49,732 bases of DNA, from positions 1 through 49,732 of the forward strand of contig NZ_QHHQ01000015.1 of NCBI RefSeq assembly GCF_003258595.1. Reading direction: 5' to 3'. Below, one piece after another: positions 1 through 49,732 of this stretch (the stretch's first letter is position 1; the number at the start of each line of letters is the position of its first letter). A program made the translations under genes and the position numbers. The notes below the pieces were generated by a model, which was not told where the DNA came from, did not search any database, and was given only the letters and a program-made list of their open reading frames with translations. This stretch comes from Acuticoccus sediminis (GTDB lineage Bacteria > Pseudomonadota > Alphaproteobacteria > Rhizobiales > Amorphaceae).

Positions 1-77
1 TCGCCGACGGGATCACCCAGCTTCAGGGGGTCAAAATTGGACGCCGATAAGGGGTCAAACTTCCGCGCCGATTGACA
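1..77 (-). mobile_element. IS21-type element end (left edge)
   Basis: Read on the minus strand from position 77, the sequence starts TGTCAATCGGCGCGG and carries two spaced copies of a TTTGACCCC block, separated by GGCGTCCAA. Multiple repeats at a TG-starting end are typical of IS21-family termini. The element body would lie left of the window, so only its end is visible. A related end lies at 49656-49732 in opposite orientation. The boundary at 77 abuts a truncated IS3 orfA. Family assignment is from end architecture only. Confidence 0.6.
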
Positions 78-196
78 ATCGTATGGGCACACGGCTCGAA
101 CTCGCGCCCCAGAACCTCCACGCTGCGACCCGCGCGCGCCAAGGCGACGATCTATTCGCGGAACTCCATTGGATAGGGACTTCTCGTTCTCGGCAT
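78..196 (-). pseudogene. IS3-family orfA transposase fragment
   Basis: Translation on the minus strand from the ATG at 196 gives MPRTRSPYPMEFRE, a stop, then IVALARAGRSVEVLGREFEP, the familiar N-terminal helix-turn-helix start of IS3-family OrfA proteins. The reading frame has an internal TAG where Gln is expected. It is cut off at 77 by the IS21-type end. The 78 bases between this relic and the next gene (197-274) show no other gene and are probably the relic's upstream end. It is non-functional. Confidence 0.6.
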
Positions 197-274
197 CGCG
201 GCACTCTCCAGTCAGGGCGAGTGTGTCCAAGAAACCGGGGGAACTCCAACTCAACTCCCCGCACAGTCGTGCGC

Positions 275-2821
275 TCAGACACGGACCTGCTGGCGGGCCG
301 TGATATCGGCCAGCCGAAGACCGCGCCTCAGCACCTCGGCGCGAACTTCGTCATATACCGGCGCAGCGCCTTTCGGATCGGTGATGGTCATCAGCAGGGC
401 GAAGCCGATGCCCTCATCTGGGATTACGGCCCCGGCCCGCGTCAGGGCGGTGAGTGACAAACGCCAGTCGCTTCTATTGCCGACACCCCGCATCTGCCTG
501 AAATATTGCTTGATCGGCGTCCATTTCAGGCCGCTCTCCAGCAGGTATTTCTCCGTGTAGTCCAGATTCTGCGGCAGCTCATTGTCATAGTGCTTCAGCT
601 GCGACACGTAGTTGGGGGTGAGCTCACCATCATCGGTCATTGTCTCGTTGAGCTGATGCAGCGTCGCGGCCAGCTGTACACGCTGACATTCGGCGTCGAA
701 TGCCGCATCGACCACCGGCGAATAGGCCAGCGTGATGTCTACGGCCCCGCGGCATTTGCCATCCGGTGCGGTCAGGGAGGGCGGCCAGGTGAAGACAAAT
801 GACAGCTCGCGTCTCGCCGGCAGGACATCGGCAAAGACCAGGGTGATGCTGTGGAGATCGTCGGCAAGGCAGGCTTCGGAGTCGCCGGGTACGCCAAAGC
901 CGACGAACTCCCGGGCAATCGAGCGCAGCGGCTTCTCCATCATCGCCGGATGGCGTGTCGAGCGATGCACCGGAAGCGCCATCAGCAGCTCCCGTGACAC
1001 CTGCCCCCCGAGCCGATGATCCAGGGCCGCCACCGTTGCCGCCACCAAGGGGGCCGCAAAACTGGTCCCGGATTTTTTGACCACCGATCCGTCGGCATCG
1101 AGCGAAGCAAGACCCGTGTCGTTTCCTGTTCGCTGCGCAGCACCGCCGTAGTGAACCAGTTCCGGTTTGCGGGCCCCGCCCGCGCCAGGACCCCGTCTTG
1201 TGTAGGCCGTGGGCAATCCATCCACCGCCGCCGTCAGCCCCGGTGGGTTCACGGCACCCACCGATAGCCCGAACATGTGTTCGGCCGGTGCCGTGATGCC
1301 ATCATCGCGCGCACCCCGCTGCGCCAGCATTTCCAGCGCCTTGTCGGTCTCTGCCGGCCATTCCGGCCGTCGCTCAACCCCATCAAGATTGCCGGCAGAG
1401 ATAACGAAGATGACGTCGTGAAGCCGCGCGATCTCATCCAGCCGGGAGGCAAAAGTTGAATAGCTGTGGCGGGTGCGTGCGTTCGGGGATCCAAGGCTGA
1501 AATTGAATATCCGCGTTCCCGCCTCCGTCTTGGCGTGCACCACGAGCTCCTCCAGCTGGTCGAAGAACTCATCCGGCGTGCTGTAGTATTGCCCCAGCAA
1601 GGGCTTGCGCGGCATGATTGCCAGATCGAAGTATCGGCACGGCTCGCGTTCCAGGCGATCGGCGAAACCCGGGTTGAGCGCAGAACCTGCCGCCACAAGC
1701 CCCGCGATAAACGTGCCATGCTCGTGATCGCTGTCCCCGGGCAGCAGCGGGCCGGCGACCCCGGCGCACCAGGGGTCGAGCGCATCCAAAGCGGAGATAC
1801 CGCCATCAATCACGCCCACCACAGGATAATCCCGGTCAGCGAGCGGAGCCGGCAGGTCGATGGCTATGCCCGGTTCGGAAGCGCCCGTGGGGGCTGGCTC
1901 GATTTCCATCGGCAAGGCGATCCGCCGAACCAGCGGTTCTTCGGCTAATTGCTCGAGCAAGAGCTGATGGCGCCTTACAGACCTGTCGCGGGGGACAGGG
2001 GCGACGGCCCGTCGGGCTGAACGATCCGGCGCGGCTGTCGGGCCCTCTGGCGCCAACAGTACGATATCGTTCGGGGTGCCGGCCGGCAGCAGGTCAATAC
2101 TGAGCGCAAGCCCGGTCGGCCGGCGCTCCCGCAGGCCGGCCACAGGCCGCACCAACAGGCTGCCGACGCTTGCCAGCCGCTGTTGCAGGGCGTCCAGCTG
2201 CGCGCGAACGGCATCACCGGTGACCGTGGGATCGGGCCGGAACAGCTCAACCAGATAGCCGCCGATAGCCCCTTCCTTTTCAAGGGCTGCGACGGCCTCG
2301 GACGCTGAAAAGTCCAGCCGGTCCGATGCTTCGAGCAAGCCAATGCCGGCGATGCCACTAAGCTCGCTGCGATATCCGGAAACACGTTCTTCGAACTCTC
2401 CGGTGCGCGGGTTTTCCCGCTCCTGCGGCACGTCCTCTGCCCGCTCGGCGATCAGCGTGTCGAGCGCGTCCAGCGCGTCCGGCGTGGCCTGGAAGAACAT
2501 CTCCCCGACACCGCGGCCGCCAACGAGTGCGAACCGGTTCCGCTCGCAGAACAGCCTCTCGATCGGACGATAGCTCTTCGCCAGGGCCTCCTCTCGCATC
2601 TGCACTAAAACGAAGCCCAGGGCTGAGTGCTGTTCCCGCAGCCGCAGGCTGCTGTCGCGGAGCTGCTCTCGCATCTTTTGCTTATGACGGCGGAAACCCT
2701 CATTATCGCCCTGAAAGAAATCCCTGCTGGGGCCGCGCTTGCCGGGCGCCGGCGGGTGAATGAAGCGCCGGGTGTCGAGGAAGACCTGAACCGGGCGCTG
2801 GATACTGTCCCGTTCAGCCAT
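275..2821 (-). CDS. ietS: S8 subtilisin-like protease, IetS-like
   Basis: An 848-residue protein with a long N-terminal region (about 1-330) and a subtilase domain at about 333-620. The catalytic triad is visible: Asp339 in VVGVIDGG, His368 in DHEHGT and Ser587 in SGTSFAAP, with a probable oxyanion Asn478 in SAGN. No signal peptide is visible, so it is probably cytoplasmic. The ATG overlaps the end of the upstream AAA ATPase by 8 bases, implying translational coupling. A subtilase of this size paired with an AAA ATPase is the layout of the IetAS anti-phage system (family knowledge). The assignment as defence is by family; the substrate is unknown. Confidence 0.8.
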   Translation of the reverse strand: MAERDSIQRPVQVFLDTRRFIHPPAPGKRGPSRDFFQGDNEGFRRHKQKMREQLRDSSLRLREQHSALGFVLVQMREEALAKSYRPIERLFCERNRFALVGGRGVGEMFFQATPDALDALDTLIAERAEDVPQERENPRTGEFEERVSGYRSELSGIAGIGLLEASDRLDFSASEAVAALEKEGAIGGYLVELFRPDPTVTGDAVRAQLDALQQRLASVGSLLVRPVAGLRERRPTGLALSIDLLPAGTPNDIVLLAPEGPTAAPDRSARRAVAPVPRDRSVRRHQLLLEQLAEEPLVRRIALPMEIEPAPTGASEPGIAIDLPAPLADRDYPVVGVIDGGISALDALDPWCAGVAGPLLPGDSDHEHGTFIAGLVAAGSALNPGFADRLEREPCRYFDLAIMPRKPLLGQYYSTPDEFFDQLEELVVHAKTEAGTRIFNFSLGSPNARTRHSYSTFASRLDEIARLHDVIFVISAGNLDGVERRPEWPAETDKALEMLAQRGARDDGITAPAEHMFGLSVGAVNPPGLTAAVDGLPTAYTRRGPGAGGARKPELVHYGGAAQRTGNDTGLASLDADGSVVKKSGTSFAAPLVAATVAALDHRLGGQVSRELLMALPVHRSTRHPAMMEKPLRSIAREFVGFGVPGDSEACLADDLHSITLVFADVLPARRELSFVFTWPPSLTAPDGKCRGAVDITLAYSPVVDAAFDAECQRVQLAATLHQLNETMTDDGELTPNYVSQLKHYDNELPQNLDYTEKYLLESGLKWTPIKQYFRQMRGVGNRSDWRLSLTALTRAGAVIPDEGIGFALLMTITDPKGAAPVYDEVRAEVLRRGLRLADITARQQVRV

Positions 2822-4064
2822 CGCTCACCGCCTCTCTCCCCGATGATGTCTCTCGCGCTGCCTGGCTGCGCTCCCGCAGGCGGCGCGACACCGTCGACTG
2901 GGATAAACCGACGATGGCGCCCGCTGCATTCTGGGTCAGCCCGGCCTGCTCAACGAAGGCAGCAGCAAGATCCTCCTCTGGTCCAAGCAGGAGTGCCTTA
3001 CGAATGCCACCGAACAGATGGCCGTTGAGGGTTGCTTGCCGTCGAAGCCCCGCCAGCATGGATTGGCCGCGACTAGCGCAGCTGCTGCTGGCCTTCGGCT
3101 GATGCAGTACCAGGAAGCGTTTGCCCCCGGCGACAAGCGTTTCCAGATCGGCACCGCTCATGCCTTCCGTGAGCCAAACCAGCATGTCGATTTCTTCGCG
3201 GGTCAGCTCGATCGGACGCACAAACCGCTCGAGCAGAACCCGGCGCGCGGTTTCATCCGGCAGCGCGATCTCGATGCGCCCGTCGAACCGGCGCCAGACA
3301 GCGGGGTCCAGAAGATGCTCATGATTGGTGGCTGCCAAGGTGAAGCCCCGGTCCCCCCGTGCATCGAGGCTTTGCAGAAGCGTATTCACCACCCGCTTGA
3401 TCTCGCCCACTTCCTGGGCGTCATCGCGAGCCTTGGCGACGGCATCGAATTCATCGAGGAACAGGATGCAGCGATAGCGATTTGCGAAATCGAACAGGGC
3501 GCCGATATTGCGTGCCGTGGTTCCGAGGAAGGACGAGACAAGGCCATCCAGGCGGGCTTCGACAAGGGGAAGACCGAGCTGCGCTCCGATATATCGGGCA
3601 AGCATGGTCTTGCCGACGCCCGGAGCGCCATAGAGCAGGCAACGCAAATTCGGCTGCACGCCAAGCGCTGCGAGCTCCTTCACGCGGGACCATTCCTCGA
3701 TCAGATCGGTGACGGCGGCCTTGAGAGCCTCATTGAACACCGGCTCTACATCGGCTGCCTCGTCCGGCTGCACGACGCGCGCCAACGGTGTCCCGGTTTC
3801 CTTATCGTGTGGCAGCGGCGTATTCCGGCTCAGCACTTCGCCGGGCAAGGCCTGCGCTGACCCGGCCCGCATGCGCTCCAGAGACATTGGCGCGAACGAT
3901 TGTTTGCGGACCTCGCGCGAGAGCAGCCGGCTCAGTTTCTCGGCCTGCCGTGGCTCCGACTCCCGCAGCGAGTCCCGCAGCCGCTCGATCTGGTAACGCG
4001 CGCGGTTGCTGTCGCCGCCCGCGGCAGCCCGTGACAGGGAAAGGATGATCTCAAAGTGGTCCAT
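2814..4064 (-). CDS. ietA: AAA ATPase, IetA-like, with C-terminal HTH
   Basis: A 416-residue AAA protein. Walker A is GAPGVGKT (146-153), Walker B LFLDEFD (201-207), sensor 1 is near TNH (246-248), and a WRRFDGR segment at 257 resembles the arginine-finger region. Residues about 372-396 (LTQNAAGAIVGLSQSTVSRR) look like a helix-turn-helix. The ATG at 4064 gives the MDHFEI start, where the recognisable protein begins, although the frame stays open further upstream. It is translationally coupled to the protease downstream and probably supplies the ATP-driven regulatory or unfolding half of an IetAS pair. The 140-base gap before it (4065-4204) has no gene and may hold its own promoter; no convincing -35/-10 pair was found. 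Confidence 0.8.
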   Translation of the reverse strand: MDHFEIILSLSRAAAGGDSNRARYQIERLRDSLRESEPRQAEKLSRLLSREVRKQSFAPMSLERMRAGSAQALPGEVLSRNTPLPHDKETGTPLARVVQPDEAADVEPVFNEALKAAVTDLIEEWSRVKELAALGVQPNLRCLLYGAPGVGKTMLARYIGAQLGLPLVEARLDGLVSSFLGTTARNIGALFDFANRYRCILFLDEFDAVAKARDDAQEVGEIKRVVNTLLQSLDARGDRGFTLAATNHEHLLDPAVWRRFDGRIEIALPDETARRVLLERFVRPIELTREEIDMLVWLTEGMSGADLETLVAGGKRFLVLHQPKASSSCASRGQSMLAGLRRQATLNGHLFGGIRKALLLGPEEDLAAAFVEQAGLTQNAAGAIVGLSQSTVSRRLRERSQAARETSSGREAVSDG

Positions 4065-4204
4065 ATCCGCGATGCGCCCGCTGCATTCATGATTTGCGAC
4101 ACATGATGCGATTCTTGTCTGAATTATGCAACAAGCTACGGTACGATGCAGCGGGTCGGCTACCGTGTTGACGGGCAGCACGCCGACATCGCACGGCGCA
4201 AAGG

Positions 4205-4612
4205 TCAGGCCTCTGGCCGGTCTCGGGCCGATAGCGCGTCGATGTTCGATCCTGGGTGACCGCTGTCGCGACACCATTCGACCCGGCCCTCCTTGATCCA
4301 GAAGTGACACCGGCAGTCATTGGTCTGGCGGATCGACGGCGAGATGCTGGGGCGGCCGAACCAGTCGACGGCGATCGACCATCGCGGTCTGCGCTGCTGG
4401 CTGAGCGATAGCTGCAACTTCTCGCCGCAGCCGCCCGGGCAGCGGAAACAGCCCCACTTGTCCAGACCGCCACTCCGCACAATGACCAAACGCCCGGATG
4501 TGAGACGCTCTGGGTCGGGATGCGCCTCCTGAACCGTGGCGATCAGGTGGCTTCTGGCAAGCCATCTGATCCGCTCCAGAACAACGCGGCAAAGTCCCTT
4601 GAGGCGTTCCAT
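4205..4612 (-). CDS. DUF6527 family protein, probable zinc-binding
   Basis: A 135-residue protein whose centre (KWGCFRCPGGCGEKLQLSL, then RPRWSIAVDWFGRPSISPSI, then CRCHFWIKEGRVEWC) matches my recollection of the DUF6527 family. CxxC-like cysteine pairs at about 55-62 and 121-134 suggest structural zinc. Its ATG overlaps the stop of the upstream ThiF gene (TGATG), so it belongs to the same operon as the E1, JAB, E2 and multiubiquitin genes. DUF6527 genes are known beside such conjugation genes; the molecular role is not established. It could be a substrate-recognition or adaptor subunit, which is inference. Confidence 0.7.
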   Translation of the reverse strand: MERLKGLCRVVLERIRWLARSHLIATVQEAHPDPERLTSGRLVIVRSGGLDKWGCFRCPGGCGEKLQLSLSQQRRPRWSIAVDWFGRPSISPSIRQTNDCRCHFWIKEGRVEWCRDSGHPGSNIDALSARDRPEA

Positions 4613-5529
4613 CAGCCGATCCGATCGAGAAACGGCTCGACATCGGCACGACCCCAGTAGTGGGTGTCGACGCAGATCGGGCAGTCAGGCCGCTGTTTTG
4701 CCCCCTGACGACGCTCCTCGCCCCGGTCCAGCCGCCGGATTCGCTGCCAGGCCCACCGGGCCTCACCCCGATAGTCTACCAGGCCCTGCAGGAGCTCGTT
4801 GACCGCCATACTGGCCGTTTCCGTGGTGAACGTAACGACGGCCGGCGCAGGATTGTCGCTGCCTCGGACATACGCTTCACGCTTCTGCCGCTCGTACTCG
4901 GCGGGCGCGTTCCGACGCAGCGCCTCCTCGCCGGCGGCCCGGGCATCCACGACACCCCGGCACATCAGGCACGGTGCGCCAGGCGTCAAGACTGTCACAC
5001 GGGCACTCATATCGCGCAGGCCGCCCTCCGGACTGGGTTCGATTGCCAGGCCCATATCGATCACCGGCACAAGGTAGAAGTGCGCGAACCGGTTCAGGAA
5101 TAGCCGGCCACCGTGATCGTCGGTGCAGCCGAAGATCACATCGCAGGCTTTGAGCGCATCCCGCACGGACGGGTCCTCAACCCAGCGCTGATAGGCGCGT
5201 GCCCGCACCCCAAGTCCTAGCTCGCTGATTTCCCGCGCCACCACTTCGACTTTCGGTTGCATTGCATCGGCATCCGCCCGCCGTGCGCCATGCAGCCGGT
5301 TCAGGTTGGTCACCTCAACAATGTCTTCGTCGAAGAGCGCGATCTGGCCGACACCCAGCCGCGCCAGCAGCATCGCCGTCGCGCTGCCCGTGCCGCCGCA
5401 ACCGACAACGCCGACCCGAAGTCCCCGCAGGATACTGTTCAGCCCGGCGCCGAACGCGCGGGCCTGCCGGTCAAAAGCTGCCTCCGGGGTCGCCGCACCG
5501 ACCGTCGTATAGATGAGCCGGGTGCCCAC
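4612..5529 (-). CDS. ThiF/E1-like adenylyltransferase domain
   Basis: A 305-residue ThiF/MoeB-type E1 fold. The nucleotide-binding loop GCGGTGS is at 43-49, with FDEDIVEVTNLNR at 66-78 and GCTDD at 134-138. Two CxxC pairs, CLMC (187-190) and CPIC (283-286), form the expected zinc site. It should adenylate the C terminus of a ubiquitin-like protein. The listed GTG start (5529) is probably not biological. The frame is open upstream and, through a -1 frame change near 5560-5570, continues directly from the JAB domain (expected junction VVEKIPLEVG). The natural product is therefore likely a JAB-E1 fusion, a known architecture in these operons. Confidence 0.8.
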   Translation of the reverse strand: MGTRLIYTTVGAATPEAAFDRQARAFGAGLNSILRGLRVGVVGCGGTGSATAMLLARLGVGQIALFDEDIVEVTNLNRLHGARRADADAMQPKVEVVAREISELGLGVRARAYQRWVEDPSVRDALKACDVIFGCTDDHGGRLFLNRFAHFYLVPVIDMGLAIEPSPEGGLRDMSARVTVLTPGAPCLMCRGVVDARAAGEEALRRNAPAEYERQKREAYVRGSDNPAPAVVTFTTETASMAVNELLQGLVDYRGEARWAWQRIRRLDRGEERRQGAKQRPDCPICVDTHYWGRADVEPFLDRIG

Positions 5530-6011
5530 AGAGCGGAGCGTGCCGACCTCAAGAGGGATCTTCTCACGACCCAGAGCCGGGCCCGGAACCGATCCTTCCC
5601 GATCAGCAGTAAGCTCAGCAACCGGGCCTCATCACCATTCCGGTTCCGCGCCAGCCTGAACAACTCCCGCTCGTTCCGGTCGTCCTGCGTGGAAAAATCC
5701 GAGAAGCCGCCCGGGTGACTGTGAACGATGCCGGGCAGCAACCCCTCCTTCGCCGCGCGGCGGCAGAGGCTGACGTAAGAGTCTGTACGCCAGGTGATAT
5801 GGCGCTCGCTGGCCGAGACGGCATCATGATAGGGTATCGAGATGATCTCGAAAGAGGTCAACCGGAGCCGCGCCTGCCGCGACCAGGGATCGACGCCGAT
5901 CTGATTCACGCCATACAGCACATAGGCAGCCGCCTCCGTACCATCCTCCCGATGGAGCAGGCGCTTCAATTCCGCCTGATGCGCCTCCTGCAACGTCAGT
6001 TCGACATCCAT
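5439..6011 (-). CDS. JAB/JAMM deubiquitinase-like domain (frame-broken from E1)
   Basis: The frame starting MDVELTLQEA at 6011 has a clear JAMM zinc-peptidase signature: HSHP at 97-100 (His97, His99), Ser107, Asp110, and upstream Glu26 as the likely catalytic acid. Family members cleave or process ubiquitin-like proteins. Good similarity ends at about residue 149 (ARLWVV). The rest of this frame, to the stop at 5439, looks like out-of-frame E1 sequence. The ATG overlaps the E2 stop (TGATG). Either the gene is frameshifted, the read contains an error, or a recoding event joins it to the E1. I see no strong slippery heptamer. Confidence 0.75.
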   Translation of the reverse strand: MDVELTLQEAHQAELKRLLHREDGTEAAAYVLYGVNQIGVDPWSRQARLRLTSFEIISIPYHDAVSASERHITWRTDSYVSLCRRAAKEGLLPGIVHSHPGGFSDFSTQDDRNERELFRLARNRNGDEARLLSLLLIGKDRFRARLWVVRRSLLRSARSALWAPGSSIRRSVRRPRRQLLTGRPARSAPG

Positions 6012-6391
6012 CACGCAGCCTCCTGCAATGCCTGTTCGACCCGCTTCAGCATGGTGCTGAGACCGTCGACACCGGGGCGCCAGCTCGTATTGTGACGTGA
6101 CCAGCGCTGCCACCGCTGGCCCTCGAACTGCACGGGCTGGTCCGCTGCTTTCGGATATCGCTGGGCGGGGACCAGCTGCAGCCAGGGCAGCGCGTAAAAC
6201 ATGTCCGGCGCCACGTCCGGATAGCCGCTCGGCAACAGGATCAGGATGCTGGCTGCATCCACCTGGTACTTCGCCGCCGGCAAACTGAACCCGGTGAGGA
6301 TGACGCCCCGCTGGGCGCCATCCGTCACCTCCCGATACGCGAGATCGCGCCCCGCGAGATACCGGCGATCGGCGGAAGGTAGCAGGCTCAC
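6011..6391 (-). CDS. E2-like protein, Prok-E2_E family, cysteine-free
   Basis: A 126-residue protein with the Prok-E2_E family look: LPSGYPDVAPDMFYALP in the middle (53-69), then WQRWSRHN (93-100) and WRPGVDGL (103-110). It contains no cysteine, so it cannot form the classical E2 thioester. The start is GTG at 6391, overlapping the multiubiquitin stop (GTGA). The operon context (multiubiquitin, E2, JAB-E1, DUF6527) supports a role in ubiquitin-like transfer or binding. The missing nucleophile means the chemistry must differ, or the protein is a non-catalytic carrier or adaptor. Whether the whole family lacks the Cys needs an alignment. Confidence 0.75.
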   Translation of the reverse strand: MSLLPSADRRYLAGRDLAYREVTDGAQRGVILTGFSLPAAKYQVDAASILILLPSGYPDVAPDMFYALPWLQLVPAQRYPKAADQPVQFEGQRWQRWSRHNTSWRPGVDGLSTMLKRVEQALQEAA

Positions 6392-6924
6392 GCCGCACCC
6401 TCCGTCGTCTGCGTGATCCCCGTGAAGAAGCGCTCCAGCCCCTTGCCGTCCAACCGTACCAACTCACTGTCGCCGACCGGCTGATCTTCGCCGCCCCTGA
6501 CCTCGAGCCAGACGCCGTAGGTGGCGGGGTCGACCCCGGCCAGCCGCTTCAGGACCCTCCCGCTGATCGCGCAGGCGCCCCACTCGAACACCTTGCGGTC
6601 GAGTTCGATGCGATAGGATTCCGCACTGGCGAAAGTCAGGAACCGCTCGACGCCACCGCCCCGCAGATCGGTGGTCTCATCCAGACGCAACTCCTCGAGC
6701 TCGCCATTGCTGAGGACCAGGAACAGAAGATGTTCCTCGACCTGCCGGATACCCGCTGCTTCGAGAATCTGGCGGCCCGTCGGAACCGGATCGTCGATCC
6801 GCATCGGCCGGAAGGCGAGCTCGGCATCGCCGACCTCCATCCGGTACGGCCCCTGCGGACGGGGTTTGCGGTCGGCGGCAATAGAGGCCGCAACGTCTTC
6901 GATATCTGTCGTTCCAGTCGTCAT
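6388..6924 (-). CDS. Multiubiquitin domain protein (two ubiquitin-like repeats)
   Basis: A 178-residue protein with two consecutive beta-grasp-like repeats. The first is at about 27-95 (YRMEVGDAEL ... GGGVERFLTF) and the second at about 102-172 (YRIELDRKVFEWG ... GKGLERFFTG). Both end in a matching ERF[LF]T motif and match the Multi_ubiq family, the probable substrate or modifier of the E1/E2-like proteins downstream. The C terminus is TTEGAA, not a bare diglycine, so any activation would need trimming (perhaps by the JAB domain) or uses another residue. It is first gene of the minus-strand operon, which reads through to DUF6527 with overlapping stops and starts. Confidence 0.8.
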   Translation of the reverse strand: MTTGTTDIEDVAASIAADRKPRPQGPYRMEVGDAELAFRPMRIDDPVPTGRQILEAAGIRQVEEHLLFLVLSNGELEELRLDETTDLRGGGVERFLTFASAESYRIELDRKVFEWGACAISGRVLKRLAGVDPATYGVWLEVRGGEDQPVGDSELVRLDGKGLERFFTGITQTTEGAA

Positions 6925-6964
6925 AGCGACCTCCTGTAAGTCTGCGGCCTCTCAGCCCTTGCAA

Positions 6965-7037
6965 ATGTCGTATTCGACATGCCATCAATGTCGATAATAT
7001 AGGGTCGCCCGAAAAAAACGTCAACCCCACCATGTCG
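6965..7037. promoter_or_regulatory. ATGTCGA half-site cluster in divergent promoter region
   Basis: Between the multiubiquitin gene and the XRE gene lies an inverted repeat, ATGTCG-tatt-CGACAT (6965-6980), followed by further ATGTCGA half-sites at 6988 and 7032. The last sits about 10 bases before the XRE ATG. The spacing and symmetry fit an operator bound by the XRE protein, controlling both the ubiquitin-like operon and its own XRE-ImmA operon. No promoter hexamers could be assigned confidently. Confidence 0.5.
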
Positions 7038-7045
7038 AAAGCGCC

Positions 7046-7411
7046 ATGAATCCCACCTCCGACAACCCATCTGACATCTTCAAAGAACGCCTCCGGACCG
7101 CACGGGAGGAACTCCGTAAGCTGAGTCAGGCCGAACTCGCGCGCGAGACCGGCCTGCCCCCGAGCTCGGTTGCCCATTTTGAAGCCGGCACCCGGAAACC
7201 GTCCTTCGACAACCTCCGAAAGCTCGCCAACGCCCTCAACGTCACGACCGACTACCTGCTGGGGCGGTCAGAGGATCCGGCCGGCGCCGCCGAAGCCGAT
7301 CCGATCTATCGCGACGTGCACAAGCTGACCGATAAGAACCGCAAGATGGCGGCTGACTTTATGAGGTTCCTGGCCCAGCAGGACGAGAAGGAGCGCGGGG
7401 AGGACGAATGA
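7046..7411 (+). CDS. XRE-family transcriptional regulator
   Basis: A 121-residue protein with an N-terminal Cro/CI helix-turn-helix at about 12-70 (LSQAELARETGLPPSSVAHF, then LRKLANALNVTTDYLLG) and a C-terminal acidic helix. It is divergent from the multiubiquitin operon and overlaps the next gene (ATGA), an ImmA-type metallopeptidase. XRE-ImmA pairs are known switches in which the peptidase cleaves or antagonises the repressor. Here it most likely represses the divergent defence-like operon through the ATGTCGA sites. The start at 7046 is just after the last half-site. Confidence 0.85.
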   Translation: MNPTSDNPSDIFKERLRTAREELRKLSQAELARETGLPPSSVAHFEAGTRKPSFDNLRKLANALNVTTDYLLGRSEDPAGAAEADPIYRDVHKLTDKNRKMAADFMRFLAQQDEKERGEDE

Positions 7412-8307
7412 TCCGCAATCCCGATCTGCAGCAACGGAAACTGGTTCGGCTCGCCGAACATGTCCTGCGTGACAAGGGCCTACTTCGCCTGCCGGTCGAT
7501 CTGGAGGCCCTGGCCGCGGCCTGCAGCATCCCGCTACAGGCGATGGATGCCGACGAGGAAGGCGTATCTGGCATGCTGCTGCGGGTCGGAAACGCTTTCG
7601 GTATCCGATATGCGACCCATATCCTGAGCGAGGGCTTCCAGCGCTTCAGCATCGCCCACGAATTCGGCCACTACTTTGCCGAAGGCCATCTAGACCACAT
7701 CCAGTTCGAGGCCGGCATCCATAGCTCCAGAGCGGGGTTCGTCTCGTCAGACCCATATGAGCGCGAGGCCGACTACTTCGCGTCGGGGCTGCTCATGCCT
7801 TCATCGCTTGTCCGCACCCTCCTGAAGCGAGCCCCCGAAGGCCTGCAGGGCATCGAGATGCTCCGGCGCGCGGCTGGAGCCTCCACCGTGGCGGCCGCTA
7901 TCCGCTACATAAGCGAGACTGAAGACGCCGCCGCGATCGTCGTCAGCCGCAACGGCCATGTCGATTACTGCTTCAAGTCAGAAGCCCTCAAGCAGCTCAG
8001 GGGCCAGAGCTGGCTCCGTAAAGGCGCGATCCTGCCCGCGGGTACGCTGACCGCCTCTATCGCCCGGCAGCCTGCTGCAGAGCGGCGGCGGCTTCGAGAT
8101 AAAGCAGACAGCGACATACTCGACTGGTTCGGCGGCACCCGCGCCGTCCCAGCTACCGAACAGGTTGTTGACCTCGGCCGCTACGATCGTGTGCTGACCG
8201 TGCTGTCCTGTGCCCAGCTGCTCGACGACACCTACCGGGATGAGGACGAGCTAGACGAGTCGGACGAGGCCATGGAGGAGCGCTGGACCCCGCGCTTTCG
8301 ACGATGA
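7408..8307 (+). CDS. ImmA/IrrE-family metallopeptidase
   Basis: A 299-residue protein with the zinc peptidase motif HEFGH at 84-88 and a downstream EREADYFASGLLMP helix (118-131) supplying the third ligand, as in ImmA/IrrE proteins (DUF955). The start overlaps the XRE stop. By family analogy it would inactivate the partner XRE repressor after a stress or infection signal. Residues beyond about 150 form a less conserved sensor-like region. The next small gene starts inside its stop codon (ATGA at 8304-8307). Confidence 0.85.
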   Translation: MIRNPDLQQRKLVRLAEHVLRDKGLLRLPVDLEALAAACSIPLQAMDADEEGVSGMLLRVGNAFGIRYATHILSEGFQRFSIAHEFGHYFAEGHLDHIQFEAGIHSSRAGFVSSDPYEREADYFASGLLMPSSLVRTLLKRAPEGLQGIEMLRRAAGASTVAAAIRYISETEDAAAIVVSRNGHVDYCFKSEALKQLRGQSWLRKGAILPAGTLTASIARQPAAERRRLRDKADSDILDWFGGTRAVPATEQVVDLGRYDRVLTVLSCAQLLDDTYRDEDELDESDEAMEERWTPRFRR

Positions 8308-8562
8308 CTGAGACCGACGGCCCGCTGGATGTTCGCCGCTTCGGCAAATGGTCGGTGTGGGGGGGCGCACCGGGGCTGGATCTGCATCGACATCGAGGAC
8401 CTCGGCACGCCGGATACGCCGGATGCCGTGTGCGAGATGTGTGAGCGACAAGAGACCGTGCTGCGGGAGGGCGCGCGCCGGCTGCTCGCGCAGGCGGTGG
8501 AAGCGGAGGCCGCGATCGGTCTCGCAATAATGGTGACGAGGCCGTCCTCAAAGCGGCGCTGA
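8304..8562 (+). pseudogene. Small CEMC-motif protein, frameshifted in a G7 run
   Basis: The frame from the ATG at 8304 gives MTETDGPLDVRRFGKWSVWG, then loses sense. Removing one G from the seven-G run near 8360 restores HRGWICIDIEDLGTP and CEMCERQ. The C-terminal part continues in that frame to 8562. The W-x-C ... CEMC pattern resembles a small family of uncharacterised zinc-ribbon-like proteins, but the expected second half of that family is not evident. The ATGA overlap with the ImmA gene places it in the same operon. The extra G may be a sequencing error, phase variation or decay. Confidence 0.45.
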
Positions 8563-8738
8563 CGCCTTCTTCAACAGCCTGCTAAGTCGTAACTTGCGCA
8601 ACGGGGCCGGCTGATCCGCAGGCTGAGAAGATCGCGAATGGCGTCGAGCGGGAAACCGATCCCCTCATATGGCGGATCGTGGCACCTTTACCCCGGCCGC
8701 ATCGCCAAGCCGCTCGACTGTCAGCATCGTCTACCCCC

Positions 8739-8769
8739 TTGAACCTCTAGTCACCGGAGGAATTACGGT
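8739..8769 (+). promoter_or_regulatory. MerR-type promoter, 19-bp spacer, before Zn/Cd ATPase
   Basis: A -35-like TTGAAC (8739-8744) and a -10-like TACGGT (8764-8769) are separated by exactly 19 bases, the stretched spacing of MerR-family promoters. The spacer carries an imperfect dyad (CCTC ... GAGG). Its position supports the ATG at 8807 as the ATPase start. No ZntR/CadR/PbrR gene is next to it. Confidence 0.45.
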
Positions 8770-8806
8770 GTCGCCCCGCCGCAACAAGGACGGGAGCGGG
8801 AGCCGA

Positions 8807-10972
8807 ATGACCAGGACCTTCGAAGCGCGTGAATGGACGATCACCGGTATGGACTGCGCCGCCTGCGCCGCGAAGGTGAAGGGTGCAGTGGAGCGTCTGC
8901 CGGGAGTCCAGGAGGTGGACGTGACGATCATGTCGGAGCGGCTGCGCCTGACGATCGACGCGGAGCGGACGCCTCCGGAGCAGGTCGAGGCGACGGTGCG
9001 GGCGGTCGGCTACGGTATTCACCCACGGCCGGCTCCTGGTGCCATGCTGCCCAGCGCGTCGAGCTCCGACCATGTCAATGCGGACGAGCCGGAGACGGGT
9101 CGGCCCTGGTGGCGGACCGACAAGGGCCACCTTATGCTGATGACGGGCGCGCTGCTCGCGGCCGCCTGGGTCATCGAGCTCGTCGCACCACCGGACTTCG
9201 CGCGCTTCGCATTCATTGCCGCAACGCTGCACGGCGTTCTGCCGGTCGGCCGTCGCGCGCTCGCCTCGCTCCGGTCCGGCATGCCGTTCACGATCGAGAT
9301 GCTGATGACAATCGCGGCGCTCGGTGCGCTGGCGATCGACGCGTCCGAGGAGGCGGCCCTCGTCCTGTTCCTGTTCGCCGTCGGCGAGGTGCTGGAGGGG
9401 GTGGCGGCGAACAAGGCGCGCGACGGCATCCGCAGCCTCGCCAGGCTCGTCCCGAAGACGGCGTTGATAGAGGAGGACGGCGAAACCCGCGAGGTCGCCG
9501 CCGCGAGCCTCGCCATTGGCCAGATCGTGCTCGTGCGGCCCGGCGACCGCATTCCCGCCGATGGCGATGTCGTCGAGGGCGCGTCCGGCGTCGACGAGAG
9601 CCCGGTGACCGGCGAAAGCGTCCCGCGGTTGAAGGAGCCGGGCGACTCCGTGTTCGCCGGCTCGATCAATGCCGAGGCGGCGCTTCGCGTGCGCGTTACC
9701 CGCGCGGCCGAGGACAACACCATTTCGCGGGTCATCAAGCTCGTCGAGGAGGCGGAGACCGCCCGAGCTCCCACCGAGCGGTTCATTGACCGCTTCAGCC
9801 GCATCTACATGCCGGCGGTGGTCGGCGTCGCGATCCTCGTCGCGGTCGTGCCCCCGCTCCTCGCTGGTGCGCCATGGGAGACGTGGATTTATCGGGGGCT
9901 CGCGCTGCTGCTGATCGGCTGCCCCTGCGCGCTGGTAATCTCGGTGCCGGCGTCGATCGCTTCGGCGCTGTCGTCCGGGGCACGCCGAGGCTTGCTGATG
10001 AAGGGCGGCGCGGTGATCGAGGTGGCAGCGCGCACCACCGCCGTCGTGTTCGACAAGACGGGCACGCTCACCGCCGGCCGGCCGCGCATCACAGAGATCG
10101 TGCCGTTCGGGGGCACCGAGAAGGCCGTGCTGTCGCTGGCGGCAGCGATCGAGACCGGATCGAGCCACCCGCTGGCGCTCGCCATCCTCGAGCGCGCCAA
10201 GGCGGACGGCGTGACGGCGCTGCCGTCAACCGGCGCAAAGGCGCTGGCCGGACGCGGCGCGGAGGCGTTCGTCGGCGGCGAGACGGTGGCGGTCGGCTCG
10301 CCGCGCTACGCCGACGAGCGGGGCGTTCTCGAAGCCGCGGCGCGCGAGGCGATCGCGAGGCTCGAAGCCGATGGGAAGACCGTCGTCGCGGTGTTCCGGC
10401 CGGGCAAGCTCGTCGGGGTAATCGCGCTGCGCGACGAGCCCCGCGAGGACGCCGCCGACGCGGTGCGCCAGCTGAAGGCGCTCGGCATCTCCTCGACCAT
10501 GCTGACCGGCGACAACGCCCGCACCGCCGCCGCGATCTCCGGTGGCCTCGGGATGAGCTACCGCGCCGAGCTCATGCCGGAGGACAAGGTCGCGGCAATC
10601 CGCGAGATGACTGCGGCCGAGCGGGTGATGATGGTCGGCGACGGCATCAACGACGCCCCGGCGCTCGCAACCGCCAGCGTCGGCGTCGCGATGGGGTCCG
10701 GCACCGATGTCGCGCTCGAGACGGCACAGGCCGCGATCCTGCGCAACCGTGTGACGGATGTTGCCGCGCTGATCCGTCTCGCCCGGGCCGCGATGGGCAA
10801 CATCCGGCAGAACATCGCCATCGCCCTCGGCCTCAAGGCGGTGTTCCTGGTGACGACGGTGCTCGGCATCACCGGCCTTTGGATCGCGATCCTCGCCGAC
10901 ACTGGCGCGACCGTGCTCGTCACGCTGAACGCGCTGCGGCTGCTCGTCTTCGATCCGGAGGAGCGTGCCTAG
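8807..10972 (+). CDS. zntA: P1B-2-type Zn/Cd/Pb-exporting ATPase
   Basis: A 721-residue heavy-metal P-type ATPase. It has an N-terminal HMA domain with GMDCAAC (14-20), a CPC motif (372-374) in the transport path, phosphorylation site DKTGT (416-420), HP (454-455), TGDN (567-570) and GDGIND (611-616). Lys677 and the ADTGAT segment (Asp698) in the last two membrane helices fit the P1B-2 group exporting Zn, Cd or Pb. The ATG at 8807 follows the putative MerR promoter; the longer open frame from 8669 would contain that promoter and is rejected. The stop overlaps the start of a truncated Nramp gene. Confidence 0.9.
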
Positions 10973-11211
10973 GCGAGCCGGCATTGCGCCCCCCACAGAA
11001 AGCAAGAAATATGCACCTGCAAATCATTCGCAACAGGCGCATACGACCGTATCATCCGATGGCTGGCGCGAACGGCGCGACACGCCTTCGCTCTCCGAGG
11101 TTTTCCGCACGATTGCCGTTCCTCGGGGCAGCTCGCAGTTCCGTCGCTTTCTCGCCTTCGTCGGCCCCGGCTACCTCGTCGCGGTCGGCTATATGGATCC
11201 TGGCAACTGGA
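10965..11211 (+). pseudogene. mntH: Nramp (MntH-like) transporter, 3'-truncated
   Basis: The frame encodes an N-terminal extension and then [21 protein letters not shown], the hallmark start of Nramp Mn/Fe transporters. Similarity stops dead after GNW at about 11211 and the sequence switches to reverse-strand ccdA. Only about 80 of 400-plus residues remain, so it is non-functional. The GTG at 10965 overlaps the ATPase stop, suggesting it was once in one operon with zntA. Confidence 0.75.
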
Positions 11212-11562
11212 AACGCATATCCCGTTCCATGGCCGAGAAGCGCCAGCTCCGATCATGAACAATCCGAACAGGATCACAATCCCACCGCCGACGATGTTAA
11301 GCTCGTAGCGCCAGCGCAGCAGCGCCTGACCGAGCGCCGTGGCGGACGCGCCGAGCGCAATGAAGATCGTGGAGAAGCCGAGGACGAAGCAGAGGCTCAG
11401 CCAAACCGCCTGCCCCCTGGCGGGCGCCTGCTTGCCGGACACCGTACGCCCAGCGACATAGGAGACGTAGCCGGGCACGAGCGGCAGAACGCATGGCGAT
11501 GCGAACGAGATGGCACCAGCCACGAGCGCCGCGGAAAGTCCAAGAAGAGAAAGATCTATCAC
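11211..11562 (-). pseudogene. ccdA: ccdA cytochrome c biogenesis protein, truncated
   Basis: A minus-strand frame beginning VIDLSLLGLSAALVAGAISF, then SPCVLPLVPGYVSYVAG, is the N-terminal part of CcdA, which passes electrons from cytoplasmic thioredoxin to periplasmic thiol proteins. After FGLFMIGA a one-base frame change is needed to continue as [13 protein letters not shown], as in CcdA. The gene then ends at the junction with the Nramp fragment near 11211. The start is GTG at 11562, overlapping the upstream stop (GTGA). About half the protein is missing. Confidence 0.75.
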
Positions 11563-12054
11563 TGGCGTGCCCCCGCGTCGGTACGCCGCGTCGAGGGAAG
11601 CTTGATGGCGGCAAGGTAGGCCGCCGTCGGGACGATGATCCATTGCAGCAGAGGCGTCAGTCCCGCGTCGAGGGTCGGAACCACCGGCATGATCTCACGG
11701 TAGGCCCAGGCCGCCCGAACGACGATGTTGAGCCACTCGCTGAAGATTGTATAGGCGACGCCGAAGACGAGCGCGACGATCAAGACCCTGTAATGGCGCT
11801 CCAACGGCCAGGTCGCGTTGCCCACAACGAACAACGACAGAAGCAACGTGCTCATGGCGATGAGCAAATCGCCCCCCGTGCAGTGCAGGATCGCGAAGCC
11901 GATCTCAGCCCAAGTGCCGTCGACCCAGATCGTGTAGAAGGGGATATGGCCGCTTTCCCCAGGCGAGATGTCCGGCAGCCGAGAATAGACCGTAGCGGCG
12001 AAGAACAGCGATCCAGTCTGGCTCCGTACCCCCGGTGAGCGTTGCGACCGTCAC
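11559..12054 (-). pseudogene. Small integral membrane protein, single frame break
   Basis: Starting at the GTG that overlaps the SCO-like stop (GTGA at 12054), the protein reads VTVATLTGGTEPDWIAV. It then needs a one-base correction near 12000 to continue FFAATVYSRLPDISPGESGH and on to the last 102 residues ending at 11559. The corrected product is about 164 residues with about four hydrophobic segments. I do not recognise the family. Its place between a SCO-like gene and ccdA suggests a role in copper or cytochrome assembly. The break may be a sequencing error. Confidence 0.5.
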
Positions 12055-12662
12055 TGAAACAGATCCCAGATCCGGTCGAGCAGCCCCGACTCGGGGGGAT
12101 GGGCATTGGTCAGGCCGTTGATGTAAAGGACCATGTTGACCCACGCGAAGGAGGTGCCGTGAAAGATGCCTGCTTGGCGCGCCCCGCGATCAAGGACATA
12201 GGCCATCGGCTCCTCTCCGCCGCGGCTCGACAGTTCCGCCCACTCCGCGCTCATCTCGGCGACAGCCTCGGGGTCTCGAGGCGTCACGGTGAGCCAGTTT
12301 GCGTCATTCGCACTCGGAGCGACCGGGCTGTCAGGCGATGCCACGGTCACGAAGGAAATCATGTCGCGCATCGGCGTGATCTCGATCGCCTCCTGAACCT
12401 CTACGAGCAGGGCCTGCTGATCGGCGCAGGGGGGCCCGCATCCCTCGGGTAGGAAAGTCAGGACGACGACCTTGTCCTCGAGATCGTGCAGGTCGAACTC
12501 CAGATCATCGACGGTTCGCAGCTCGATCGCAGGCGGACGCCGATCGGCTGGTTCAAAGGCGGGCTCCTTTGCGGCCATCGTCTCATCGAGAAGCTCGCCC
12601 GGATGGTTGGCGAGCGCCGGAGTGGAGACAGTCAGGACGACCAGCAGCAACAACGCCCTCAT
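12051..12662 (-). CDS. SCO-like periplasmic thioredoxin-fold protein
   Basis: A 203-residue protein with an N-terminal signal peptide (MRALLLLVVLTVSTPALA) and a thioredoxin-like core. VVVLTFLPEGCGPPCADQQ (66-84) carries a CGPPC pair where SCO proteins have CxxxC. A later ISFVTVASPD strand and a C-terminal hydrophobic stretch (FAWVNMVLYINGL) follow. It probably handles copper or thiol redox in the periplasm. It overlaps the PCuAC gene upstream by an ATGA-type junction. The family assignment is to the SCO1/SenC-redoxin superfamily only. Confidence 0.65.
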   Translation of the reverse strand: MRALLLLVVLTVSTPALANHPGELLDETMAAKEPAFEPADRRPPAIELRTVDDLEFDLHDLEDKVVVLTFLPEGCGPPCADQQALLVEVQEAIEITPMRDMISFVTVASPDSPVAPSANDANWLTVTPRDPEAVAEMSAEWAELSSRGGEEPMAYVLDRGARQAGIFHGTSFAWVNMVLYINGLTNAHPPESGLLDRIWDLFQ

Positions 12663-13102
12663 TCCGCAGGCCTCTCGGGCCCGGCGGCGGCCACGCCGAG
12701 GACGGGAACATCGATTGTGATTTCGCCGGCGGTCTCGAAGCGCAGGGTCAGCGGGAAGGTCATGCCCTCCACGAGTTTTATCGATAGCCCCATCAGCATC
12801 AGATGCATGTACCCCGGCGTGAGCGTCACCGACTCTCCGGCCGAAAGATCGAGTGTTTCAATCTGAACCATTCGGCCGACGCCGGCCGCGTCGATCTCCG
12901 TCGCATGAAGCGTGACCTCGTCTGCCACGGGTGTTGCGGCGCCGACGAGACGGTCGTCCGCGTCGCTTTCCAAGGTGAAGTAGGCTACTCCGGGGCGGGA
13001 GGCGAGGATGCTGGCGCGAGCCCAGGGTTTAGTTATGGCGACCTCGGCATAGGCAGCACTCGGGATCGCGACGCCAAGCGCCAGAGAAATCAGGAACCTC
13101 AC
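12659..13102 (-). CDS. pcuC: PCuAC-type periplasmic copper chaperone
   Basis: A 147-residue secreted protein (signal peptide MRFLISLALGVAIPSAAYA) with the PCuAC/DUF461 pattern. A TLHATEI histidine is followed by Met (GRM) and by GYMHLMLMG, giving the His/Met Cu(I) ligands. PCuAC delivers Cu(I) to the CuA site of cytochrome oxidase, often together with SCO proteins, two of which flank it here. Gene junctions on both sides overlap by four bases, so the three are one translational unit. Confidence 0.85.
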   Translation of the reverse strand: MRFLISLALGVAIPSAAYAEVAITKPWARASILASRPGVAYFTLESDADDRLVGAATPVADEVTLHATEIDAAGVGRMVQIETLDLSAGESVTLTPGYMHLMLMGLSIKLVEGMTFPLTLRFETAGEITIDVPVLGVAAAGPERPAE

Positions 13103-13752
13103 TGTTCGTCCTGCTCTCGAATGCGTGTGAGAATGTGTTTGGCAAGATCCTCTGGCAGCTGATCTCTTTCCTGAAAGAGCGCGTCGAATCCCCCATCTTG
13201 ACGCATCAGGAAGATGTGACCGGCGTGGGCCATCATGTACCCGTCAGGTGCCGTCTCGTCTTCGACTCGCTCGTACCAGGTTCGGAAGCTTTTCGCCGCT
13301 TCAGCCACCTGCGCCTCGGTGCCGGTCAGGCCGACGAGACGGGGATGAAAGGCTGAAACGTACTCCGCCATCACCGGAACCGTATCGCGCGCCGGATCGA
13401 CCGTGATGAAGAGCGGTGCCACCCGTTCTGCTTCTGGACCAAGGAGATCGAGAACGCTCGCCATGTACGCCAGCGTCGTCGGGCAGATGTCCGGGCAGTG
13501 GGTGAAGCCGAAGAAGACGAGCTGCCAGCGCCCGGCAAAGTCGGCCTCGGTCACGGCGCGGCCCGTGTGATCGACCAGCGAGAACTGCGAGCGGATGTCC
13601 GCCTCGCCGGTAAAGGTCGCTTCGGGGGCTGGAGTCAGCCAGTGTGGACGCAGAATCAGCGTGACGCCGGCCACGAGCAGGACGGCCGCCACGCAGGCCC
13701 ACATCGCCAGCCGGACGCGCCGGAGATAGTATGTTGTGTCTTTCAGGCTCAT
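13099..13752 (-). CDS. SCO1/SenC family copper protein
   Basis: A 217-residue protein with one N-terminal membrane anchor (about 16-34) and a periplasmic thioredoxin fold. The copper site is explicit: Cys86 and Cys90 in THCPDICPTT, with His in AHAGHIFLM (His176 or His179). It assembles CuA of cytochrome c oxidase or acts in copper-linked thiol reduction. It is first of the overlapping set sco-pcuC-sco-like and is preceded by a strong hairpin at 13773-13798. Confidence 0.9.
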   Translation of the reverse strand: MSLKDTTYYLRRVRLAMWACVAAVLLVAGVTLILRPHWLTPAPEATFTGEADIRSQFSLVDHTGRAVTEADFAGRWQLVFFGFTHCPDICPTTLAYMASVLDLLGPEAERVAPLFITVDPARDTVPVMAEYVSAFHPRLVGLTGTEAQVAEAAKSFRTWYERVEDETAPDGYMMAHAGHIFLMRQDGGFDALFQERDQLPEDLAKHILTRIREQDEQ

Positions 13753-13772
13753 CGTCTTGAACCTCTGGATGT

Positions 13773-13798
13773 CCCGCCCGGGCCGTAGCCCGGGCGGG
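13773..13798 (-). terminator. GC-rich hairpin after Met-rich gene
   Basis: A perfect 11-bp stem (CCCGCCCGGGC / GCCCGGGCGGG) with a four-base loop lies just after the stop of the Met-rich protein gene in the minus direction and before the SCO1 gene. There is no clear U-tract, so it may attenuate or process the mRNA rather than fully terminate. Confidence 0.5.
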
Positions 13799-13805
13799 TG
13801 TTACG

Positions 13806-14093
13806 TCAGCCGTCCTGCGGCTCGACTTCCGGTGCCTGCATCTGATCCGCCTTGGCCCGCATCATCTCGGTGCAGGCCTCCATCATCGGGCCCATTTTCT
13901 TCATCATTTCCATCATTGGCATCATGCCCTCCATGCCCGACATGTCGTCGCCCATCATGTTGCCGGGCGCGGCGTCCTGCCCCTGCATCATCTGATCGGA
14001 CGGCTGGTCCCCGGCCTCCTGGGCGAGGGCGGCCGTCGTCAGGAGCGCCGCCAGAGCGGTCGCGGCGAAGCCGATCTTGCGTGTGGTATTCAT
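13806..14093 (-). CDS. Secreted Met-rich protein, probable copper binder
   Basis: A short secreted protein (95 residues from the ATG at 14093) with signal peptide KIGFAATALAALLTTAALA. The mature half is packed with methionine: MMQGQDAAPGNMMGDDMSG and MEGMMPMMEMMKKMGPMME. Such Met clusters bind Cu(I) in periplasmic copper proteins. AAGGAG just upstream is a good ribosome site for the ATG at 14093; the open frame extends to 14108. No named family was recognised; the context is a copper operon. Confidence 0.65.
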   Translation of the reverse strand: MNTTRKIGFAATALAALLTTAALAQEAGDQPSDQMMQGQDAAPGNMMGDDMSGMEGMMPMMEMMKKMGPMMEACTEMMRAKADQMQAPEVEPQDG

Positions 14094-14118
14094 CATCTTC
14101 TCCTTCATGTTTTCTGGT

Positions 14119-14397
14119 TCAGGTCTTCGTCGGGTCCTGCTCTCCGGCCGGATTGCTCTTGCTCGCGCAAGATTTCGAGCCGCCCATCATGCAGAGCCCG
14201 AGCCCGCACATGACGGCGCAAGGCGCGAGGGCGAGGATCAGCGGCGCTGCGCCCACGGCCGTGAGCCAGCCCCAGTTGAGAAAGAGTCCCGCGCCGATCA
14301 GCGCCATCGCTGACAGCATCAGGCCCCGGCGGCCCAGCGGCAGTCGCAGCGGGCCGGACCGTGATCTTGCGGGGATGGTTGTCGTCTCAGTGGTCAT
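14119..14397 (-). CDS. Small two-helix membrane protein
   Basis: A 92-residue protein with two hydrophobic helices (about 26-45 and 49-71) containing CAVMCGLGLCMMGG, then a hydrophilic tail with one Cys (KSCASKS). The Cys/Met-rich second helix hints at metal handling. The family is not recognised. It lies in the copper operon between the CcmG-like and Met-rich genes; a 77-base gap upstream (14398-14474) holds no other gene. Confidence 0.5.
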   Translation of the reverse strand: MTTETTTIPARSRSGPLRLPLGRRGLMLSAMALIGAGLFLNWGWLTAVGAAPLILALAPCAVMCGLGLCMMGGSKSCASKSNPAGEQDPTKT

Positions 14398-14474
14398 GGC
14401 CTACCGGCTCCTTTCGTTGATGAGTGACTGACCTGGGCGAAAATCGCGCCGACCCATAGAGGGGAGTCGACGCC

Positions 14475-15053
14475 TCATGAGCCGCGCTCCGTCTGCAGCC
14501 GGCGCACGACCGGCAGGATGTCTTCCTCAAGCGCACGCCGGTCGAAAGGGCCGACGTGCTTATAGGCGATGCGTCCTTCGGCATCGATCACGAAGGTCTC
14601 GGGCAAGCCGTAGACGCCCCAGTCGATGGCGACACGACCCGATCGGTCCGCCCCGATGCGGGTGAAGGGATCACCGAGCTCATCAAGGAAGGCCAGCGCC
14701 TCCTCGGGATCGTCCTTGTAGTTGATCCCATAGATCGGAACGGTGCCTGCTTTGTATAGCTCCACGAGAAGCGGGTTCTCCACGCGGCAGGGGACGCACC
14801 ACGACGCCCAGACATTGACGAGGGAAACCTTCCCCTGCAGTTCAGCCGAGGACAGGCCCTCCTGCCGCCCTTCGATGGGCGGGAGGGCGAACTCTGGAAT
14901 AGATCTTCCGATCAGCGCCGACGGCAGCCGGTCATCCTTGTACCAAAGCCCCCAGAAGAGCCCGACGGCCAGACCTGCGAACACCGCCAACGGCAGAAGC
15001 AGAACCAAGCGACCGCGCCTCGATACCTGGACGTGATCTCCGCTCGCGCTCAT
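14475..15053 (-). CDS. ccmG: CcmG/DsbE-type thiol-disulfide protein
   Basis: A 192-residue membrane-anchored thioredoxin. It has an N-terminal helix (LVLLLPLAVFAGLAVGLFWG), the active site WASWCVPC, and a YGINYKDDPEEALAF insert followed by GVYGLPETFVID, which are typical of CcmG. It reduces apocytochrome c haem-binding cysteines. The ATG at 15053 overlaps the stop of the upstream cytochrome (ATGA), preferred over the longer open frame. It pairs logically with the c-type cytochrome and the (now truncated) ccdA of the same cluster. Confidence 0.85.
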   Translation of the reverse strand: MSASGDHVQVSRRGRLVLLLPLAVFAGLAVGLFWGLWYKDDRLPSALIGRSIPEFALPPIEGRQEGLSSAELQGKVSLVNVWASWCVPCRVENPLLVELYKAGTVPIYGINYKDDPEEALAFLDELGDPFTRIGADRSGRVAIDWGVYGLPETFVIDAEGRIAYKHVGPFDRRALEEDILPVVRRLQTERGS

Positions 15054-15535
15054 GAGCCGCCCTCGTCGTTCGCGGTAATTTTCGCTTGCACCGCGCGCTC
15101 GCGTTCGGGCCACGTGCTTTTGATGTGGGCGAGAACCGCACGGATCTCGGCATCGGTCAGTATGCCTTCGAAGGCTGGCATGTCGCTCTCGTAGTCAGGC
15201 ACGACCGCCTCGACGCCGCTCCTGGTGATCTTGAATAGATCCTGGTCCGAATGGTGCCAGGTGTGGCCGGTCTCGTCGTGCGGCGGAGCCGGCAGCCGGC
15301 CGTTGTTGCGCCGACGCCTCCAGTCGGGTTGTCCCTCGAGACTGGCGCCGTGGCACGACGCGCAGTTGGCGGCATAGAGGTCCTGCCCCAGGGCGATCTC
15401 GGTTGCCGTTACGGGCTCGCCAAGGAAAGTCACGCCGTCCACACGCGCTTCGCCGTCCTGCTTCTGCGCAAGCGCGGCAATCGCTATCAGGCCCGCGACA
15501 GCGGCGCCGGCGAGGACCATCGCTCTGCGCTTCAT
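15050..15535 (-). CDS. Secreted monohaem c-type cytochrome
   Basis: A 161-residue protein with signal peptide (MVLAGAAVAGLIAIAALA), one CASCH haem site and Met ligand candidates in DMPAFEGILTDAEIRAVLAH. The stretch [17 protein letters not shown] is nearly identical to that in the cytochrome at 31723-32214, so the two are paralogues. The ATG at 15535 overlaps the stop of a tiny Met-rich gene (ATGA). It likely serves as an electron carrier in the periplasm, possibly linked to copper oxidation. Confidence 0.85.
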   Translation of the reverse strand: MKRRAMVLAGAAVAGLIAIAALAQKQDGEARVDGVTFLGEPVTATEIALGQDLYAANCASCHGASLEGQPDWRRRRNNGRLPAPPHDETGHTWHHSDQDLFKITRSGVEAVVPDYESDMPAFEGILTDAEIRAVLAHIKSTWPERERAVQAKITANDEGGS

Positions 15536-15675
15536 CTCGGCCCTCGAACGTACTTCACCAGCGCCACGAGGCTGAGAACGAGAACCGCGAGGACGAGCAG
15601 CAGCACGAGACCTCCGCCGACCATCATCGCGCCCATCATCGGCCCGTCCATCATTCCGCCCATGCACTCACTCAT
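15532..15675 (-). CDS. 47-residue Met-rich single-helix peptide
   Basis: A short gene reading MSECMGGMMDGPMMGAMMVG followed by one hydrophobic helix (LVLLLVLAVLVLSLVALVKY) and VRGPR. Its ATG at 15675 lies within the overlap with the DUF411 stop (an internal ATG at 15663 is an alternative), and its stop overlaps the cytochrome start (ATGA). These couplings on both sides argue that it is real. The Met-rich N terminus before a membrane helix suggests copper binding at the membrane. No family was recognised. Confidence 0.6.
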   Translation of the reverse strand: MSECMGGMMDGPMMGAMMVGGGLVLLLVLAVLVLSLVALVKYVRGPR

Positions 15676-16171
15676 CCGAATAAACGGCGACCCCACCCTC
15701 GCCGAAGGCGTAGGTCTTCAGTGTGCCGGTCTTTTCGGGCGCCATGCCGGGGGCGTTCGCCGGCATACCCGGCAGCGTGATGCCCGTGATCTCCGGGCGC
15801 TCGGTCACAAGCCGCTCGATGATCTCCGCTGGCACGAGCCCGCTGACGTAGTAGCCGTCGATCGCGGCCAGGTGGCAGCCGAGTCCCTGCTCCGGAACGC
15901 CGGCTTCGACGGAGCGCCGGTCGAAATCCGGGTCGTCGATGCGCGTCACCTGATAACCATTCCCTTCGAGGTATTCGGCATAGGCGTCGCAGCAGCCGCA
16001 GCTTGGTTCGCGCCAGATCGTGATCTGCTTGGAGGGCACCGTCTGTTCCCTGGCGGGGGCATCAGTGGTGACCACCCGACCCGAATCCTGCGCTGAGGAC
16101 AACGTGGCGAAGACGATACCCCCAGCGATGGCAACGGCTGCAAGTGAGGTGAATGCAAGAACGTTCTTCAT
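15668..16171 (-). CDS. DUF411 periplasmic metal-binding protein
   Basis: A 167-residue secreted protein with the DUF411 pattern: EPSCGCCDAYAEYLEGNGY (CGCC metal site), then GCHLAAIDGYYVSGLVPAE and GITLPGMPANAPGM. DUF411 proteins occur in copper and silver resistance clusters and are thought to bind the metal in the periplasm. It is a paralogue of the protein at 30579-31043. Its stop overlaps the 47-residue Met-rich gene. Confidence 0.85.
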   Translation of the reverse strand: MKNVLAFTSLAAVAIAGGIVFATLSSAQDSGRVVTTDAPAREQTVPSKQITIWREPSCGCCDAYAEYLEGNGYQVTRIDDPDFDRRSVEAGVPEQGLGCHLAAIDGYYVSGLVPAEIIERLVTERPEITGITLPGMPANAPGMAPEKTGTLKTYAFGEGGVAVYSDE

Positions 16172-16182
16172 GATGAACTCCT

Positions 16183-17115
16183 TCAGATAGCCGCGAGCGC
16201 GGACCAGTTGATGCCGCCGTCGCGGCTCTGCATCAGGCCGCCATCCAGCGAAGCAACGATGTGATCAGGATCGGCCGGGTGCACCGCTACTGCGGTGACG
16301 AACCCATCTGCGGCGTGTGACCAGGTGGCGCCGGCGTCGCTGGACGTCCAGATGCCTGACGGCAGGGCGGCATAGAGAGTTTCGGGCGCGGAAGGGGCGC
16401 TCACCAGCGCATGAACCGGCTCGCCCGTCGGGAGCGGTGCCACGGAAGACGGCGCATCGCCGGAAACCAGAGCGTCCATCGCGTTGCCGGGCTGGACGTC
16501 CTGCCAGCGGCATAAACAGTCGGGGACACGTGTGAGCCCCTTCTCGGTGCCGGCGTAGATCCAGATCCCACCCATGCCGGTCAGGAGATCGACTGAGGCC
16601 AGCGCCAGAAGCTCACGTTCGGCGTCTTTGAGCCACGGGCGGTCCATAGCAAGGCTCCAGCTTTGGCCGGCGTCCTCGCTCTTCCAGAGGCCGTCGCCTC
16701 GGACCGTTGCGTAGATCATATCAGGCTGCCCGGCCGCGATGGCCACAGCGTCGACTTCACCTTCGGCGAGCCCGCGAGAGAGGCCTTCCCAGGTGCGTCC
16801 ACCGTCTTCAGACAGCGCGACGCCGCCAGAGGCGAGACCGGCAATAATTCGGCCAGGTCGTTCGGGGTGCGTTGCGAGAGCCAGGACGGCGGCAGGGACC
16901 GGCAGCGCCGTCCACGAGCTTCCGCCATCATCGCTGCGGATTAGATCTGAACGCGCCGCGAGCAAGGCGTCACCGGCGAAGGCTAGTGCCACCACTGCTG
17001 AGTTTGCCGGTTCGGCACCAAGCAGAACCTTTGGTAGCGCAAACACTCCGGCCGCGGCGCCGGACGAGAAAAGGAATCTGCGACGCGTTAACGTCAAATA
17101 CGATGGGCCGGGCAT
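16183..17115 (-). CDS. Tat-exported BNR/sialidase-like repeat protein
   Basis: A 310-residue protein with a twin-arginine signal (RRRFLFSSGAAAGVFALP) and repeated BNR/Asp-box signatures: SDDGGSSWTALP, SEDGGRTWEGL, SEDAGQSWSLA, SSDAGATWSHA and SRDGGINWSAL. These build a beta-propeller as in sialidases and photosystem II assembly factors. The enzymatic role is unclear; similar proteins are seen near copper genes. It is first gene after CueR on the minus strand apart from the small gene at 17255. Confidence 0.75.
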   Translation of the reverse strand: MPGPSYLTLTRRRFLFSSGAAAGVFALPKVLLGAEPANSAVVALAFAGDALLAARSDLIRSDDGGSSWTALPVPAAVLALATHPERPGRIIAGLASGGVALSEDGGRTWEGLSRGLAEGEVDAVAIAAGQPDMIYATVRGDGLWKSEDAGQSWSLAMDRPWLKDAERELLALASVDLLTGMGGIWIYAGTEKGLTRVPDCLCRWQDVQPGNAMDALVSGDAPSSVAPLPTGEPVHALVSAPSAPETLYAALPSGIWTSSDAGATWSHAADGFVTAVAVHPADPDHIVASLDGGLMQSRDGGINWSALAAI

Positions 17116-17254
17116 GGCAACTCCTCATCAAACCCTCGGTCCTCCGCCGCGGCCGGAAGGCGCGCTAAGCGGTGGAAGCACTACGCATCGGGGCACACGC
17201 GCCACCGAGGCACGGGATGACGTGCCGGCTGCGCTCGTGCGGCCGGGCGTCAGA

Positions 17255-17599
17255 TCAGATGAGGTTTCGAGGAGGGTGTTTGGCTGGAGGGCTTGCAATG
17301 CCGCGGAAATCCTGCGTCACCCCTGGCCCAAGCGCCTCGCGTAAAGCCGAGACGATGACGTGTGGCTGCGGCGCAAGCACAACTGCGAAACCGCCCGCTC
17401 CGCAGACGAAGCCGCACGCGAGACCCATTTCGCCTGCGTCGGTGTCGTCACAGGCGTCGCAGTCGGGCATGTGCATCGCAGCATCATCGGAGGCGATCAT
17501 GGCGGCGGCCATCTCCGCCGAGCCCGCTGCTTGCGCAACCGAGCTCGCCGCGAATGCGGCGAGGACGGCAACGCGGATCAGGCGGGCCACGAACTTCAT
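17255..17599 (-). CDS. Secreted Cys/Met-rich small protein
   Basis: A 114-residue protein with signal peptide (VARLIRVAVLAAFAASSVAQAA) and a cluster MHMPDCDACDDTDAG plus CGFVC. It is reminiscent of DUF2946-like small periplasmic proteins; I am not certain of the family. The motif suggests metal binding. The flanking gaps (17116-17254 and 17600-17688) show nothing else. Confidence 0.5.
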   Translation of the reverse strand: MKFVARLIRVAVLAAFAASSVAQAAGSAEMAAAMIASDDAAMHMPDCDACDDTDAGEMGLACGFVCGAGGFAVVLAPQPHVIVSALREALGPGVTQDFRGIASPPAKHPPRNLI

Positions 17600-17688
17600 G
17601 AGATGAGCCTATCCTGCAGTGAGCCGGGTTTCCACCAGGCAGTGCTGGCAATCGGATGAGCGACTGAACGGCCGCGTTATCGATGGTG

Positions 17689-18084
17689 TCAGTCCGTTCC
17701 GAAGTTCGCCAGATCGTTCATAATCGGACAGTCGGGGCGATCGTCGCGGTGACAGCGCATCACGAGATCACAAAGCGTCGCGCTCAGCGCCTGCAGTTCC
17801 CCGATCTTGTGCTCGATACGAGCAAGATGCTTTTCGGCGATTGCGTGGACATCTGAACTCGATCTCTCGCGATCGTCATAAAGTGACAGGAGGGTCCGGC
17901 ACTCCTCAATGCTGAATCCGAGAGATCGGGCGCGGCCCAGGAACGCCAGCTTGTGCAGGTCGTGAGGGGCAAAATCCCGGTATCCATTCTCGCTACGCGA
18001 GGGTCGCACGAGACCGATGTCCTCGTAGTAGCGGATGGTCTTTGCGGGCAAACCGCTCTGTTCCGCCACATCTCCGATGTTCAT
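17689..18084 (-). CDS. cueR: CueR-type MerR copper regulator
   Basis: A 131-residue MerR protein from the ATG at 18084 (MNIGDVAEQSGLPAKTIRYY). It has the N-terminal winged HTH, a dimerisation coiled coil and the metal loop Cys-x7-Cys in CHRDDRPDCP near the C terminus, the CueR signature for Cu(I)/Ag(I)/Au(I). It is divergent from the CopA ATPase, with mirror-image 19-bp-spacer promoters between them, so it likely activates both copA and itself. The longer open frame (from 18255) crosses its own promoter and is rejected. Confidence 0.9.
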   Translation of the reverse strand: MNIGDVAEQSGLPAKTIRYYEDIGLVRPSRSENGYRDFAPHDLHKLAFLGRARSLGFSIEECRTLLSLYDDRERSSSDVHAIAEKHLARIEHKIGELQALSATLCDLVMRCHRDDRPDCPIMNDLANFGTD

Positions 18085-18115
18085 AGGCGATACTTCTCGC
18101 TCTGTCCTGGACGAG

Positions 18116-18146
18116 CACATACAGATTCCACCTGCTGGAAGGTCAA
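18116..18146 (-). promoter_or_regulatory. CueR-type promoter for cueR (19-bp spacer)
   Basis: On the minus strand TTGACC (18146-18141) and TATGTG (18121-18116) are separated by 19 bases that include TTCCAGCAGGTGGAA. This matches the copA promoter in mirror image, so the regulator probably controls itself. Confidence 0.7.
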
Positions 18147-18173
18147 GTGCGTGAGAGCCATTTTTTTTCGCGG

Positions 18174-18204
18174 TTGACCTTCCAGCAGGTGGAACCCCTA
18201 CTTT
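18174..18204 (+). promoter_or_regulatory. CueR-type promoter for copA (19-bp spacer)
   Basis: TTGACC (18174-18179), a 19-base spacer with the dyad ACCTTCC ... GGAACCC, and a -10-like TACTTT (18199-18204). The overlong spacer and dyad are the classic MerR-activated arrangement. It places the ATPase start downstream, at 18234. Confidence 0.75.
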
Positions 18205-18233
18205 TCGCGGCGATATCAATCGGAGGACCGAAG

Positions 18234-20687
18234 GTGGATGCAGCGCGTGCTTCAACGGGAATGGCCAGAGACCCGGTCTGCGGCATGGCCGTCGAGCCGA
18301 ATGACAGCAGTCCGCATTATGAGCATGAAGGCCACGTCTATCACTTCTGCTCCGAGAAGTGCCGGTCCAGGTTCGCCGCCTCGCCTGGCGACTTCATCGA
18401 AGCAGTTGATCCGGTCTGCGGCATGTCCGTCGATCGCGCGACGGCTAAGCACCGGTCCTCGCACTCGGGGGAAAAGTTCTACTTCTGCTCAGCCCGCTGC
18501 AAGGAGAAGTTCGACGCGGCGCCCGAGACCTACCTGAAGGGCAAGCCGACGCCGGAGCCGATGCCGGCGGGCACGATCTACACGTGCCCGATGCATCCCG
18601 AAATCGAGCAGGTCGGACCCGGAGACTGCCCGATCTGCGGAATGGCACTCGAGCCGAAGGGCGTGCCTCAAGGGGACGTGGGCCCGAACCCCGAGCTGGT
18701 CGACTTCTCCCGCAGGTTCTGGATCGGTGCCGCGCTGACAGTGCCGGTACTCCTCCTCGCGATGGGGGGCTATGTCGGCATGCCGGTCCGCACTTGGGTC
18801 GGCGAGCGTCTTTCCCATTGGCTCGAACTCATCCTGGCCACGCCGGTGATCCTTTGGGCGGGCTGGCCCTTCCTGGTGCGCGGATGGAAGTCCTTTCGCA
18901 GCAGGAACCTGAACATGTTCAGCCTGATCGGCATGGGCATCTTCGCGGCGTGGGCGTTCAGCACCGTCGCCGTGATCGCCCCCGGCCTCTTCCCGAGCGG
19001 ATTCCGCGACGCCGAAGGAAACGTCGGCATCTATTTTGAGGCCGGTGCGGTCATCGTGGTGCTCGTGCTGCTTGGCCAGATCCTTGAGCTGCGTGCGCGC
19101 GAGCGAACTGGTTCCGCGATCCGAGCGCTGCTCGACCTCGCGGCGAAGAACGCGCGCGTCATCCGTGAAGACGGCAGCGAAGAGGAGGTGCCGCTCGAGG
19201 AGGTGCAGCTTGGCGACCGCCTCCGCGTTCGCCCCGGCGAGAAGGTGCCGGTGGACGGCGAGGTGGTCGAGGGGCGGTCGTCAGTCGATGAATCGATGCT
19301 CACCGGTGAGCCGGTGCCGGTCGAGAAGGTCGCGGGTGATCCTGTCACCGGCGCCACGATCAATGGCACCGGCAGCTTGGTCATCGAGGCCAGGCGTGTC
19401 GGCAAGGACACGATGCTCGCGCAGATCGTGGAGATGGTCGCGGCTGCGCAGAGGTCGCGCGCCCCGATCCAGAAGCTGGCGGACGCGGTGGCGGGCCACT
19501 TCGTGCCGGCTGTCATCGCCATTGCGGCTCTCGCATTCATCGCCTGGTCGTTCTGGGGGCCGGCGCCGGCGCTGGCCTACGCCCTGGTCTCTGCGATCGC
19601 GGTCCTCATCATCGCATGTCCCTGCGCGCTCGGCCTCGCAACGCCGATGTCGATCATGACCGCGACGGGGCGCGGTGCGCAGGCAGGCGTGCTCATCAAG
19701 AACGCGGAAGCCCTTGAAGCCTTCGCCAAGGTCGACACGCTGATCGTCGACAAGACCGGAACCCTGACCTTGGGCAAGCCGGAGCTTTCCGCCGTCCTGC
19801 CCGAGAGCGGGCACGACGAGGCCGAGATCCTGCGCCTTGCGGCGAGCCTCGAGCGAGGTTCCGAGCATCCCTTGGCGGAGGCCATCGTCCGAGGTGCCGA
19901 GGCGCGCGGCCTTGCGTTCCTCAAGGCCGACAAGTTCGAGGCGGTCACCGGGATGGGCGTGAAAGGCACGGTCGACGGCAAGGCGGTCGCCTTGGGCAAT
20001 GCGAAGATGCTCGCGGAGCTCGGAGTCCAGGCGCCGGCCGCGGCCGAGACCGCAAACGCCCGGCGCGACGAAGGAGAGACCGTCATGTTCGTCGTCGTCG
20101 ACGGACAGGTCGCGGGTCTCGTGAGCGTTGCGGACCCGGTCAAGGAAACGACGCCGGCCGCGCTCAAGACGCTGCATGACCTCGGCTTCCGGATTGTCAT
20201 GGCGACGGGCGACAACGAGCGGACGGCTCGCGCCGTCGCAGGCCGTCTCGGCATCGAGGAGATCCGCGCCGACGTGCTGCCTGAGGACAAGGCGCGGATC
20301 GTTCGCGAGTTGCAGGCGGAGGGTTACAAGGTGGCGATGGCCGGGGACGGCGTGAACGATGCGCCGGCACTCGCACAGGCCGATGTCGGCATCGCCATGG
20401 GCACCGGGGCCGATGTCGCAATCGAGAGCGCCGGCTTCACCCTGGTCAAGGGCGATCTCGGCGGGATCGTGAGGGCCCGCCGCCTGTCGCTCGCCACGAT
20501 GCGGAACATTCGGCAGAACCTGTTCTTCGCGATGGTCTACAACGCCGCCGGCGTGCCCATCGCAGCAGGGCTCCTGTATCCGTTCTTCGGGCTCCTGATC
20601 TCGCCGATGTTCGCTGCCGCGGCGATGAGTCTCTCGTCCATTTCAGTCATCGGTAACGCGCTTAGGCTGCGGGCCGTGCGACTCTGA
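18234..20687 (+). CDS. copA: P1B-1-type Cu(I)-exporting ATPase with YHS-YHS-HMBD N terminus
   Basis: An 817-residue copper P-type ATPase. Instead of HMA domains it has two YHS domains (about 13-57 and 58-101, each with DPVCGM and later CxxxC-type cysteines) and a heavy-metal-binding domain (115-142, [11 protein letters not shown] ... CPICGMAL). The catalytic core has CPC (462-464), DKTGT (506-510), HP (545-546), TGDN (658-661) and GDGVND (704-709). A YN pair and a C-terminal MSLSS-type segment fit P1B-1 Cu(I) export. The start is GTG at 18234 with GGAGGA 6 bases upstream and downstream of the CueR promoter. Confidence 0.9.
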
Positions 20688-20748
20688 CTAGATGTTTCGT
20701 CCCAGGCTTTGATGGTGCAATCTTTTCGCCATAGTGGAAGGAGGCACT

Positions 20749-20865
20749 ATGGGCCAGGTTCACCACGCAAGCGCCACAACGACTGCGGCAGTCCGTCGAG
20801 CGATACAGCATAGTTAAGAGAGCCTGAGGACCTTGGCGAAGCGCCAAGTGATCAACTGTGGCGAA
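20749..20865 (+). pseudogene. IS481-like transposase fragment
   Basis: The ATG at 20749 opens MGQVHHASATTTAAVRRAI, then QHS, a stop, ESLRTLAKR, which is the familiar N terminus of an IS481-type transposase with an internal TAA. Sequence before it (about 20695-20748) looks like the element's left end. It is cut off after about 40 codons where an IS66 relic begins. Confidence 0.55.
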
Positions 20866-21040
20866 CCAGAAGAAGCGCTCCAGGTCGGTGCGGCGCCGCA
20901 TTGGCGTAGCGATGACTTCGGTGGTATTGTGTTTTCCGTGGATGCGCCCGGGCTCGCTGATCCAGCGCTCGAACAGTTCGGCAATGATCAGCGCGGCTGT
21001 CTTCAGACAAGCCGCTCGTCGGACCGGCAAGAGCCCTGCC
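20866..21040 (-). pseudogene. IS66 TnpC fragment
   Basis: Minus-strand translation contains LKTAALIIAELFERWISEP and RRTDLERFFW, closely matching the C-terminal third of the IS66 transposase at 48410-49584 (KTAAPIVAELFERWLAE ... RRADLERFLN). It is only about 55 codons long, a relic nested between an IS481 fragment and the IS630 element. The bases up to 21136 hold nothing else recognisable. Confidence 0.6.
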
Positions 21041-21136
21041 GGTGTTCTTTTCAAGATGCCAAAGCGGCCCATGCGCTCAACATTTACCTCAAGGCCCGCG
21101 ACAGATCGGATCAGTAATAGAACGACACGGATACTC

Positions 21137-22194
21137 TAGAGCGGGTCCCCCTCGATCAGACTCAGGGGGGATTCCCGAATCAGCGGGGATCTGATTCACA
21201 GTGATGGCTGGTGATGGAGGCCAGCCATCATGCCGAAAATTCTTTCGCTGGATCTTCGCAACCGGGTCGTTCGAGCGATCGAGGGCCGGCTTTCGTGTCG
21301 GCAGGCTGCCGCGCGCTTCGATGTCAGCGTGTCAAGCGCGATCCGCTGGCACAGCGCGTGGCGCAAGAGCGGGTGTTGCGCGGCAAAAGCCCAGGGCGGC
21401 GATCGCTGGTCCCACCGAAGCGCATGCGCACGCCATCCGCGCCATCCTGGACGCGAAGGCCGACATAACGCTGCGCGAGTTGAAGGCCGAACTCGGCCGG
21501 CGCGGCAGATCCGTGTCGGTCGCAGCGTTGTGGCGCTTCTTCCGCCGGCACGACATCAGCCTGAAAAAAAGACCGGCCACGCCGCCGAGCAGGAGCGGCC
21601 CGACATTCTCCTGCGCCGGCAGGCCTGGTTCGAGACCCAGCTCGACCGCTCGACCTCGACCCGGAGCGGCTGATCTTCATCGACGAGACCTGGACCAACA
21701 CGAAGATGGCCCGCACCCACGGGCGCTGCCCTCGCGGGACGAGGCTGCGCCTGGCGCTGCCCCATGGCCACTGGAAGACGACGACATTGGTGGCGGGCCT
21801 GTCATCCAAGGGCATCGTGGCGCCGATGGTGCTCGGCCGTGCCATCAACCGCGTCTGGTTCGAGGCCTATGTGGAACAGGTTCTCGCTCCCGTCCTGTCG
21901 CCCGGCGACATCGTCGTCATGGACAACCTCGGCAGCCACAAGGGCCGACGGGTTCGCGCCATGATCGAGGCGGCAGGCGCCGAGCTCCGCTTCCTGCCCC
22001 CCTACAGCCCCGACTTCAACCCGATCGAGAAAGCCTTCTCACAAATCAAAGCCCATCTGAGGAAGGCCGCCGAGCGCACCGTCGGCGGTCTCTGGAATCG
22101 GATCGGCGAGGTCATCGAACTCGTCACGCAGCAACACGCCCGAAACTACTTCGCCGCCGCCGGATATGAACCAAACTAAACGAATCACGCTCTA
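21137..22194 (+). mobile_element. IS630-family element, transposase frameshifted
   Basis: Both ends start TAGAGCG reading inwards (TA target duplication typical of IS630/Tc1). Inside, the transposase begins MPKILSLDLRNRVVRAIEGR at 21230. It needs about three frame changes (near 21390, 21570 and 21650) to read through to IFIDETWTNTK, VVMDNLGSHKG and PPYSPDFNPIEKAF, the DDE catalytic core, ending at 22179. The element is about 1.06 kb, a normal size, but its transposase is inactive as written. One -1 shift is usual in some IS630 elements; three are not. Confidence 0.8.
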
Positions 22195-22213
22195 GCGCAA
22201 ATAAACAGAGCTG

Positions 22214-22654
22214 CTATTCCAGCGTTCGGCCCCGATGCACCAATACTGGCGCGGTGATACCATCAATTTCCATCTCAACGAGTATATGATCTAAATCTTC
22301 GGGCGTGATTTCGTTTGCCGGGACCGTCGCGACGAGATGGGACGTCGAAAAGTCGAGTTCCTCGTCATACTGCATCAAGAGACCGGGCCCCGAAGGATCC
22401 AGTGGATTTTCGCCGACGACAATGGTCGAGACAGTGCCGCCGACCGTGAGGCCGTTCAAGCGCGCAGGCTGGGTGCCGGAGTTCTCAAGCGTAAATGAAA
22501 CTCGCAATTGACCCTGGTTGTCCATCCGACGAACTGTGACGTTGGTGATGTCGATCCCATCGCTGACCTTGGCGTCGGGAAAAGATCCGGCCGCTTGGAC
22601 GGCGTCTCCTAAAAGCAGCATTCCTGCAATTATCACGAACTTTTTCGCGGTCAT
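22214..22654 (-). CDS. Secreted protein of unknown function in copper cluster
   Basis: A 146-residue protein with signal peptide (KFVIIAGMLLLGDAVQAAG) and a beta-rich mature part (SDGIDITNVTVRRMD, RVSFTLENSGTQPARLNGLT). The pattern of an immunoglobulin-like fold with VTVRR and FTLEN recalls PCuAC-like or copper-chaperone proteins, but the Met/His ligands are not clear. I do not assign a family. It is separated from the next minus-strand gene by about 65 bases. Confidence 0.5.
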   Translation of the reverse strand: MTAKKFVIIAGMLLLGDAVQAAGSFPDAKVSDGIDITNVTVRRMDNQGQLRVSFTLENSGTQPARLNGLTVGGTVSTIVVGENPLDPSGPGLLMQYDEELDFSTSHLVATVPANEITPEDLDHILVEMEIDGITAPVLVHRGRTLE

Positions 22655-22721
22655 CTTGTAGTTCCTTCTGACGACTCGGAATCCCGAGCGTAGTTTGCGT
22701 TAACTGGCCAAGGGCGGGCTC

Positions 22722-23753
22722 TTAGTGAATGGAAGACCCCAAGTGCCTTTCTAGCTCAATACATCGAACGGACACGTCACAACACATTTGCCTATAGCGT
22801 AATAATTCGCGAAACGCGCTCGATAGATCTTTGTGCGCACCAAGAGCTACCGCGATGACTCCCACAGTGAGACCGTCGTTCATTACAAGATAGCCTCCCA
22901 ATCCGATAACAATGACACCGGAAACTCCGATTGAGTATGCGTTACCTGCTTTCATCAAAAATTTTATTCTGTAAGTATTGCATCTATTATTCTGCATTTG
23001 GCAGAATACGTGCTCCATTCCCGTTGCGCCGGAAGACGCCCTGGACACCTTCGCTGCGAGTATTCGCATCAATCGGATACGATCACGCCAGGTCCGACTG
23101 AGTTTGGTCTGCATCCATGCTGTCCAACAGAGCTGGAGCGGGATGAGCGCAATCATGGCGATCGCCAAGATAAAACTCTGTGCCATGATGAATACCACCA
23201 CGGTTAAGAACAGACCGACCTGGATTAGTGGAAGAATTATCATCTCACCGGCAAAACCACCGATCGGCTCAACTTCCTGTGAAAGAAGCGGAATAATCCC
23301 ACTCCCACCTCGCTTGACGCGGCGCTGCGTCCAAACGGAATAAATATTCCGCCGGAGGACGATCAGGATCTGCTCGCACATTCGCCCCTGCAGCATATTT
23401 ACTGCGAATCGGAACCCAGATTGGATTGCAGCCAAAACCATCATCGTTCCGATCATTATCAATAACATTGCAAATTGCGATACGTCTGACCCAAAAATTT
23501 CAACTGGAAAATGGCCTGAATCTATAACAGAATTGATAGTTGTTTTAACAAGCTCAAGATTTATGTACGTCAATACCAATATCAACAGCCCAAGCGCGCT
23601 TGCGATGACTTGGCTTCGCCATGTCGTTCGGATCGCAAAGATGCAAAAGTTATGAAACAGCTGTCTCTCGGGAGAGGGAAACGTACCGGCGCGACCAACA
23701 CGAGATTCGGTGGCGGCCTTATAAGTTGCGGGGTTTATAGCAGCATCTGACAT
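22722..23753 (-). CDS. ABC-type transmembrane domain without ATPase partner
   Basis: A 343-residue protein with about six hydrophobic helices (for example SALGLLILVLTYINLEL, FAMLLIMIGTMMVLAAI, IGVSGVIVIGLGGYLVM) and a type-1 exporter-like coupling region. It most resembles the membrane domain of a type-1 ABC exporter or an SbmA/BacA-like protein. No nucleotide-binding domain is present in this gene or next to it. Base composition is visibly more AT-rich than its neighbours, suggesting separate origin. Substrate unknown. Confidence 0.55.
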   Translation of the reverse strand: MSDAAINPATYKAATESRVGRAGTFPSPERQLFHNFCIFAIRTTWRSQVIASALGLLILVLTYINLELVKTTINSVIDSGHFPVEIFGSDVSQFAMLLIMIGTMMVLAAIQSGFRFAVNMLQGRMCEQILIVLRRNIYSVWTQRRVKRGGSGIIPLLSQEVEPIGGFAGEMIILPLIQVGLFLTVVVFIMAQSFILAIAMIALIPLQLCWTAWMQTKLSRTWRDRIRLMRILAAKVSRASSGATGMEHVFCQMQNNRCNTYRIKFLMKAGNAYSIGVSGVIVIGLGGYLVMNDGLTVGVIAVALGAHKDLSSAFRELLRYRQMCCDVSVRCIELERHLGSSIH

Positions 23754-23805
23754 CGGCTAGGCTCCATCCCTGGCGCCGCACGCACGGGTACAAAACAAGT
23801 TCAGA

Positions 23806-23831
23806 GGGACGCCGCCTATCCGGCGGCGCCC
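23806..23831 (-). terminator. Hairpin terminator after cusF-like gene
   Basis: GGGACGCCGCC-tatc-GGCGGCGCCCC-type stem lies between the CusF-like stop and the ABC gene. In the minus direction it is followed by a T-rich stretch (CTTGTTTTG). It likely ends the upstream copper operon. Confidence 0.55.
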
Positions 23832-23839
23832 CGGTTTCT

Positions 23840-24118
23840 TTATTCGATTTCAACGATTGTAAGTTTTCCCTTCACGCGATCAGCTGTGAAGCTAATGGAG
23901 CGGCCAACTGATAAGTTTTCGATCATTGAAGGCTCTGCAACCTCGAAAACCATCGTCATTCCGGGCATGTCGAGGTTGGCGAGCGGTCCATGCTTCACCG
24001 TAACCCGATTGCGCCGGGCGTCAATCTTGGTCACTTCACCCTGTGACGTCGGTTCGGCGACTGCGGGGCTCAAGGTGAAGCTTCCGATCAAAGCGGCCGC
24101 GAGTGCGATTTTTTTCAT
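23840..24118 (-). CDS. CusF-like periplasmic copper chaperone
   Basis: A 92-residue secreted protein (signal peptide MKKIALAAALIGSFTLSPAVA). The mature domain GEVTKIDARRNRVTVKHG ... LDMPGMTMVFEV has the His plus Met-x-x-Met-x-Met ligands of CusF/SilF small OB-fold copper chaperones, though the CusF Trp is not obvious. It is last gene of the lipoprotein-TolC-MCO-cupredoxin-CusF operon. It probably carries Cu(I)/Ag(I) to an efflux or oxidase partner. Confidence 0.85.
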   Translation of the reverse strand: MKKIALAAALIGSFTLSPAVAEPTSQGEVTKIDARRNRVTVKHGPLANLDMPGMTMVFEVAEPSMIENLSVGRSISFTADRVKGKLTIVEIE

Positions 24119-24129
24119 GATTTAATCCT

Positions 24130-24654
24130 TCAGGATTCGCTGACAGTCAGGGGACCATGCATTCCCATTTCGTAGTGACCGGGGATGAGGCAGGCGAACT
24201 CGAAGCTACCGGCTTTGGTAAAGCTCCAGATAATTTCTCCGGCAGCGCCAGGCTCCAGCCGCACGGCATTCGCATCGTCGTGCATCATCTCCGGGAAGCG
24301 CCGCATAAGGTCCTTGTGCTCAGCGATCTCTGGCGAAGCGTCCATGACGAACTCATGTTCGAGCACCCCTCTATTCGTGATGGCGAAACGCACGGTTTCA
24401 CCGCGTTTCACCTCGATCACTGCCGGTTCGAAGACCATTGCTCCGTCGTCAGTCTCTTTCATCGTGACGTCGATTGTTCGCGATGCCTTAGATGCGTCCC
24501 CGGGTGAACCGATCGCCATCTCGTCGTGGTGGTCGTCGCTCTCAGCACTCGCATGGCCATCGTCGTGGCCACCAGAGTGGCTGCCAGCGGCGAATGCCGT
24601 AACCGGAGCGATCATGAGCGCGGCAGCAAGCCACGCAGCAGTGTAAAGCTTCAT
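24130..24654 (-). CDS. Secreted cupredoxin (CopI-like)
   Basis: A 174-residue protein with signal peptide, a His/Asp-rich linker (SHSGGHDDGHASAESDDHH) and a C-terminal cupredoxin domain. The type 1 copper ligands are visible as His in LEHEFVMD, Cys in FACLIPGH, the His of that motif, and Met in YEMGMHG. This fits the CopI-type copper-resistance cupredoxins. It lies between the multicopper oxidase and the CusF-like gene and may pass electrons or store copper. Confidence 0.85.
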   Translation of the reverse strand: MKLYTAAWLAAALMIAPVTAFAAGSHSGGHDDGHASAESDDHHDEMAIGSPGDASKASRTIDVTMKETDDGAMVFEPAVIEVKRGETVRFAITNRGVLEHEFVMDASPEIAEHKDLMRRFPEMMHDDANAVRLEPGAAGEIIWSFTKAGSFEFACLIPGHYEMGMHGPLTVSES

Positions 24655-24678
24655 GTTGTCCTCGTGTGTTGAACTTGC

Positions 24679-26070
24679 TTAGTCGACGCGCCGGGGAGAG
24701 CCGGCGTGCTGCGGCGGAACCGTGTTGGCGTCCTCCGTGAAGGCGACCTCCGGAAGGGCACCGGTCCATTCGTAGGCAACGGTGCCGGGGGGGTGATCGA
24801 ACCAACCGGGGTCCGAATAGTCGTCCGCGGCCAGGCCCTCGCGGACCTTCATCACCGTGAACATACCGCCCATCTCGACCGAGCCGAACGGCCCCCAGCC
24901 GCCCATCATCGGCTCGGTATTGTCAGGGATGGGCATCGCCATCTCGGCCATGTCGGCCATACCGTTGGTGCCCATCGGCATGTATTCCGGCTGGATCAGG
25001 CGGATTTTGCGGGCGATGTTTGTCTTGTCAGCGCCGATAAATGTCGGCACGTCGTGACCCATCGCGTTCATCGTATGGTGCGACTTATGACAGTGCAGCG
25101 CCCAGTCGCCTTCATGGATCGCGTCGAACTCGTAGGCGCGCATTCCGCCGACCGGGATGTCGATCGTCACTTCCGGCCAACGTGCCTCCGGACGCACCCA
25201 GCCCCCGTCCGTGCCCGTCACCTCGAAATGGTAGCCATGCATGTGGATCGGGTGGTTCGTCATGGTGAGGTTTCCGACGCGAACTCTCACGCGATCTCCC
25301 TTGGCGGCCACAAGAGGATCGACGCCGGGGAAGACGCGGCTGTTGATGGCCCACAAGTTGAAGTCGGTCATCTCCATGACACGCGGCATGTAGCTGCCGG
25401 GGTCAATGTCGTAAGCGGACAGCAGGAACACGTAGTCCCGATCGACCCGCATGAAATTCGGATCCTTAGGATGGATGACGAAGAAGCCCATCATGCCCAT
25501 CGCCATCTGGACCATCTCATCGCCATGCGGGTGGTACATATGCGTCCCGGACTTCGTCAGATCGAACTCGTAGACGAAAGTCTTGCCGGCCGGGATGCCG
25601 GGCTGCGTCAGTCCCGTCACACCGTCCATACCACAGGGCAAAATCACCCCGTGCCAGTGGACGCTGGTGTGTTCCGGCAGGCGATTGGTGACGAAGATCC
25701 GCACCCGCTCGCCCTCGACCGCCTCTATGGTCGGGCCGGGCGACTGGCCGTTGTAGCCCCATAGATGGGCGATCGTGCCATCGGAAAGCTCGCGCTCGAC
25801 GGGCTCGGCGACAAGATGGAATTCCTTGACATTGCCATTCATACGGAACGGAAGCGACCAGCCGTTCAGCGTGCAGACCGGATTGTACGGCAGACCTCCG
25901 CTCGGAGCTTGCGGCGGCTGTGTGAGAGGGCTCTCCATGACGGGCGCATCGGGCAGGCTCATGTTGGCCGTCCGCGACCAGGCCGATGTGCTGACGAGTG
26001 CGCCAGCGGCGGCGCCAGCCCCTAGCAACTGACGTCGCGATAAACCGGCGACGTTCTTACGATCGGTCAT
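24679..26070 (-). CDS. Tat-exported multicopper oxidase
   Basis: A 463-residue protein with a twin-arginine signal (SRRQLLGAGAAAGALVS). The four copper-binding motifs appear in order: HTSVHWHG, GTHMYHPHGDE, NHPIHMHGYHFE and ALHCHKSHHTMNAMGH. The family oxidises Cu(I) to the less toxic Cu(II) in the periplasm (CopA/CueO/PcoA type). The ATG overlaps the TolC stop (ATGA). A GTNGMADMAEMAMPIPDN Met-rich stretch lies near the C terminus. Confidence 0.9.
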   Translation of the reverse strand: MTDRKNVAGLSRRQLLGAGAAAGALVSTSAWSRTANMSLPDAPVMESPLTQPPQAPSGGLPYNPVCTLNGWSLPFRMNGNVKEFHLVAEPVERELSDGTIAHLWGYNGQSPGPTIEAVEGERVRIFVTNRLPEHTSVHWHGVILPCGMDGVTGLTQPGIPAGKTFVYEFDLTKSGTHMYHPHGDEMVQMAMGMMGFFVIHPKDPNFMRVDRDYVFLLSAYDIDPGSYMPRVMEMTDFNLWAINSRVFPGVDPLVAAKGDRVRVRVGNLTMTNHPIHMHGYHFEVTGTDGGWVRPEARWPEVTIDIPVGGMRAYEFDAIHEGDWALHCHKSHHTMNAMGHDVPTFIGADKTNIARKIRLIQPEYMPMGTNGMADMAEMAMPIPDNTEPMMGGWGPFGSVEMGGMFTVMKVREGLAADDYSDPGWFDHPPGTVAYEWTGALPEVAFTEDANTVPPQHAGSPRRVD

Positions 26071-27521
26071 TCTTCGTCTCCCTCGGCTGCTGCGACCTCG
26101 GTCTCGGCGGGTTCGGTGCCGGCGACACCGCCGCCCCAGATCGCAGCCGCGACGTCCACCTCTGCGAGGAAGAAGTCACGCCGCGCTTCGAGCGCTGCGC
26201 GCACGGACGCTATTCGCGCGCGGGTGTCGGCGAGGAGGTCAAAAGTGTTGGTGATCATTCCATTGTAGGAGAGGACGGCCTCGTCCTCGACCGTCTTGCG
26301 TAGCGGTACGATTGCGTCACGGTAGTGCTTGGCAATTTCGTATGTGCCGCGGTAGGCGGTGTGGGCGGCGCGTGCTTCAGAGCGAACCGCAACGGCGCGG
26401 GCGGCGAGAAGGTTCGTCGCTCTCATCAATTGGAGTTCTGCGGTCCTGAGGCGGGCCGCTCCCGTATCGAAGATCGGAATCTCGAACTCTGCCTCAAACC
26501 TCGGTGTCAGACGATTTGTCACCGTCGTATCGCCGTCTTCGACCTCCTCCTCGCGCTCCAACTCCAGTCCGGCTGCAATTTGAAGATCGGTGACGTACCG
26601 CGTAGCCTTGGTAAGGCCGTAGCTCCGCGCAAGCGCTTCTAGTTCCAGCTTGGCGATCTTGAGATCAGCGCGATTCTGAAGCGCTAACCGCTCAATGGCG
26701 GATTGGTCGCGGATCGAGCGCGGCAGGTTCGGCAATCCATTTGGCACTTCGTAAGAGAGTGTGGCGCCCCAGAGCCCAAGACGTCGTGTCAGCTGCTCTT
26801 TGGCAAGTCGGGCTTCCAGAACCGCACGCGCCTTCTCAGAGGTTAGCTCCGCATAAAACGCCTGCTGACGGGCCTGCTCGACCTTTGAAAACGCTCCCGT
26901 TCGGCCCAACTCGCCGGCCAATTCAGCAGCGGCATCCGCCGCCACCAATGCGCGGTTCAGCTCAATGACCACACCCCAGGCCGCAGCAGCCTCGTAGAAG
27001 GCCCGCCGTGTCTCATGAGCGAGATTCAACGTCGCCTCGATCGCACGTTCTTGCGCCTGGCGAACGCGCGTCTCGGCGATGGCAACCCGCCGTTGGCGGG
27101 TAGCGTAGGAGAGGACATTGGCGATCAGCGCCCCCTCCAGTGTTTGCCTGACGGTATCTGTGCTGGCGTTTACGCCTAGCGCAACGGTCGGATTCACTGG
27201 CAGGCTCTCCTGCCATAGTTCAGCAATCGAGAGACCAAGTTCGGCATAGGCCGCCTGCAGTTCGCGGTTGTTGAGAAGAGCGACGCGTACTGCAGTGTCC
27301 GCGTTGATCGTCTTCCCGGCCACGAGAGCATGGACTTGGGCTTCGTTCTGCGCCTGCTGAACCGCGTTCGTCGCCCAAACGCTATGAGTTTTCGTAACAG
27401 GTTGCGCGCCGGTACTCACAGCCATGAAGCCCCGGTCGATCGGGAAGTCCTCCGCGGACACACAGCCGCCGAGGAACCCGACAAGCGCTGTCGCGCCAGC
27501 CGCGCGGAACCAGCGGCTCAT
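26067..27521 (-). CDS. TolC/CusC-like outer membrane channel lipoprotein
   Basis: A 484-residue outer-membrane efflux protein. A lipobox ending in Cys (LVGFLGGC) follows a short signal. The body is two repeats of long helices typical of TolC-family channels (AVRVALLNNRELQAAYAELG; LEARRDFFLAEVDVAAAIWG). It should form the outer-membrane exit duct of a metal-efflux system. No RND pump or membrane-fusion partner is in the window. Overlaps the lipoprotein stop upstream and the oxidase start downstream. Confidence 0.85.
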   Translation of the reverse strand: MSRWFRAAGATALVGFLGGCVSAEDFPIDRGFMAVSTGAQPVTKTHSVWATNAVQQAQNEAQVHALVAGKTINADTAVRVALLNNRELQAAYAELGLSIAELWQESLPVNPTVALGVNASTDTVRQTLEGALIANVLSYATRQRRVAIAETRVRQAQERAIEATLNLAHETRRAFYEAAAAWGVVIELNRALVAADAAAELAGELGRTGAFSKVEQARQQAFYAELTSEKARAVLEARLAKEQLTRRLGLWGATLSYEVPNGLPNLPRSIRDQSAIERLALQNRADLKIAKLELEALARSYGLTKATRYVTDLQIAAGLELEREEEVEDGDTTVTNRLTPRFEAEFEIPIFDTGAARLRTAELQLMRATNLLAARAVAVRSEARAAHTAYRGTYEIAKHYRDAIVPLRKTVEDEAVLSYNGMITNTFDLLADTRARIASVRAALEARRDFFLAEVDVAAAIWGGGVAGTEPAETEVAAAEGDEE

Positions 27522-27748
27522 GACCCGACCCTTGGACGCGCGAACCCTTCACTCGGCGGTGTCGTGTCACGCGGTAACGCCGGTTCGACCGGGGTTCGAT
27601 GGGTGTATCCCGCCGTGAGGGGGGATGGTGGTGGTGAGGCGGAGGCGAGCGTAGGCACGGCAGCCGGCGGGGGCGGCGCGGCCACGTAAGGCGCACTCGC
27701 ACAGCCGGCCACCGACGCGGCAAGCGCGCCAGTGAGCAAACGTTTCAT
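27518..27748 (-). CDS. Small proline-rich lipoprotein
   Basis: A 76-residue protein with a lipobox (SVAGC) and a Pro/Ala-rich mature part (APPPPAAVPTLASASPPPSP). The stop overlaps the TolC start (ATGA), so it is part of that operon. No family recognised; perhaps an envelope anchor or spacer. Confidence 0.55.
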   Translation of the reverse strand: MKRLLTGALAASVAGCASAPYVAAPPPPAAVPTLASASPPPSPLTAGYTHRTPVEPALPRDTTPPSEGFARPRVGS

Positions 27749-27765
27749 GAGATCAATTCAGAATA

Positions 27766-27825
27766 GAGCGATCGGATGTCTGACGGACAGCGTCCGTGAA
27801 AGGACGCGCTTCGGTCAGATCGCTC
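27766..27825. terminator. Nested inverted repeat, terminator-like
   Basis: An outer pair GAGCGATC / GATCGCTC and an inner pair GCGTCC / GGACGC (27790-27807) fold into a long hairpin between the lipoprotein gene and the stop of the gene at 27815. Without a U-tract, a regulatory role is as likely as termination. Confidence 0.4.
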
Positions 27826-28225
27826 GGGGCGGGCGCTCTAGATTCGCCGCGTCGCTCGCGAGCAATTGCTCCGACAACGTGACGGGCAGTCGCCCTAAGC
27901 GAAAAGTCATCGTCATCGACGATCCATCCATCGCGGCGATTGCCGAGCAGTGGATGGCGCAGCCAACACAGGGATCGGTATCGGAGCAGTCGCCAGCGTC
28001 AGAGGTATCGCTTGTGGGGCCGCGCTCGGTCGAATGATCGCTGTGATTATCCACCGGTCCGGCGTCGGGGCTATCCATGGCGACAGCCGTGCTTCCGCCT
28101 TCGTAGGCCGCAACGTGTCCGATACCGGCCGTGCCAACGGCCAGTACGATCAACGTCACAAGAAAGAAGCGAGCAATAGCCAACGTCTTCTCCAAACCAG
28201 CCGTCACCAAGTACCGCTCGGACAT
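27815..28225 (-). CDS. Membrane-anchored Cys/His-rich protein
   Basis: A 136-residue protein from the ATG at 28225 (MSERYLVTAGLEKTLAIARF). It has one N-terminal helix (FFLVTLIVLAVGTAGIG), an Asp/His-rich periplasmic stretch and DCSDTDPCVGCAIHCSAI with four cysteines and a histidine. Probably metal binding; no family assigned. It is divergent from the gene at 28455. Confidence 0.5.
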   Translation of the reverse strand: MSERYLVTAGLEKTLAIARFFLVTLIVLAVGTAGIGHVAAYEGGSTAVAMDSPDAGPVDNHSDHSTERGPTSDTSDAGDCSDTDPCVGCAIHCSAIAAMDGSSMTMTFRLGRLPVTLSEQLLASDAANLERPPRAI

Positions 28226-28417
28226 TGCACTTGCAAGGCCACCACGACACCGCGGCTCCCGCGTGTCCAATAAGTCACACAACACTCATAGGTTGCTCAA
28301 AGTGAATTCCAGGACGAAGAGCAGCGATCGTCCCAGGCTTCGATCCATCCGGAGTCTCAGCGAGAACGCCAAAGGCTGGACATAGGACGATCGCTACATG
28401 CGCCGACCGGGCCAGCA

Positions 28418-28447
28418 TTGACAGAGCGATCCGAAGCTGTCTATTCG
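28418..28447 (+). promoter_or_regulatory. Possible sigma70 promoter, near-leaderless
   Basis: TTGACA (28418-28423) and TATTCG (28442-28447) are separated by 18 bases, with the ATG of the next gene at 28455. A transcript would start at or almost at the start codon. The -10 match is modest. Confidence 0.35.
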
Positions 28448-28454
28448 CTGGACT

Positions 28455-28817
28455 ATGCGTCTGTTCGCTTTCATCCTGACGGTGGCTGTGGTGGCGAGCC
28501 TCATCGGCTCGCCTGTCTACGCCGGCGCATCCGGCGGCATGATCGCGATGAACGAACTTCCTGGTGCTTCGGATATGGCAGATCAAACGTCTATGACGGT
28601 GGATCACTGCCTCGGTGGCCGTTGCCAGGATGGATCACGCGAGCAGCCGGTCTGTATGTCAGGTCTTGGCAACTGCGGACCGGGTTCTCTGATCGCCGCG
28701 CCGACGATCGCCTTCCCAACACTTTCGGCAGCTTGCGTTTACTTCGCAGAAGCGCCGGATTTGATCCGCGCCCTGATGTGCGCCGACCCACCCCCTCCAA
28801 GACCTTTTCGCTTTTAG
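28455..28817 (+). CDS. Secreted protein of unknown function
   Basis: A 120-residue protein with signal peptide (LFAFILTVAVVASLIGSPVYA), four cysteines (CLGGRC, CMSGLGNC) and a hydrophobic stretch near the middle. Not recognised. It opens the plus-strand copper cluster and is similar in style, though not clearly in sequence, to the small Cys-rich protein at 27815. The 174 bases to the next gene (28818-28991) contain only a possible 29-codon frame. Confidence 0.45.
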   Translation: MRLFAFILTVAVVASLIGSPVYAGASGGMIAMNELPGASDMADQTSMTVDHCLGGRCQDGSREQPVCMSGLGNCGPGSLIAAPTIAFPTLSAACVYFAEAPDLIRALMCADPPPPRPFRF

Positions 28818-28991
28818 CGTCTGAGCTTTCCGCCTGTCATTTTTGCGGCCATGGCAAAGCACAGACTACCGCTCCGCCGGTTGATCGTCGGCGCGAAAGC
28901 GGGTGCGCTCGCCCTTTCGGGGTGGGGATGTGGGCCATGAGCCCGTCTGTCTAGGCCGGCAGCCGGTTCGGCGCGGCATACGGAAAACCCA

Positions 28992-30428
28992 ATGACTTTC
29001 CCACTTCGCGCAGCGACCGTGACACGGCGCGGCGTTATCTTCGGCGCCGCCGCCGGGCTTGCAAGCCTCAGCATGGCGGCCAATCGAACTTTAGCGGCAT
29101 CGGCCCCGCGCCGCCTCATAGCCGCGCCTGGCCGGCAAGCGCTTGGATACGGCAACGCCACGCGCCTCGCCGATACCTGGAGCTACAACGGAACCGTACC
29201 CGGTCCACTCTTGCGCTATCGCGTTGGCGATCGGCTTGAGGTCGACTTCCAGAATCGCCTCGATGAACCGACGGCGGTGCACTGGCATGGCCTTCGTCCG
29301 CCAAATGCCATGGACGGCGCCGCTCCGCTTACTCAAGCGCCCGTCGAACCCGGCGGCTCTATGACTTATGCCTTCGATCTGACCGATGCCGGAACATACT
29401 GGTATCACACGCATTTTCGCGGCTGGAACCAGCAGGATCGGGGTCTTTACGGCATTTTGATTGTCGACGAACGCAAGCCTCTCCAGGTCGATCAGGACAT
29501 CCTTCTCGTTCTGGACGATTGGGTCGTCGACAAAAACGGCCAGCTCGACCCCGCATTCGGTCAGATGCACGAGTGGGCGCACGCCGGCCGCCTCGGAAAC
29601 TTAGCGACGATCAACAACAGCGCTGACGCCGCCGTCCAACTGACGGCGGGAGAACGCGTGAGGCTGCGACTCGCCAACGTCGCCAACGCGCAGATCTTCG
29701 CCTTGCTCTTCTCTGGTCACATACCGGTGATAGTCGCGGAGGACGGCAACCCGGTGGAGCCCCGATCGCTCGGCGACAAGCTGCTCGTCCTAGGACCTGG
29801 CCAACGCGTCGACCTCGTTCTCGATGCAACCGGAGCGCCGGGGTCTACCCATCCAATAACGGCCTATACGCTGACGGACGAGGTCCGTCTCGGCCGCTTC
29901 GTGTATGGAGCGGAGGCGGGAGGTAGCGGCCTCGTCGGGAATGACGTCAAGCCGCTGGACGGGAACGCGCGCCCCATTCTCGACCTCGCGAATGCTCGCC
30001 GCCTCGACCTGACGATGGAGGGGGGCGCGATGGGTCGCATGCGCGGCGCCATGATGAGTGGGCGCATGATGGGGATGCGCGAACTCGTCTCCAACGGGCG
30101 GATTTGGGCGTTCAACGGCATCGCGGGCGACATGGATACGCCTCTCGCCGTCCTGAAACGCGGTGAGACTGCTATCGTCGATATCGTCAATGACACCGCG
30201 TTTCCGCATGCGATGCACCTGCACGGCATGCACTTCCGTGAGATCGCCAGGAACGGAGAGGCCATCGACGGCTCGTGGCGGGACACGACCGTCCTCGCTT
30301 CCGATGATCGAGTGTCCATTGCATTCGTTGCGGAGGCGCCCGGCAAGTGGATGCTCCACTGCCATATGATCGAGCATCAGGCCGGCGGAATGATGACCTT
30401 CCTCGAAGTCGAGGGCGAAGCGGGATGA
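28992..30428 (+). CDS. Multicopper oxidase (second copy)
   Basis: A 478-residue three-cupredoxin oxidase with a twin-arginine-like export signal (TRRGVIFGAAAGLASLSMAA). Copper motifs are HWHGLRPP, YWYHTHFRG, HAMHLHGMHF and HCHMIEHQAGGMM. It has a Met-rich insert (GAMGRMRGAMMSGRMMGMRE, about residues 345-364) as in CueO-type cuprous oxidases. It is distinct in sequence from the oxidase at 24679. It probably oxidises Cu(I) in the periplasm. Confidence 0.9.
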   Translation: MTFPLRAATVTRRGVIFGAAAGLASLSMAANRTLAASAPRRLIAAPGRQALGYGNATRLADTWSYNGTVPGPLLRYRVGDRLEVDFQNRLDEPTAVHWHGLRPPNAMDGAAPLTQAPVEPGGSMTYAFDLTDAGTYWYHTHFRGWNQQDRGLYGILIVDERKPLQVDQDILLVLDDWVVDKNGQLDPAFGQMHEWAHAGRLGNLATINNSADAAVQLTAGERVRLRLANVANAQIFALLFSGHIPVIVAEDGNPVEPRSLGDKLLVLGPGQRVDLVLDATGAPGSTHPITAYTLTDEVRLGRFVYGAEAGGSGLVGNDVKPLDGNARPILDLANARRLDLTMEGGAMGRMRGAMMSGRMMGMRELVSNGRIWAFNGIAGDMDTPLAVLKRGETAIVDIVNDTAFPHAMHLHGMHFREIARNGEAIDGSWRDTTVLASDDRVSIAFVAEAPGKWMLHCHMIEHQAGGMMTFLEVEGEAG

Positions 30429-30578
30429 GCGGCCTGCCGAGCGCTGAGCGCTGAGCGCCCAGTGTGGAACAGCGGCAGCCTACCGCTCAACGCGCCCCAT
30501 CACATGCACGTTTGCGTCGGCGCCCGCGTGCACACTCGGAAAACCCGAAGACCATCCACGACACCGGAGCATTCGACA

Positions 30579-31043
30579 ATGTCAAGGACAAGCCTTCTCC
30601 GCGCCGCAATGCTCGCCGTTGCGGCCATGGGAGTCACCCCGGCAATCGCCGCCGACCCGTCCGAGCACACCATGCACGTCTACAAGACGCCCTGGTGCGG
30701 CTGCTGCGGCTCGTGGACTGACTACATGAAAAGCCTCGGATACAGGGTCGAAGTGACAGAGCTGGACGATCTGACCTCACTTCGCCGCCAAGCGGCGGTT
30801 CCTGACGAGGTTCGGGGATGCCACATCACTGCTGTCGACGGCTACGTGCTGGAGGGACACGTCCCACCCGAGGCCATCGCCAAACTGCTCGACGAGCGCC
30901 CGGATGTTCACGGAATCGCAGTTCCCGGAATGCCGCGCGGTTCGATCGGCATGGGAGATGATCCGAAGGCAAGGTACGATGTCGTGACCTTTGGCGCGGG
31001 CACCGCACAGAATAGCTCAATATTCTACCAGGCGGGCCGCTGA
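30579..31043 (+). CDS. DUF411 periplasmic metal-binding protein (second copy)
   Basis: A 154-residue secreted protein from the ATG at 30579 with the DUF411 site YKTPWCGCCGSWTDYMKSLG, then GCHITAVDGYVLEGHVP and GIAVPGMPRGSIGM. It is a paralogue of the protein at 15668-16171. The upstream open frame to 30462 has no supporting similarity. One base separates its stop from the next gene. Confidence 0.85.
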   Translation: MSRTSLLRAAMLAVAAMGVTPAIAADPSEHTMHVYKTPWCGCCGSWTDYMKSLGYRVEVTELDDLTSLRRQAAVPDEVRGCHITAVDGYVLEGHVPPEAIAKLLDERPDVHGIAVPGMPRGSIGMGDDPKARYDVVTFGAGTAQNSSIFYQAGR

Positions 31044-31044
31044 C

Positions 31045-31716
31045 ATGATCGACCGGCGGACCTTTCTTCTCGGCGGCGGGACAGCGCTTGTCGGCGGCTG
31101 CACGATGGCGCAGACGCCGCCTCCGCAGACGGGTGGCACCGGCCAGGTGCCCCCCGTCTACCAGGCGATCTATGGCCCGCGTCCGGACGAGCGGTTCCCC
31201 ATCCCGGCCGTGGATCTCGCCCGTGTAGACGCGATTTACTGGCGCCGAGAAGTGGCGAACCCCACGGGCGAGCGGCCCGGCATGGTCGTCGTCGATACCG
31301 GTAGCTTTTATCTCTACTGGACCATGGGAGGCGGCCGGGCGATGCGCTATGGCGTCGGACTCGGTCGCGAAGGGTTCGGATGGGACGGCACCGCAACGAT
31401 TGAGCGCAAGCAGGCGTGGCCGACCTGGACGCCGCCGGCCGAGATGATCGCTCGCGAGCCGGAGCTTGAGCAATATCGCAACGGCATGGATCCCGGCCTC
31501 GGCAACCCGCTTGGCGCCCGTGCGCTCTACCTCTACCAGGACGGCCGCGACACGCTCTACCGCCTGCACGGTACGCAGGAAGCGCATTCGATCGGCCGGG
31601 CCGTCTCCTCAGGATGCGTGCGCCTTCTGAACCAGGACGTCATCGATCTCTACGAGCGCGTCCCGGACGGCACCCGCGTCGTCGTCCGTCCCCCCAGCAA
31701 TCCGCTTCTCGGGTAA
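31045..31716 (+). CDS. L,D-transpeptidase lipoprotein
   Basis: A 223-residue protein with a twin-arginine/lipobox start (RRTFLLGGGTALVGGC) and an ErfK/YbiS catalytic domain. YRLHGTQEAHSIGRAVSSGC ends in the active Cys, followed by VRLLNQDV. It cross-links peptidoglycan or anchors proteins to it. Its place between a DUF411 and a cytochrome gene of a copper cluster is unusual, since such enzymes are copper-sensitive in other bacteria (established knowledge). The start at 31045 is two bases after the DUF411 stop. Confidence 0.85.
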   Translation: MIDRRTFLLGGGTALVGGCTMAQTPPPQTGGTGQVPPVYQAIYGPRPDERFPIPAVDLARVDAIYWRREVANPTGERPGMVVVDTGSFYLYWTMGGGRAMRYGVGLGREGFGWDGTATIERKQAWPTWTPPAEMIAREPELEQYRNGMDPGLGNPLGARALYLYQDGRDTLYRLHGTQEAHSIGRAVSSGCVRLLNQDVIDLYERVPDGTRVVVRPPSNPLLG

Positions 31717-31722
31717 ACGCTT

Positions 31723-32214
31723 ATGCAGAGAAAACGTGCCGTCATCATGATCGGCGTCGGCATTGCGATTGGTATCGCGGTAATGGCAGGTGCTGTGCTG
31801 TGGCTCGATCCTGGCCCAGCTCAGTCTATCGAGTTGAAGTCGGGCGATACTGCTGTGATCGCGGAGGGAGAAAAAGTCTACGCGGCGCAATGCGCCGCCT
31901 GCCACGGTGCAAACCTCGAGGGCCAGCCGAACTGGCGTGATCGCGGACCCGACGGGCGACTCCCTGCGCCGCCGCACGACGAGACGGGTCATACCTGGCA
32001 CCACGCCGACGTGCTGCTCTTCGAGCTGACCAAGTACGGCCCTCCGAAGGAGATGGGCAACGGTGAGCCGTACTACTCGAATATGCCAGCTTTCGAGAAT
32101 GTCCTGACGGACGACGAGATCATCGCCACCCTTTCCTACATCAAGAGTCGCTGGCCGGCCGATATTCGCCGCCGCCACGACCAGATGAATGCCCAGATTG
32201 CGGCGCAGCGATGA
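31723..32214 (+). CDS. Membrane-anchored monohaem c-type cytochrome
   Basis: A 163-residue protein with an N-terminal helix ([20 protein letters not shown]), a CAACH haem site and [17 protein letters not shown], shared almost exactly with the cytochrome at 15050-15535. It overlaps the DsbD start by four bases. The pair of paralogues in two copper clusters argues for duplication of a functional module. Confidence 0.85.
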
Positions 32215-34274
32215 TCGCCGCGACGCGCTTTATCCTATCACTCAGCCTCGTCCTGTCGTTGACGGTTGCGGCCGTCGCAGCGACGCCGTGGCAGGAGCGA
32301 TCGAACAGCGCGGCCCGCCTGCACGTGGCCGTCAATGACGACGGCCAGATTGTCGCGGGCCTTGAGGTCCGGCTCGATGACGGGTGGAAAACCTACTGGC
32401 GTTCAGCGGGATCAACGGGGCTGCCGCCGCAAATCGACACGGAGGGCTCTGTCAACGTCGCCAGCTTCCGCGTCGCATACCCCGCGCCAGAGCGGTTCGT
32501 CGCGTTCGGCATCGAGGCTCTAGGTTATTCGCACACCGTGACGTTCCCCGTCACAATCGAGCGGTCCAACGCCGACCAAGGCGCACGCCTCGCGCTCCGG
32601 GCAGGTCTCCTCGTCTGCGGTAGGGTGTGCGTGCCGGAACGGTACGAGTTCAGTACTCCGGTTCCGGCCGATCTAGCGCTTCTTCCGCGCGCCGAGGATA
32701 CACCCATCGCCGACGCGATGGCCAAGGTTCCGGTCCCGGCGCTCGACGCCGATGTCGCTCTGGCCCTTCTCGCGGCGACGGAGGAGGGACTGTCCGTCAC
32801 GCTTAAGGCGTTCGGCGACCGCGCTCCGCGTCTCGACGATGCGCTGATCGTGGCGGAAGTCGAGGGCGAGGATCCCTTAATCGGCCGTCTGGCGCATAGG
32901 GGTGGAGGTCGCTTCGCCGCCACGCTTGCTGGTCCGACGCTGCCGTCTCCGGGCACTGAAGTGCGCCTGACTGTGGCCGGAAAGGGACTCGCGCTGGATC
33001 TGTCCGGCACCGTCGCGACCGCCGTCATTCCCACAGCAGCGCCAACGGCCGAGCCCGCGCGAGGACTGGTGGCAATCTTCCTCATCGCATTCCTCGGCGG
33101 CCTGATCCTCAACGCGATGCCGTGTGTCCTTCCTGTGCTGTCTATCAAGGTCGCAGCGCTCGGGCGCGCGACAATCCTGGAACGGCGGCAACAGCGGCTC
33201 GCCTTCCTTGCGACCGCCGGTGGCATTGCCGTCTTCATCATCCTTCTCGGCTCGGTCCTCAGCGCGTTGAAGGCGCTCGGGCGAGATGTCTTCTGGGGCA
33301 TGCAGTTCCAAGAGCCTGTCTTCGTGGCACTGCTGTTCGGGCTCTTCGTGCTCATGACGCTAAATCTCGCTGGAATCTTTGAATTCCGTCCGCCGGCTGG
33401 GCTACAGAACCGGCTCGGTCGGTTCGGTCGTACGGGAGATTTTGCGGACGGCTTCGTCATAGCGCTCGTCGCAACGCCATGCAGCGCGCCGTTTCTCGGT
33501 ACTGCGATCGGCTTCGGTCTCGCTGGCGGGCCGGGCGAGCTGGCGGTTGCGTTCGCTGCGCTCGGAGCCGGGTTCGCAGCACCCTACCTCGCCATAGCCG
33601 CTATCCCTCAGACGGTGTCGGTCCTGCCTAAGCCCGGGCAGTGGATGGCGTGGCTCCAGCGGGCACTCGCCCTTCCAATGCTCGGCGTTGTCGTCTGGCT
33701 GGCCTGGATCCTCGACTCGCAGGCGGGCGCGGACGCGCTTGCCGCCGCTGCAGTCGCCGCGCTCGCGGTCGCCGTGGCAGCTAACCGTCCTCGTCGCGTG
33801 ACTGTTGTCCTTGGAGCCGCGGTCGTAGTCGCCTCGACCGTTTACGTCGCGACCGACGTCGGATCGACCACCCCCCCAGAGCACACGGTAGAGGCCGGGG
33901 AGTGGAAGACATTCGACCGCGCAGCGATTGAGAGCCACGTCACCAAGGGTCATGTGGTTTTCGTGGATGTGACCGCCGACTGGTGCATCACGTGCGTCTA
34001 CAACAAGGCTGCTGCGCTGGACCGCGATGCAGTGCGTATCGAACTCGCCCGCCCCGACACGGTCGCCATGCGTGCCGACTGGACGCTTCCGGACGACGCG
34101 ATTGCCGATTTCGTAAAGGCGCAGGGCCGCTACGGCATTCCCCTCAATGTGGCTTTCGGTCCAGCCGCGCCCGAAGGCATCCTTCTACCGGAAATTCTGA
34201 CCGTTAGCACCGTGCTCGATGCCATTGCCACCGCGCGAGGCGACCGCGCTTCTGGCTCATCAAATAGGAAATAG
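32211..34274 (+). CDS. scsB: DsbD/ScsB thiol-disulfide transporter
   Basis: A 687-residue protein. A secreted N-terminal DsbD-alpha-like domain (about 20-260) is followed by a membrane domain with [13 protein letters not shown] and [14 protein letters not shown] (the transfer cysteines), and a C-terminal thioredoxin domain with [13 protein letters not shown]. It moves reducing power from cytoplasmic thioredoxin to periplasmic partners. ScsB-type members belong to copper-tolerance (suppressor of copper sensitivity) clusters, with a DsbA-like ScsC partner next to them, as here. Confidence 0.85.
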
Positions 34275-34277
34275 ACA

Positions 34278-35009
34278 ATGCTCAGAACCGCGATCATGGC
34301 GGCAATGCTTGCAATCACGGCAACTGGTGCCGCCGCCGAAAGCCTGACAGACCTCCAGAAGGATGAAGTGCGCGCGCTGATCCGTGATCATCTCATCGAA
34401 AACCCAGAAATTCTGGCCGAAGCGTTTGAGGCGCTCCAGGTACGGCAGCAAGCGGCGGAGACGGAATCCGTCAAGAACGCTCTCATCGAGATGGGCGACG
34501 CGATCCGCACCGCCGACAACGATCCTGTCGGTGGTAATCCCGACGGAATGATCACAGTCGTCGAGTTTTTCGACTACAATTGTCCATTCTGCCGCCGGGT
34601 AAAGCCTGAGGTCGCCGAGTTTTTGAAGAACGACGACCGTATTCGCTATGTCTTCAAGGAATTTCCCATCCTGTCCGCGTCATCCGCGCAGGCATCCCGT
34701 GCAGCACTCGCAGTTTGGAATTTGGCCCCGGAAAAGTATTGGGAGGTGCATCAGGCGCTCATGGGGCACGATGGCAACCTCACCGAGGATCAGATCCGCA
34801 TGGCAATCGAGGACGCTGCACTCGATTGGGACGCGATCGTTGCCCGAGGTCAAGCCGACGATATTACTGAGAAAATCCGTCAGACCCTCCGGATTGCCGA
34901 GCGTCTGAACATTAATGGCACGCCAACCTTCGTCATCGGCACTGAGATCATTCCAGGCTTTGTGGAAGCCGAACAGCTTGAGGCTGCGGTAACTCGGCTC
35001 GATGACTGA
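34278..35009 (+). CDS. scsC: DsbA-family protein, ScsC-like
   Basis: A 243-residue secreted thioredoxin-fold protein (signal RTAIMAAMLAITATGAAA). A helical N-terminal region (DEVRALIRDHLIENPEILAE) precedes the active site FDYNCPFCRRVKPE and the cis-Pro loop NGTPTFVIG. It matches the ScsC/DsbA-like oxidoreductase partner of ScsB and would keep copper-damaged periplasmic thiols in order. Four bases after the scsB stop. Confidence 0.85.
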   Translation: MLRTAIMAAMLAITATGAAAESLTDLQKDEVRALIRDHLIENPEILAEAFEALQVRQQAAETESVKNALIEMGDAIRTADNDPVGGNPDGMITVVEFFDYNCPFCRRVKPEVAEFLKNDDRIRYVFKEFPILSASSAQASRAALAVWNLAPEKYWEVHQALMGHDGNLTEDQIRMAIEDAALDWDAIVARGQADDITEKIRQTLRIAERLNINGTPTFVIGTEIIPGFVEAEQLEAAVTRLDD

Positions 35010-35251
35010 TTTCAAGGGCTGCGGGTCCGGCCGACACGCAAGCCCGGTTCGGCGTTAAGGAAAATTGTAACTTTGTTTTCTCGTCCGGAAAGCGCGCCAG
35101 AGGATGAGTGCAAGGCATTACTGTACTCGGCGGTGATGAACCCTTCGGTGGCGGGCAGGTTGGTGTGACCGGGCCGCAGTGCGGCAGTGTCGGATCAAAT
35201 GGGGGCATGACGCGTTGACCCACGAGTGTGCCTGACAGGATCGGAATACCG
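35010..35251. other. Intergenic gap with weak copper-box-like site
   Basis: This 242-base gap holds no gene. A short TTAAGGAAAATTGTAA (35055-35070) vaguely resembles boxes bound by copper two-component regulators. The match is weak and single. It may hold the promoter of the cytochrome-DUF305 pair. Confidence 0.25.
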
Positions 35252-35785
35252 ATGAGATTGATTGTGAGCGGGATCATCGGCGGGGTCGGGCTCGTCGCCA
35301 TCGTTGCGGTTACGGGGTTCGTCATCGTTTACACCGGCGCCTATAACGTCGCGGCCAGCGACGAGCACGCCGACTTCATTCGCTGGGCCTTTTCGACAAC
35401 CATGCACAGCTCAGTCGAGCGCCGCGCCGACGGTATCGCAGCGCCGGAATCCTTTTCCGATGACATGATCGCTGCCGGGGCGAGCCGGTACAAGGCGATG
35501 TGCGCCCATTGCCACGCCGGGCCTGGCGTCGAGCGCGCCGACTGGGCAGAAGGGATGCGACCGCAGCCACCGCACCTCATAGAGGCGGCCGCCGAGTGGG
35601 AAGCGCGGGAGATCTACTGGATCGTCGCGAACGGCATCAAGATGAGCGGCATGCCGGCGTTTGCCGCCAGCCACGATCCCGAGGAACTTTGGTCCCTCGT
35701 CGCCTTCGTCGACCGTCTGCCGGGTATGACGGCCGAAGACTATGCCGGTTACCCAGACCCGGACGAAAGCAGCCAGACCCGATAA
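35252..35785 (+). CDS. Monohaem c-type cytochrome, anchored
   Basis: A 177-residue protein from the ATG at 35252 with an N-terminal helix (LIVSGIIGGVGLVAIVAVTG) and one CAHCH haem site. IKMSGMPAFAASHDPEELWS provides the distal Met. It is not a close paralogue of the other two cytochromes. It lies just before the DUF305 gene and the nuo-like operon, so it could be an electron donor or acceptor for either. Confidence 0.8.
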   Translation: MRLIVSGIIGGVGLVAIVAVTGFVIVYTGAYNVAASDEHADFIRWAFSTTMHSSVERRADGIAAPESFSDDMIAAGASRYKAMCAHCHAGPGVERADWAEGMRPQPPHLIEAAAEWEAREIYWIVANGIKMSGMPAFAASHDPEELWSLVAFVDRLPGMTAEDYAGYPDPDESSQTR

Positions 35786-35805
35786 CTTCGCTGAGGAGCC
35801 CTGCG

Positions 35806-36705
35806 ATGTCCTATTTCCGATTCGGCGCGATGATCGCGACCTCGACCGTCGTCATGTTCGTGCTGATGTACCTCAATACATACGCTTGGGAGCACGTCTT
35901 CTACTCCGAGACGCGAACCTACATGGCGTTCCTGATGGGTGCGACGATGGCGGCCATCATGCTCGCCTTCATGTTGGGCATGTACACGAACACGAAGGCC
36001 AACATCGCGATCTTCGTGGGCGCGGTGGTGGTGTTCGCACTCTCGCTCTGGCTGGTGCGCAGCCAGGCGACCGTGAGCGGCGTCAGCTATATGCGGGCGA
36101 TGATCCCGCACCATTCGATCGCGATCATGACCAGCGAGCGGGCGCAGATCACCGACCCGCGGGTGCGCAAGCTCGCCGACGAGATCATCGAGGCGCAGCG
36201 CCGGGAGATCGCGGAGATGCGCTACCTGATCGCCGACATCAGCGGCGCAGGCGGCGTGGAGCGGCCCGAGACGATGGACGAGCCGCTGCCGGAGGTCGTG
36301 CCGGCGGAGGAGGCCGTCGAATCGCCCGTCGTCGCGGCGATGGACCCGGCGCCGCTGCAGGATGCAGACGTGGAGAAGGTTCTCGGCGCCGGTGCGGCTT
36401 GCCGATTCCACCGCTCGGCGGAGGCCGACCCGATCCTGGTCGCCGTCCCGGGCCAAGGTGGCGCGCGCGGGGTGATGAAGCTCAACGGGAAGCTTGTGGA
36501 GCTGGCTTCGGAGACCGGCGGGCTCGACGGGTTCGCGAACGGGACGATGCTGTCGGCGGGTCCGATCCACATGCGCGTCATGCCGGTCGCGGGTGCCGAG
36601 ACCGAAACCGAGGGCGACATGGCGAGCCGCAAGGCAGACCTCGTCTTCCAGCTCGATCAGGGGCTGACCGTCGGCTACCGTGGCCTCCTGAACTGCGAGG
36701 TGTGA
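35806..36705 (+). CDS. DUF305 protein with membrane anchor
   Basis: A 299-residue protein. Three N-terminal helices (about 6-25, 38-58, 64-84) are followed by a DUF305-like region (YMRAMIPHHSIAIMTSERAQ, then VRKLADEIIEAQRREIAEM), a ferritin-like fold linked to metal stress. A C-terminal extension of about 130 residues (RFHRSAEADPILVAVPGQGG onwards) is not part of DUF305 and is unassigned. The ATG at 35806 follows GGAG. It is 129 bases before nuoA. Confidence 0.7.
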   Translation: MSYFRFGAMIATSTVVMFVLMYLNTYAWEHVFYSETRTYMAFLMGATMAAIMLAFMLGMYTNTKANIAIFVGAVVVFALSLWLVRSQATVSGVSYMRAMIPHHSIAIMTSERAQITDPRVRKLADEIIEAQRREIAEMRYLIADISGAGGVERPETMDEPLPEVVPAEEAVESPVVAAMDPAPLQDADVEKVLGAGAACRFHRSAEADPILVAVPGQGGARGVMKLNGKLVELASETGGLDGFANGTMLSAGPIHMRVMPVAGAETETEGDMASRKADLVFQLDQGLTVGYRGLLNCEV

Positions 36706-36833
36706 CGGCTCAGAGTCGGTCCGCGGCCGGAGCCTTGGCGGGGCCGGATCAGCCCGCCCGGGCATCATAAGGAAACATTCCCCCGGCACAGGTGTTCGCC
36801 AAGAGAGCAGCAGCAACGGAAGGTCGAACAGCA

Positions 36834-37178
36834 ATGACGACGCTTCTCGCCGTCCTCGGACTGACGGGCCTGTCCCTGGCGCTGGTGCTCGGCTCGCGGA
36901 AGGCGCTGGGCGGACACGATTCGCCCTGGCCGCAGCGGGCGCCTTTCCTCGGTGGCGGGTCGCCCGCGACACATGCCTGGCAGCGCTACCACGTGCGCTT
37001 CTACACGATGACCCTAGTCTTCATCGCCTTCGAGATGGAGATGATGTTCATGTACCCATGGGCGGTCGTCTTTGTCGAGGAAGGGCTGAAGGCGCTCGCC
37101 GAAATGGGGATGTTCCTCGCGATCCTCTCGATCGGCATCCTCTACGGCTGGCGCGAGGGGGTGTTCCGGTGGCAGTGA
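36834..37178 (+). CDS. nuoA: NuoA-like complex I membrane subunit
   Basis: A 114-residue protein with three helices. The conserved NuoA block FIAFEMEMMFMYPWAVVFVE holds Glu67 and Glu69, where standard NuoA has Asp-x-Glu, and the C terminus GILYGWREGVFRW fits NuoA. It starts a run of overlapping genes encoding only the membrane arm. NuoA normally sits beside the quinone site. The ATG at 36834 follows GGAAGG. Confidence 0.8.
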   Translation: MTTLLAVLGLTGLSLALVLGSRKALGGHDSPWPQRAPFLGGGSPATHAWQRYHVRFYTMTLVFIAFEMEMMFMYPWAVVFVEEGLKALAEMGMFLAILSIGILYGWREGVFRWQ

Positions 37179-38152
37179 CCCCTCTCCCGGTCTTCCCGGC
37201 CATCGGCGAAGGTGCGCTGGGTGCGGTCGAGCGGCTCGCGCTGGACCCGCACTTGCGGCTCGTCGCGACGCCGCGGGCGGCGCGGGTGCTTCTCGTGGCC
37301 GGGGCGCAACGGCCCGCCGATCGGCTCGCGCTCGCCAGCGTTCACGATCAGCTGCCGGCGCCGCGGCGCACGCTCTGGTGGCGCTCAGATCCGCTGCCCG
37401 GCCTCGATGCAGGCCGCCGCCTGCCGGACGACCTAGACGCGGCGGCAGCGACCCTTACCGCCGGGCTGGGCGAGGACGACGAGCCGGCAATCCTCGACGA
37501 CCGGCCGCCGAACCCGTGGGAGGGCATCGGCCCGCACGGACAGGGCGGCGAGGGTATGATGGGCGGCACACCCTACGGCCGGCCGATGCCCATGACCGCC
37601 GACGACCTGCGCGATGGGCTCGCGCTCGATCCCTATTCGGCGATGTTCGGGCCATATCTCGCCGCCTTCCCGCCGGGGCTTTCGCTCAGGATCACGCTTC
37701 AGGGGGACGTCATCCAGTCGGCCACGCCCATGTCGGCGCCCTATACGCAGGATGGGTTCGCCGCGACGCCGCACTGCGCCCTCGCCCGCGTGCTGCGCCT
37801 CATGGAGCTGCCAGCGCTTGCCGAGCGTCTGGTGCGTGCGGCCGCGGCGGATCCGGACGCGCCGAGGCCTAGACTGGCACGCGCCGTCCGCTGGTCCGGC
37901 TTGCTCGCGGCGATCCCGCCGGGGCTCGGGGCTGTCGGTGGCCGAGATGTGCGCGGGCGCGTCCGCGGGTTGATCGATGCGCTAACGAAAGGCACCCGTC
38001 GGGACGATGACGCCGTTCCGGACCTTGCCGGGCTTCTGCCGGGGCTCGAATGGCAGGAGGCGGTGCTTTGCCTGGTGAGCTTCGATCTCGCGCGGCTGCG
38101 TGAAGCGGCGGTGCCCCCGGCTGCGGCGCACGGGGGGAGAGCGGCAGCATGA
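37175..38152 (+). CDS. Unusual hydrophilic protein in the NuoB/C/D position
   Basis: A 325-residue protein (start GTG at 37175 overlapping the NuoA stop; 37169 also possible). Residues about 28-70 (PRAARVLLVAGAQRPADR, then LASVHDQLPAPRRTLWW) echo the NuoB stretch that precedes its cluster cysteines. Residues about 157-185 (FGPYLAAFPPGLSLRITLQG, then DVIQSATP) echo the N-terminal sheet of NuoD/49 kDa. Between them is a Gly-rich stretch (WEGIGPHGQGGEGMMGGTPY). Only two cysteines exist (201 and 299), so no N2-type cluster can form. I infer a degenerate, fused NuoB-NuoD remnant; the similarities are by eye and need structure prediction. Confidence 0.5.
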   Translation: MTPLPVFPAIGEGALGAVERLALDPHLRLVATPRAARVLLVAGAQRPADRLALASVHDQLPAPRRTLWWRSDPLPGLDAGRRLPDDLDAAAATLTAGLGEDDEPAILDDRPPNPWEGIGPHGQGGEGMMGGTPYGRPMPMTADDLRDGLALDPYSAMFGPYLAAFPPGLSLRITLQGDVIQSATPMSAPYTQDGFAATPHCALARVLRLMELPALAERLVRAAAADPDAPRPRLARAVRWSGLLAAIPPGLGAVGGRDVRGRVRGLIDALTKGTRRDDDAVPDLAGLLPGLEWQEAVLCLVSFDLARLREAAVPPAAAHGGRAAA

Positions 38153-39066
38153 GCCTCGCGGCGGTCCCGGCACTCTTCGTCTTCCTCGCGCTCGGAGCCG
38201 CGTTGGCCGCGGTGCTCGACGCAATGGCGCGGGCTGCGGTGGCGGGCGCCCCCGTCGCGCAGGCCGCCGGCGCTCCGTTTCGTGTCGGCCGGGCGCTCCT
38301 TGCCCGGCAGACCATTTCAACCGAAGCGCCAGACCGGGCGAACTGGCGGCTCGCTCCGGCGTGGTATGGCGCGCTCGCGGCGGTGGGTCTTTCGGTGGTG
38401 CCATTTGCCGATGGCCTCGCGCTGGTGCAGCTGCCGAGCGGCATCGTGCTGTGGGGCGCTGTCGAGGCGCTGACGGTTGTCGTCGTCTTCCTGCACGGCT
38501 GGTCGCCCAACGCGCCGTTCCCGCTGATCGGCGCCTATCGCTACGTGGCGACGGGGCTACCCGTGATGCTGCCGTCGATGTTCGCGCTGATCGCGGCGGC
38601 GCTGCCGGCCCGCTCGCTCGACGTGGTGGCCATCGTAGAGAGCCAGCGCGGGATGTGGAACCTCGTGCCCCAGCCGCTCGGCCTGCCGCTGTTCCTCATC
38701 GTCGGCCTCTCCCTCACCTTGCGCGGGCCGATGGACTATGCCGATTCCGCCGACCTTTCCGGCGGCACCAGCGCGGAAGACTCCGGCGCCGCCCGCGCGC
38801 TCTGGCAGGCGGCGCGGCTCGCCATGCTCGTCTCGTTCGCGGCGATGGGCGCGACGGTCTTCCTCGGCGGCCATCTCGGCCCGGTGCTGCCGGGGCCGCT
38901 CTGGCTGGCCCTCAAGACAGCGATCGTGATGGCGCTGCTGGTGGCCCTCACCCACCTCGTGCCGCGCATGCCGGTCTCGCGCATGGTGACGCTCCTGTGG
39001 GTCGTCCTCCTGCCGCTGTCGTTCCTCCACCTCCTGCAGGCCGGGCTGGCGGCGCTATGGCTGTGA
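38149..39066 (+). CDS. nuoH: NuoH-like complex I subunit, divergent
   Basis: A 305-residue, about eight-helix protein that starts with ATGA overlap. The strongest match to NuoH is GWSPNAPFPLIGAYRYVATG (117-136), equivalent to the GW-x-SN-KY-x-LGA-R segment. Family acidic residues after it look changed: the next residues are LPVMLPSMFA rather than a Glu-containing helix. The PFDLPEAE-type loop is replaced by RGPMDYADSADLSGG (192-206). This suggests loss or alteration of the quinone/E-channel function. Confidence 0.7.
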   Translation: MSLAAVPALFVFLALGAALAAVLDAMARAAVAGAPVAQAAGAPFRVGRALLARQTISTEAPDRANWRLAPAWYGALAAVGLSVVPFADGLALVQLPSGIVLWGAVEALTVVVVFLHGWSPNAPFPLIGAYRYVATGLPVMLPSMFALIAAALPARSLDVVAIVESQRGMWNLVPQPLGLPLFLIVGLSLTLRGPMDYADSADLSGGTSAEDSGAARALWQAARLAMLVSFAAMGATVFLGGHLGPVLPGPLWLALKTAIVMALLVALTHLVPRMPVSRMVTLLWVVLLPLSFLHLLQAGLAALWL

Positions 39067-39710
39067 CGGACATTCTGTTCATCGCGCTCTCGGCGCTCGC
39101 GCTCTGGGCGGGCTGGCGGGTCTTCCGCGTCGACTCCATGGTGCGGGCGAGCTTCTGGCTCATGCTCTCCTTCTTCGCCGTGGGCGGGATCGCGCTCTTG
39201 TTGTCGGCGCCCTATATCGGCGTCGCCACCGTCTTCATGATGGCGGTGGAGATGATGGTCATGGCCCTCTTCATGGTCATGTTCATGATGAACCCTGCCG
39301 GGCTCAACCCGATGCAGATGGTCCACCAGCATCGCCTGTCGATCGCCGCCGGTGCGCTCGCCTTCGCCGGGCTCGCCGCTGCCGTGCTTCTCACCGAGCT
39401 GCCCTCCGACCCTGTCGCGGCCGACACGCGCGTGGTCCACGATCTCGGCATCGAGCTTCTGGGCTCGTCCATGCTGATCTTCGAGACGGCCGGCGTCACG
39501 CTGCTCGCCACGATGGTCGCCGCCGTCATCCTGTCTGCCAGGAGCGGGCGCTACGGCGACGCATGGGAAGGCGCCGTGCCGCCGGGGCTGGAGCCGGGTG
39601 GCACCCCCGCCGGCCGCGTACCGGACGAGGAAGGTGGCCACCATGCCCACCATGGCCACGACGACGGCGGGCACGGACACGGCGGTCACCACCACGGGGG
39701 GCACGCATGA
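39057..39710 (+). CDS. nuoJ: NuoJ-like subunit with His-rich tail
   Basis: A 217-residue protein with five helices in NuoJ arrangement. The family-critical third helix reads APYIGVATVFMMAVEMMVMA with Glu65 and many methionines. The last 25 residues (EEGGHHAHHGHDDGGHGHGG, then HHHGGHA) hold 11 histidines, an extension I do not know from typical NuoJ. It may bind metal ions at the membrane surface. The ATG at 39057 overlaps the nuoH end by 10 bases; a GTG at 39063 is an alternative. Confidence 0.75.
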   Translation: MAVTDILFIALSALALWAGWRVFRVDSMVRASFWLMLSFFAVGGIALLLSAPYIGVATVFMMAVEMMVMALFMVMFMMNPAGLNPMQMVHQHRLSIAAGALAFAGLAAAVLLTELPSDPVAADTRVVHDLGIELLGSSMLIFETAGVTLLATMVAAVILSARSGRYGDAWEGAVPPGLEPGGTPAGRVPDEEGGHHAHHGHDDGGHGHGGHHHGGHA

Positions 39711-40012
39711 CCTTGGCATCCGTTCTCATCGTCGCCGCCGGGCTCGTCGGGATCGGGCTCTACGGGGCGCTGTCGCAACAGTCGTTCGTGATGCTGATGA
39801 TGGGCATCGAACTGATGCTGAACGGCGCGCTGCTGGCGACGCTCGGCTTCTGGTCATTCGCCCTCGGCGGCGCGCCGGAGGGGCAGCTTCTCGCCATCCT
39901 CATCATGGCAGTGATGGCGGTCGAAATGGCGGTGGGCTTCGCGCTGGTGGTCGCGGTCTACCGCGCCCGGCAGGCTGACGTCATCGAGAGCCTAGGGACG
40001 CTGAAGGAATGA
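39707..40012 (+). CDS. nuoK: NuoK-like subunit
   Basis: A 101-residue three-helix protein. The two membrane glutamates essential in NuoK are present: Glu35 in MMGIELMLN and Glu73 in AVEMAVGFALVV. ATGA overlap with nuoJ. Conservation of both residues argues that the proton path is under selection. Confidence 0.85.
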   Translation: MTLASVLIVAAGLVGIGLYGALSQQSFVMLMMGIELMLNGALLATLGFWSFALGGAPEGQLLAILIMAVMAVEMAVGFALVVAVYRARQADVIESLGTLKE

Positions 40013-41913
40013 TGCTCGCCCTCGTCGCCGCCCTCCCCGTCCTCTCCGGTTTCGCCCTCGTCCTCGCCGTGCCGGAGCGTAGCCGCGCACTCGCCGCCGC
40101 GGCTGGCCTCGTGCTCGCGCTGGTCGTCGCGCTCGCCGCGGCGGTCGCCATCGCGGACGCTCGCCTCGCCATCGTGTGGACGGGCGCGCTTGGCCTTCAT
40201 GCAGGGCTGACGCCGCTGTCGGCGGTGATGCTCGTCCTCGTGCCGCTTGTCGCCCTCCCGGTCACCGTCCACGCCGCACTGAACGAGGAGGAACCCGCGC
40301 TCGCCCGCCTTGTCGGGCTGATGCTGGTGTTCGTCGGCGGCATGGAGCTGGTCGTGATGGCGGACGACCTGCTGACGCTTCTCATCGGATGGGAGGTGAT
40401 TGGCGCGGCGTCCTGGGCGCTTGTCGCCCACCGCTGGCGGGACAGCCACGCCGTTTCGTCCGGCGCCTGGGCCTTCCTCGTCACGCGCACCGGCGACGTG
40501 GGGCTGTTCCTCGCCGTGATGGTACTGTTCGCCGCCACGGGTTCGCTGGGCTTCGAGGCGCTCGGCGAACTCGCCGGGTGGCCCCTCGCCCTCGCGGCCA
40601 GCGGGCTGCTCGTCTCGGCGGCGGCGAAGGCGGGGCAGGTGCCGTTCTCGCCGTGGCTCTTCCGCGCGATGGACGCGCCGGCCTCTGTCTCGGCGCTGCT
40701 GCACGCCGCGACGCTCGTCGCCGCCGGCGCCTACCTCGTCGCGCGGGTGGAACCTCACCTCGCCGGCACGGGATTCGGCGACGTGGCCATAGCCGTCGGC
40801 CTCGTTACCGCGATCGCCGGCGGTGTGGTCGCGATGCTGCAGAACCACGTCAAGAAGCTGCTCGCAGCCTCCACTTCGGCGCAGCTCGGCCTCATGTTCG
40901 TCGCGGCGGGAGCGGGATACCCGGCCGTCGCGATCCTCCACCTCGTCGCCCACGCGCTCTACAAGGCGCCGCTGTTCCTCGCTGCCGGGCTCGCGCACGA
41001 GATTCGCGGCACCTACGCGCTCCATCGCCTCGGCCTCGGCAGGTCCACGCCGCTTCTCGCGCTGGCGGCTCTGGCCCCTGCGCTGGCGCTCGCCGGCGTG
41101 CCGCCGCTGGGCGGAGCGTGGACGAAGGAAGAGATCGTTTCCGCCGCGGGACATGCGAGCCTTTGGCTCTCGCTTCTCGTCACCCTCGCTGGCGGGCTGA
41201 GCGCAGCCTATGCGACGCGATACCAGAGGCTCGCCTTCGGCCGCGGGGCGGAGACGCCGCGCGACCGGCTCCCCTCCGTCGCCGCTCTCGCGCCGATCCT
41301 TGCGCTGTCAGCGGCTTCGCTCGGCCTCGCTGTCCTGTGGTTGCCGGCTGTTTCCGAGCGGGTGGCGCGTTGGCTGGGGGGCGAGGTTCCGGCCGGGACC
41401 GTCCTCGAGCTTGTCCTCTCGCTCGCGCTGGTCGCGGTCGGGATCGTTTTCGGCCTCGCCCTCGCGGCCCGCGCGCCGCGTCTCGGCGCCGAGGGGCGAA
41501 GCGCGGCCTTCTCCGACTGGCTGGGCCTGCCCTGGCTCCTCGAGCATGCCATTGCCCGGCCGGTGCAGGGGCTGGCGCACCACCTCGGGCGGATCGACGA
41601 CCGCGCGCTTGACGCCCTGCCGCGTGCGGTGCGCGACGCGTCGGCGGCCGTGCCGCAGCGGCTGGCCGCGGTGGACAACGCCGTGGTCGACGGCGGGGTG
41701 CGCCTCGCGGCCGCCCTCTGGCGGTGGCTGGCGCGCGTGCTCGACCGGTTCGGCGAATTGGGGGCGGAGGGGCTTCCCTCCGGCAGCGCCTTCCTCGTCG
41801 GCCTCGCCGGGGCGGAAGCGCGGCGGGTGCAGACGGGCTTTTCTCACCACTATTACGTGATCCTCGTGGCGGGCCTCCTCGCGGCGGTCGCCGTGCTCGC
41901 GATCGGAGCGTGA
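40009..41913 (+). CDS. nuoL: NuoL-like antiporter subunit
   Basis: A 634-residue Mrp-type antiporter subunit. Key residues are kept: Glu129 in GWEVIGAASW, Lys207 in AKAGQVPFSPWL, His311 and Lys319 in HLVAHALYKAPLF, and a KEE motif in WTKEEIVSAAG. The C terminus carries the long lateral-helix region and a final helix (YVILVAGLLAAVAVLAIGA). ATGA overlap with nuoK. It should pump H+ or Na+ in the assembled complex. Confidence 0.85.
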   Translation: MMLALVAALPVLSGFALVLAVPERSRALAAAAGLVLALVVALAAAVAIADARLAIVWTGALGLHAGLTPLSAVMLVLVPLVALPVTVHAALNEEEPALARLVGLMLVFVGGMELVVMADDLLTLLIGWEVIGAASWALVAHRWRDSHAVSSGAWAFLVTRTGDVGLFLAVMVLFAATGSLGFEALGELAGWPLALAASGLLVSAAAKAGQVPFSPWLFRAMDAPASVSALLHAATLVAAGAYLVARVEPHLAGTGFGDVAIAVGLVTAIAGGVVAMLQNHVKKLLAASTSAQLGLMFVAAGAGYPAVAILHLVAHALYKAPLFLAAGLAHEIRGTYALHRLGLGRSTPLLALAALAPALALAGVPPLGGAWTKEEIVSAAGHASLWLSLLVTLAGGLSAAYATRYQRLAFGRGAETPRDRLPSVAALAPILALSAASLGLAVLWLPAVSERVARWLGGEVPAGTVLELVLSLALVAVGIVFGLALAARAPRLGAEGRSAAFSDWLGLPWLLEHAIARPVQGLAHHLGRIDDRALDALPRAVRDASAAVPQRLAAVDNAVVDGGVRLAAALWRWLARVLDRFGELGAEGLPSGSAFLVGLAGAEARRVQTGFSHHYYVILVAGLLAAVAVLAIGA

Positions 41914-41914
41914 C

Positions 41915-43417
41915 ATGCTGACACTTGCCATCTTCCTCCCGCTCGCCGGCGCTCTCGTCCTCCTCACCGCGCCCGGGCTGACGGAGCGAACCCTGCGCCA
42001 GCTCGCGGTGGCGCTCGCCGCGGTGCCGTTCCTCCTGCTTCTGGTGGCGTGGACGCGGTTCGATACCGGCGGCGCCGCCTTCCAGCTCGTGGAGGAGGCG
42101 CCATGGGTGCCGGCGCTCGGCGTCGCCTGGCGCGTCGGCGTCGACGGCATCTCGCTGGCGCTGGCGTTGATGACGGCGCTGGTGTTCCTCGCCGCCGTCG
42201 CGTGGCCGATGGAGCGCGCCGAGCGGGTGCGCCAGTACTACGCCTGGTTCCTGTTCCTGGAGGCGATGTCGCTCGGCCTCTTCCTGACGCTCGACCTCCT
42301 GTTTTTCTACGTCTTCTTCGACCTCTCGCTGGTCGGCATGTTCTTCCTGATCGGCCGGTGGGGGCACGGCGAGCGGCAGGCGGCGGCGCTAAAATTCTTC
42401 ATCTACACCTTCGTCGGCTCCCTCGCGATCCTGCTCGCCATCATCGCGCTCGTCCTGTCGACGGACCCGCTCACCTTCGACATGCGAACCCTCATCGCCG
42501 AGCAGCCGCTGGCCGGCGCCGGGCCGATGGCAACGCTCGTCTTCCTCGGCTTTGTCGCCGGCTTCGCGATCAAGACGCCGCTCTTCCCGGTGCACACCTG
42601 GCTTCCGCCCGCGCATGTCGACGCGCCCGGGCCGGCCTCGGCGATCCTCGCGGCCGTGCTCCTCAAGATGGGCACGTACGGGATGGTGCGCATGCCGCTC
42701 CAGATGCTGCCCGAGGCGTTCGCGGCCTATGCGCTGCCGCTTGCGGTGCTGGCGCTCGTCTCGATCCTGTGGGGCGCACTGGTCGCCTTCGGCCAAACCT
42801 CCATTAAGCGGCGGATCGCCTACACCTCCGTCAACCACATGGGCTACACGGTGCTCGGCATTGCCGCGGCGGGGGCGCTTCTGTCGGGCGAGGAGGCCGC
42901 CCGGCAGCTCGCGCTGACAGGCGCTGTGGTGGAGATGGTGGCGCACGGCCTCATCACCGGGGCGCTGTTCCTGATCGCCGGCGGCATCTGGGCGCGGGCC
43001 GGGACCTATGAAATGGACCGCTTCGGGGGCCTCGCCGCCGTCGCCCCGAAGCTGACAGTGGCGACGGTGGTGGCCGCCTTCGCCAGCCTCGGCCTGCCGG
43101 GCCTCGCTGGGTTCGTGGCCGAGGTGCAGATCTTCGTCGGCACCTTCGCGGTGTTCCCGTGGCTCGCCGCGATCGGACTTCTGGGCATCCTCGTCACCGC
43201 GGCGCTGTTCCTGACGATGCTGCGGCAGGTCTTCTTCGGCCCGCTCGCGCAGGAGCGGCGCGCGTTCCCCGACGTCGGCCGCGTCGAGCTCGCGGTGCTG
43301 GCGGGGATGATGGCGCTGGTGATCCTGATCGGGGTCTATCCGACGTGGCTGCTCGACATGGTGAACGCGGCGACCGGCGCCATCGTCGCCTCGGCCGCAC
43401 CCGCAAACGGGGGCTGA
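41915..43417 (+). CDS. nuoM: NuoM-like antiporter subunit
   Basis: A 500-residue NuoM homologue with GFAIKTPLFPVHTWLPPAH (Lys220) and GLPGLAGFVAEVQIFVG. The usual catalytic Glu of the fifth helix is Asp136 here (FFYVFFDLSLVGMFFLIG). It starts one base after the nuoL stop. It is otherwise full length. Confidence 0.85.
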   Translation: MLTLAIFLPLAGALVLLTAPGLTERTLRQLAVALAAVPFLLLLVAWTRFDTGGAAFQLVEEAPWVPALGVAWRVGVDGISLALALMTALVFLAAVAWPMERAERVRQYYAWFLFLEAMSLGLFLTLDLLFFYVFFDLSLVGMFFLIGRWGHGERQAAALKFFIYTFVGSLAILLAIIALVLSTDPLTFDMRTLIAEQPLAGAGPMATLVFLGFVAGFAIKTPLFPVHTWLPPAHVDAPGPASAILAAVLLKMGTYGMVRMPLQMLPEAFAAYALPLAVLALVSILWGALVAFGQTSIKRRIAYTSVNHMGYTVLGIAAAGALLSGEEAARQLALTGAVVEMVAHGLITGALFLIAGGIWARAGTYEMDRFGGLAAVAPKLTVATVVAAFASLGLPGLAGFVAEVQIFVGTFAVFPWLAAIGLLGILVTAALFLTMLRQVFFGPLAQERRAFPDVGRVELAVLAGMMALVILIGVYPTWLLDMVNAATGAIVASAAPANGG

Positions 43418-43421
43418 GGCA

Positions 43422-44831
43422 ATGCCCGTCGGCGACCTCGCACCGGAGATCGCCGTCCTTCTGACGGCGGCCGCGGCGCTCCTCTTCGCATCGTTCGTGT
43501 CGCGGTCGTGGCACTGGTTTAGCGCCGTGATCGCGCTGTCCGGCCTCACCGTCGCGGCCATCCTGCTCGCCCAGCAGGTCGGCCGCACCGGGACCACCTT
43601 CAGCGGCACCTGGGCCATCGACGGCGCGAGCGTCTGGGCGCGGTTCGCGATCCTCGGCGCGAGCGGCCTCTGCATCATGATCTCGCCCGGCTGGTTCGCC
43701 ACCGACAGGCGGCACGGCGAGGTCTACACGATGTTCCTCCTCTCCACCCTCGGCGCGATGGCGCTCGCCGGCGCGGCAGACCTCCTGCAGCTTGTCGTAG
43801 CGGTGCTGCTGTCGTCCGTCACCGGCTATACGCTGGCCGCCTACCATCGCGGGTGGGCGATCTCGGTGGAGGCGGGGATGAAGTACTTCCTCGTCGGCGC
43901 GCTGGCCAACGCCGTGCTGGTGACCGGTGTCGTCCTCGTCACCGGCATGGCGGGCGCGACGGGCTACGAGCCGCTCGCATCGGCCTTCGCGGCCGGCCTG
44001 GAAGCGTCGCCGCTGCTTCTCGCCGGCCTCGCGATGGTGGTCGTAGGCATCGCCTACAAGCTGGGCGCCGTGCCGGCGCACGCCTGGGTGCCCGACGTCG
44101 CGGAGGGAGCGCCCGTGCCGGCGGCCGCGTTTCTCACGATCGTGCCGAAGATCGGTGCGGCGGTGGCGCTCGCCCGCCTCGTCGCCGTGGTACCGCCCGA
44201 CGCGCTGCCGATCCGCTCGCTCGTCGCCATCCTCGCCGCCGCCACGATGACGCTCGGCAATCTCGCCGCGCTGTGGCAGGACGATGTGCGCCGGCTGATC
44301 GGCTGGTCCTCGGTCAGCCAGGCCGGCTACGTGATGATGGCGGTCGCGGTCATCGGGCTCGACGCGGGGGCCGTTCACGCCCTCCTTGCGATGGTCGGCG
44401 CCTATGCGCTCGCCAACCTCGCCGCATTCGCCGTGGTGGCGGACCTTCGCGGCCGCACGGCGCTGGTCGACTATCGCGGCCTGTTCGCGGCCCGGCCGCT
44501 CGACGCGCTCGTCCTGACGCTCGCCTTCCTGTCGCTGGTCGGGATCCCGCCGACCGTCGGGTTCTTCGGCAAGTTCACGGTGTTCAGCGTGACCATCGGC
44601 GCGGGCTACGGCTGGCTCACGCTCGTCGCGGCGGTCAACACGGCCGTCTCGCTGGCCTACTACGGCCGGGTCCTGAAGCACGCCGCATTCGAGGAGCCGG
44701 CAGGGACGATGGCGCGCCTGGACAGTGCGACGCTCACCGGAGTCGTCGCATCCGGCGCGGCGATCGTGGCGCTCGGTCTTGCCGCCGGGCCTGTCCTCGG
44801 TGGGCTGGTCGATGCTACCCTTCTACCATGA
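43422..44831 (+). CDS. nuoN: NuoN-like antiporter subunit
   Basis: A 469-residue NuoN homologue. Family blocks are GMKYFLVGALANAVLVTG, YKLGAVPAHAWVPDVAEGAP and VGIPPTVGFFGKFTVF. It is last gene of the operon nuoA-(B/D-like)-H-J-K-L-M-N; subunits C, E, F, G and I have no counterpart here. A hairpin follows at 44876. Confidence 0.85.
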   Translation: MPVGDLAPEIAVLLTAAAALLFASFVSRSWHWFSAVIALSGLTVAAILLAQQVGRTGTTFSGTWAIDGASVWARFAILGASGLCIMISPGWFATDRRHGEVYTMFLLSTLGAMALAGAADLLQLVVAVLLSSVTGYTLAAYHRGWAISVEAGMKYFLVGALANAVLVTGVVLVTGMAGATGYEPLASAFAAGLEASPLLLAGLAMVVVGIAYKLGAVPAHAWVPDVAEGAPVPAAAFLTIVPKIGAAVALARLVAVVPPDALPIRSLVAILAAATMTLGNLAALWQDDVRRLIGWSSVSQAGYVMMAVAVIGLDAGAVHALLAMVGAYALANLAAFAVVADLRGRTALVDYRGLFAARPLDALVLTLAFLSLVGIPPTVGFFGKFTVFSVTIGAGYGWLTLVAAVNTAVSLAYYGRVLKHAAFEEPAGTMARLDSATLTGVVASGAAIVALGLAAGPVLGGLVDATLLP

Positions 44832-44875
44832 GGTAGCTGACCGGGGAGCCCCCATGCACATTAGTCGTTACTACC

Positions 44876-44904
44876 TGGCGCCCGATTACGTCGGGTAAGC
44901 GCCA
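44876..44904 (+). terminator. Hairpin after nuoN
   Basis: TGGCGC ... GCGCCA outer arms with CCGA/TCGG inner arms form a stem 45 bases after the nuoN stop. There is no T-tract, so termination strength is uncertain. Confidence 0.45.
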
Positions 44905-44926
44905 CCGGCAAGCGTATCGCCATGGA

Positions 44927-44972
44927 CGAATTACTTTCAACTATATACGCGAATATATCTGGTAATATTCGT
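44927..44972. repeat. AT-rich interrupted inverted repeat beside integrase
   Basis: CGAATTAC and GTAATATTCG form the arms around an AT-rich core with a smaller palindrome (TATAT ... ATATA). The AT-rich patch stands out in a GC-rich window and lies about 80 bases from the integrase stop, so it is a candidate recombination site or promoter. No direct evidence. Confidence 0.3.
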
Positions 44973-45049
44973 CCCGAAGGGATGCGCGCTGGAACGTTGC
45001 GTCAGACGTAAGCCGACAATATAGCTACCCCGTTCATTCGCCCTCCTCC

Positions 45050-46270
45050 TCAGCCGGCGAGGCGCGCGGCTCGGCCGGACGCGCGCTCCTGATCGCGGTA
45101 GTAGCGGACGGCGGCCTGGACGGAGCGGTGCAGCGAGTGGCGCATGGCGGCCTCGATAGGAACGCCTTGCAGCGAGGCTTCGGTGAGATAGCCCGCCCGC
45201 AACCCGTGCGCCGAAACCCGAGCCGCGTCGATGCCGGCACGCGCGGCCCGCGCCTTGACGATGGCGTTGACCGCATGGCCGGACAATGCGCCCTCGCCCA
45301 CCGCCCCCCAGCGATCGATGGCGCGGAAGATCGGGCCTTCGCGTGTGCCGGGCCGCACAGCGCCGAGCGCCGCGATCCAGGCCTCGAGGTGGGCCTGCGC
45401 CCGCCCCGTCACCACGAGGAAGGTGTCGTCCTCGGCCGACGTCGTCTTCGTGCGGCCGAGGATGATGGCAAGCCCGTGCGCCGCTTGCGCCGGCGCATCG
45501 ACGAGCGCCGCGCCGCGCGCCCCGTCCTGCTCCAGGCGGACCACCCGTTCCAGCCGCAGGAGGCCGAGCTCGGAGCGCCGCCGCCCGCCCGTGGCGAAGG
45601 CGACGAGCAGCAGCGTGCGGTCGCGCAGCTCGCGCAGGGACAGGGCGTCGCCGGGCAGCGGATCGGCCCCGATCATCCGGTCGAGAAGGGCGCGCGTCAC
45701 CGCCGTCTCGCTGTGGCGTTGCCGCGGCCGGTCGGCGGCCTTGCGGGCGGCGGCCAGCGTGCGGCGCACCGTGATGGAGGAGAGCGCCGCGTCGAACCCG
45801 CGCAGCTGCGCGATGCGCCGCCAGGAGGCGAGACGCCGCGCGACGGTCGCGGGCGCATGGGGCAGGGTCGTGCGCAGCATGCCCTCGGCCACCAGCGCCG
45901 CCTCGACCGCGGCCGGCATGCCGTAGCCGTCGCCGCGGACCGCGCGCTCCTCGGCCCGAAAAAGGTGATGGGCGATGAAGGCGAGCCCATCACCGTCGGC
46001 CGGCGGCCAGGCGAGGGGCGCGCCGCGCGCGGCCCGGTGCCAGGCCTCCAGATAGGCAAGGTCGGAGACGACGGCACGGACGGTGTTGTCCGGCACGGAT
46101 GCGCGCACGAGGTCCCGGAGTGTCTCGACATCGCCGGCCGTCAGGTGGCCGGCGAGCCGGTCCGCGGTGGCGACCGGCAGAAGGTCGACGAGGGCGTCGG
46201 CGACGCTCATCGCCGGTCCTGCAAGGGCGGGGGGAGGGAACCGCTTTGCATCATCCTGTGCCGTTGGCAT
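45050..46270 (-). CDS. Tyrosine recombinase/integrase
   Basis: A 406-residue site-specific recombinase. The C-terminal catalytic domain shows Arg in GGRRRSEL (about 230), Lys275 in GRTKT, SAHGLRAGYL (His355, Arg358), His378/381 in RHSLHRS and Tyr390 or 391 in AVRYYRD. The N-terminal half is the DNA-binding arm. It probably integrates or resolves the plasmid or island. It is divergent from the DUF1612 gene, with a palindrome array between them. Confidence 0.85.
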   Translation of the reverse strand: MPTAQDDAKRFPPPALAGPAMSVADALVDLLPVATADRLAGHLTAGDVETLRDLVRASVPDNTVRAVVSDLAYLEAWHRAARGAPLAWPPADGDGLAFIAHHLFRAEERAVRGDGYGMPAAVEAALVAEGMLRTTLPHAPATVARRLASWRRIAQLRGFDAALSSITVRRTLAAARKAADRPRQRHSETAVTRALLDRMIGADPLPGDALSLRELRDRTLLLVAFATGGRRRSELGLLRLERVVRLEQDGARGAALVDAPAQAAHGLAIILGRTKTTSAEDDTFLVVTGRAQAHLEAWIAALGAVRPGTREGPIFRAIDRWGAVGEGALSGHAVNAIVKARAARAGIDAARVSAHGLRAGYLTEASLQGVPIEAAMRHSLHRSVQAAVRYYRDQERASGRAARLAG

Positions 46271-46337
46271 GGCGCTCCTCGCAGCTGAGGCCGTTTCCGG
46301 GGCTGATCGTCGTCCCGGAGGGGGCGATTCGGCATGC

Positions 46338-46369
46338 TATCGTGGCACACGATAATGGGGTCTTATCGT
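46338..46369. promoter_or_regulatory. TATCGTG palindrome array (operator-like)
   Basis: TATCGTG-gca-CACGATA (46338-46354) is perfect, and its right half also pairs with TTATCGT (46363-46369) across seven bases. Three spaced half-sites between divergent integrase and HTH genes look like an operator for one of them. Confidence 0.45.
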
Positions 46370-46463
46370 CGGCCAGCGCGGAAACCGGACCGGCGAGATG
46401 TGTTGGACAGGAACAACGTGTTACTGTCCGCAAGAGAGTCGCGCCGCTCCGGAAACCCGCCCC

Positions 46464-47618
46464 ATGCACCGCCCCATGGACCGCCATGCACCGTCCCGCT
46501 CCGGCCTCGATCCGGAGCCCATCGCCGCGGCATCCCTGGCCCTCGGCCGCCTCGCCGAGGCGGTGCGCCGGTCCCCCATGGCCGCCGCCTTCCGCCTCCG
46601 CGAAACCGCCACCGTCGCTGCCGAAATGGCCGCGCGACGCCTCGGGCCGGCGCGGGCGCAGGACCTCTTTGCCATCGTCGCCGGTGCGCCGGGCGCCCAT
46701 GTCGACGCGGGGGACGAGCTCCACGCCGCCCTGTGGTTCTGGCGGCAGGGCCTGCGCGCCTGGTACATGCAGCCGCTTCCCGCCCCCTGGGGCGGCGCCG
46801 AGCCCGACGACTACGGCGACAGCGAGCGGGCGCGCGACTGGCAGGCCGACGATGGGGCCACCCTCCACCCCGAGATCGCCACCGCCCTCGCGCGTATCGG
46901 CCCGCTGCAGCCGCACGCCGGTCTCGTCGCGCGCCTGCAGGCGATCCGTCGCGCCGGCCCGCGCGAACGCGTCGTCGGCGCCTTCGACATCGCCCTCGTG
47001 CTCGCGCTGCGGCCGGTCACCGGATCCGTCCTTCCCTGCCTCGCCACCATCATGCCGCCCGCCGGCGCGGCAACGGCGTTCGAGCCCTGGCTGGCCCGCA
47101 CGGCGCTCCGCATGGCCCGTGCGGCCGACGCCAGCCGCGCCCGCCTTCTCACCCTCGAAGGGGCCTGGCGACGCTGGCAGGGGAGGGTGGGGGCGCACCG
47201 GACGAGCTCGCAGCGGCCGGCCGTCCTTGCCCTGCTCGCCCATTCGCCCCTCCTCACACCATCCGCAGTGGCCGCCTCCCTCGATGTGGCCTCAAGGACC
47301 GGGTTGCGGCATCTGCAGGCGCTGGAAGCGGCCGGGGTGGTGCGTGAGGTGACGGGGCGCGCCCGCTGGCGCCTCTACGCCGCCTCCGATCTCGGGCTTT
47401 CCCCCTGGGCACCGCGGCGCCGGCAGCAGCCCGAGCCGCCATCTGCCGAAACCGGGGCTGGTTTCTCAGTTCCGCCCGCCGATCCGCTCCCGCCCGTGGA
47501 CTTCGACAGCATCGATCGCATGCTCCACGATGCCTACCACGCCGTCGATCGCGCCATGCTCCACATGGAAGCCCGGTTTGCCGACCCGGCGGGACACCCG
47601 CCGGGTCGGTCGCGGTGA
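46464..47618 (+). CDS. DUF1612/RHE_PE00001-like HTH protein
   Basis: A 384-residue protein from the ATG at 46464 (MHRPMDRHAPSRSGL; 46476 possible). The N-terminal region (ALGRLAEAVRRSPMAAAFRL ...) and a central helix-rich part resemble the DUF1612 family of rhizobial plasmids. At about 249-310 a winged helix-turn-helix is visible (TPSAVAASLDVASRTGLRHL ... GVVREVTGRARWRLY). It probably regulates plasmid or integrase genes. It faces away from the integrase. Confidence 0.6.
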   Translation: MHRPMDRHAPSRSGLDPEPIAAASLALGRLAEAVRRSPMAAAFRLRETATVAAEMAARRLGPARAQDLFAIVAGAPGAHVDAGDELHAALWFWRQGLRAWYMQPLPAPWGGAEPDDYGDSERARDWQADDGATLHPEIATALARIGPLQPHAGLVARLQAIRRAGPRERVVGAFDIALVLALRPVTGSVLPCLATIMPPAGAATAFEPWLARTALRMARAADASRARLLTLEGAWRRWQGRVGAHRTSSQRPAVLALLAHSPLLTPSAVAASLDVASRTGLRHLQALEAAGVVREVTGRARWRLYAASDLGLSPWAPRRRQQPEPPSAETGAGFSVPPADPLPPVDFDSIDRMLHDAYHAVDRAMLHMEARFADPAGHPPGRSR

Positions 47619-47644
47619 GCCTCAAGCCAGCCGCGCTCCCAACA

Positions 47645-47890
47645 CGAGCGATCCCAGCGCGAGGCGCTGAAGGCCGCCGGCTGCGAGAAGGTGTTCAAGG
47701 AGAGGGTTCCGGCGCAGCGTGACCGCCGCAACTCGCTGCAGCGATCGACGACATGAGGAAGGGCAACACCCTCGTCGTCTGGAAGTCCACCGCCTCGCGC
47801 GCTGCATAAAGCTGCTCCTAGAGACCGTCAAAGGCCTCGAGGCCGAAAGCATCGATCTTCGCTCTCGCTGCGACGATGCGTTGCCGATGC
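47645..47890 (+). pseudogene. Serine recombinase (resolvase) relic
   Basis: In two plus-strand frames the text reads SQREALKAAGCEKVFKERV and LAAAIDDMRKGNTLVVWKS, matching the Tn3-type resolvase signature. Frame changes and stops make it non-functional. A region to its left (47619-47644) and to its right (47891-47909) shows nothing else. Confidence 0.6.
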
Positions 47891-47909
47891 CATTGCCTCT
47901 GGTCAACGA

Positions 47910-48387
47910 TCAAGCAAAGGCGAATGAATGCATGCCACGTGTCAGTCGCGACCAACGGTTCAGGCGCCTTCGCGACAAATTATCCTTGGCGTCGTGCTTC
48001 AAGTGGCAGCGTTGGCAAAGCGCGGCGAGGTTTGACGGTGCGTTGTTGAATGGATCGTGGTCGAGATGGCAGCACGCAAGGGACACCATCGAGCGGCGCA
48101 GACCGATCATCGCCGCATCCCTCTCCGGCGAGACCAGTTCGGGCCAGAGCCACCCTTGTTGAAGCGCCCGATCCCGGAGCACCGAAGGCGGCGCCAAAAC
48201 GACCTTCCTTCCTCTCTCGTCGCGCCAGGCATCGCCGTTCCACCAGAGACCGACGCGTCCTGCAACGCGCATCTCGCCAAGATGCCAAACACGCGCTCCG
48301 TGCGGTCTTGCGCACCGTTCACAGCATCCCCCCGCACGCTCGAAGCGAATGACATGACTGAGCTCCGTCCAATCGATCGGATAGAAC
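47910..48387 (-). pseudogene. HNH endonuclease, broken by IS66 and a frame change
   Basis: The minus-strand frame from about 48385 reads FYPIDWTELSHVIRFERAGG, then CCERC. It then needs a one-base change near 48318 to continue as RTERVWHLGEMRVAGRVGLW and then to CHLDHDPFNNAPSNLAALCQ, RCHLKHD (the HNH zinc core). The first codons are missing because the IS66 end begins at 48388. The family occurs in phage and mobile elements. As written it is inactive. Confidence 0.65.
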
Positions 48388-49655
48388 GTAAGCGCTCACG
48401 GTGGGCCGTCTACGCGGGGAGCGGGTGCCAGGGCATGAGGTCGTCGAGCTGACGGTTGCTCCAGCCGCTCGCGATGCGCTCGAGGGTGAGGGTCAGCCAG
48501 GCGTGCGGGTCGATGCCGTTGAGCTTGGCGGTCGTCAGCAGCGTGGCGAGTGTGGCCCAGGTTCGGCCGCCCCCATCGGAGCCGGCGAACAGAGCGTTCT
48601 TGCGGGTAATGGTCTGCGGGCGGATGGCGCGCTCGACGATGTTGGAGTCGAGCTCGACGCGGCCGTCGTTGAGGAAGCGCTCCAGGTCGGCGCGGCGTGG
48701 CAGTGCGTAGCGGATGACCTCGGCGGTCTTCGCCTTGCGGAGGATGCGTGCGAGCTCGGCGAGCCAGCGCTCGAACAGTTCGGCGACGATCGGCGCGGCG
48801 GTCTTCTGACGGGCGGCCTGGCGGGCCTCGGCGGGACGTCCGCGGATCTCGGCCTCGAGGTGCCAGAGTGCGGCCATGCGCTCCACGGTCCATGTTGCGG
48901 TCTGCGATGAACCGGCGACGTGAAGCTCGTAGAACTTGCGCCTCAGATGCGCCCAGCAGGCGGCGAGCGTCATCGGTGCCTCGGACCGCGCCGGGTCGGC
49001 GAGGCGCCTGTAGGCGGTGTAGCCGTCGACCTGCAGGATGCCGGTGAAGCCCGCGAGGTGTCGCGCGGGGTGGTCGCCGCCGCGGCCGTCCTCGAACCGG
49101 TAGGCGACCATCGGCGGATCGGTGCCGCCGAAGGGGCGGTCGTCGCGCGCGTAGGCCCACAGCCACGCGCTCTTCGTCTTGCCGCGGCCGGGGTCGAGGG
49201 TCGGCAGCGTCGTCTCGTCGGCGAAGATGCGGGGGCCGGCGCGGATGTGATCGAGGACGCGGGCGGCCAGCGGCTCGAGGTGGAAGCCGACGCGGCCCAT
49301 CCAGCCGGCCATCAGGTTGCGGCCGAGCTCCACGCCGTCGCGGCGATAAATATTGCCCTGGCGGTAGAGCGGCAGGCCGTCGGCGTATTTGGAGACGGCG
49401 ACGTGTGCGAGAAGCGCTTCGGTCGGCAGCCCCGCCTCGATCAGCCGGGCCGGTGCCGAGGCTTGGACGACCCCGTCGCGGCACGTCTTGCAGGCGTACT
49501 TCGGCCGGCGGGTGACGATGACGCGGCGAGGAGCATCGCCTTCAGCGTCTCGGGATCATCGGGGAGATCGGCGGCCGGGCTCATGGCGCGATTGAATCAT
49601 GCCGTGCCGATTCGCGCCCGCATCAAGCCGCGCCCTGAGTCACCTCGCCGCAGGT
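48388..49655 (-). mobile_element. IS66-family element, left end defined
   Basis: Its left end starts GTAAGCGCTCACGGTGG (48388), typical of IS66-family inverted repeats. It contains an internally deleted tnpC (48410-49584) and no tnpA or tnpB. The right limit is not seen; an IS21-type end starts at 49656. It inserted into an HNH gene. Confidence 0.65.
48410..49584 (-). pseudogene. tnpC: IS66 transposase TnpC with internal deletion
   Basis: The true N terminus MSPAADLPDDPETLKAMLLA at 49584 is joined, out of frame, to RRVIVTRRPKYACKTCRDG at about 49525. About 130 codons of the usual N-terminal half (leucine zipper, HTH and zinc-finger start) are missing. The remainder (VSKYADGLPLYRQGNIYRRD, then FADETTLPTLDPG, and DSNIVERAIRP with catalytic acids) reads to the stop. 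It is inactive as written. Family knowledge places tnpC after tnpA/B, which are absent. Confidence 0.75.
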
Positions 49656-49732
49656 TGTGATCCGGCGTGGAATTTTGACCCCATAGAGCGGGGGATCGGC
49701 GTCCAATTTTGACCCCCTGAGGCGCGGGTTGC
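49656..49732 (+). mobile_element. IS21-type element end (right edge)
   Basis: Starts TGTGATCCGGCGTGGAATT and carries two TTTTGACCCC repeats separated by GGCGTCCAA, like the left edge but in inverse orientation. The spacer between repeats is longer here. The element body lies right of the window. Confidence 0.6.

Follow-up and report, generated by a model that had tools for sequence, protein, structure and literature searches.

An operon with the gene order nuoA-hypothetical-HJKLMN has been published as a partial NDH-1 for 'marine adaptation', and the available text of five papers reads it as a proton-pumping NADH dehydrogenase or as a means of osmoadaptation (PMC3314556, PMC4018334, PMC6002675, PMC6676996, PMC8622039). 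Its hypothetical proteins are, according to a figure legend of PMC6676996, without homologues in UniProt or PDB. How could a membrane arm of complex I work once its redox arm is gone? What is the hypothetical protein? We analysed a copy of this operon in a stretch of 49,732 nucleotides from Acuticoccus sediminis (the window), for which the initial annotation knew of no named system. The gene order fits that given in the available text of PMC6676996, and by description the operon of Salinispora, Kocuria and Streptomyces shares the seven subunits and their order and likewise places a hypothetical gene after nuoA, ahead of nuoH (PMC3314556, PMC6002675, PMC6676996, as far as their available text goes); the gene set had thus been published. 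But the available text of PMC3314556, PMC4018334 and PMC8622039 has no occurrence of the word 'copper', and our literature searches found no paper tying the gene set to copper or identifying the hypothetical protein (here X). The NADH-driven pumping of the published operon is not encountered here: no redox site was found in X, and 14 of the 74 bearers have no canonical NuoD match.

With respiratory complex I the operon has in common all seven membrane subunits and the channel residues of NuoK, NuoL and NuoM; unlike complex I it is without NuoC, E, F, G and I, its B and D are fused and redox-dead, the E-channel glutamate of NuoH is mostly lost and the TM5 glutamate of NuoN always, and NuoA, J and K are rich in methionine. 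Mrp cation/proton antiporters also have antiporter-like subunits without a redox arm, but the X operon retains NuoA, NuoH and a NuoB-NuoD remnant, and its L, M and N fall in clades of their own, apart from the hosts' other antiporter-type sequences in the tree. Group 4 NiFe complexes (membrane-bound hydrogenase, formate hydrogenlyase) likewise combine an antiporter membrane arm with proteins resembling NuoB and NuoD, but X is without their Fe-S ligand set. CusA is a Cu(I) exporter with a methionine relay; exporters of this type resemble the X operon in the methionine-lined Cu(I) path proposed below and in neighbourhood, and their fold is unrelated.

Gene content and the nature of X

Positions 36834-44831 of the window hold NuoA, X, NuoH, J, K, L, M and N as one compact operon on the forward strand:

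36834..37178, +, NuoA-like subunit (Pfam PF00507, E 3.9e-24)
37169..38152, +, X, 327 aa, redox-dead NuoB-NuoD fusion
38149..39066, +, NuoH-like subunit (PF00146, E 1.6e-39)
39057..39710, +, NuoJ-like subunit (PF00499, E 8.5e-19), C-terminal tail His-rich (sequence)
39707..40012, +, NuoK-like subunit (PF00420, E 9.1e-16)
40009..41913, +, NuoL-like antiporter subunit with central-axis residues (PF00361, E 2.3e-50)
41915..43417, +, NuoM-like antiporter subunit (PF00361, E 4.2e-61)
43422..44831, +, NuoN-like antiporter subunit (PF00361, E 6e-55)

The seven membrane subunits all score above the Pfam cut-offs, five junctions overlap and the gaps measure 1 base (L-M) and 4 bases (M-N), which confirms the single operon first described; the eight genes leave no space for further ones. 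Where are the remaining Nuo subunits? When every ORF of 100 aa or longer in three stretches with canonical nuo operons was run as a tblastn query, the window gave homologues of A, H, L, M and N alone (E<=1e-3). ORF calls, Pfam and tblastn found no redox-competent nuo gene within the window, the surroundings of the locus included; NuoE, F and G and the connecting NuoC and I were not found there by tblastn, and none of them is annotated in the intact operons inspected. One extra tblastn match, antisense, lies at 42104-42715. The window has no tRNAs, a promoter scan of it returned 0 sites, terminator-like sites number 7 against 3.4 expected, and its repeats are short GC-rich matches, mostly of low identity.

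X is 327 aa long, or 325 aa from the next start, the figure of the initial annotation, which took it for a newcomer replacing the peripheral arm. Pfam returned an unrelated family for the window's X (best E 0.11). A profile of the X family searched against PDB hit NuoB/PSST (E 3.1e-8) and MbhJ (E 3e-6); formate hydrogenlyase subunit 7 gave a weak hit (E 0.045). The AlphaFold model (pLDDT 86.4) has NuoB-like proteins as its best Foldseek matches (E 2.9e-3, probability 1.00), and the model of a longer homologue matches the 49 kDa/NuoD subunit (E 1e-5, probability 1.00). By profile, Foldseek and homologue model X is a degenerate NuoB-NuoD fusion that has lost both the N2 cysteines and the quinone histidine, and not a newcomer. 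Therefore two of the subunits listed as absent (NuoB, C, D, E, F, G and I) survive as redox-dead remnants. A wholly unrelated origin of X was rejected on the PDB profile, Foldseek, the NuoD match of the homologue and the HMBD scan given below. Its parts are:

37184..37459, +, NuoB-like half (residues 6-97), without cysteine (model, fold search, sequence)
37511..37600, +, linker (residues 115-144) with GQGGEGMMGGTPYGRPMPM, between the NuoB-like and NuoD-like halves
37634..38110, +, NuoD-like half, truncated (residues 156-314) (aligned with longer homologues that match NuoD by model)

Cysteines in the first 95 matched residues were counted in X from 48 of the 60 loci L067-L126, omitting five with an internal stop and seven judged close or already included. 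At most one is present in 47 of the 48 and three adjacent ones in the remaining X, so the four-cysteine N2 set is missing; the window's X has none in this region. The histidine of the canonical NuoD motif GPxHPxxHG, which we take to be the quinone-site histidine, is proline in 35 of 35 X, and the conserved residues of the next canonical segment, which reads DPHIGLLHRGTEKL in the window's own NuoD, are gapped in the same 35. Neither the cysteine count nor the NuoD motif alignment found a redox site in X and, judged by its sequence, the complex is incapable of NADH-quinone chemistry. It had been proposed that something other than this chemistry drives the complex, and the sequence of X supports that proposal as far as the lack of NADH-quinone chemistry goes.

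Channel residues, fixed methionines and the linker

Are the key lysines and glutamates kept, as first claimed? Residues were counted over 55-76 members per subunit, chosen by coverage, with just one canonical NuoM and one NuoN. The claim holds for NuoK (E35 in 76/76; E73 is Glu in 71 and Asp in 5) and for NuoL, where E129 and K207, together with K282, K319 and K373, are kept in 55/55. NuoM has K220 and K251 in 69/69, E403 in 68/69 and a TM5 acid that is Asp in 45 and Glu in 24. It fails for NuoN, whose TM5 glutamate is lost (column 129 is Leu, Val, Gln or Phe in 69/69) and whose K213 is replaced by Glu in 9/69, and for most NuoH, with no Glu in the E-channel column in 64/74 and Glu in 10/74; not every key acid is therefore kept. 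The window's NuoH has Met140 in place of the E-channel glutamate and Arg in place of the canonical Glu at 223.

Eighteen columns of NuoA, J and K, the subunits forming the E-channel, are family-fixed as methionine, and in none of them does Met exceed 5% in the 33-60 canonical proteins compared; NuoH, L, M and N show no such enrichment. NuoA Met68, Met70 and Met73 (Met in 73, 76 and 76 of 76 members; 0/33 canonical per column) adjoin the conserved acids E67 and E69, and His53 is also present. In NuoK the fixed residues include Met29, Met31, Met70 and Met74, and NuoJ has fixed methionines in this element:

39237..39326, +, NuoJ TM3 and TM3-4 loop (family-fixed Met, Glu65, His90)

Here Met61, 62, 66, 69, 73, 77, 78, 86 and 88, Glu65 and His90 are fixed in 74/74, and canonical NuoJ have Met in 0-3 of 60 at each methionine column; the Met77 column is Leu in most canonical rows there, and Met in all three canonical rows of a smaller alignment. 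In TM3 the seven methionines show no significant preference for one face of the helix (random 14%). No NuoJ row came from L063, L064 or L130 of the 77 loci, and the 74/74 therefore leaves out both X-less relatives. In these, from Methylobacterium and Rhodopseudomonas, NuoJ 62 is Tyr and Glu65, Met66 and Met78 are missing, so the full methionine set is not required in every relative.

The linker of X is disordered in the model (pLDDT <50 at 115-135 and 137-144), and G129, M130, G132 and G133 do not vary among 35 rows, while M131 and M140 hardly do. At the same position the alignment of X homologues has an HMBD or a His/Met-rich insert; HMBD PF19335 was found in 5 of the 10 homologues scanned. 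Among 48 X the linker patterns are CxxC[GA]M in 15, GM[MT]GG in 32 and His/Met-rich in 1, and GM[MT]GG is a candidate metal-binding motif.

Spread of the operon and its copper neighbourhood

X occurs in 34/396 Actinomycetota and 40/151 Halomonadaceae genomes, counts that include the genomes which supplied query rows, and in three of nine further genomes from the family to which the window belongs. In Alphaproteobacteria the X profile matched 126/385 genomes at E<=1e-6; the window's own match is full-length, and the others, which span model positions 33-79 only (<=36.4 bits), are probably canonical NuoB, which would make X rare there. The gene set recurs in Alphaproteobacteria, Gammaproteobacteria and Actinomycetota, with all seven Nuo subunits in 69 of the 77 loci examined; these include at least one double, since L059 and L136 are apparently one plasmid (equal length). 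Two relatives have the operon without X. Relatives of the operon sit on plasmids from soil, concrete and sputum isolates, and the gene set has spread horizontally and widely, partly plasmid-borne.

Upstream of nuoA the window carries:

8669..10972, +, P-type ATPase with heavy-metal HMA domain (PF00122, PF00403)
18147..20687, +, P-type ATPase with YHS and HMBD domains (PF00122, PF04945, PF19335)
24130..30428, cupredoxin (-), multicopper oxidase (-), TolC-type outer-membrane protein (-), second multicopper oxidase (+) (PF00127, PF07732, PF02321)
30462..35785, +, DUF411, L,D-transpeptidase, cytochrome c, DsbD-like, ScsC-like DsbA, cytochrome c (Pfam)
35500..36705, +, DUF305/DUF6692 gene directly 5' of nuoA (PF03713, E 1.7e-10), its true start probably inside this ORF

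Is this setting peculiar to the window? Copper-resistance markers stand beside 38 of 65 loci (five of them <11 kb) and 0 of 21 controls, namely eight canonical nuoD loci and 13 stretches from sufficiently long contigs (Fisher p 4e-7). The markers were drawn from copper loci of the X-operon family, and the test therefore detects relatives of those genes; 27 of the 65 loci have no strong copper marker within the 4-21 kb fetched. The neighbourhood loci take in 58 of 81 match rows from the Actinomycetota and Halomonadaceae searches. Marker-free clustering of neighbours at 77 loci gave P-type ATPase (29), multicopper oxidase (19), metal-sensing repressor (18) and DUF305 (14), clusters judged by eye to be shadow ORFs, two large ones (25 and 20 loci) among them, being excluded from this ranking. 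A genetic link of the operon to copper resistance is present, and the genome search for gene order and metal co-occurrence that the initial annotation proposed bears out its link to metal stress, which is a copper link in genomes of several phyla. The operon rides plasmids and islands that gather metal genes anyway, and the controls are chromosomal-type stretches.

A proposed copper-handling machine and its alternatives

Taken together, the results suggest that a respiratory proton pump evolved into a copper-handling machine. Directly supported are the gene set, the redox loss, the family-fixed methionines, the wide and plasmid-borne spread and the copper neighbourhood. We give an even chance to a membrane machine derived from complex I that no longer transfers electrons and acts in copper homeostasis as a proton-driven Cu(I) exporter. 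Put more broadly, it may be a proton-coupled Cu(I) transporter derived from complex I, probably an exporter; we infer transport itself, assembly as one complex, copper as the carried ion, the direction and the coupling to protons. X would still cap the cytoplasmic face of NuoH/A/J, and its linker (HMBD, His/Met repeats or GMMGG motif) would collect cytosolic Cu(I). The ion would enter via the NuoJ TM3-4 loop (Met86, Met88, His90) and then follow a methionine-lined path at the E-channel position of complex I (NuoJ TM3, NuoK, NuoA). Proton flow through the intact NuoL, NuoM and NuoK sites would meet the cost, giving a proton-driven Cu(I) exporter alongside P-type ATPases and multicopper oxidases. 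Tentatively, and with somewhat less than even confidence, we propose that the E-channel has given way to a methionine relay in a proton-driven Cu(I) pump, the metal-loaded NuoB-NuoD remnant taking over from the quinone site as coupling input. The methionines could also reflect a hydrophobic gate.

Could the operon serve salt, osmotic or pH stress instead, as an Mrp-like cation/proton antiporter or a passive proton-handling complex, with the copper genes as fellow travellers on metal islands? A salt or osmotic role is what the available text of the published accounts gives for Salinispora, Streptomyces and Kocuria (PMC3314556, PMC4018334, PMC6002675, PMC6676996). Many bearers are marine or halophilic, as the Halomonadaceae count illustrates. 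NuoK, NuoL and NuoM retain their channel residues, some loci have an APC permease or a channel for potassium or another ion in their vicinity, and there are the 27 loci without a strong copper marker. This role leaves unexplained, however, the HMBD or Met/His-rich linker of X and the confinement of fixed methionines to A, J and K; relatives of the operon are carried by the soil, concrete and sputum plasmids, and Mrp has, to our knowledge, no NuoH or NuoA counterpart. We consider it unlikely. An importer of Cu(I) would fit the same methionine path and the same X, as would a proton channel gated by copper that tunes the proton-motive force under copper stress, and the direction of transport (export or import) is not readable from sequence; the nearby copper genes, where present, are mostly of export or detoxification type, which makes this reading likewise unlikely.

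Unlikely too is a copper-driven redox enzyme in which copper between the B-like and D-like halves would replace N2, and Cu(I) or quinol oxidation would drive pumping. A metal motif does lie at the join of the former N2 and quinone subunits, and cytochrome c and multicopper oxidase genes are close by. But the motif histidine is proline and the conserved residues of the next segment are gapped in all 35 X, the linker is disordered, two relatives have no X in the operon, and the Cu(II)/Cu(I) couple has little if any energy to offer against quinone. Borrowing the redox arm of the host complex I is very improbable and was rejected: 60 of 74 bearers have a NuoD-family match elsewhere (E<=1e-20), but 14 have none, among them G827, G942, G864 and G881, whose main contig is nearly the whole genome (others of the 14 are fragmented), and the B/D place is already occupied by X. 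Decay or accidental truncation of a nuo operon, of which broken copies exist (short broken frames in Vreelandella sulfidaeris; a truncated X, then a transposase, in Martelella), is scarcely credible and is refuted for the window copy by dN/dS of 0.11-0.44 for all eight genes (pairwise against Acuticoccus sp. I52.16.1; dS 0.63-1.16), by the gene set kept across phyla and by the separation of the L, M and N clades from host genes (support 0.93 and 0.96, but only 0.45 for N).

How complex I couples quinone reduction to proton pumping via the E-channel is a central open question. In the X operon the redox input is removed and junction residues are changed (NuoJ TM3 Tyr to Met; Glu lost in NuoH and NuoN) with the NuoL/M/K channels kept, so the coupling element becomes separately testable. 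If the Cu(I) pump is true, it would be a natural experiment showing that the membrane arm of complex I can be coupled to a non-quinone substrate, and a new class of metal pump. Annotation as 'NADH-quinone oxidoreductase' hides the proposed copper machine, and the copper reading offers an alternative view of the published 'marine adaptation' operon. On this evidence, Halomonadaceae frequently and Actinomycetota recurrently carry what may be a new copper-resistance machine.

Identity of X

What is X, the 327-residue protein encoded between NuoA and NuoH (window 37169-38152, + strand)? In searches with profile A1, its N-terminal region (positions 35-77) matched NuoB/PSST chains of the PDB (E 3.1e-8) and also NuoB-size frames in genomes. 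Among ten X homologues scanned, the 49-kDa family PF00346 scored above the Pfam cut-off in eight and the NuoB family PF01058 was found in two, below its cut-off; the M. avium and Arthrobacter proteins had no Pfam match. A Foldseek search with the AlphaFold prediction for the window's X (mean pLDDT 86.4) puts NuoB-like chains first (E 2.9e-3, probability 1.00, query TM about 0.2; none as low as E 1e-3), while the Kushneria model (pLDDT 85.4) gives 49-kDa/NuoD subunits in the first ranks over 370-444 columns (E 1e-5, probability 1.00, query TM 0.37-0.45). Together, these NuoB and 49-kDa/NuoD matches by profile, Pfam and fold identify X as a NuoB–NuoD fusion. Its redox sites are lost. Of 48 X proteins, 47 have zero or one Cys within their first 95 matched residues; the remaining one has three, side by side. 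In the GPxHPxxHG motif of canonical NuoD (that of ordinary respiratory complex I), His is replaced by Pro in 35/35 X, and conserved residues of the next canonical segment are gapped in 35/35; other NuoD residues survive, for example one Arg in 35/35. The NuoB-like and NuoD-like halves are joined by a metal-type linker. The domain HMBD (PF19335) was found in five of the ten homologues scanned, and a search for patterns anywhere in the 48 proteins gave CxxC[GA]M in 15, GM[MT]GG in 32 and a His/Met-rich stretch in one. In the window X the linker is GQGGEGMMGGTPYGRPMPM, disordered in the AlphaFold model.

X is missing from the operons of Methylobacterium fujisawaense and Rhodopseudomonas BAL398, where NuoA directly overlaps NuoH and the seven membrane subunits are encoded on plasmids (9602-16930 of the Methylobacterium plasmid L063; 9437-16795 of the Rhodopseudomonas plasmid L064). 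The interval between TM3 and TM4 of NuoJ carries a His/Met-rich stretch instead. Both plasmids are absent among the matches listed for X searches of the plasmid collection, and in a midpoint-rooted NuoM tree these operons branch outside the sampled X-bearing members.

Kept and altered residues of the membrane arm

How much of the ion-translocating machinery has been preserved? In residue counts for which E. coli homologues were aligned, NuoL retains E129, K207, K282, K319 and K373 in 55/55 sequences; NuoM retains K220 and K251 in 69/69 and E403 in 68/69; NuoN retains K243 and K384 in 69/69 and K213 in 60/69; and NuoK retains E35 in 76/76, with E73 as Glu in 71 and Asp in five. By the same counts, the TM5 Glu of NuoN is lost in 69/69 and the E-channel Glu of NuoH in 64/74, and a second NuoH Glu has become Arg in 72/74. 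These NuoH and NuoN changes are consistent with lost quinone coupling.

Fixed Met residues occur in three subunits: NuoJ 28, 61, 62, 66, 69, 73, 77, 78, 86, 88 and 139 (74/74 each); NuoK 29 (76/76), 31 (72), 70 (74) and 74 (72); and NuoA 68 (73/76), 70 and 73 (76/76 each). Among 60 NuoJ, 60 NuoK and 33 NuoA canonical sequences, at most three have Met at any of these columns, although for NuoJ Met77 the contrast varies with the alignment used. Column 62 of NuoJ is Tyr in 60/60 canonical rows, which we take to be the known Tyr of NuoJ TM3, and Met in the family. On a helical wheel of TM3, five of the seven Met (62, 66, 69, 73 and 77) fall inside 80 degrees; helix-face clustering of all seven was not significant. 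Could base composition have caused the gain? Met content is more than twice canonical in NuoA, J and K but below canonical (few canonical rows) in NuoH, L, M and N, so base composition does not account for the gain. Taken together, these alignments put the changes of the membrane arm at one place.

Distribution and genomic setting of the operon

All seven Nuo subunits are present in 69 of 77 loci. The gene order is shared by Caenispirillum, Maritimibacter, Kushneria, Vreelandella and Altericroceibacterium, by three further members of the genus to which the window belongs and, in part, by an actinomycete MAG, where the contig ends. When antiporter-type subunits were placed in one tree, the family's L, M and N fell into a single clade each (support 0.93, 0.96 and 0.45); the only additional sequences in these clades, L228 and L234, belong to the genome that also supplied family member L014. 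These clades and the conserved gene set mark the operon as a distinct unit. Profile searches found X in 34/396 Actinomycetota genomes, 40/151 of Halomonadaceae (the family of Vreelandella maris) and 4/10 of the window's own family, its genome counted; among 385 alphaproteobacteria the one full-length X was that of the window. Plasmid-borne operons occur in Acuticoccus, Roseivivax (twice), Halomonas KO116, Rubrobacter (NuoH annotated short), Mycobacterium avium, Arthrobacter FB24, Pseudonocardia, Sulfitobacter (X frame-broken) and Roseovarius. We infer horizontal movement of the operon because of this plasmid location and its occurrence across phyla. Against the nearest named relative encountered, Acuticoccus sp. 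I52.16.1, dN/dS is 0.195 for A, 0.306 for X, 0.173 for H, 0.171 for J, 0.109 for K, 0.440 for L, 0.182 for M and 0.154 for N, from this single genome pair with dS of 0.63-1.16. Two copies are decaying: that of Vreelandella sulfidaeris lies in short broken frames, and in Martelella mediterranea a truncated X is followed by a transposase. A Martelella plasmid, NZ_CP066787.1, and a cold-seep 'Dysgonomonadaceae' plasmid, CP070277.1, have equal length (166348) and identical match values, which suggests mislabelling or contamination of a record.

The window lies on contig 15 of a 7.76-Mb genome that has a separate canonical complex I set, apparently divided between contigs (contig 6 carries NuoD and NuoA, contig 3 carries NuoJ to NuoN). 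All seven Nuo proteins of the window operon pass Pfam cut-offs. With the best NCBIfam models, NuoK and NuoM each pass one, NuoN falls just under and NuoA, H, J and L far under, so several are divergent. Query ORFs from three canonical nuo operon stretches found window homologues in A, H, L, M and N only, plus one antisense match. GC rises from about 0.60 to 0.70 near 36 kb (window 34001-38000), at the start of the operon, as if it had been added to the copper island separately. An ORF at 45050-46270 (- strand) resembles a tyrosine recombinase by eye, with no Pfam match at 1e-5; in M. avium pMAH135 an annotated tyrosine recombinase directly follows nuoN. Elsewhere in the window, a subtilase gene adjoins an AAA ATPase gene (275-4310, - strand), with no copper connection seen, and GC falls to 0.517 at 22001-24000, where a 343-residue ORF has no Pfam match at 1e-5.

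Copper neighbourhood and proposed mechanism

Besides two P-type ATPases that carry metal-binding domains, the window encodes a cupredoxin and two multicopper oxidases, a TolC-type protein, DUF411, DUF305, ScsC- and DsbD-like proteins and cytochromes c. At least one strong copper marker was present in 38/65 operon loci (Actinomycetota 20/31, Halomonadaceae 15/27 and 3/7 in a further locus set), against 0/8 canonical nuoD loci and 0/13 other stretches as controls. Marker-free clustering of ORFs from 77 loci, omitting clusters judged to be shadow ORFs, placed a P-type ATPase at the top (29), followed by multicopper oxidase (19), a metal-sensing repressor (18), DUF305 (14), a response regulator and a kinase (13 each) and CopB (12). 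The gene immediately before nuoA encodes DUF305 in the window and also in Rubrobacter, Rhodopseudomonas and Martelella. PMC6676996 discusses a Streptomyces from copper-rich mine fluids among the operon bearers and interprets the operon as osmoadaptation. Among the open-licence papers listed, none linked the operon with copper or identified X in its title, abstract opening or passages.

Is the membrane arm served by a redox arm shared with the host's complex I? A canonical NuoD match is absent in 14/74 operon bearers, which argues against such sharing, most clearly in four whose main contig is about the whole genome. In the mechanism proposed here, the Met-rich junction of A, J and K would receive Cu(I) from X, and the ion would then be driven outward by protons flowing through K, L and M. 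On this sequence-based reading, Cu(I) delivery by X and outward, proton-driven movement are proposed functions of the complex, with both the ion and its direction putative.
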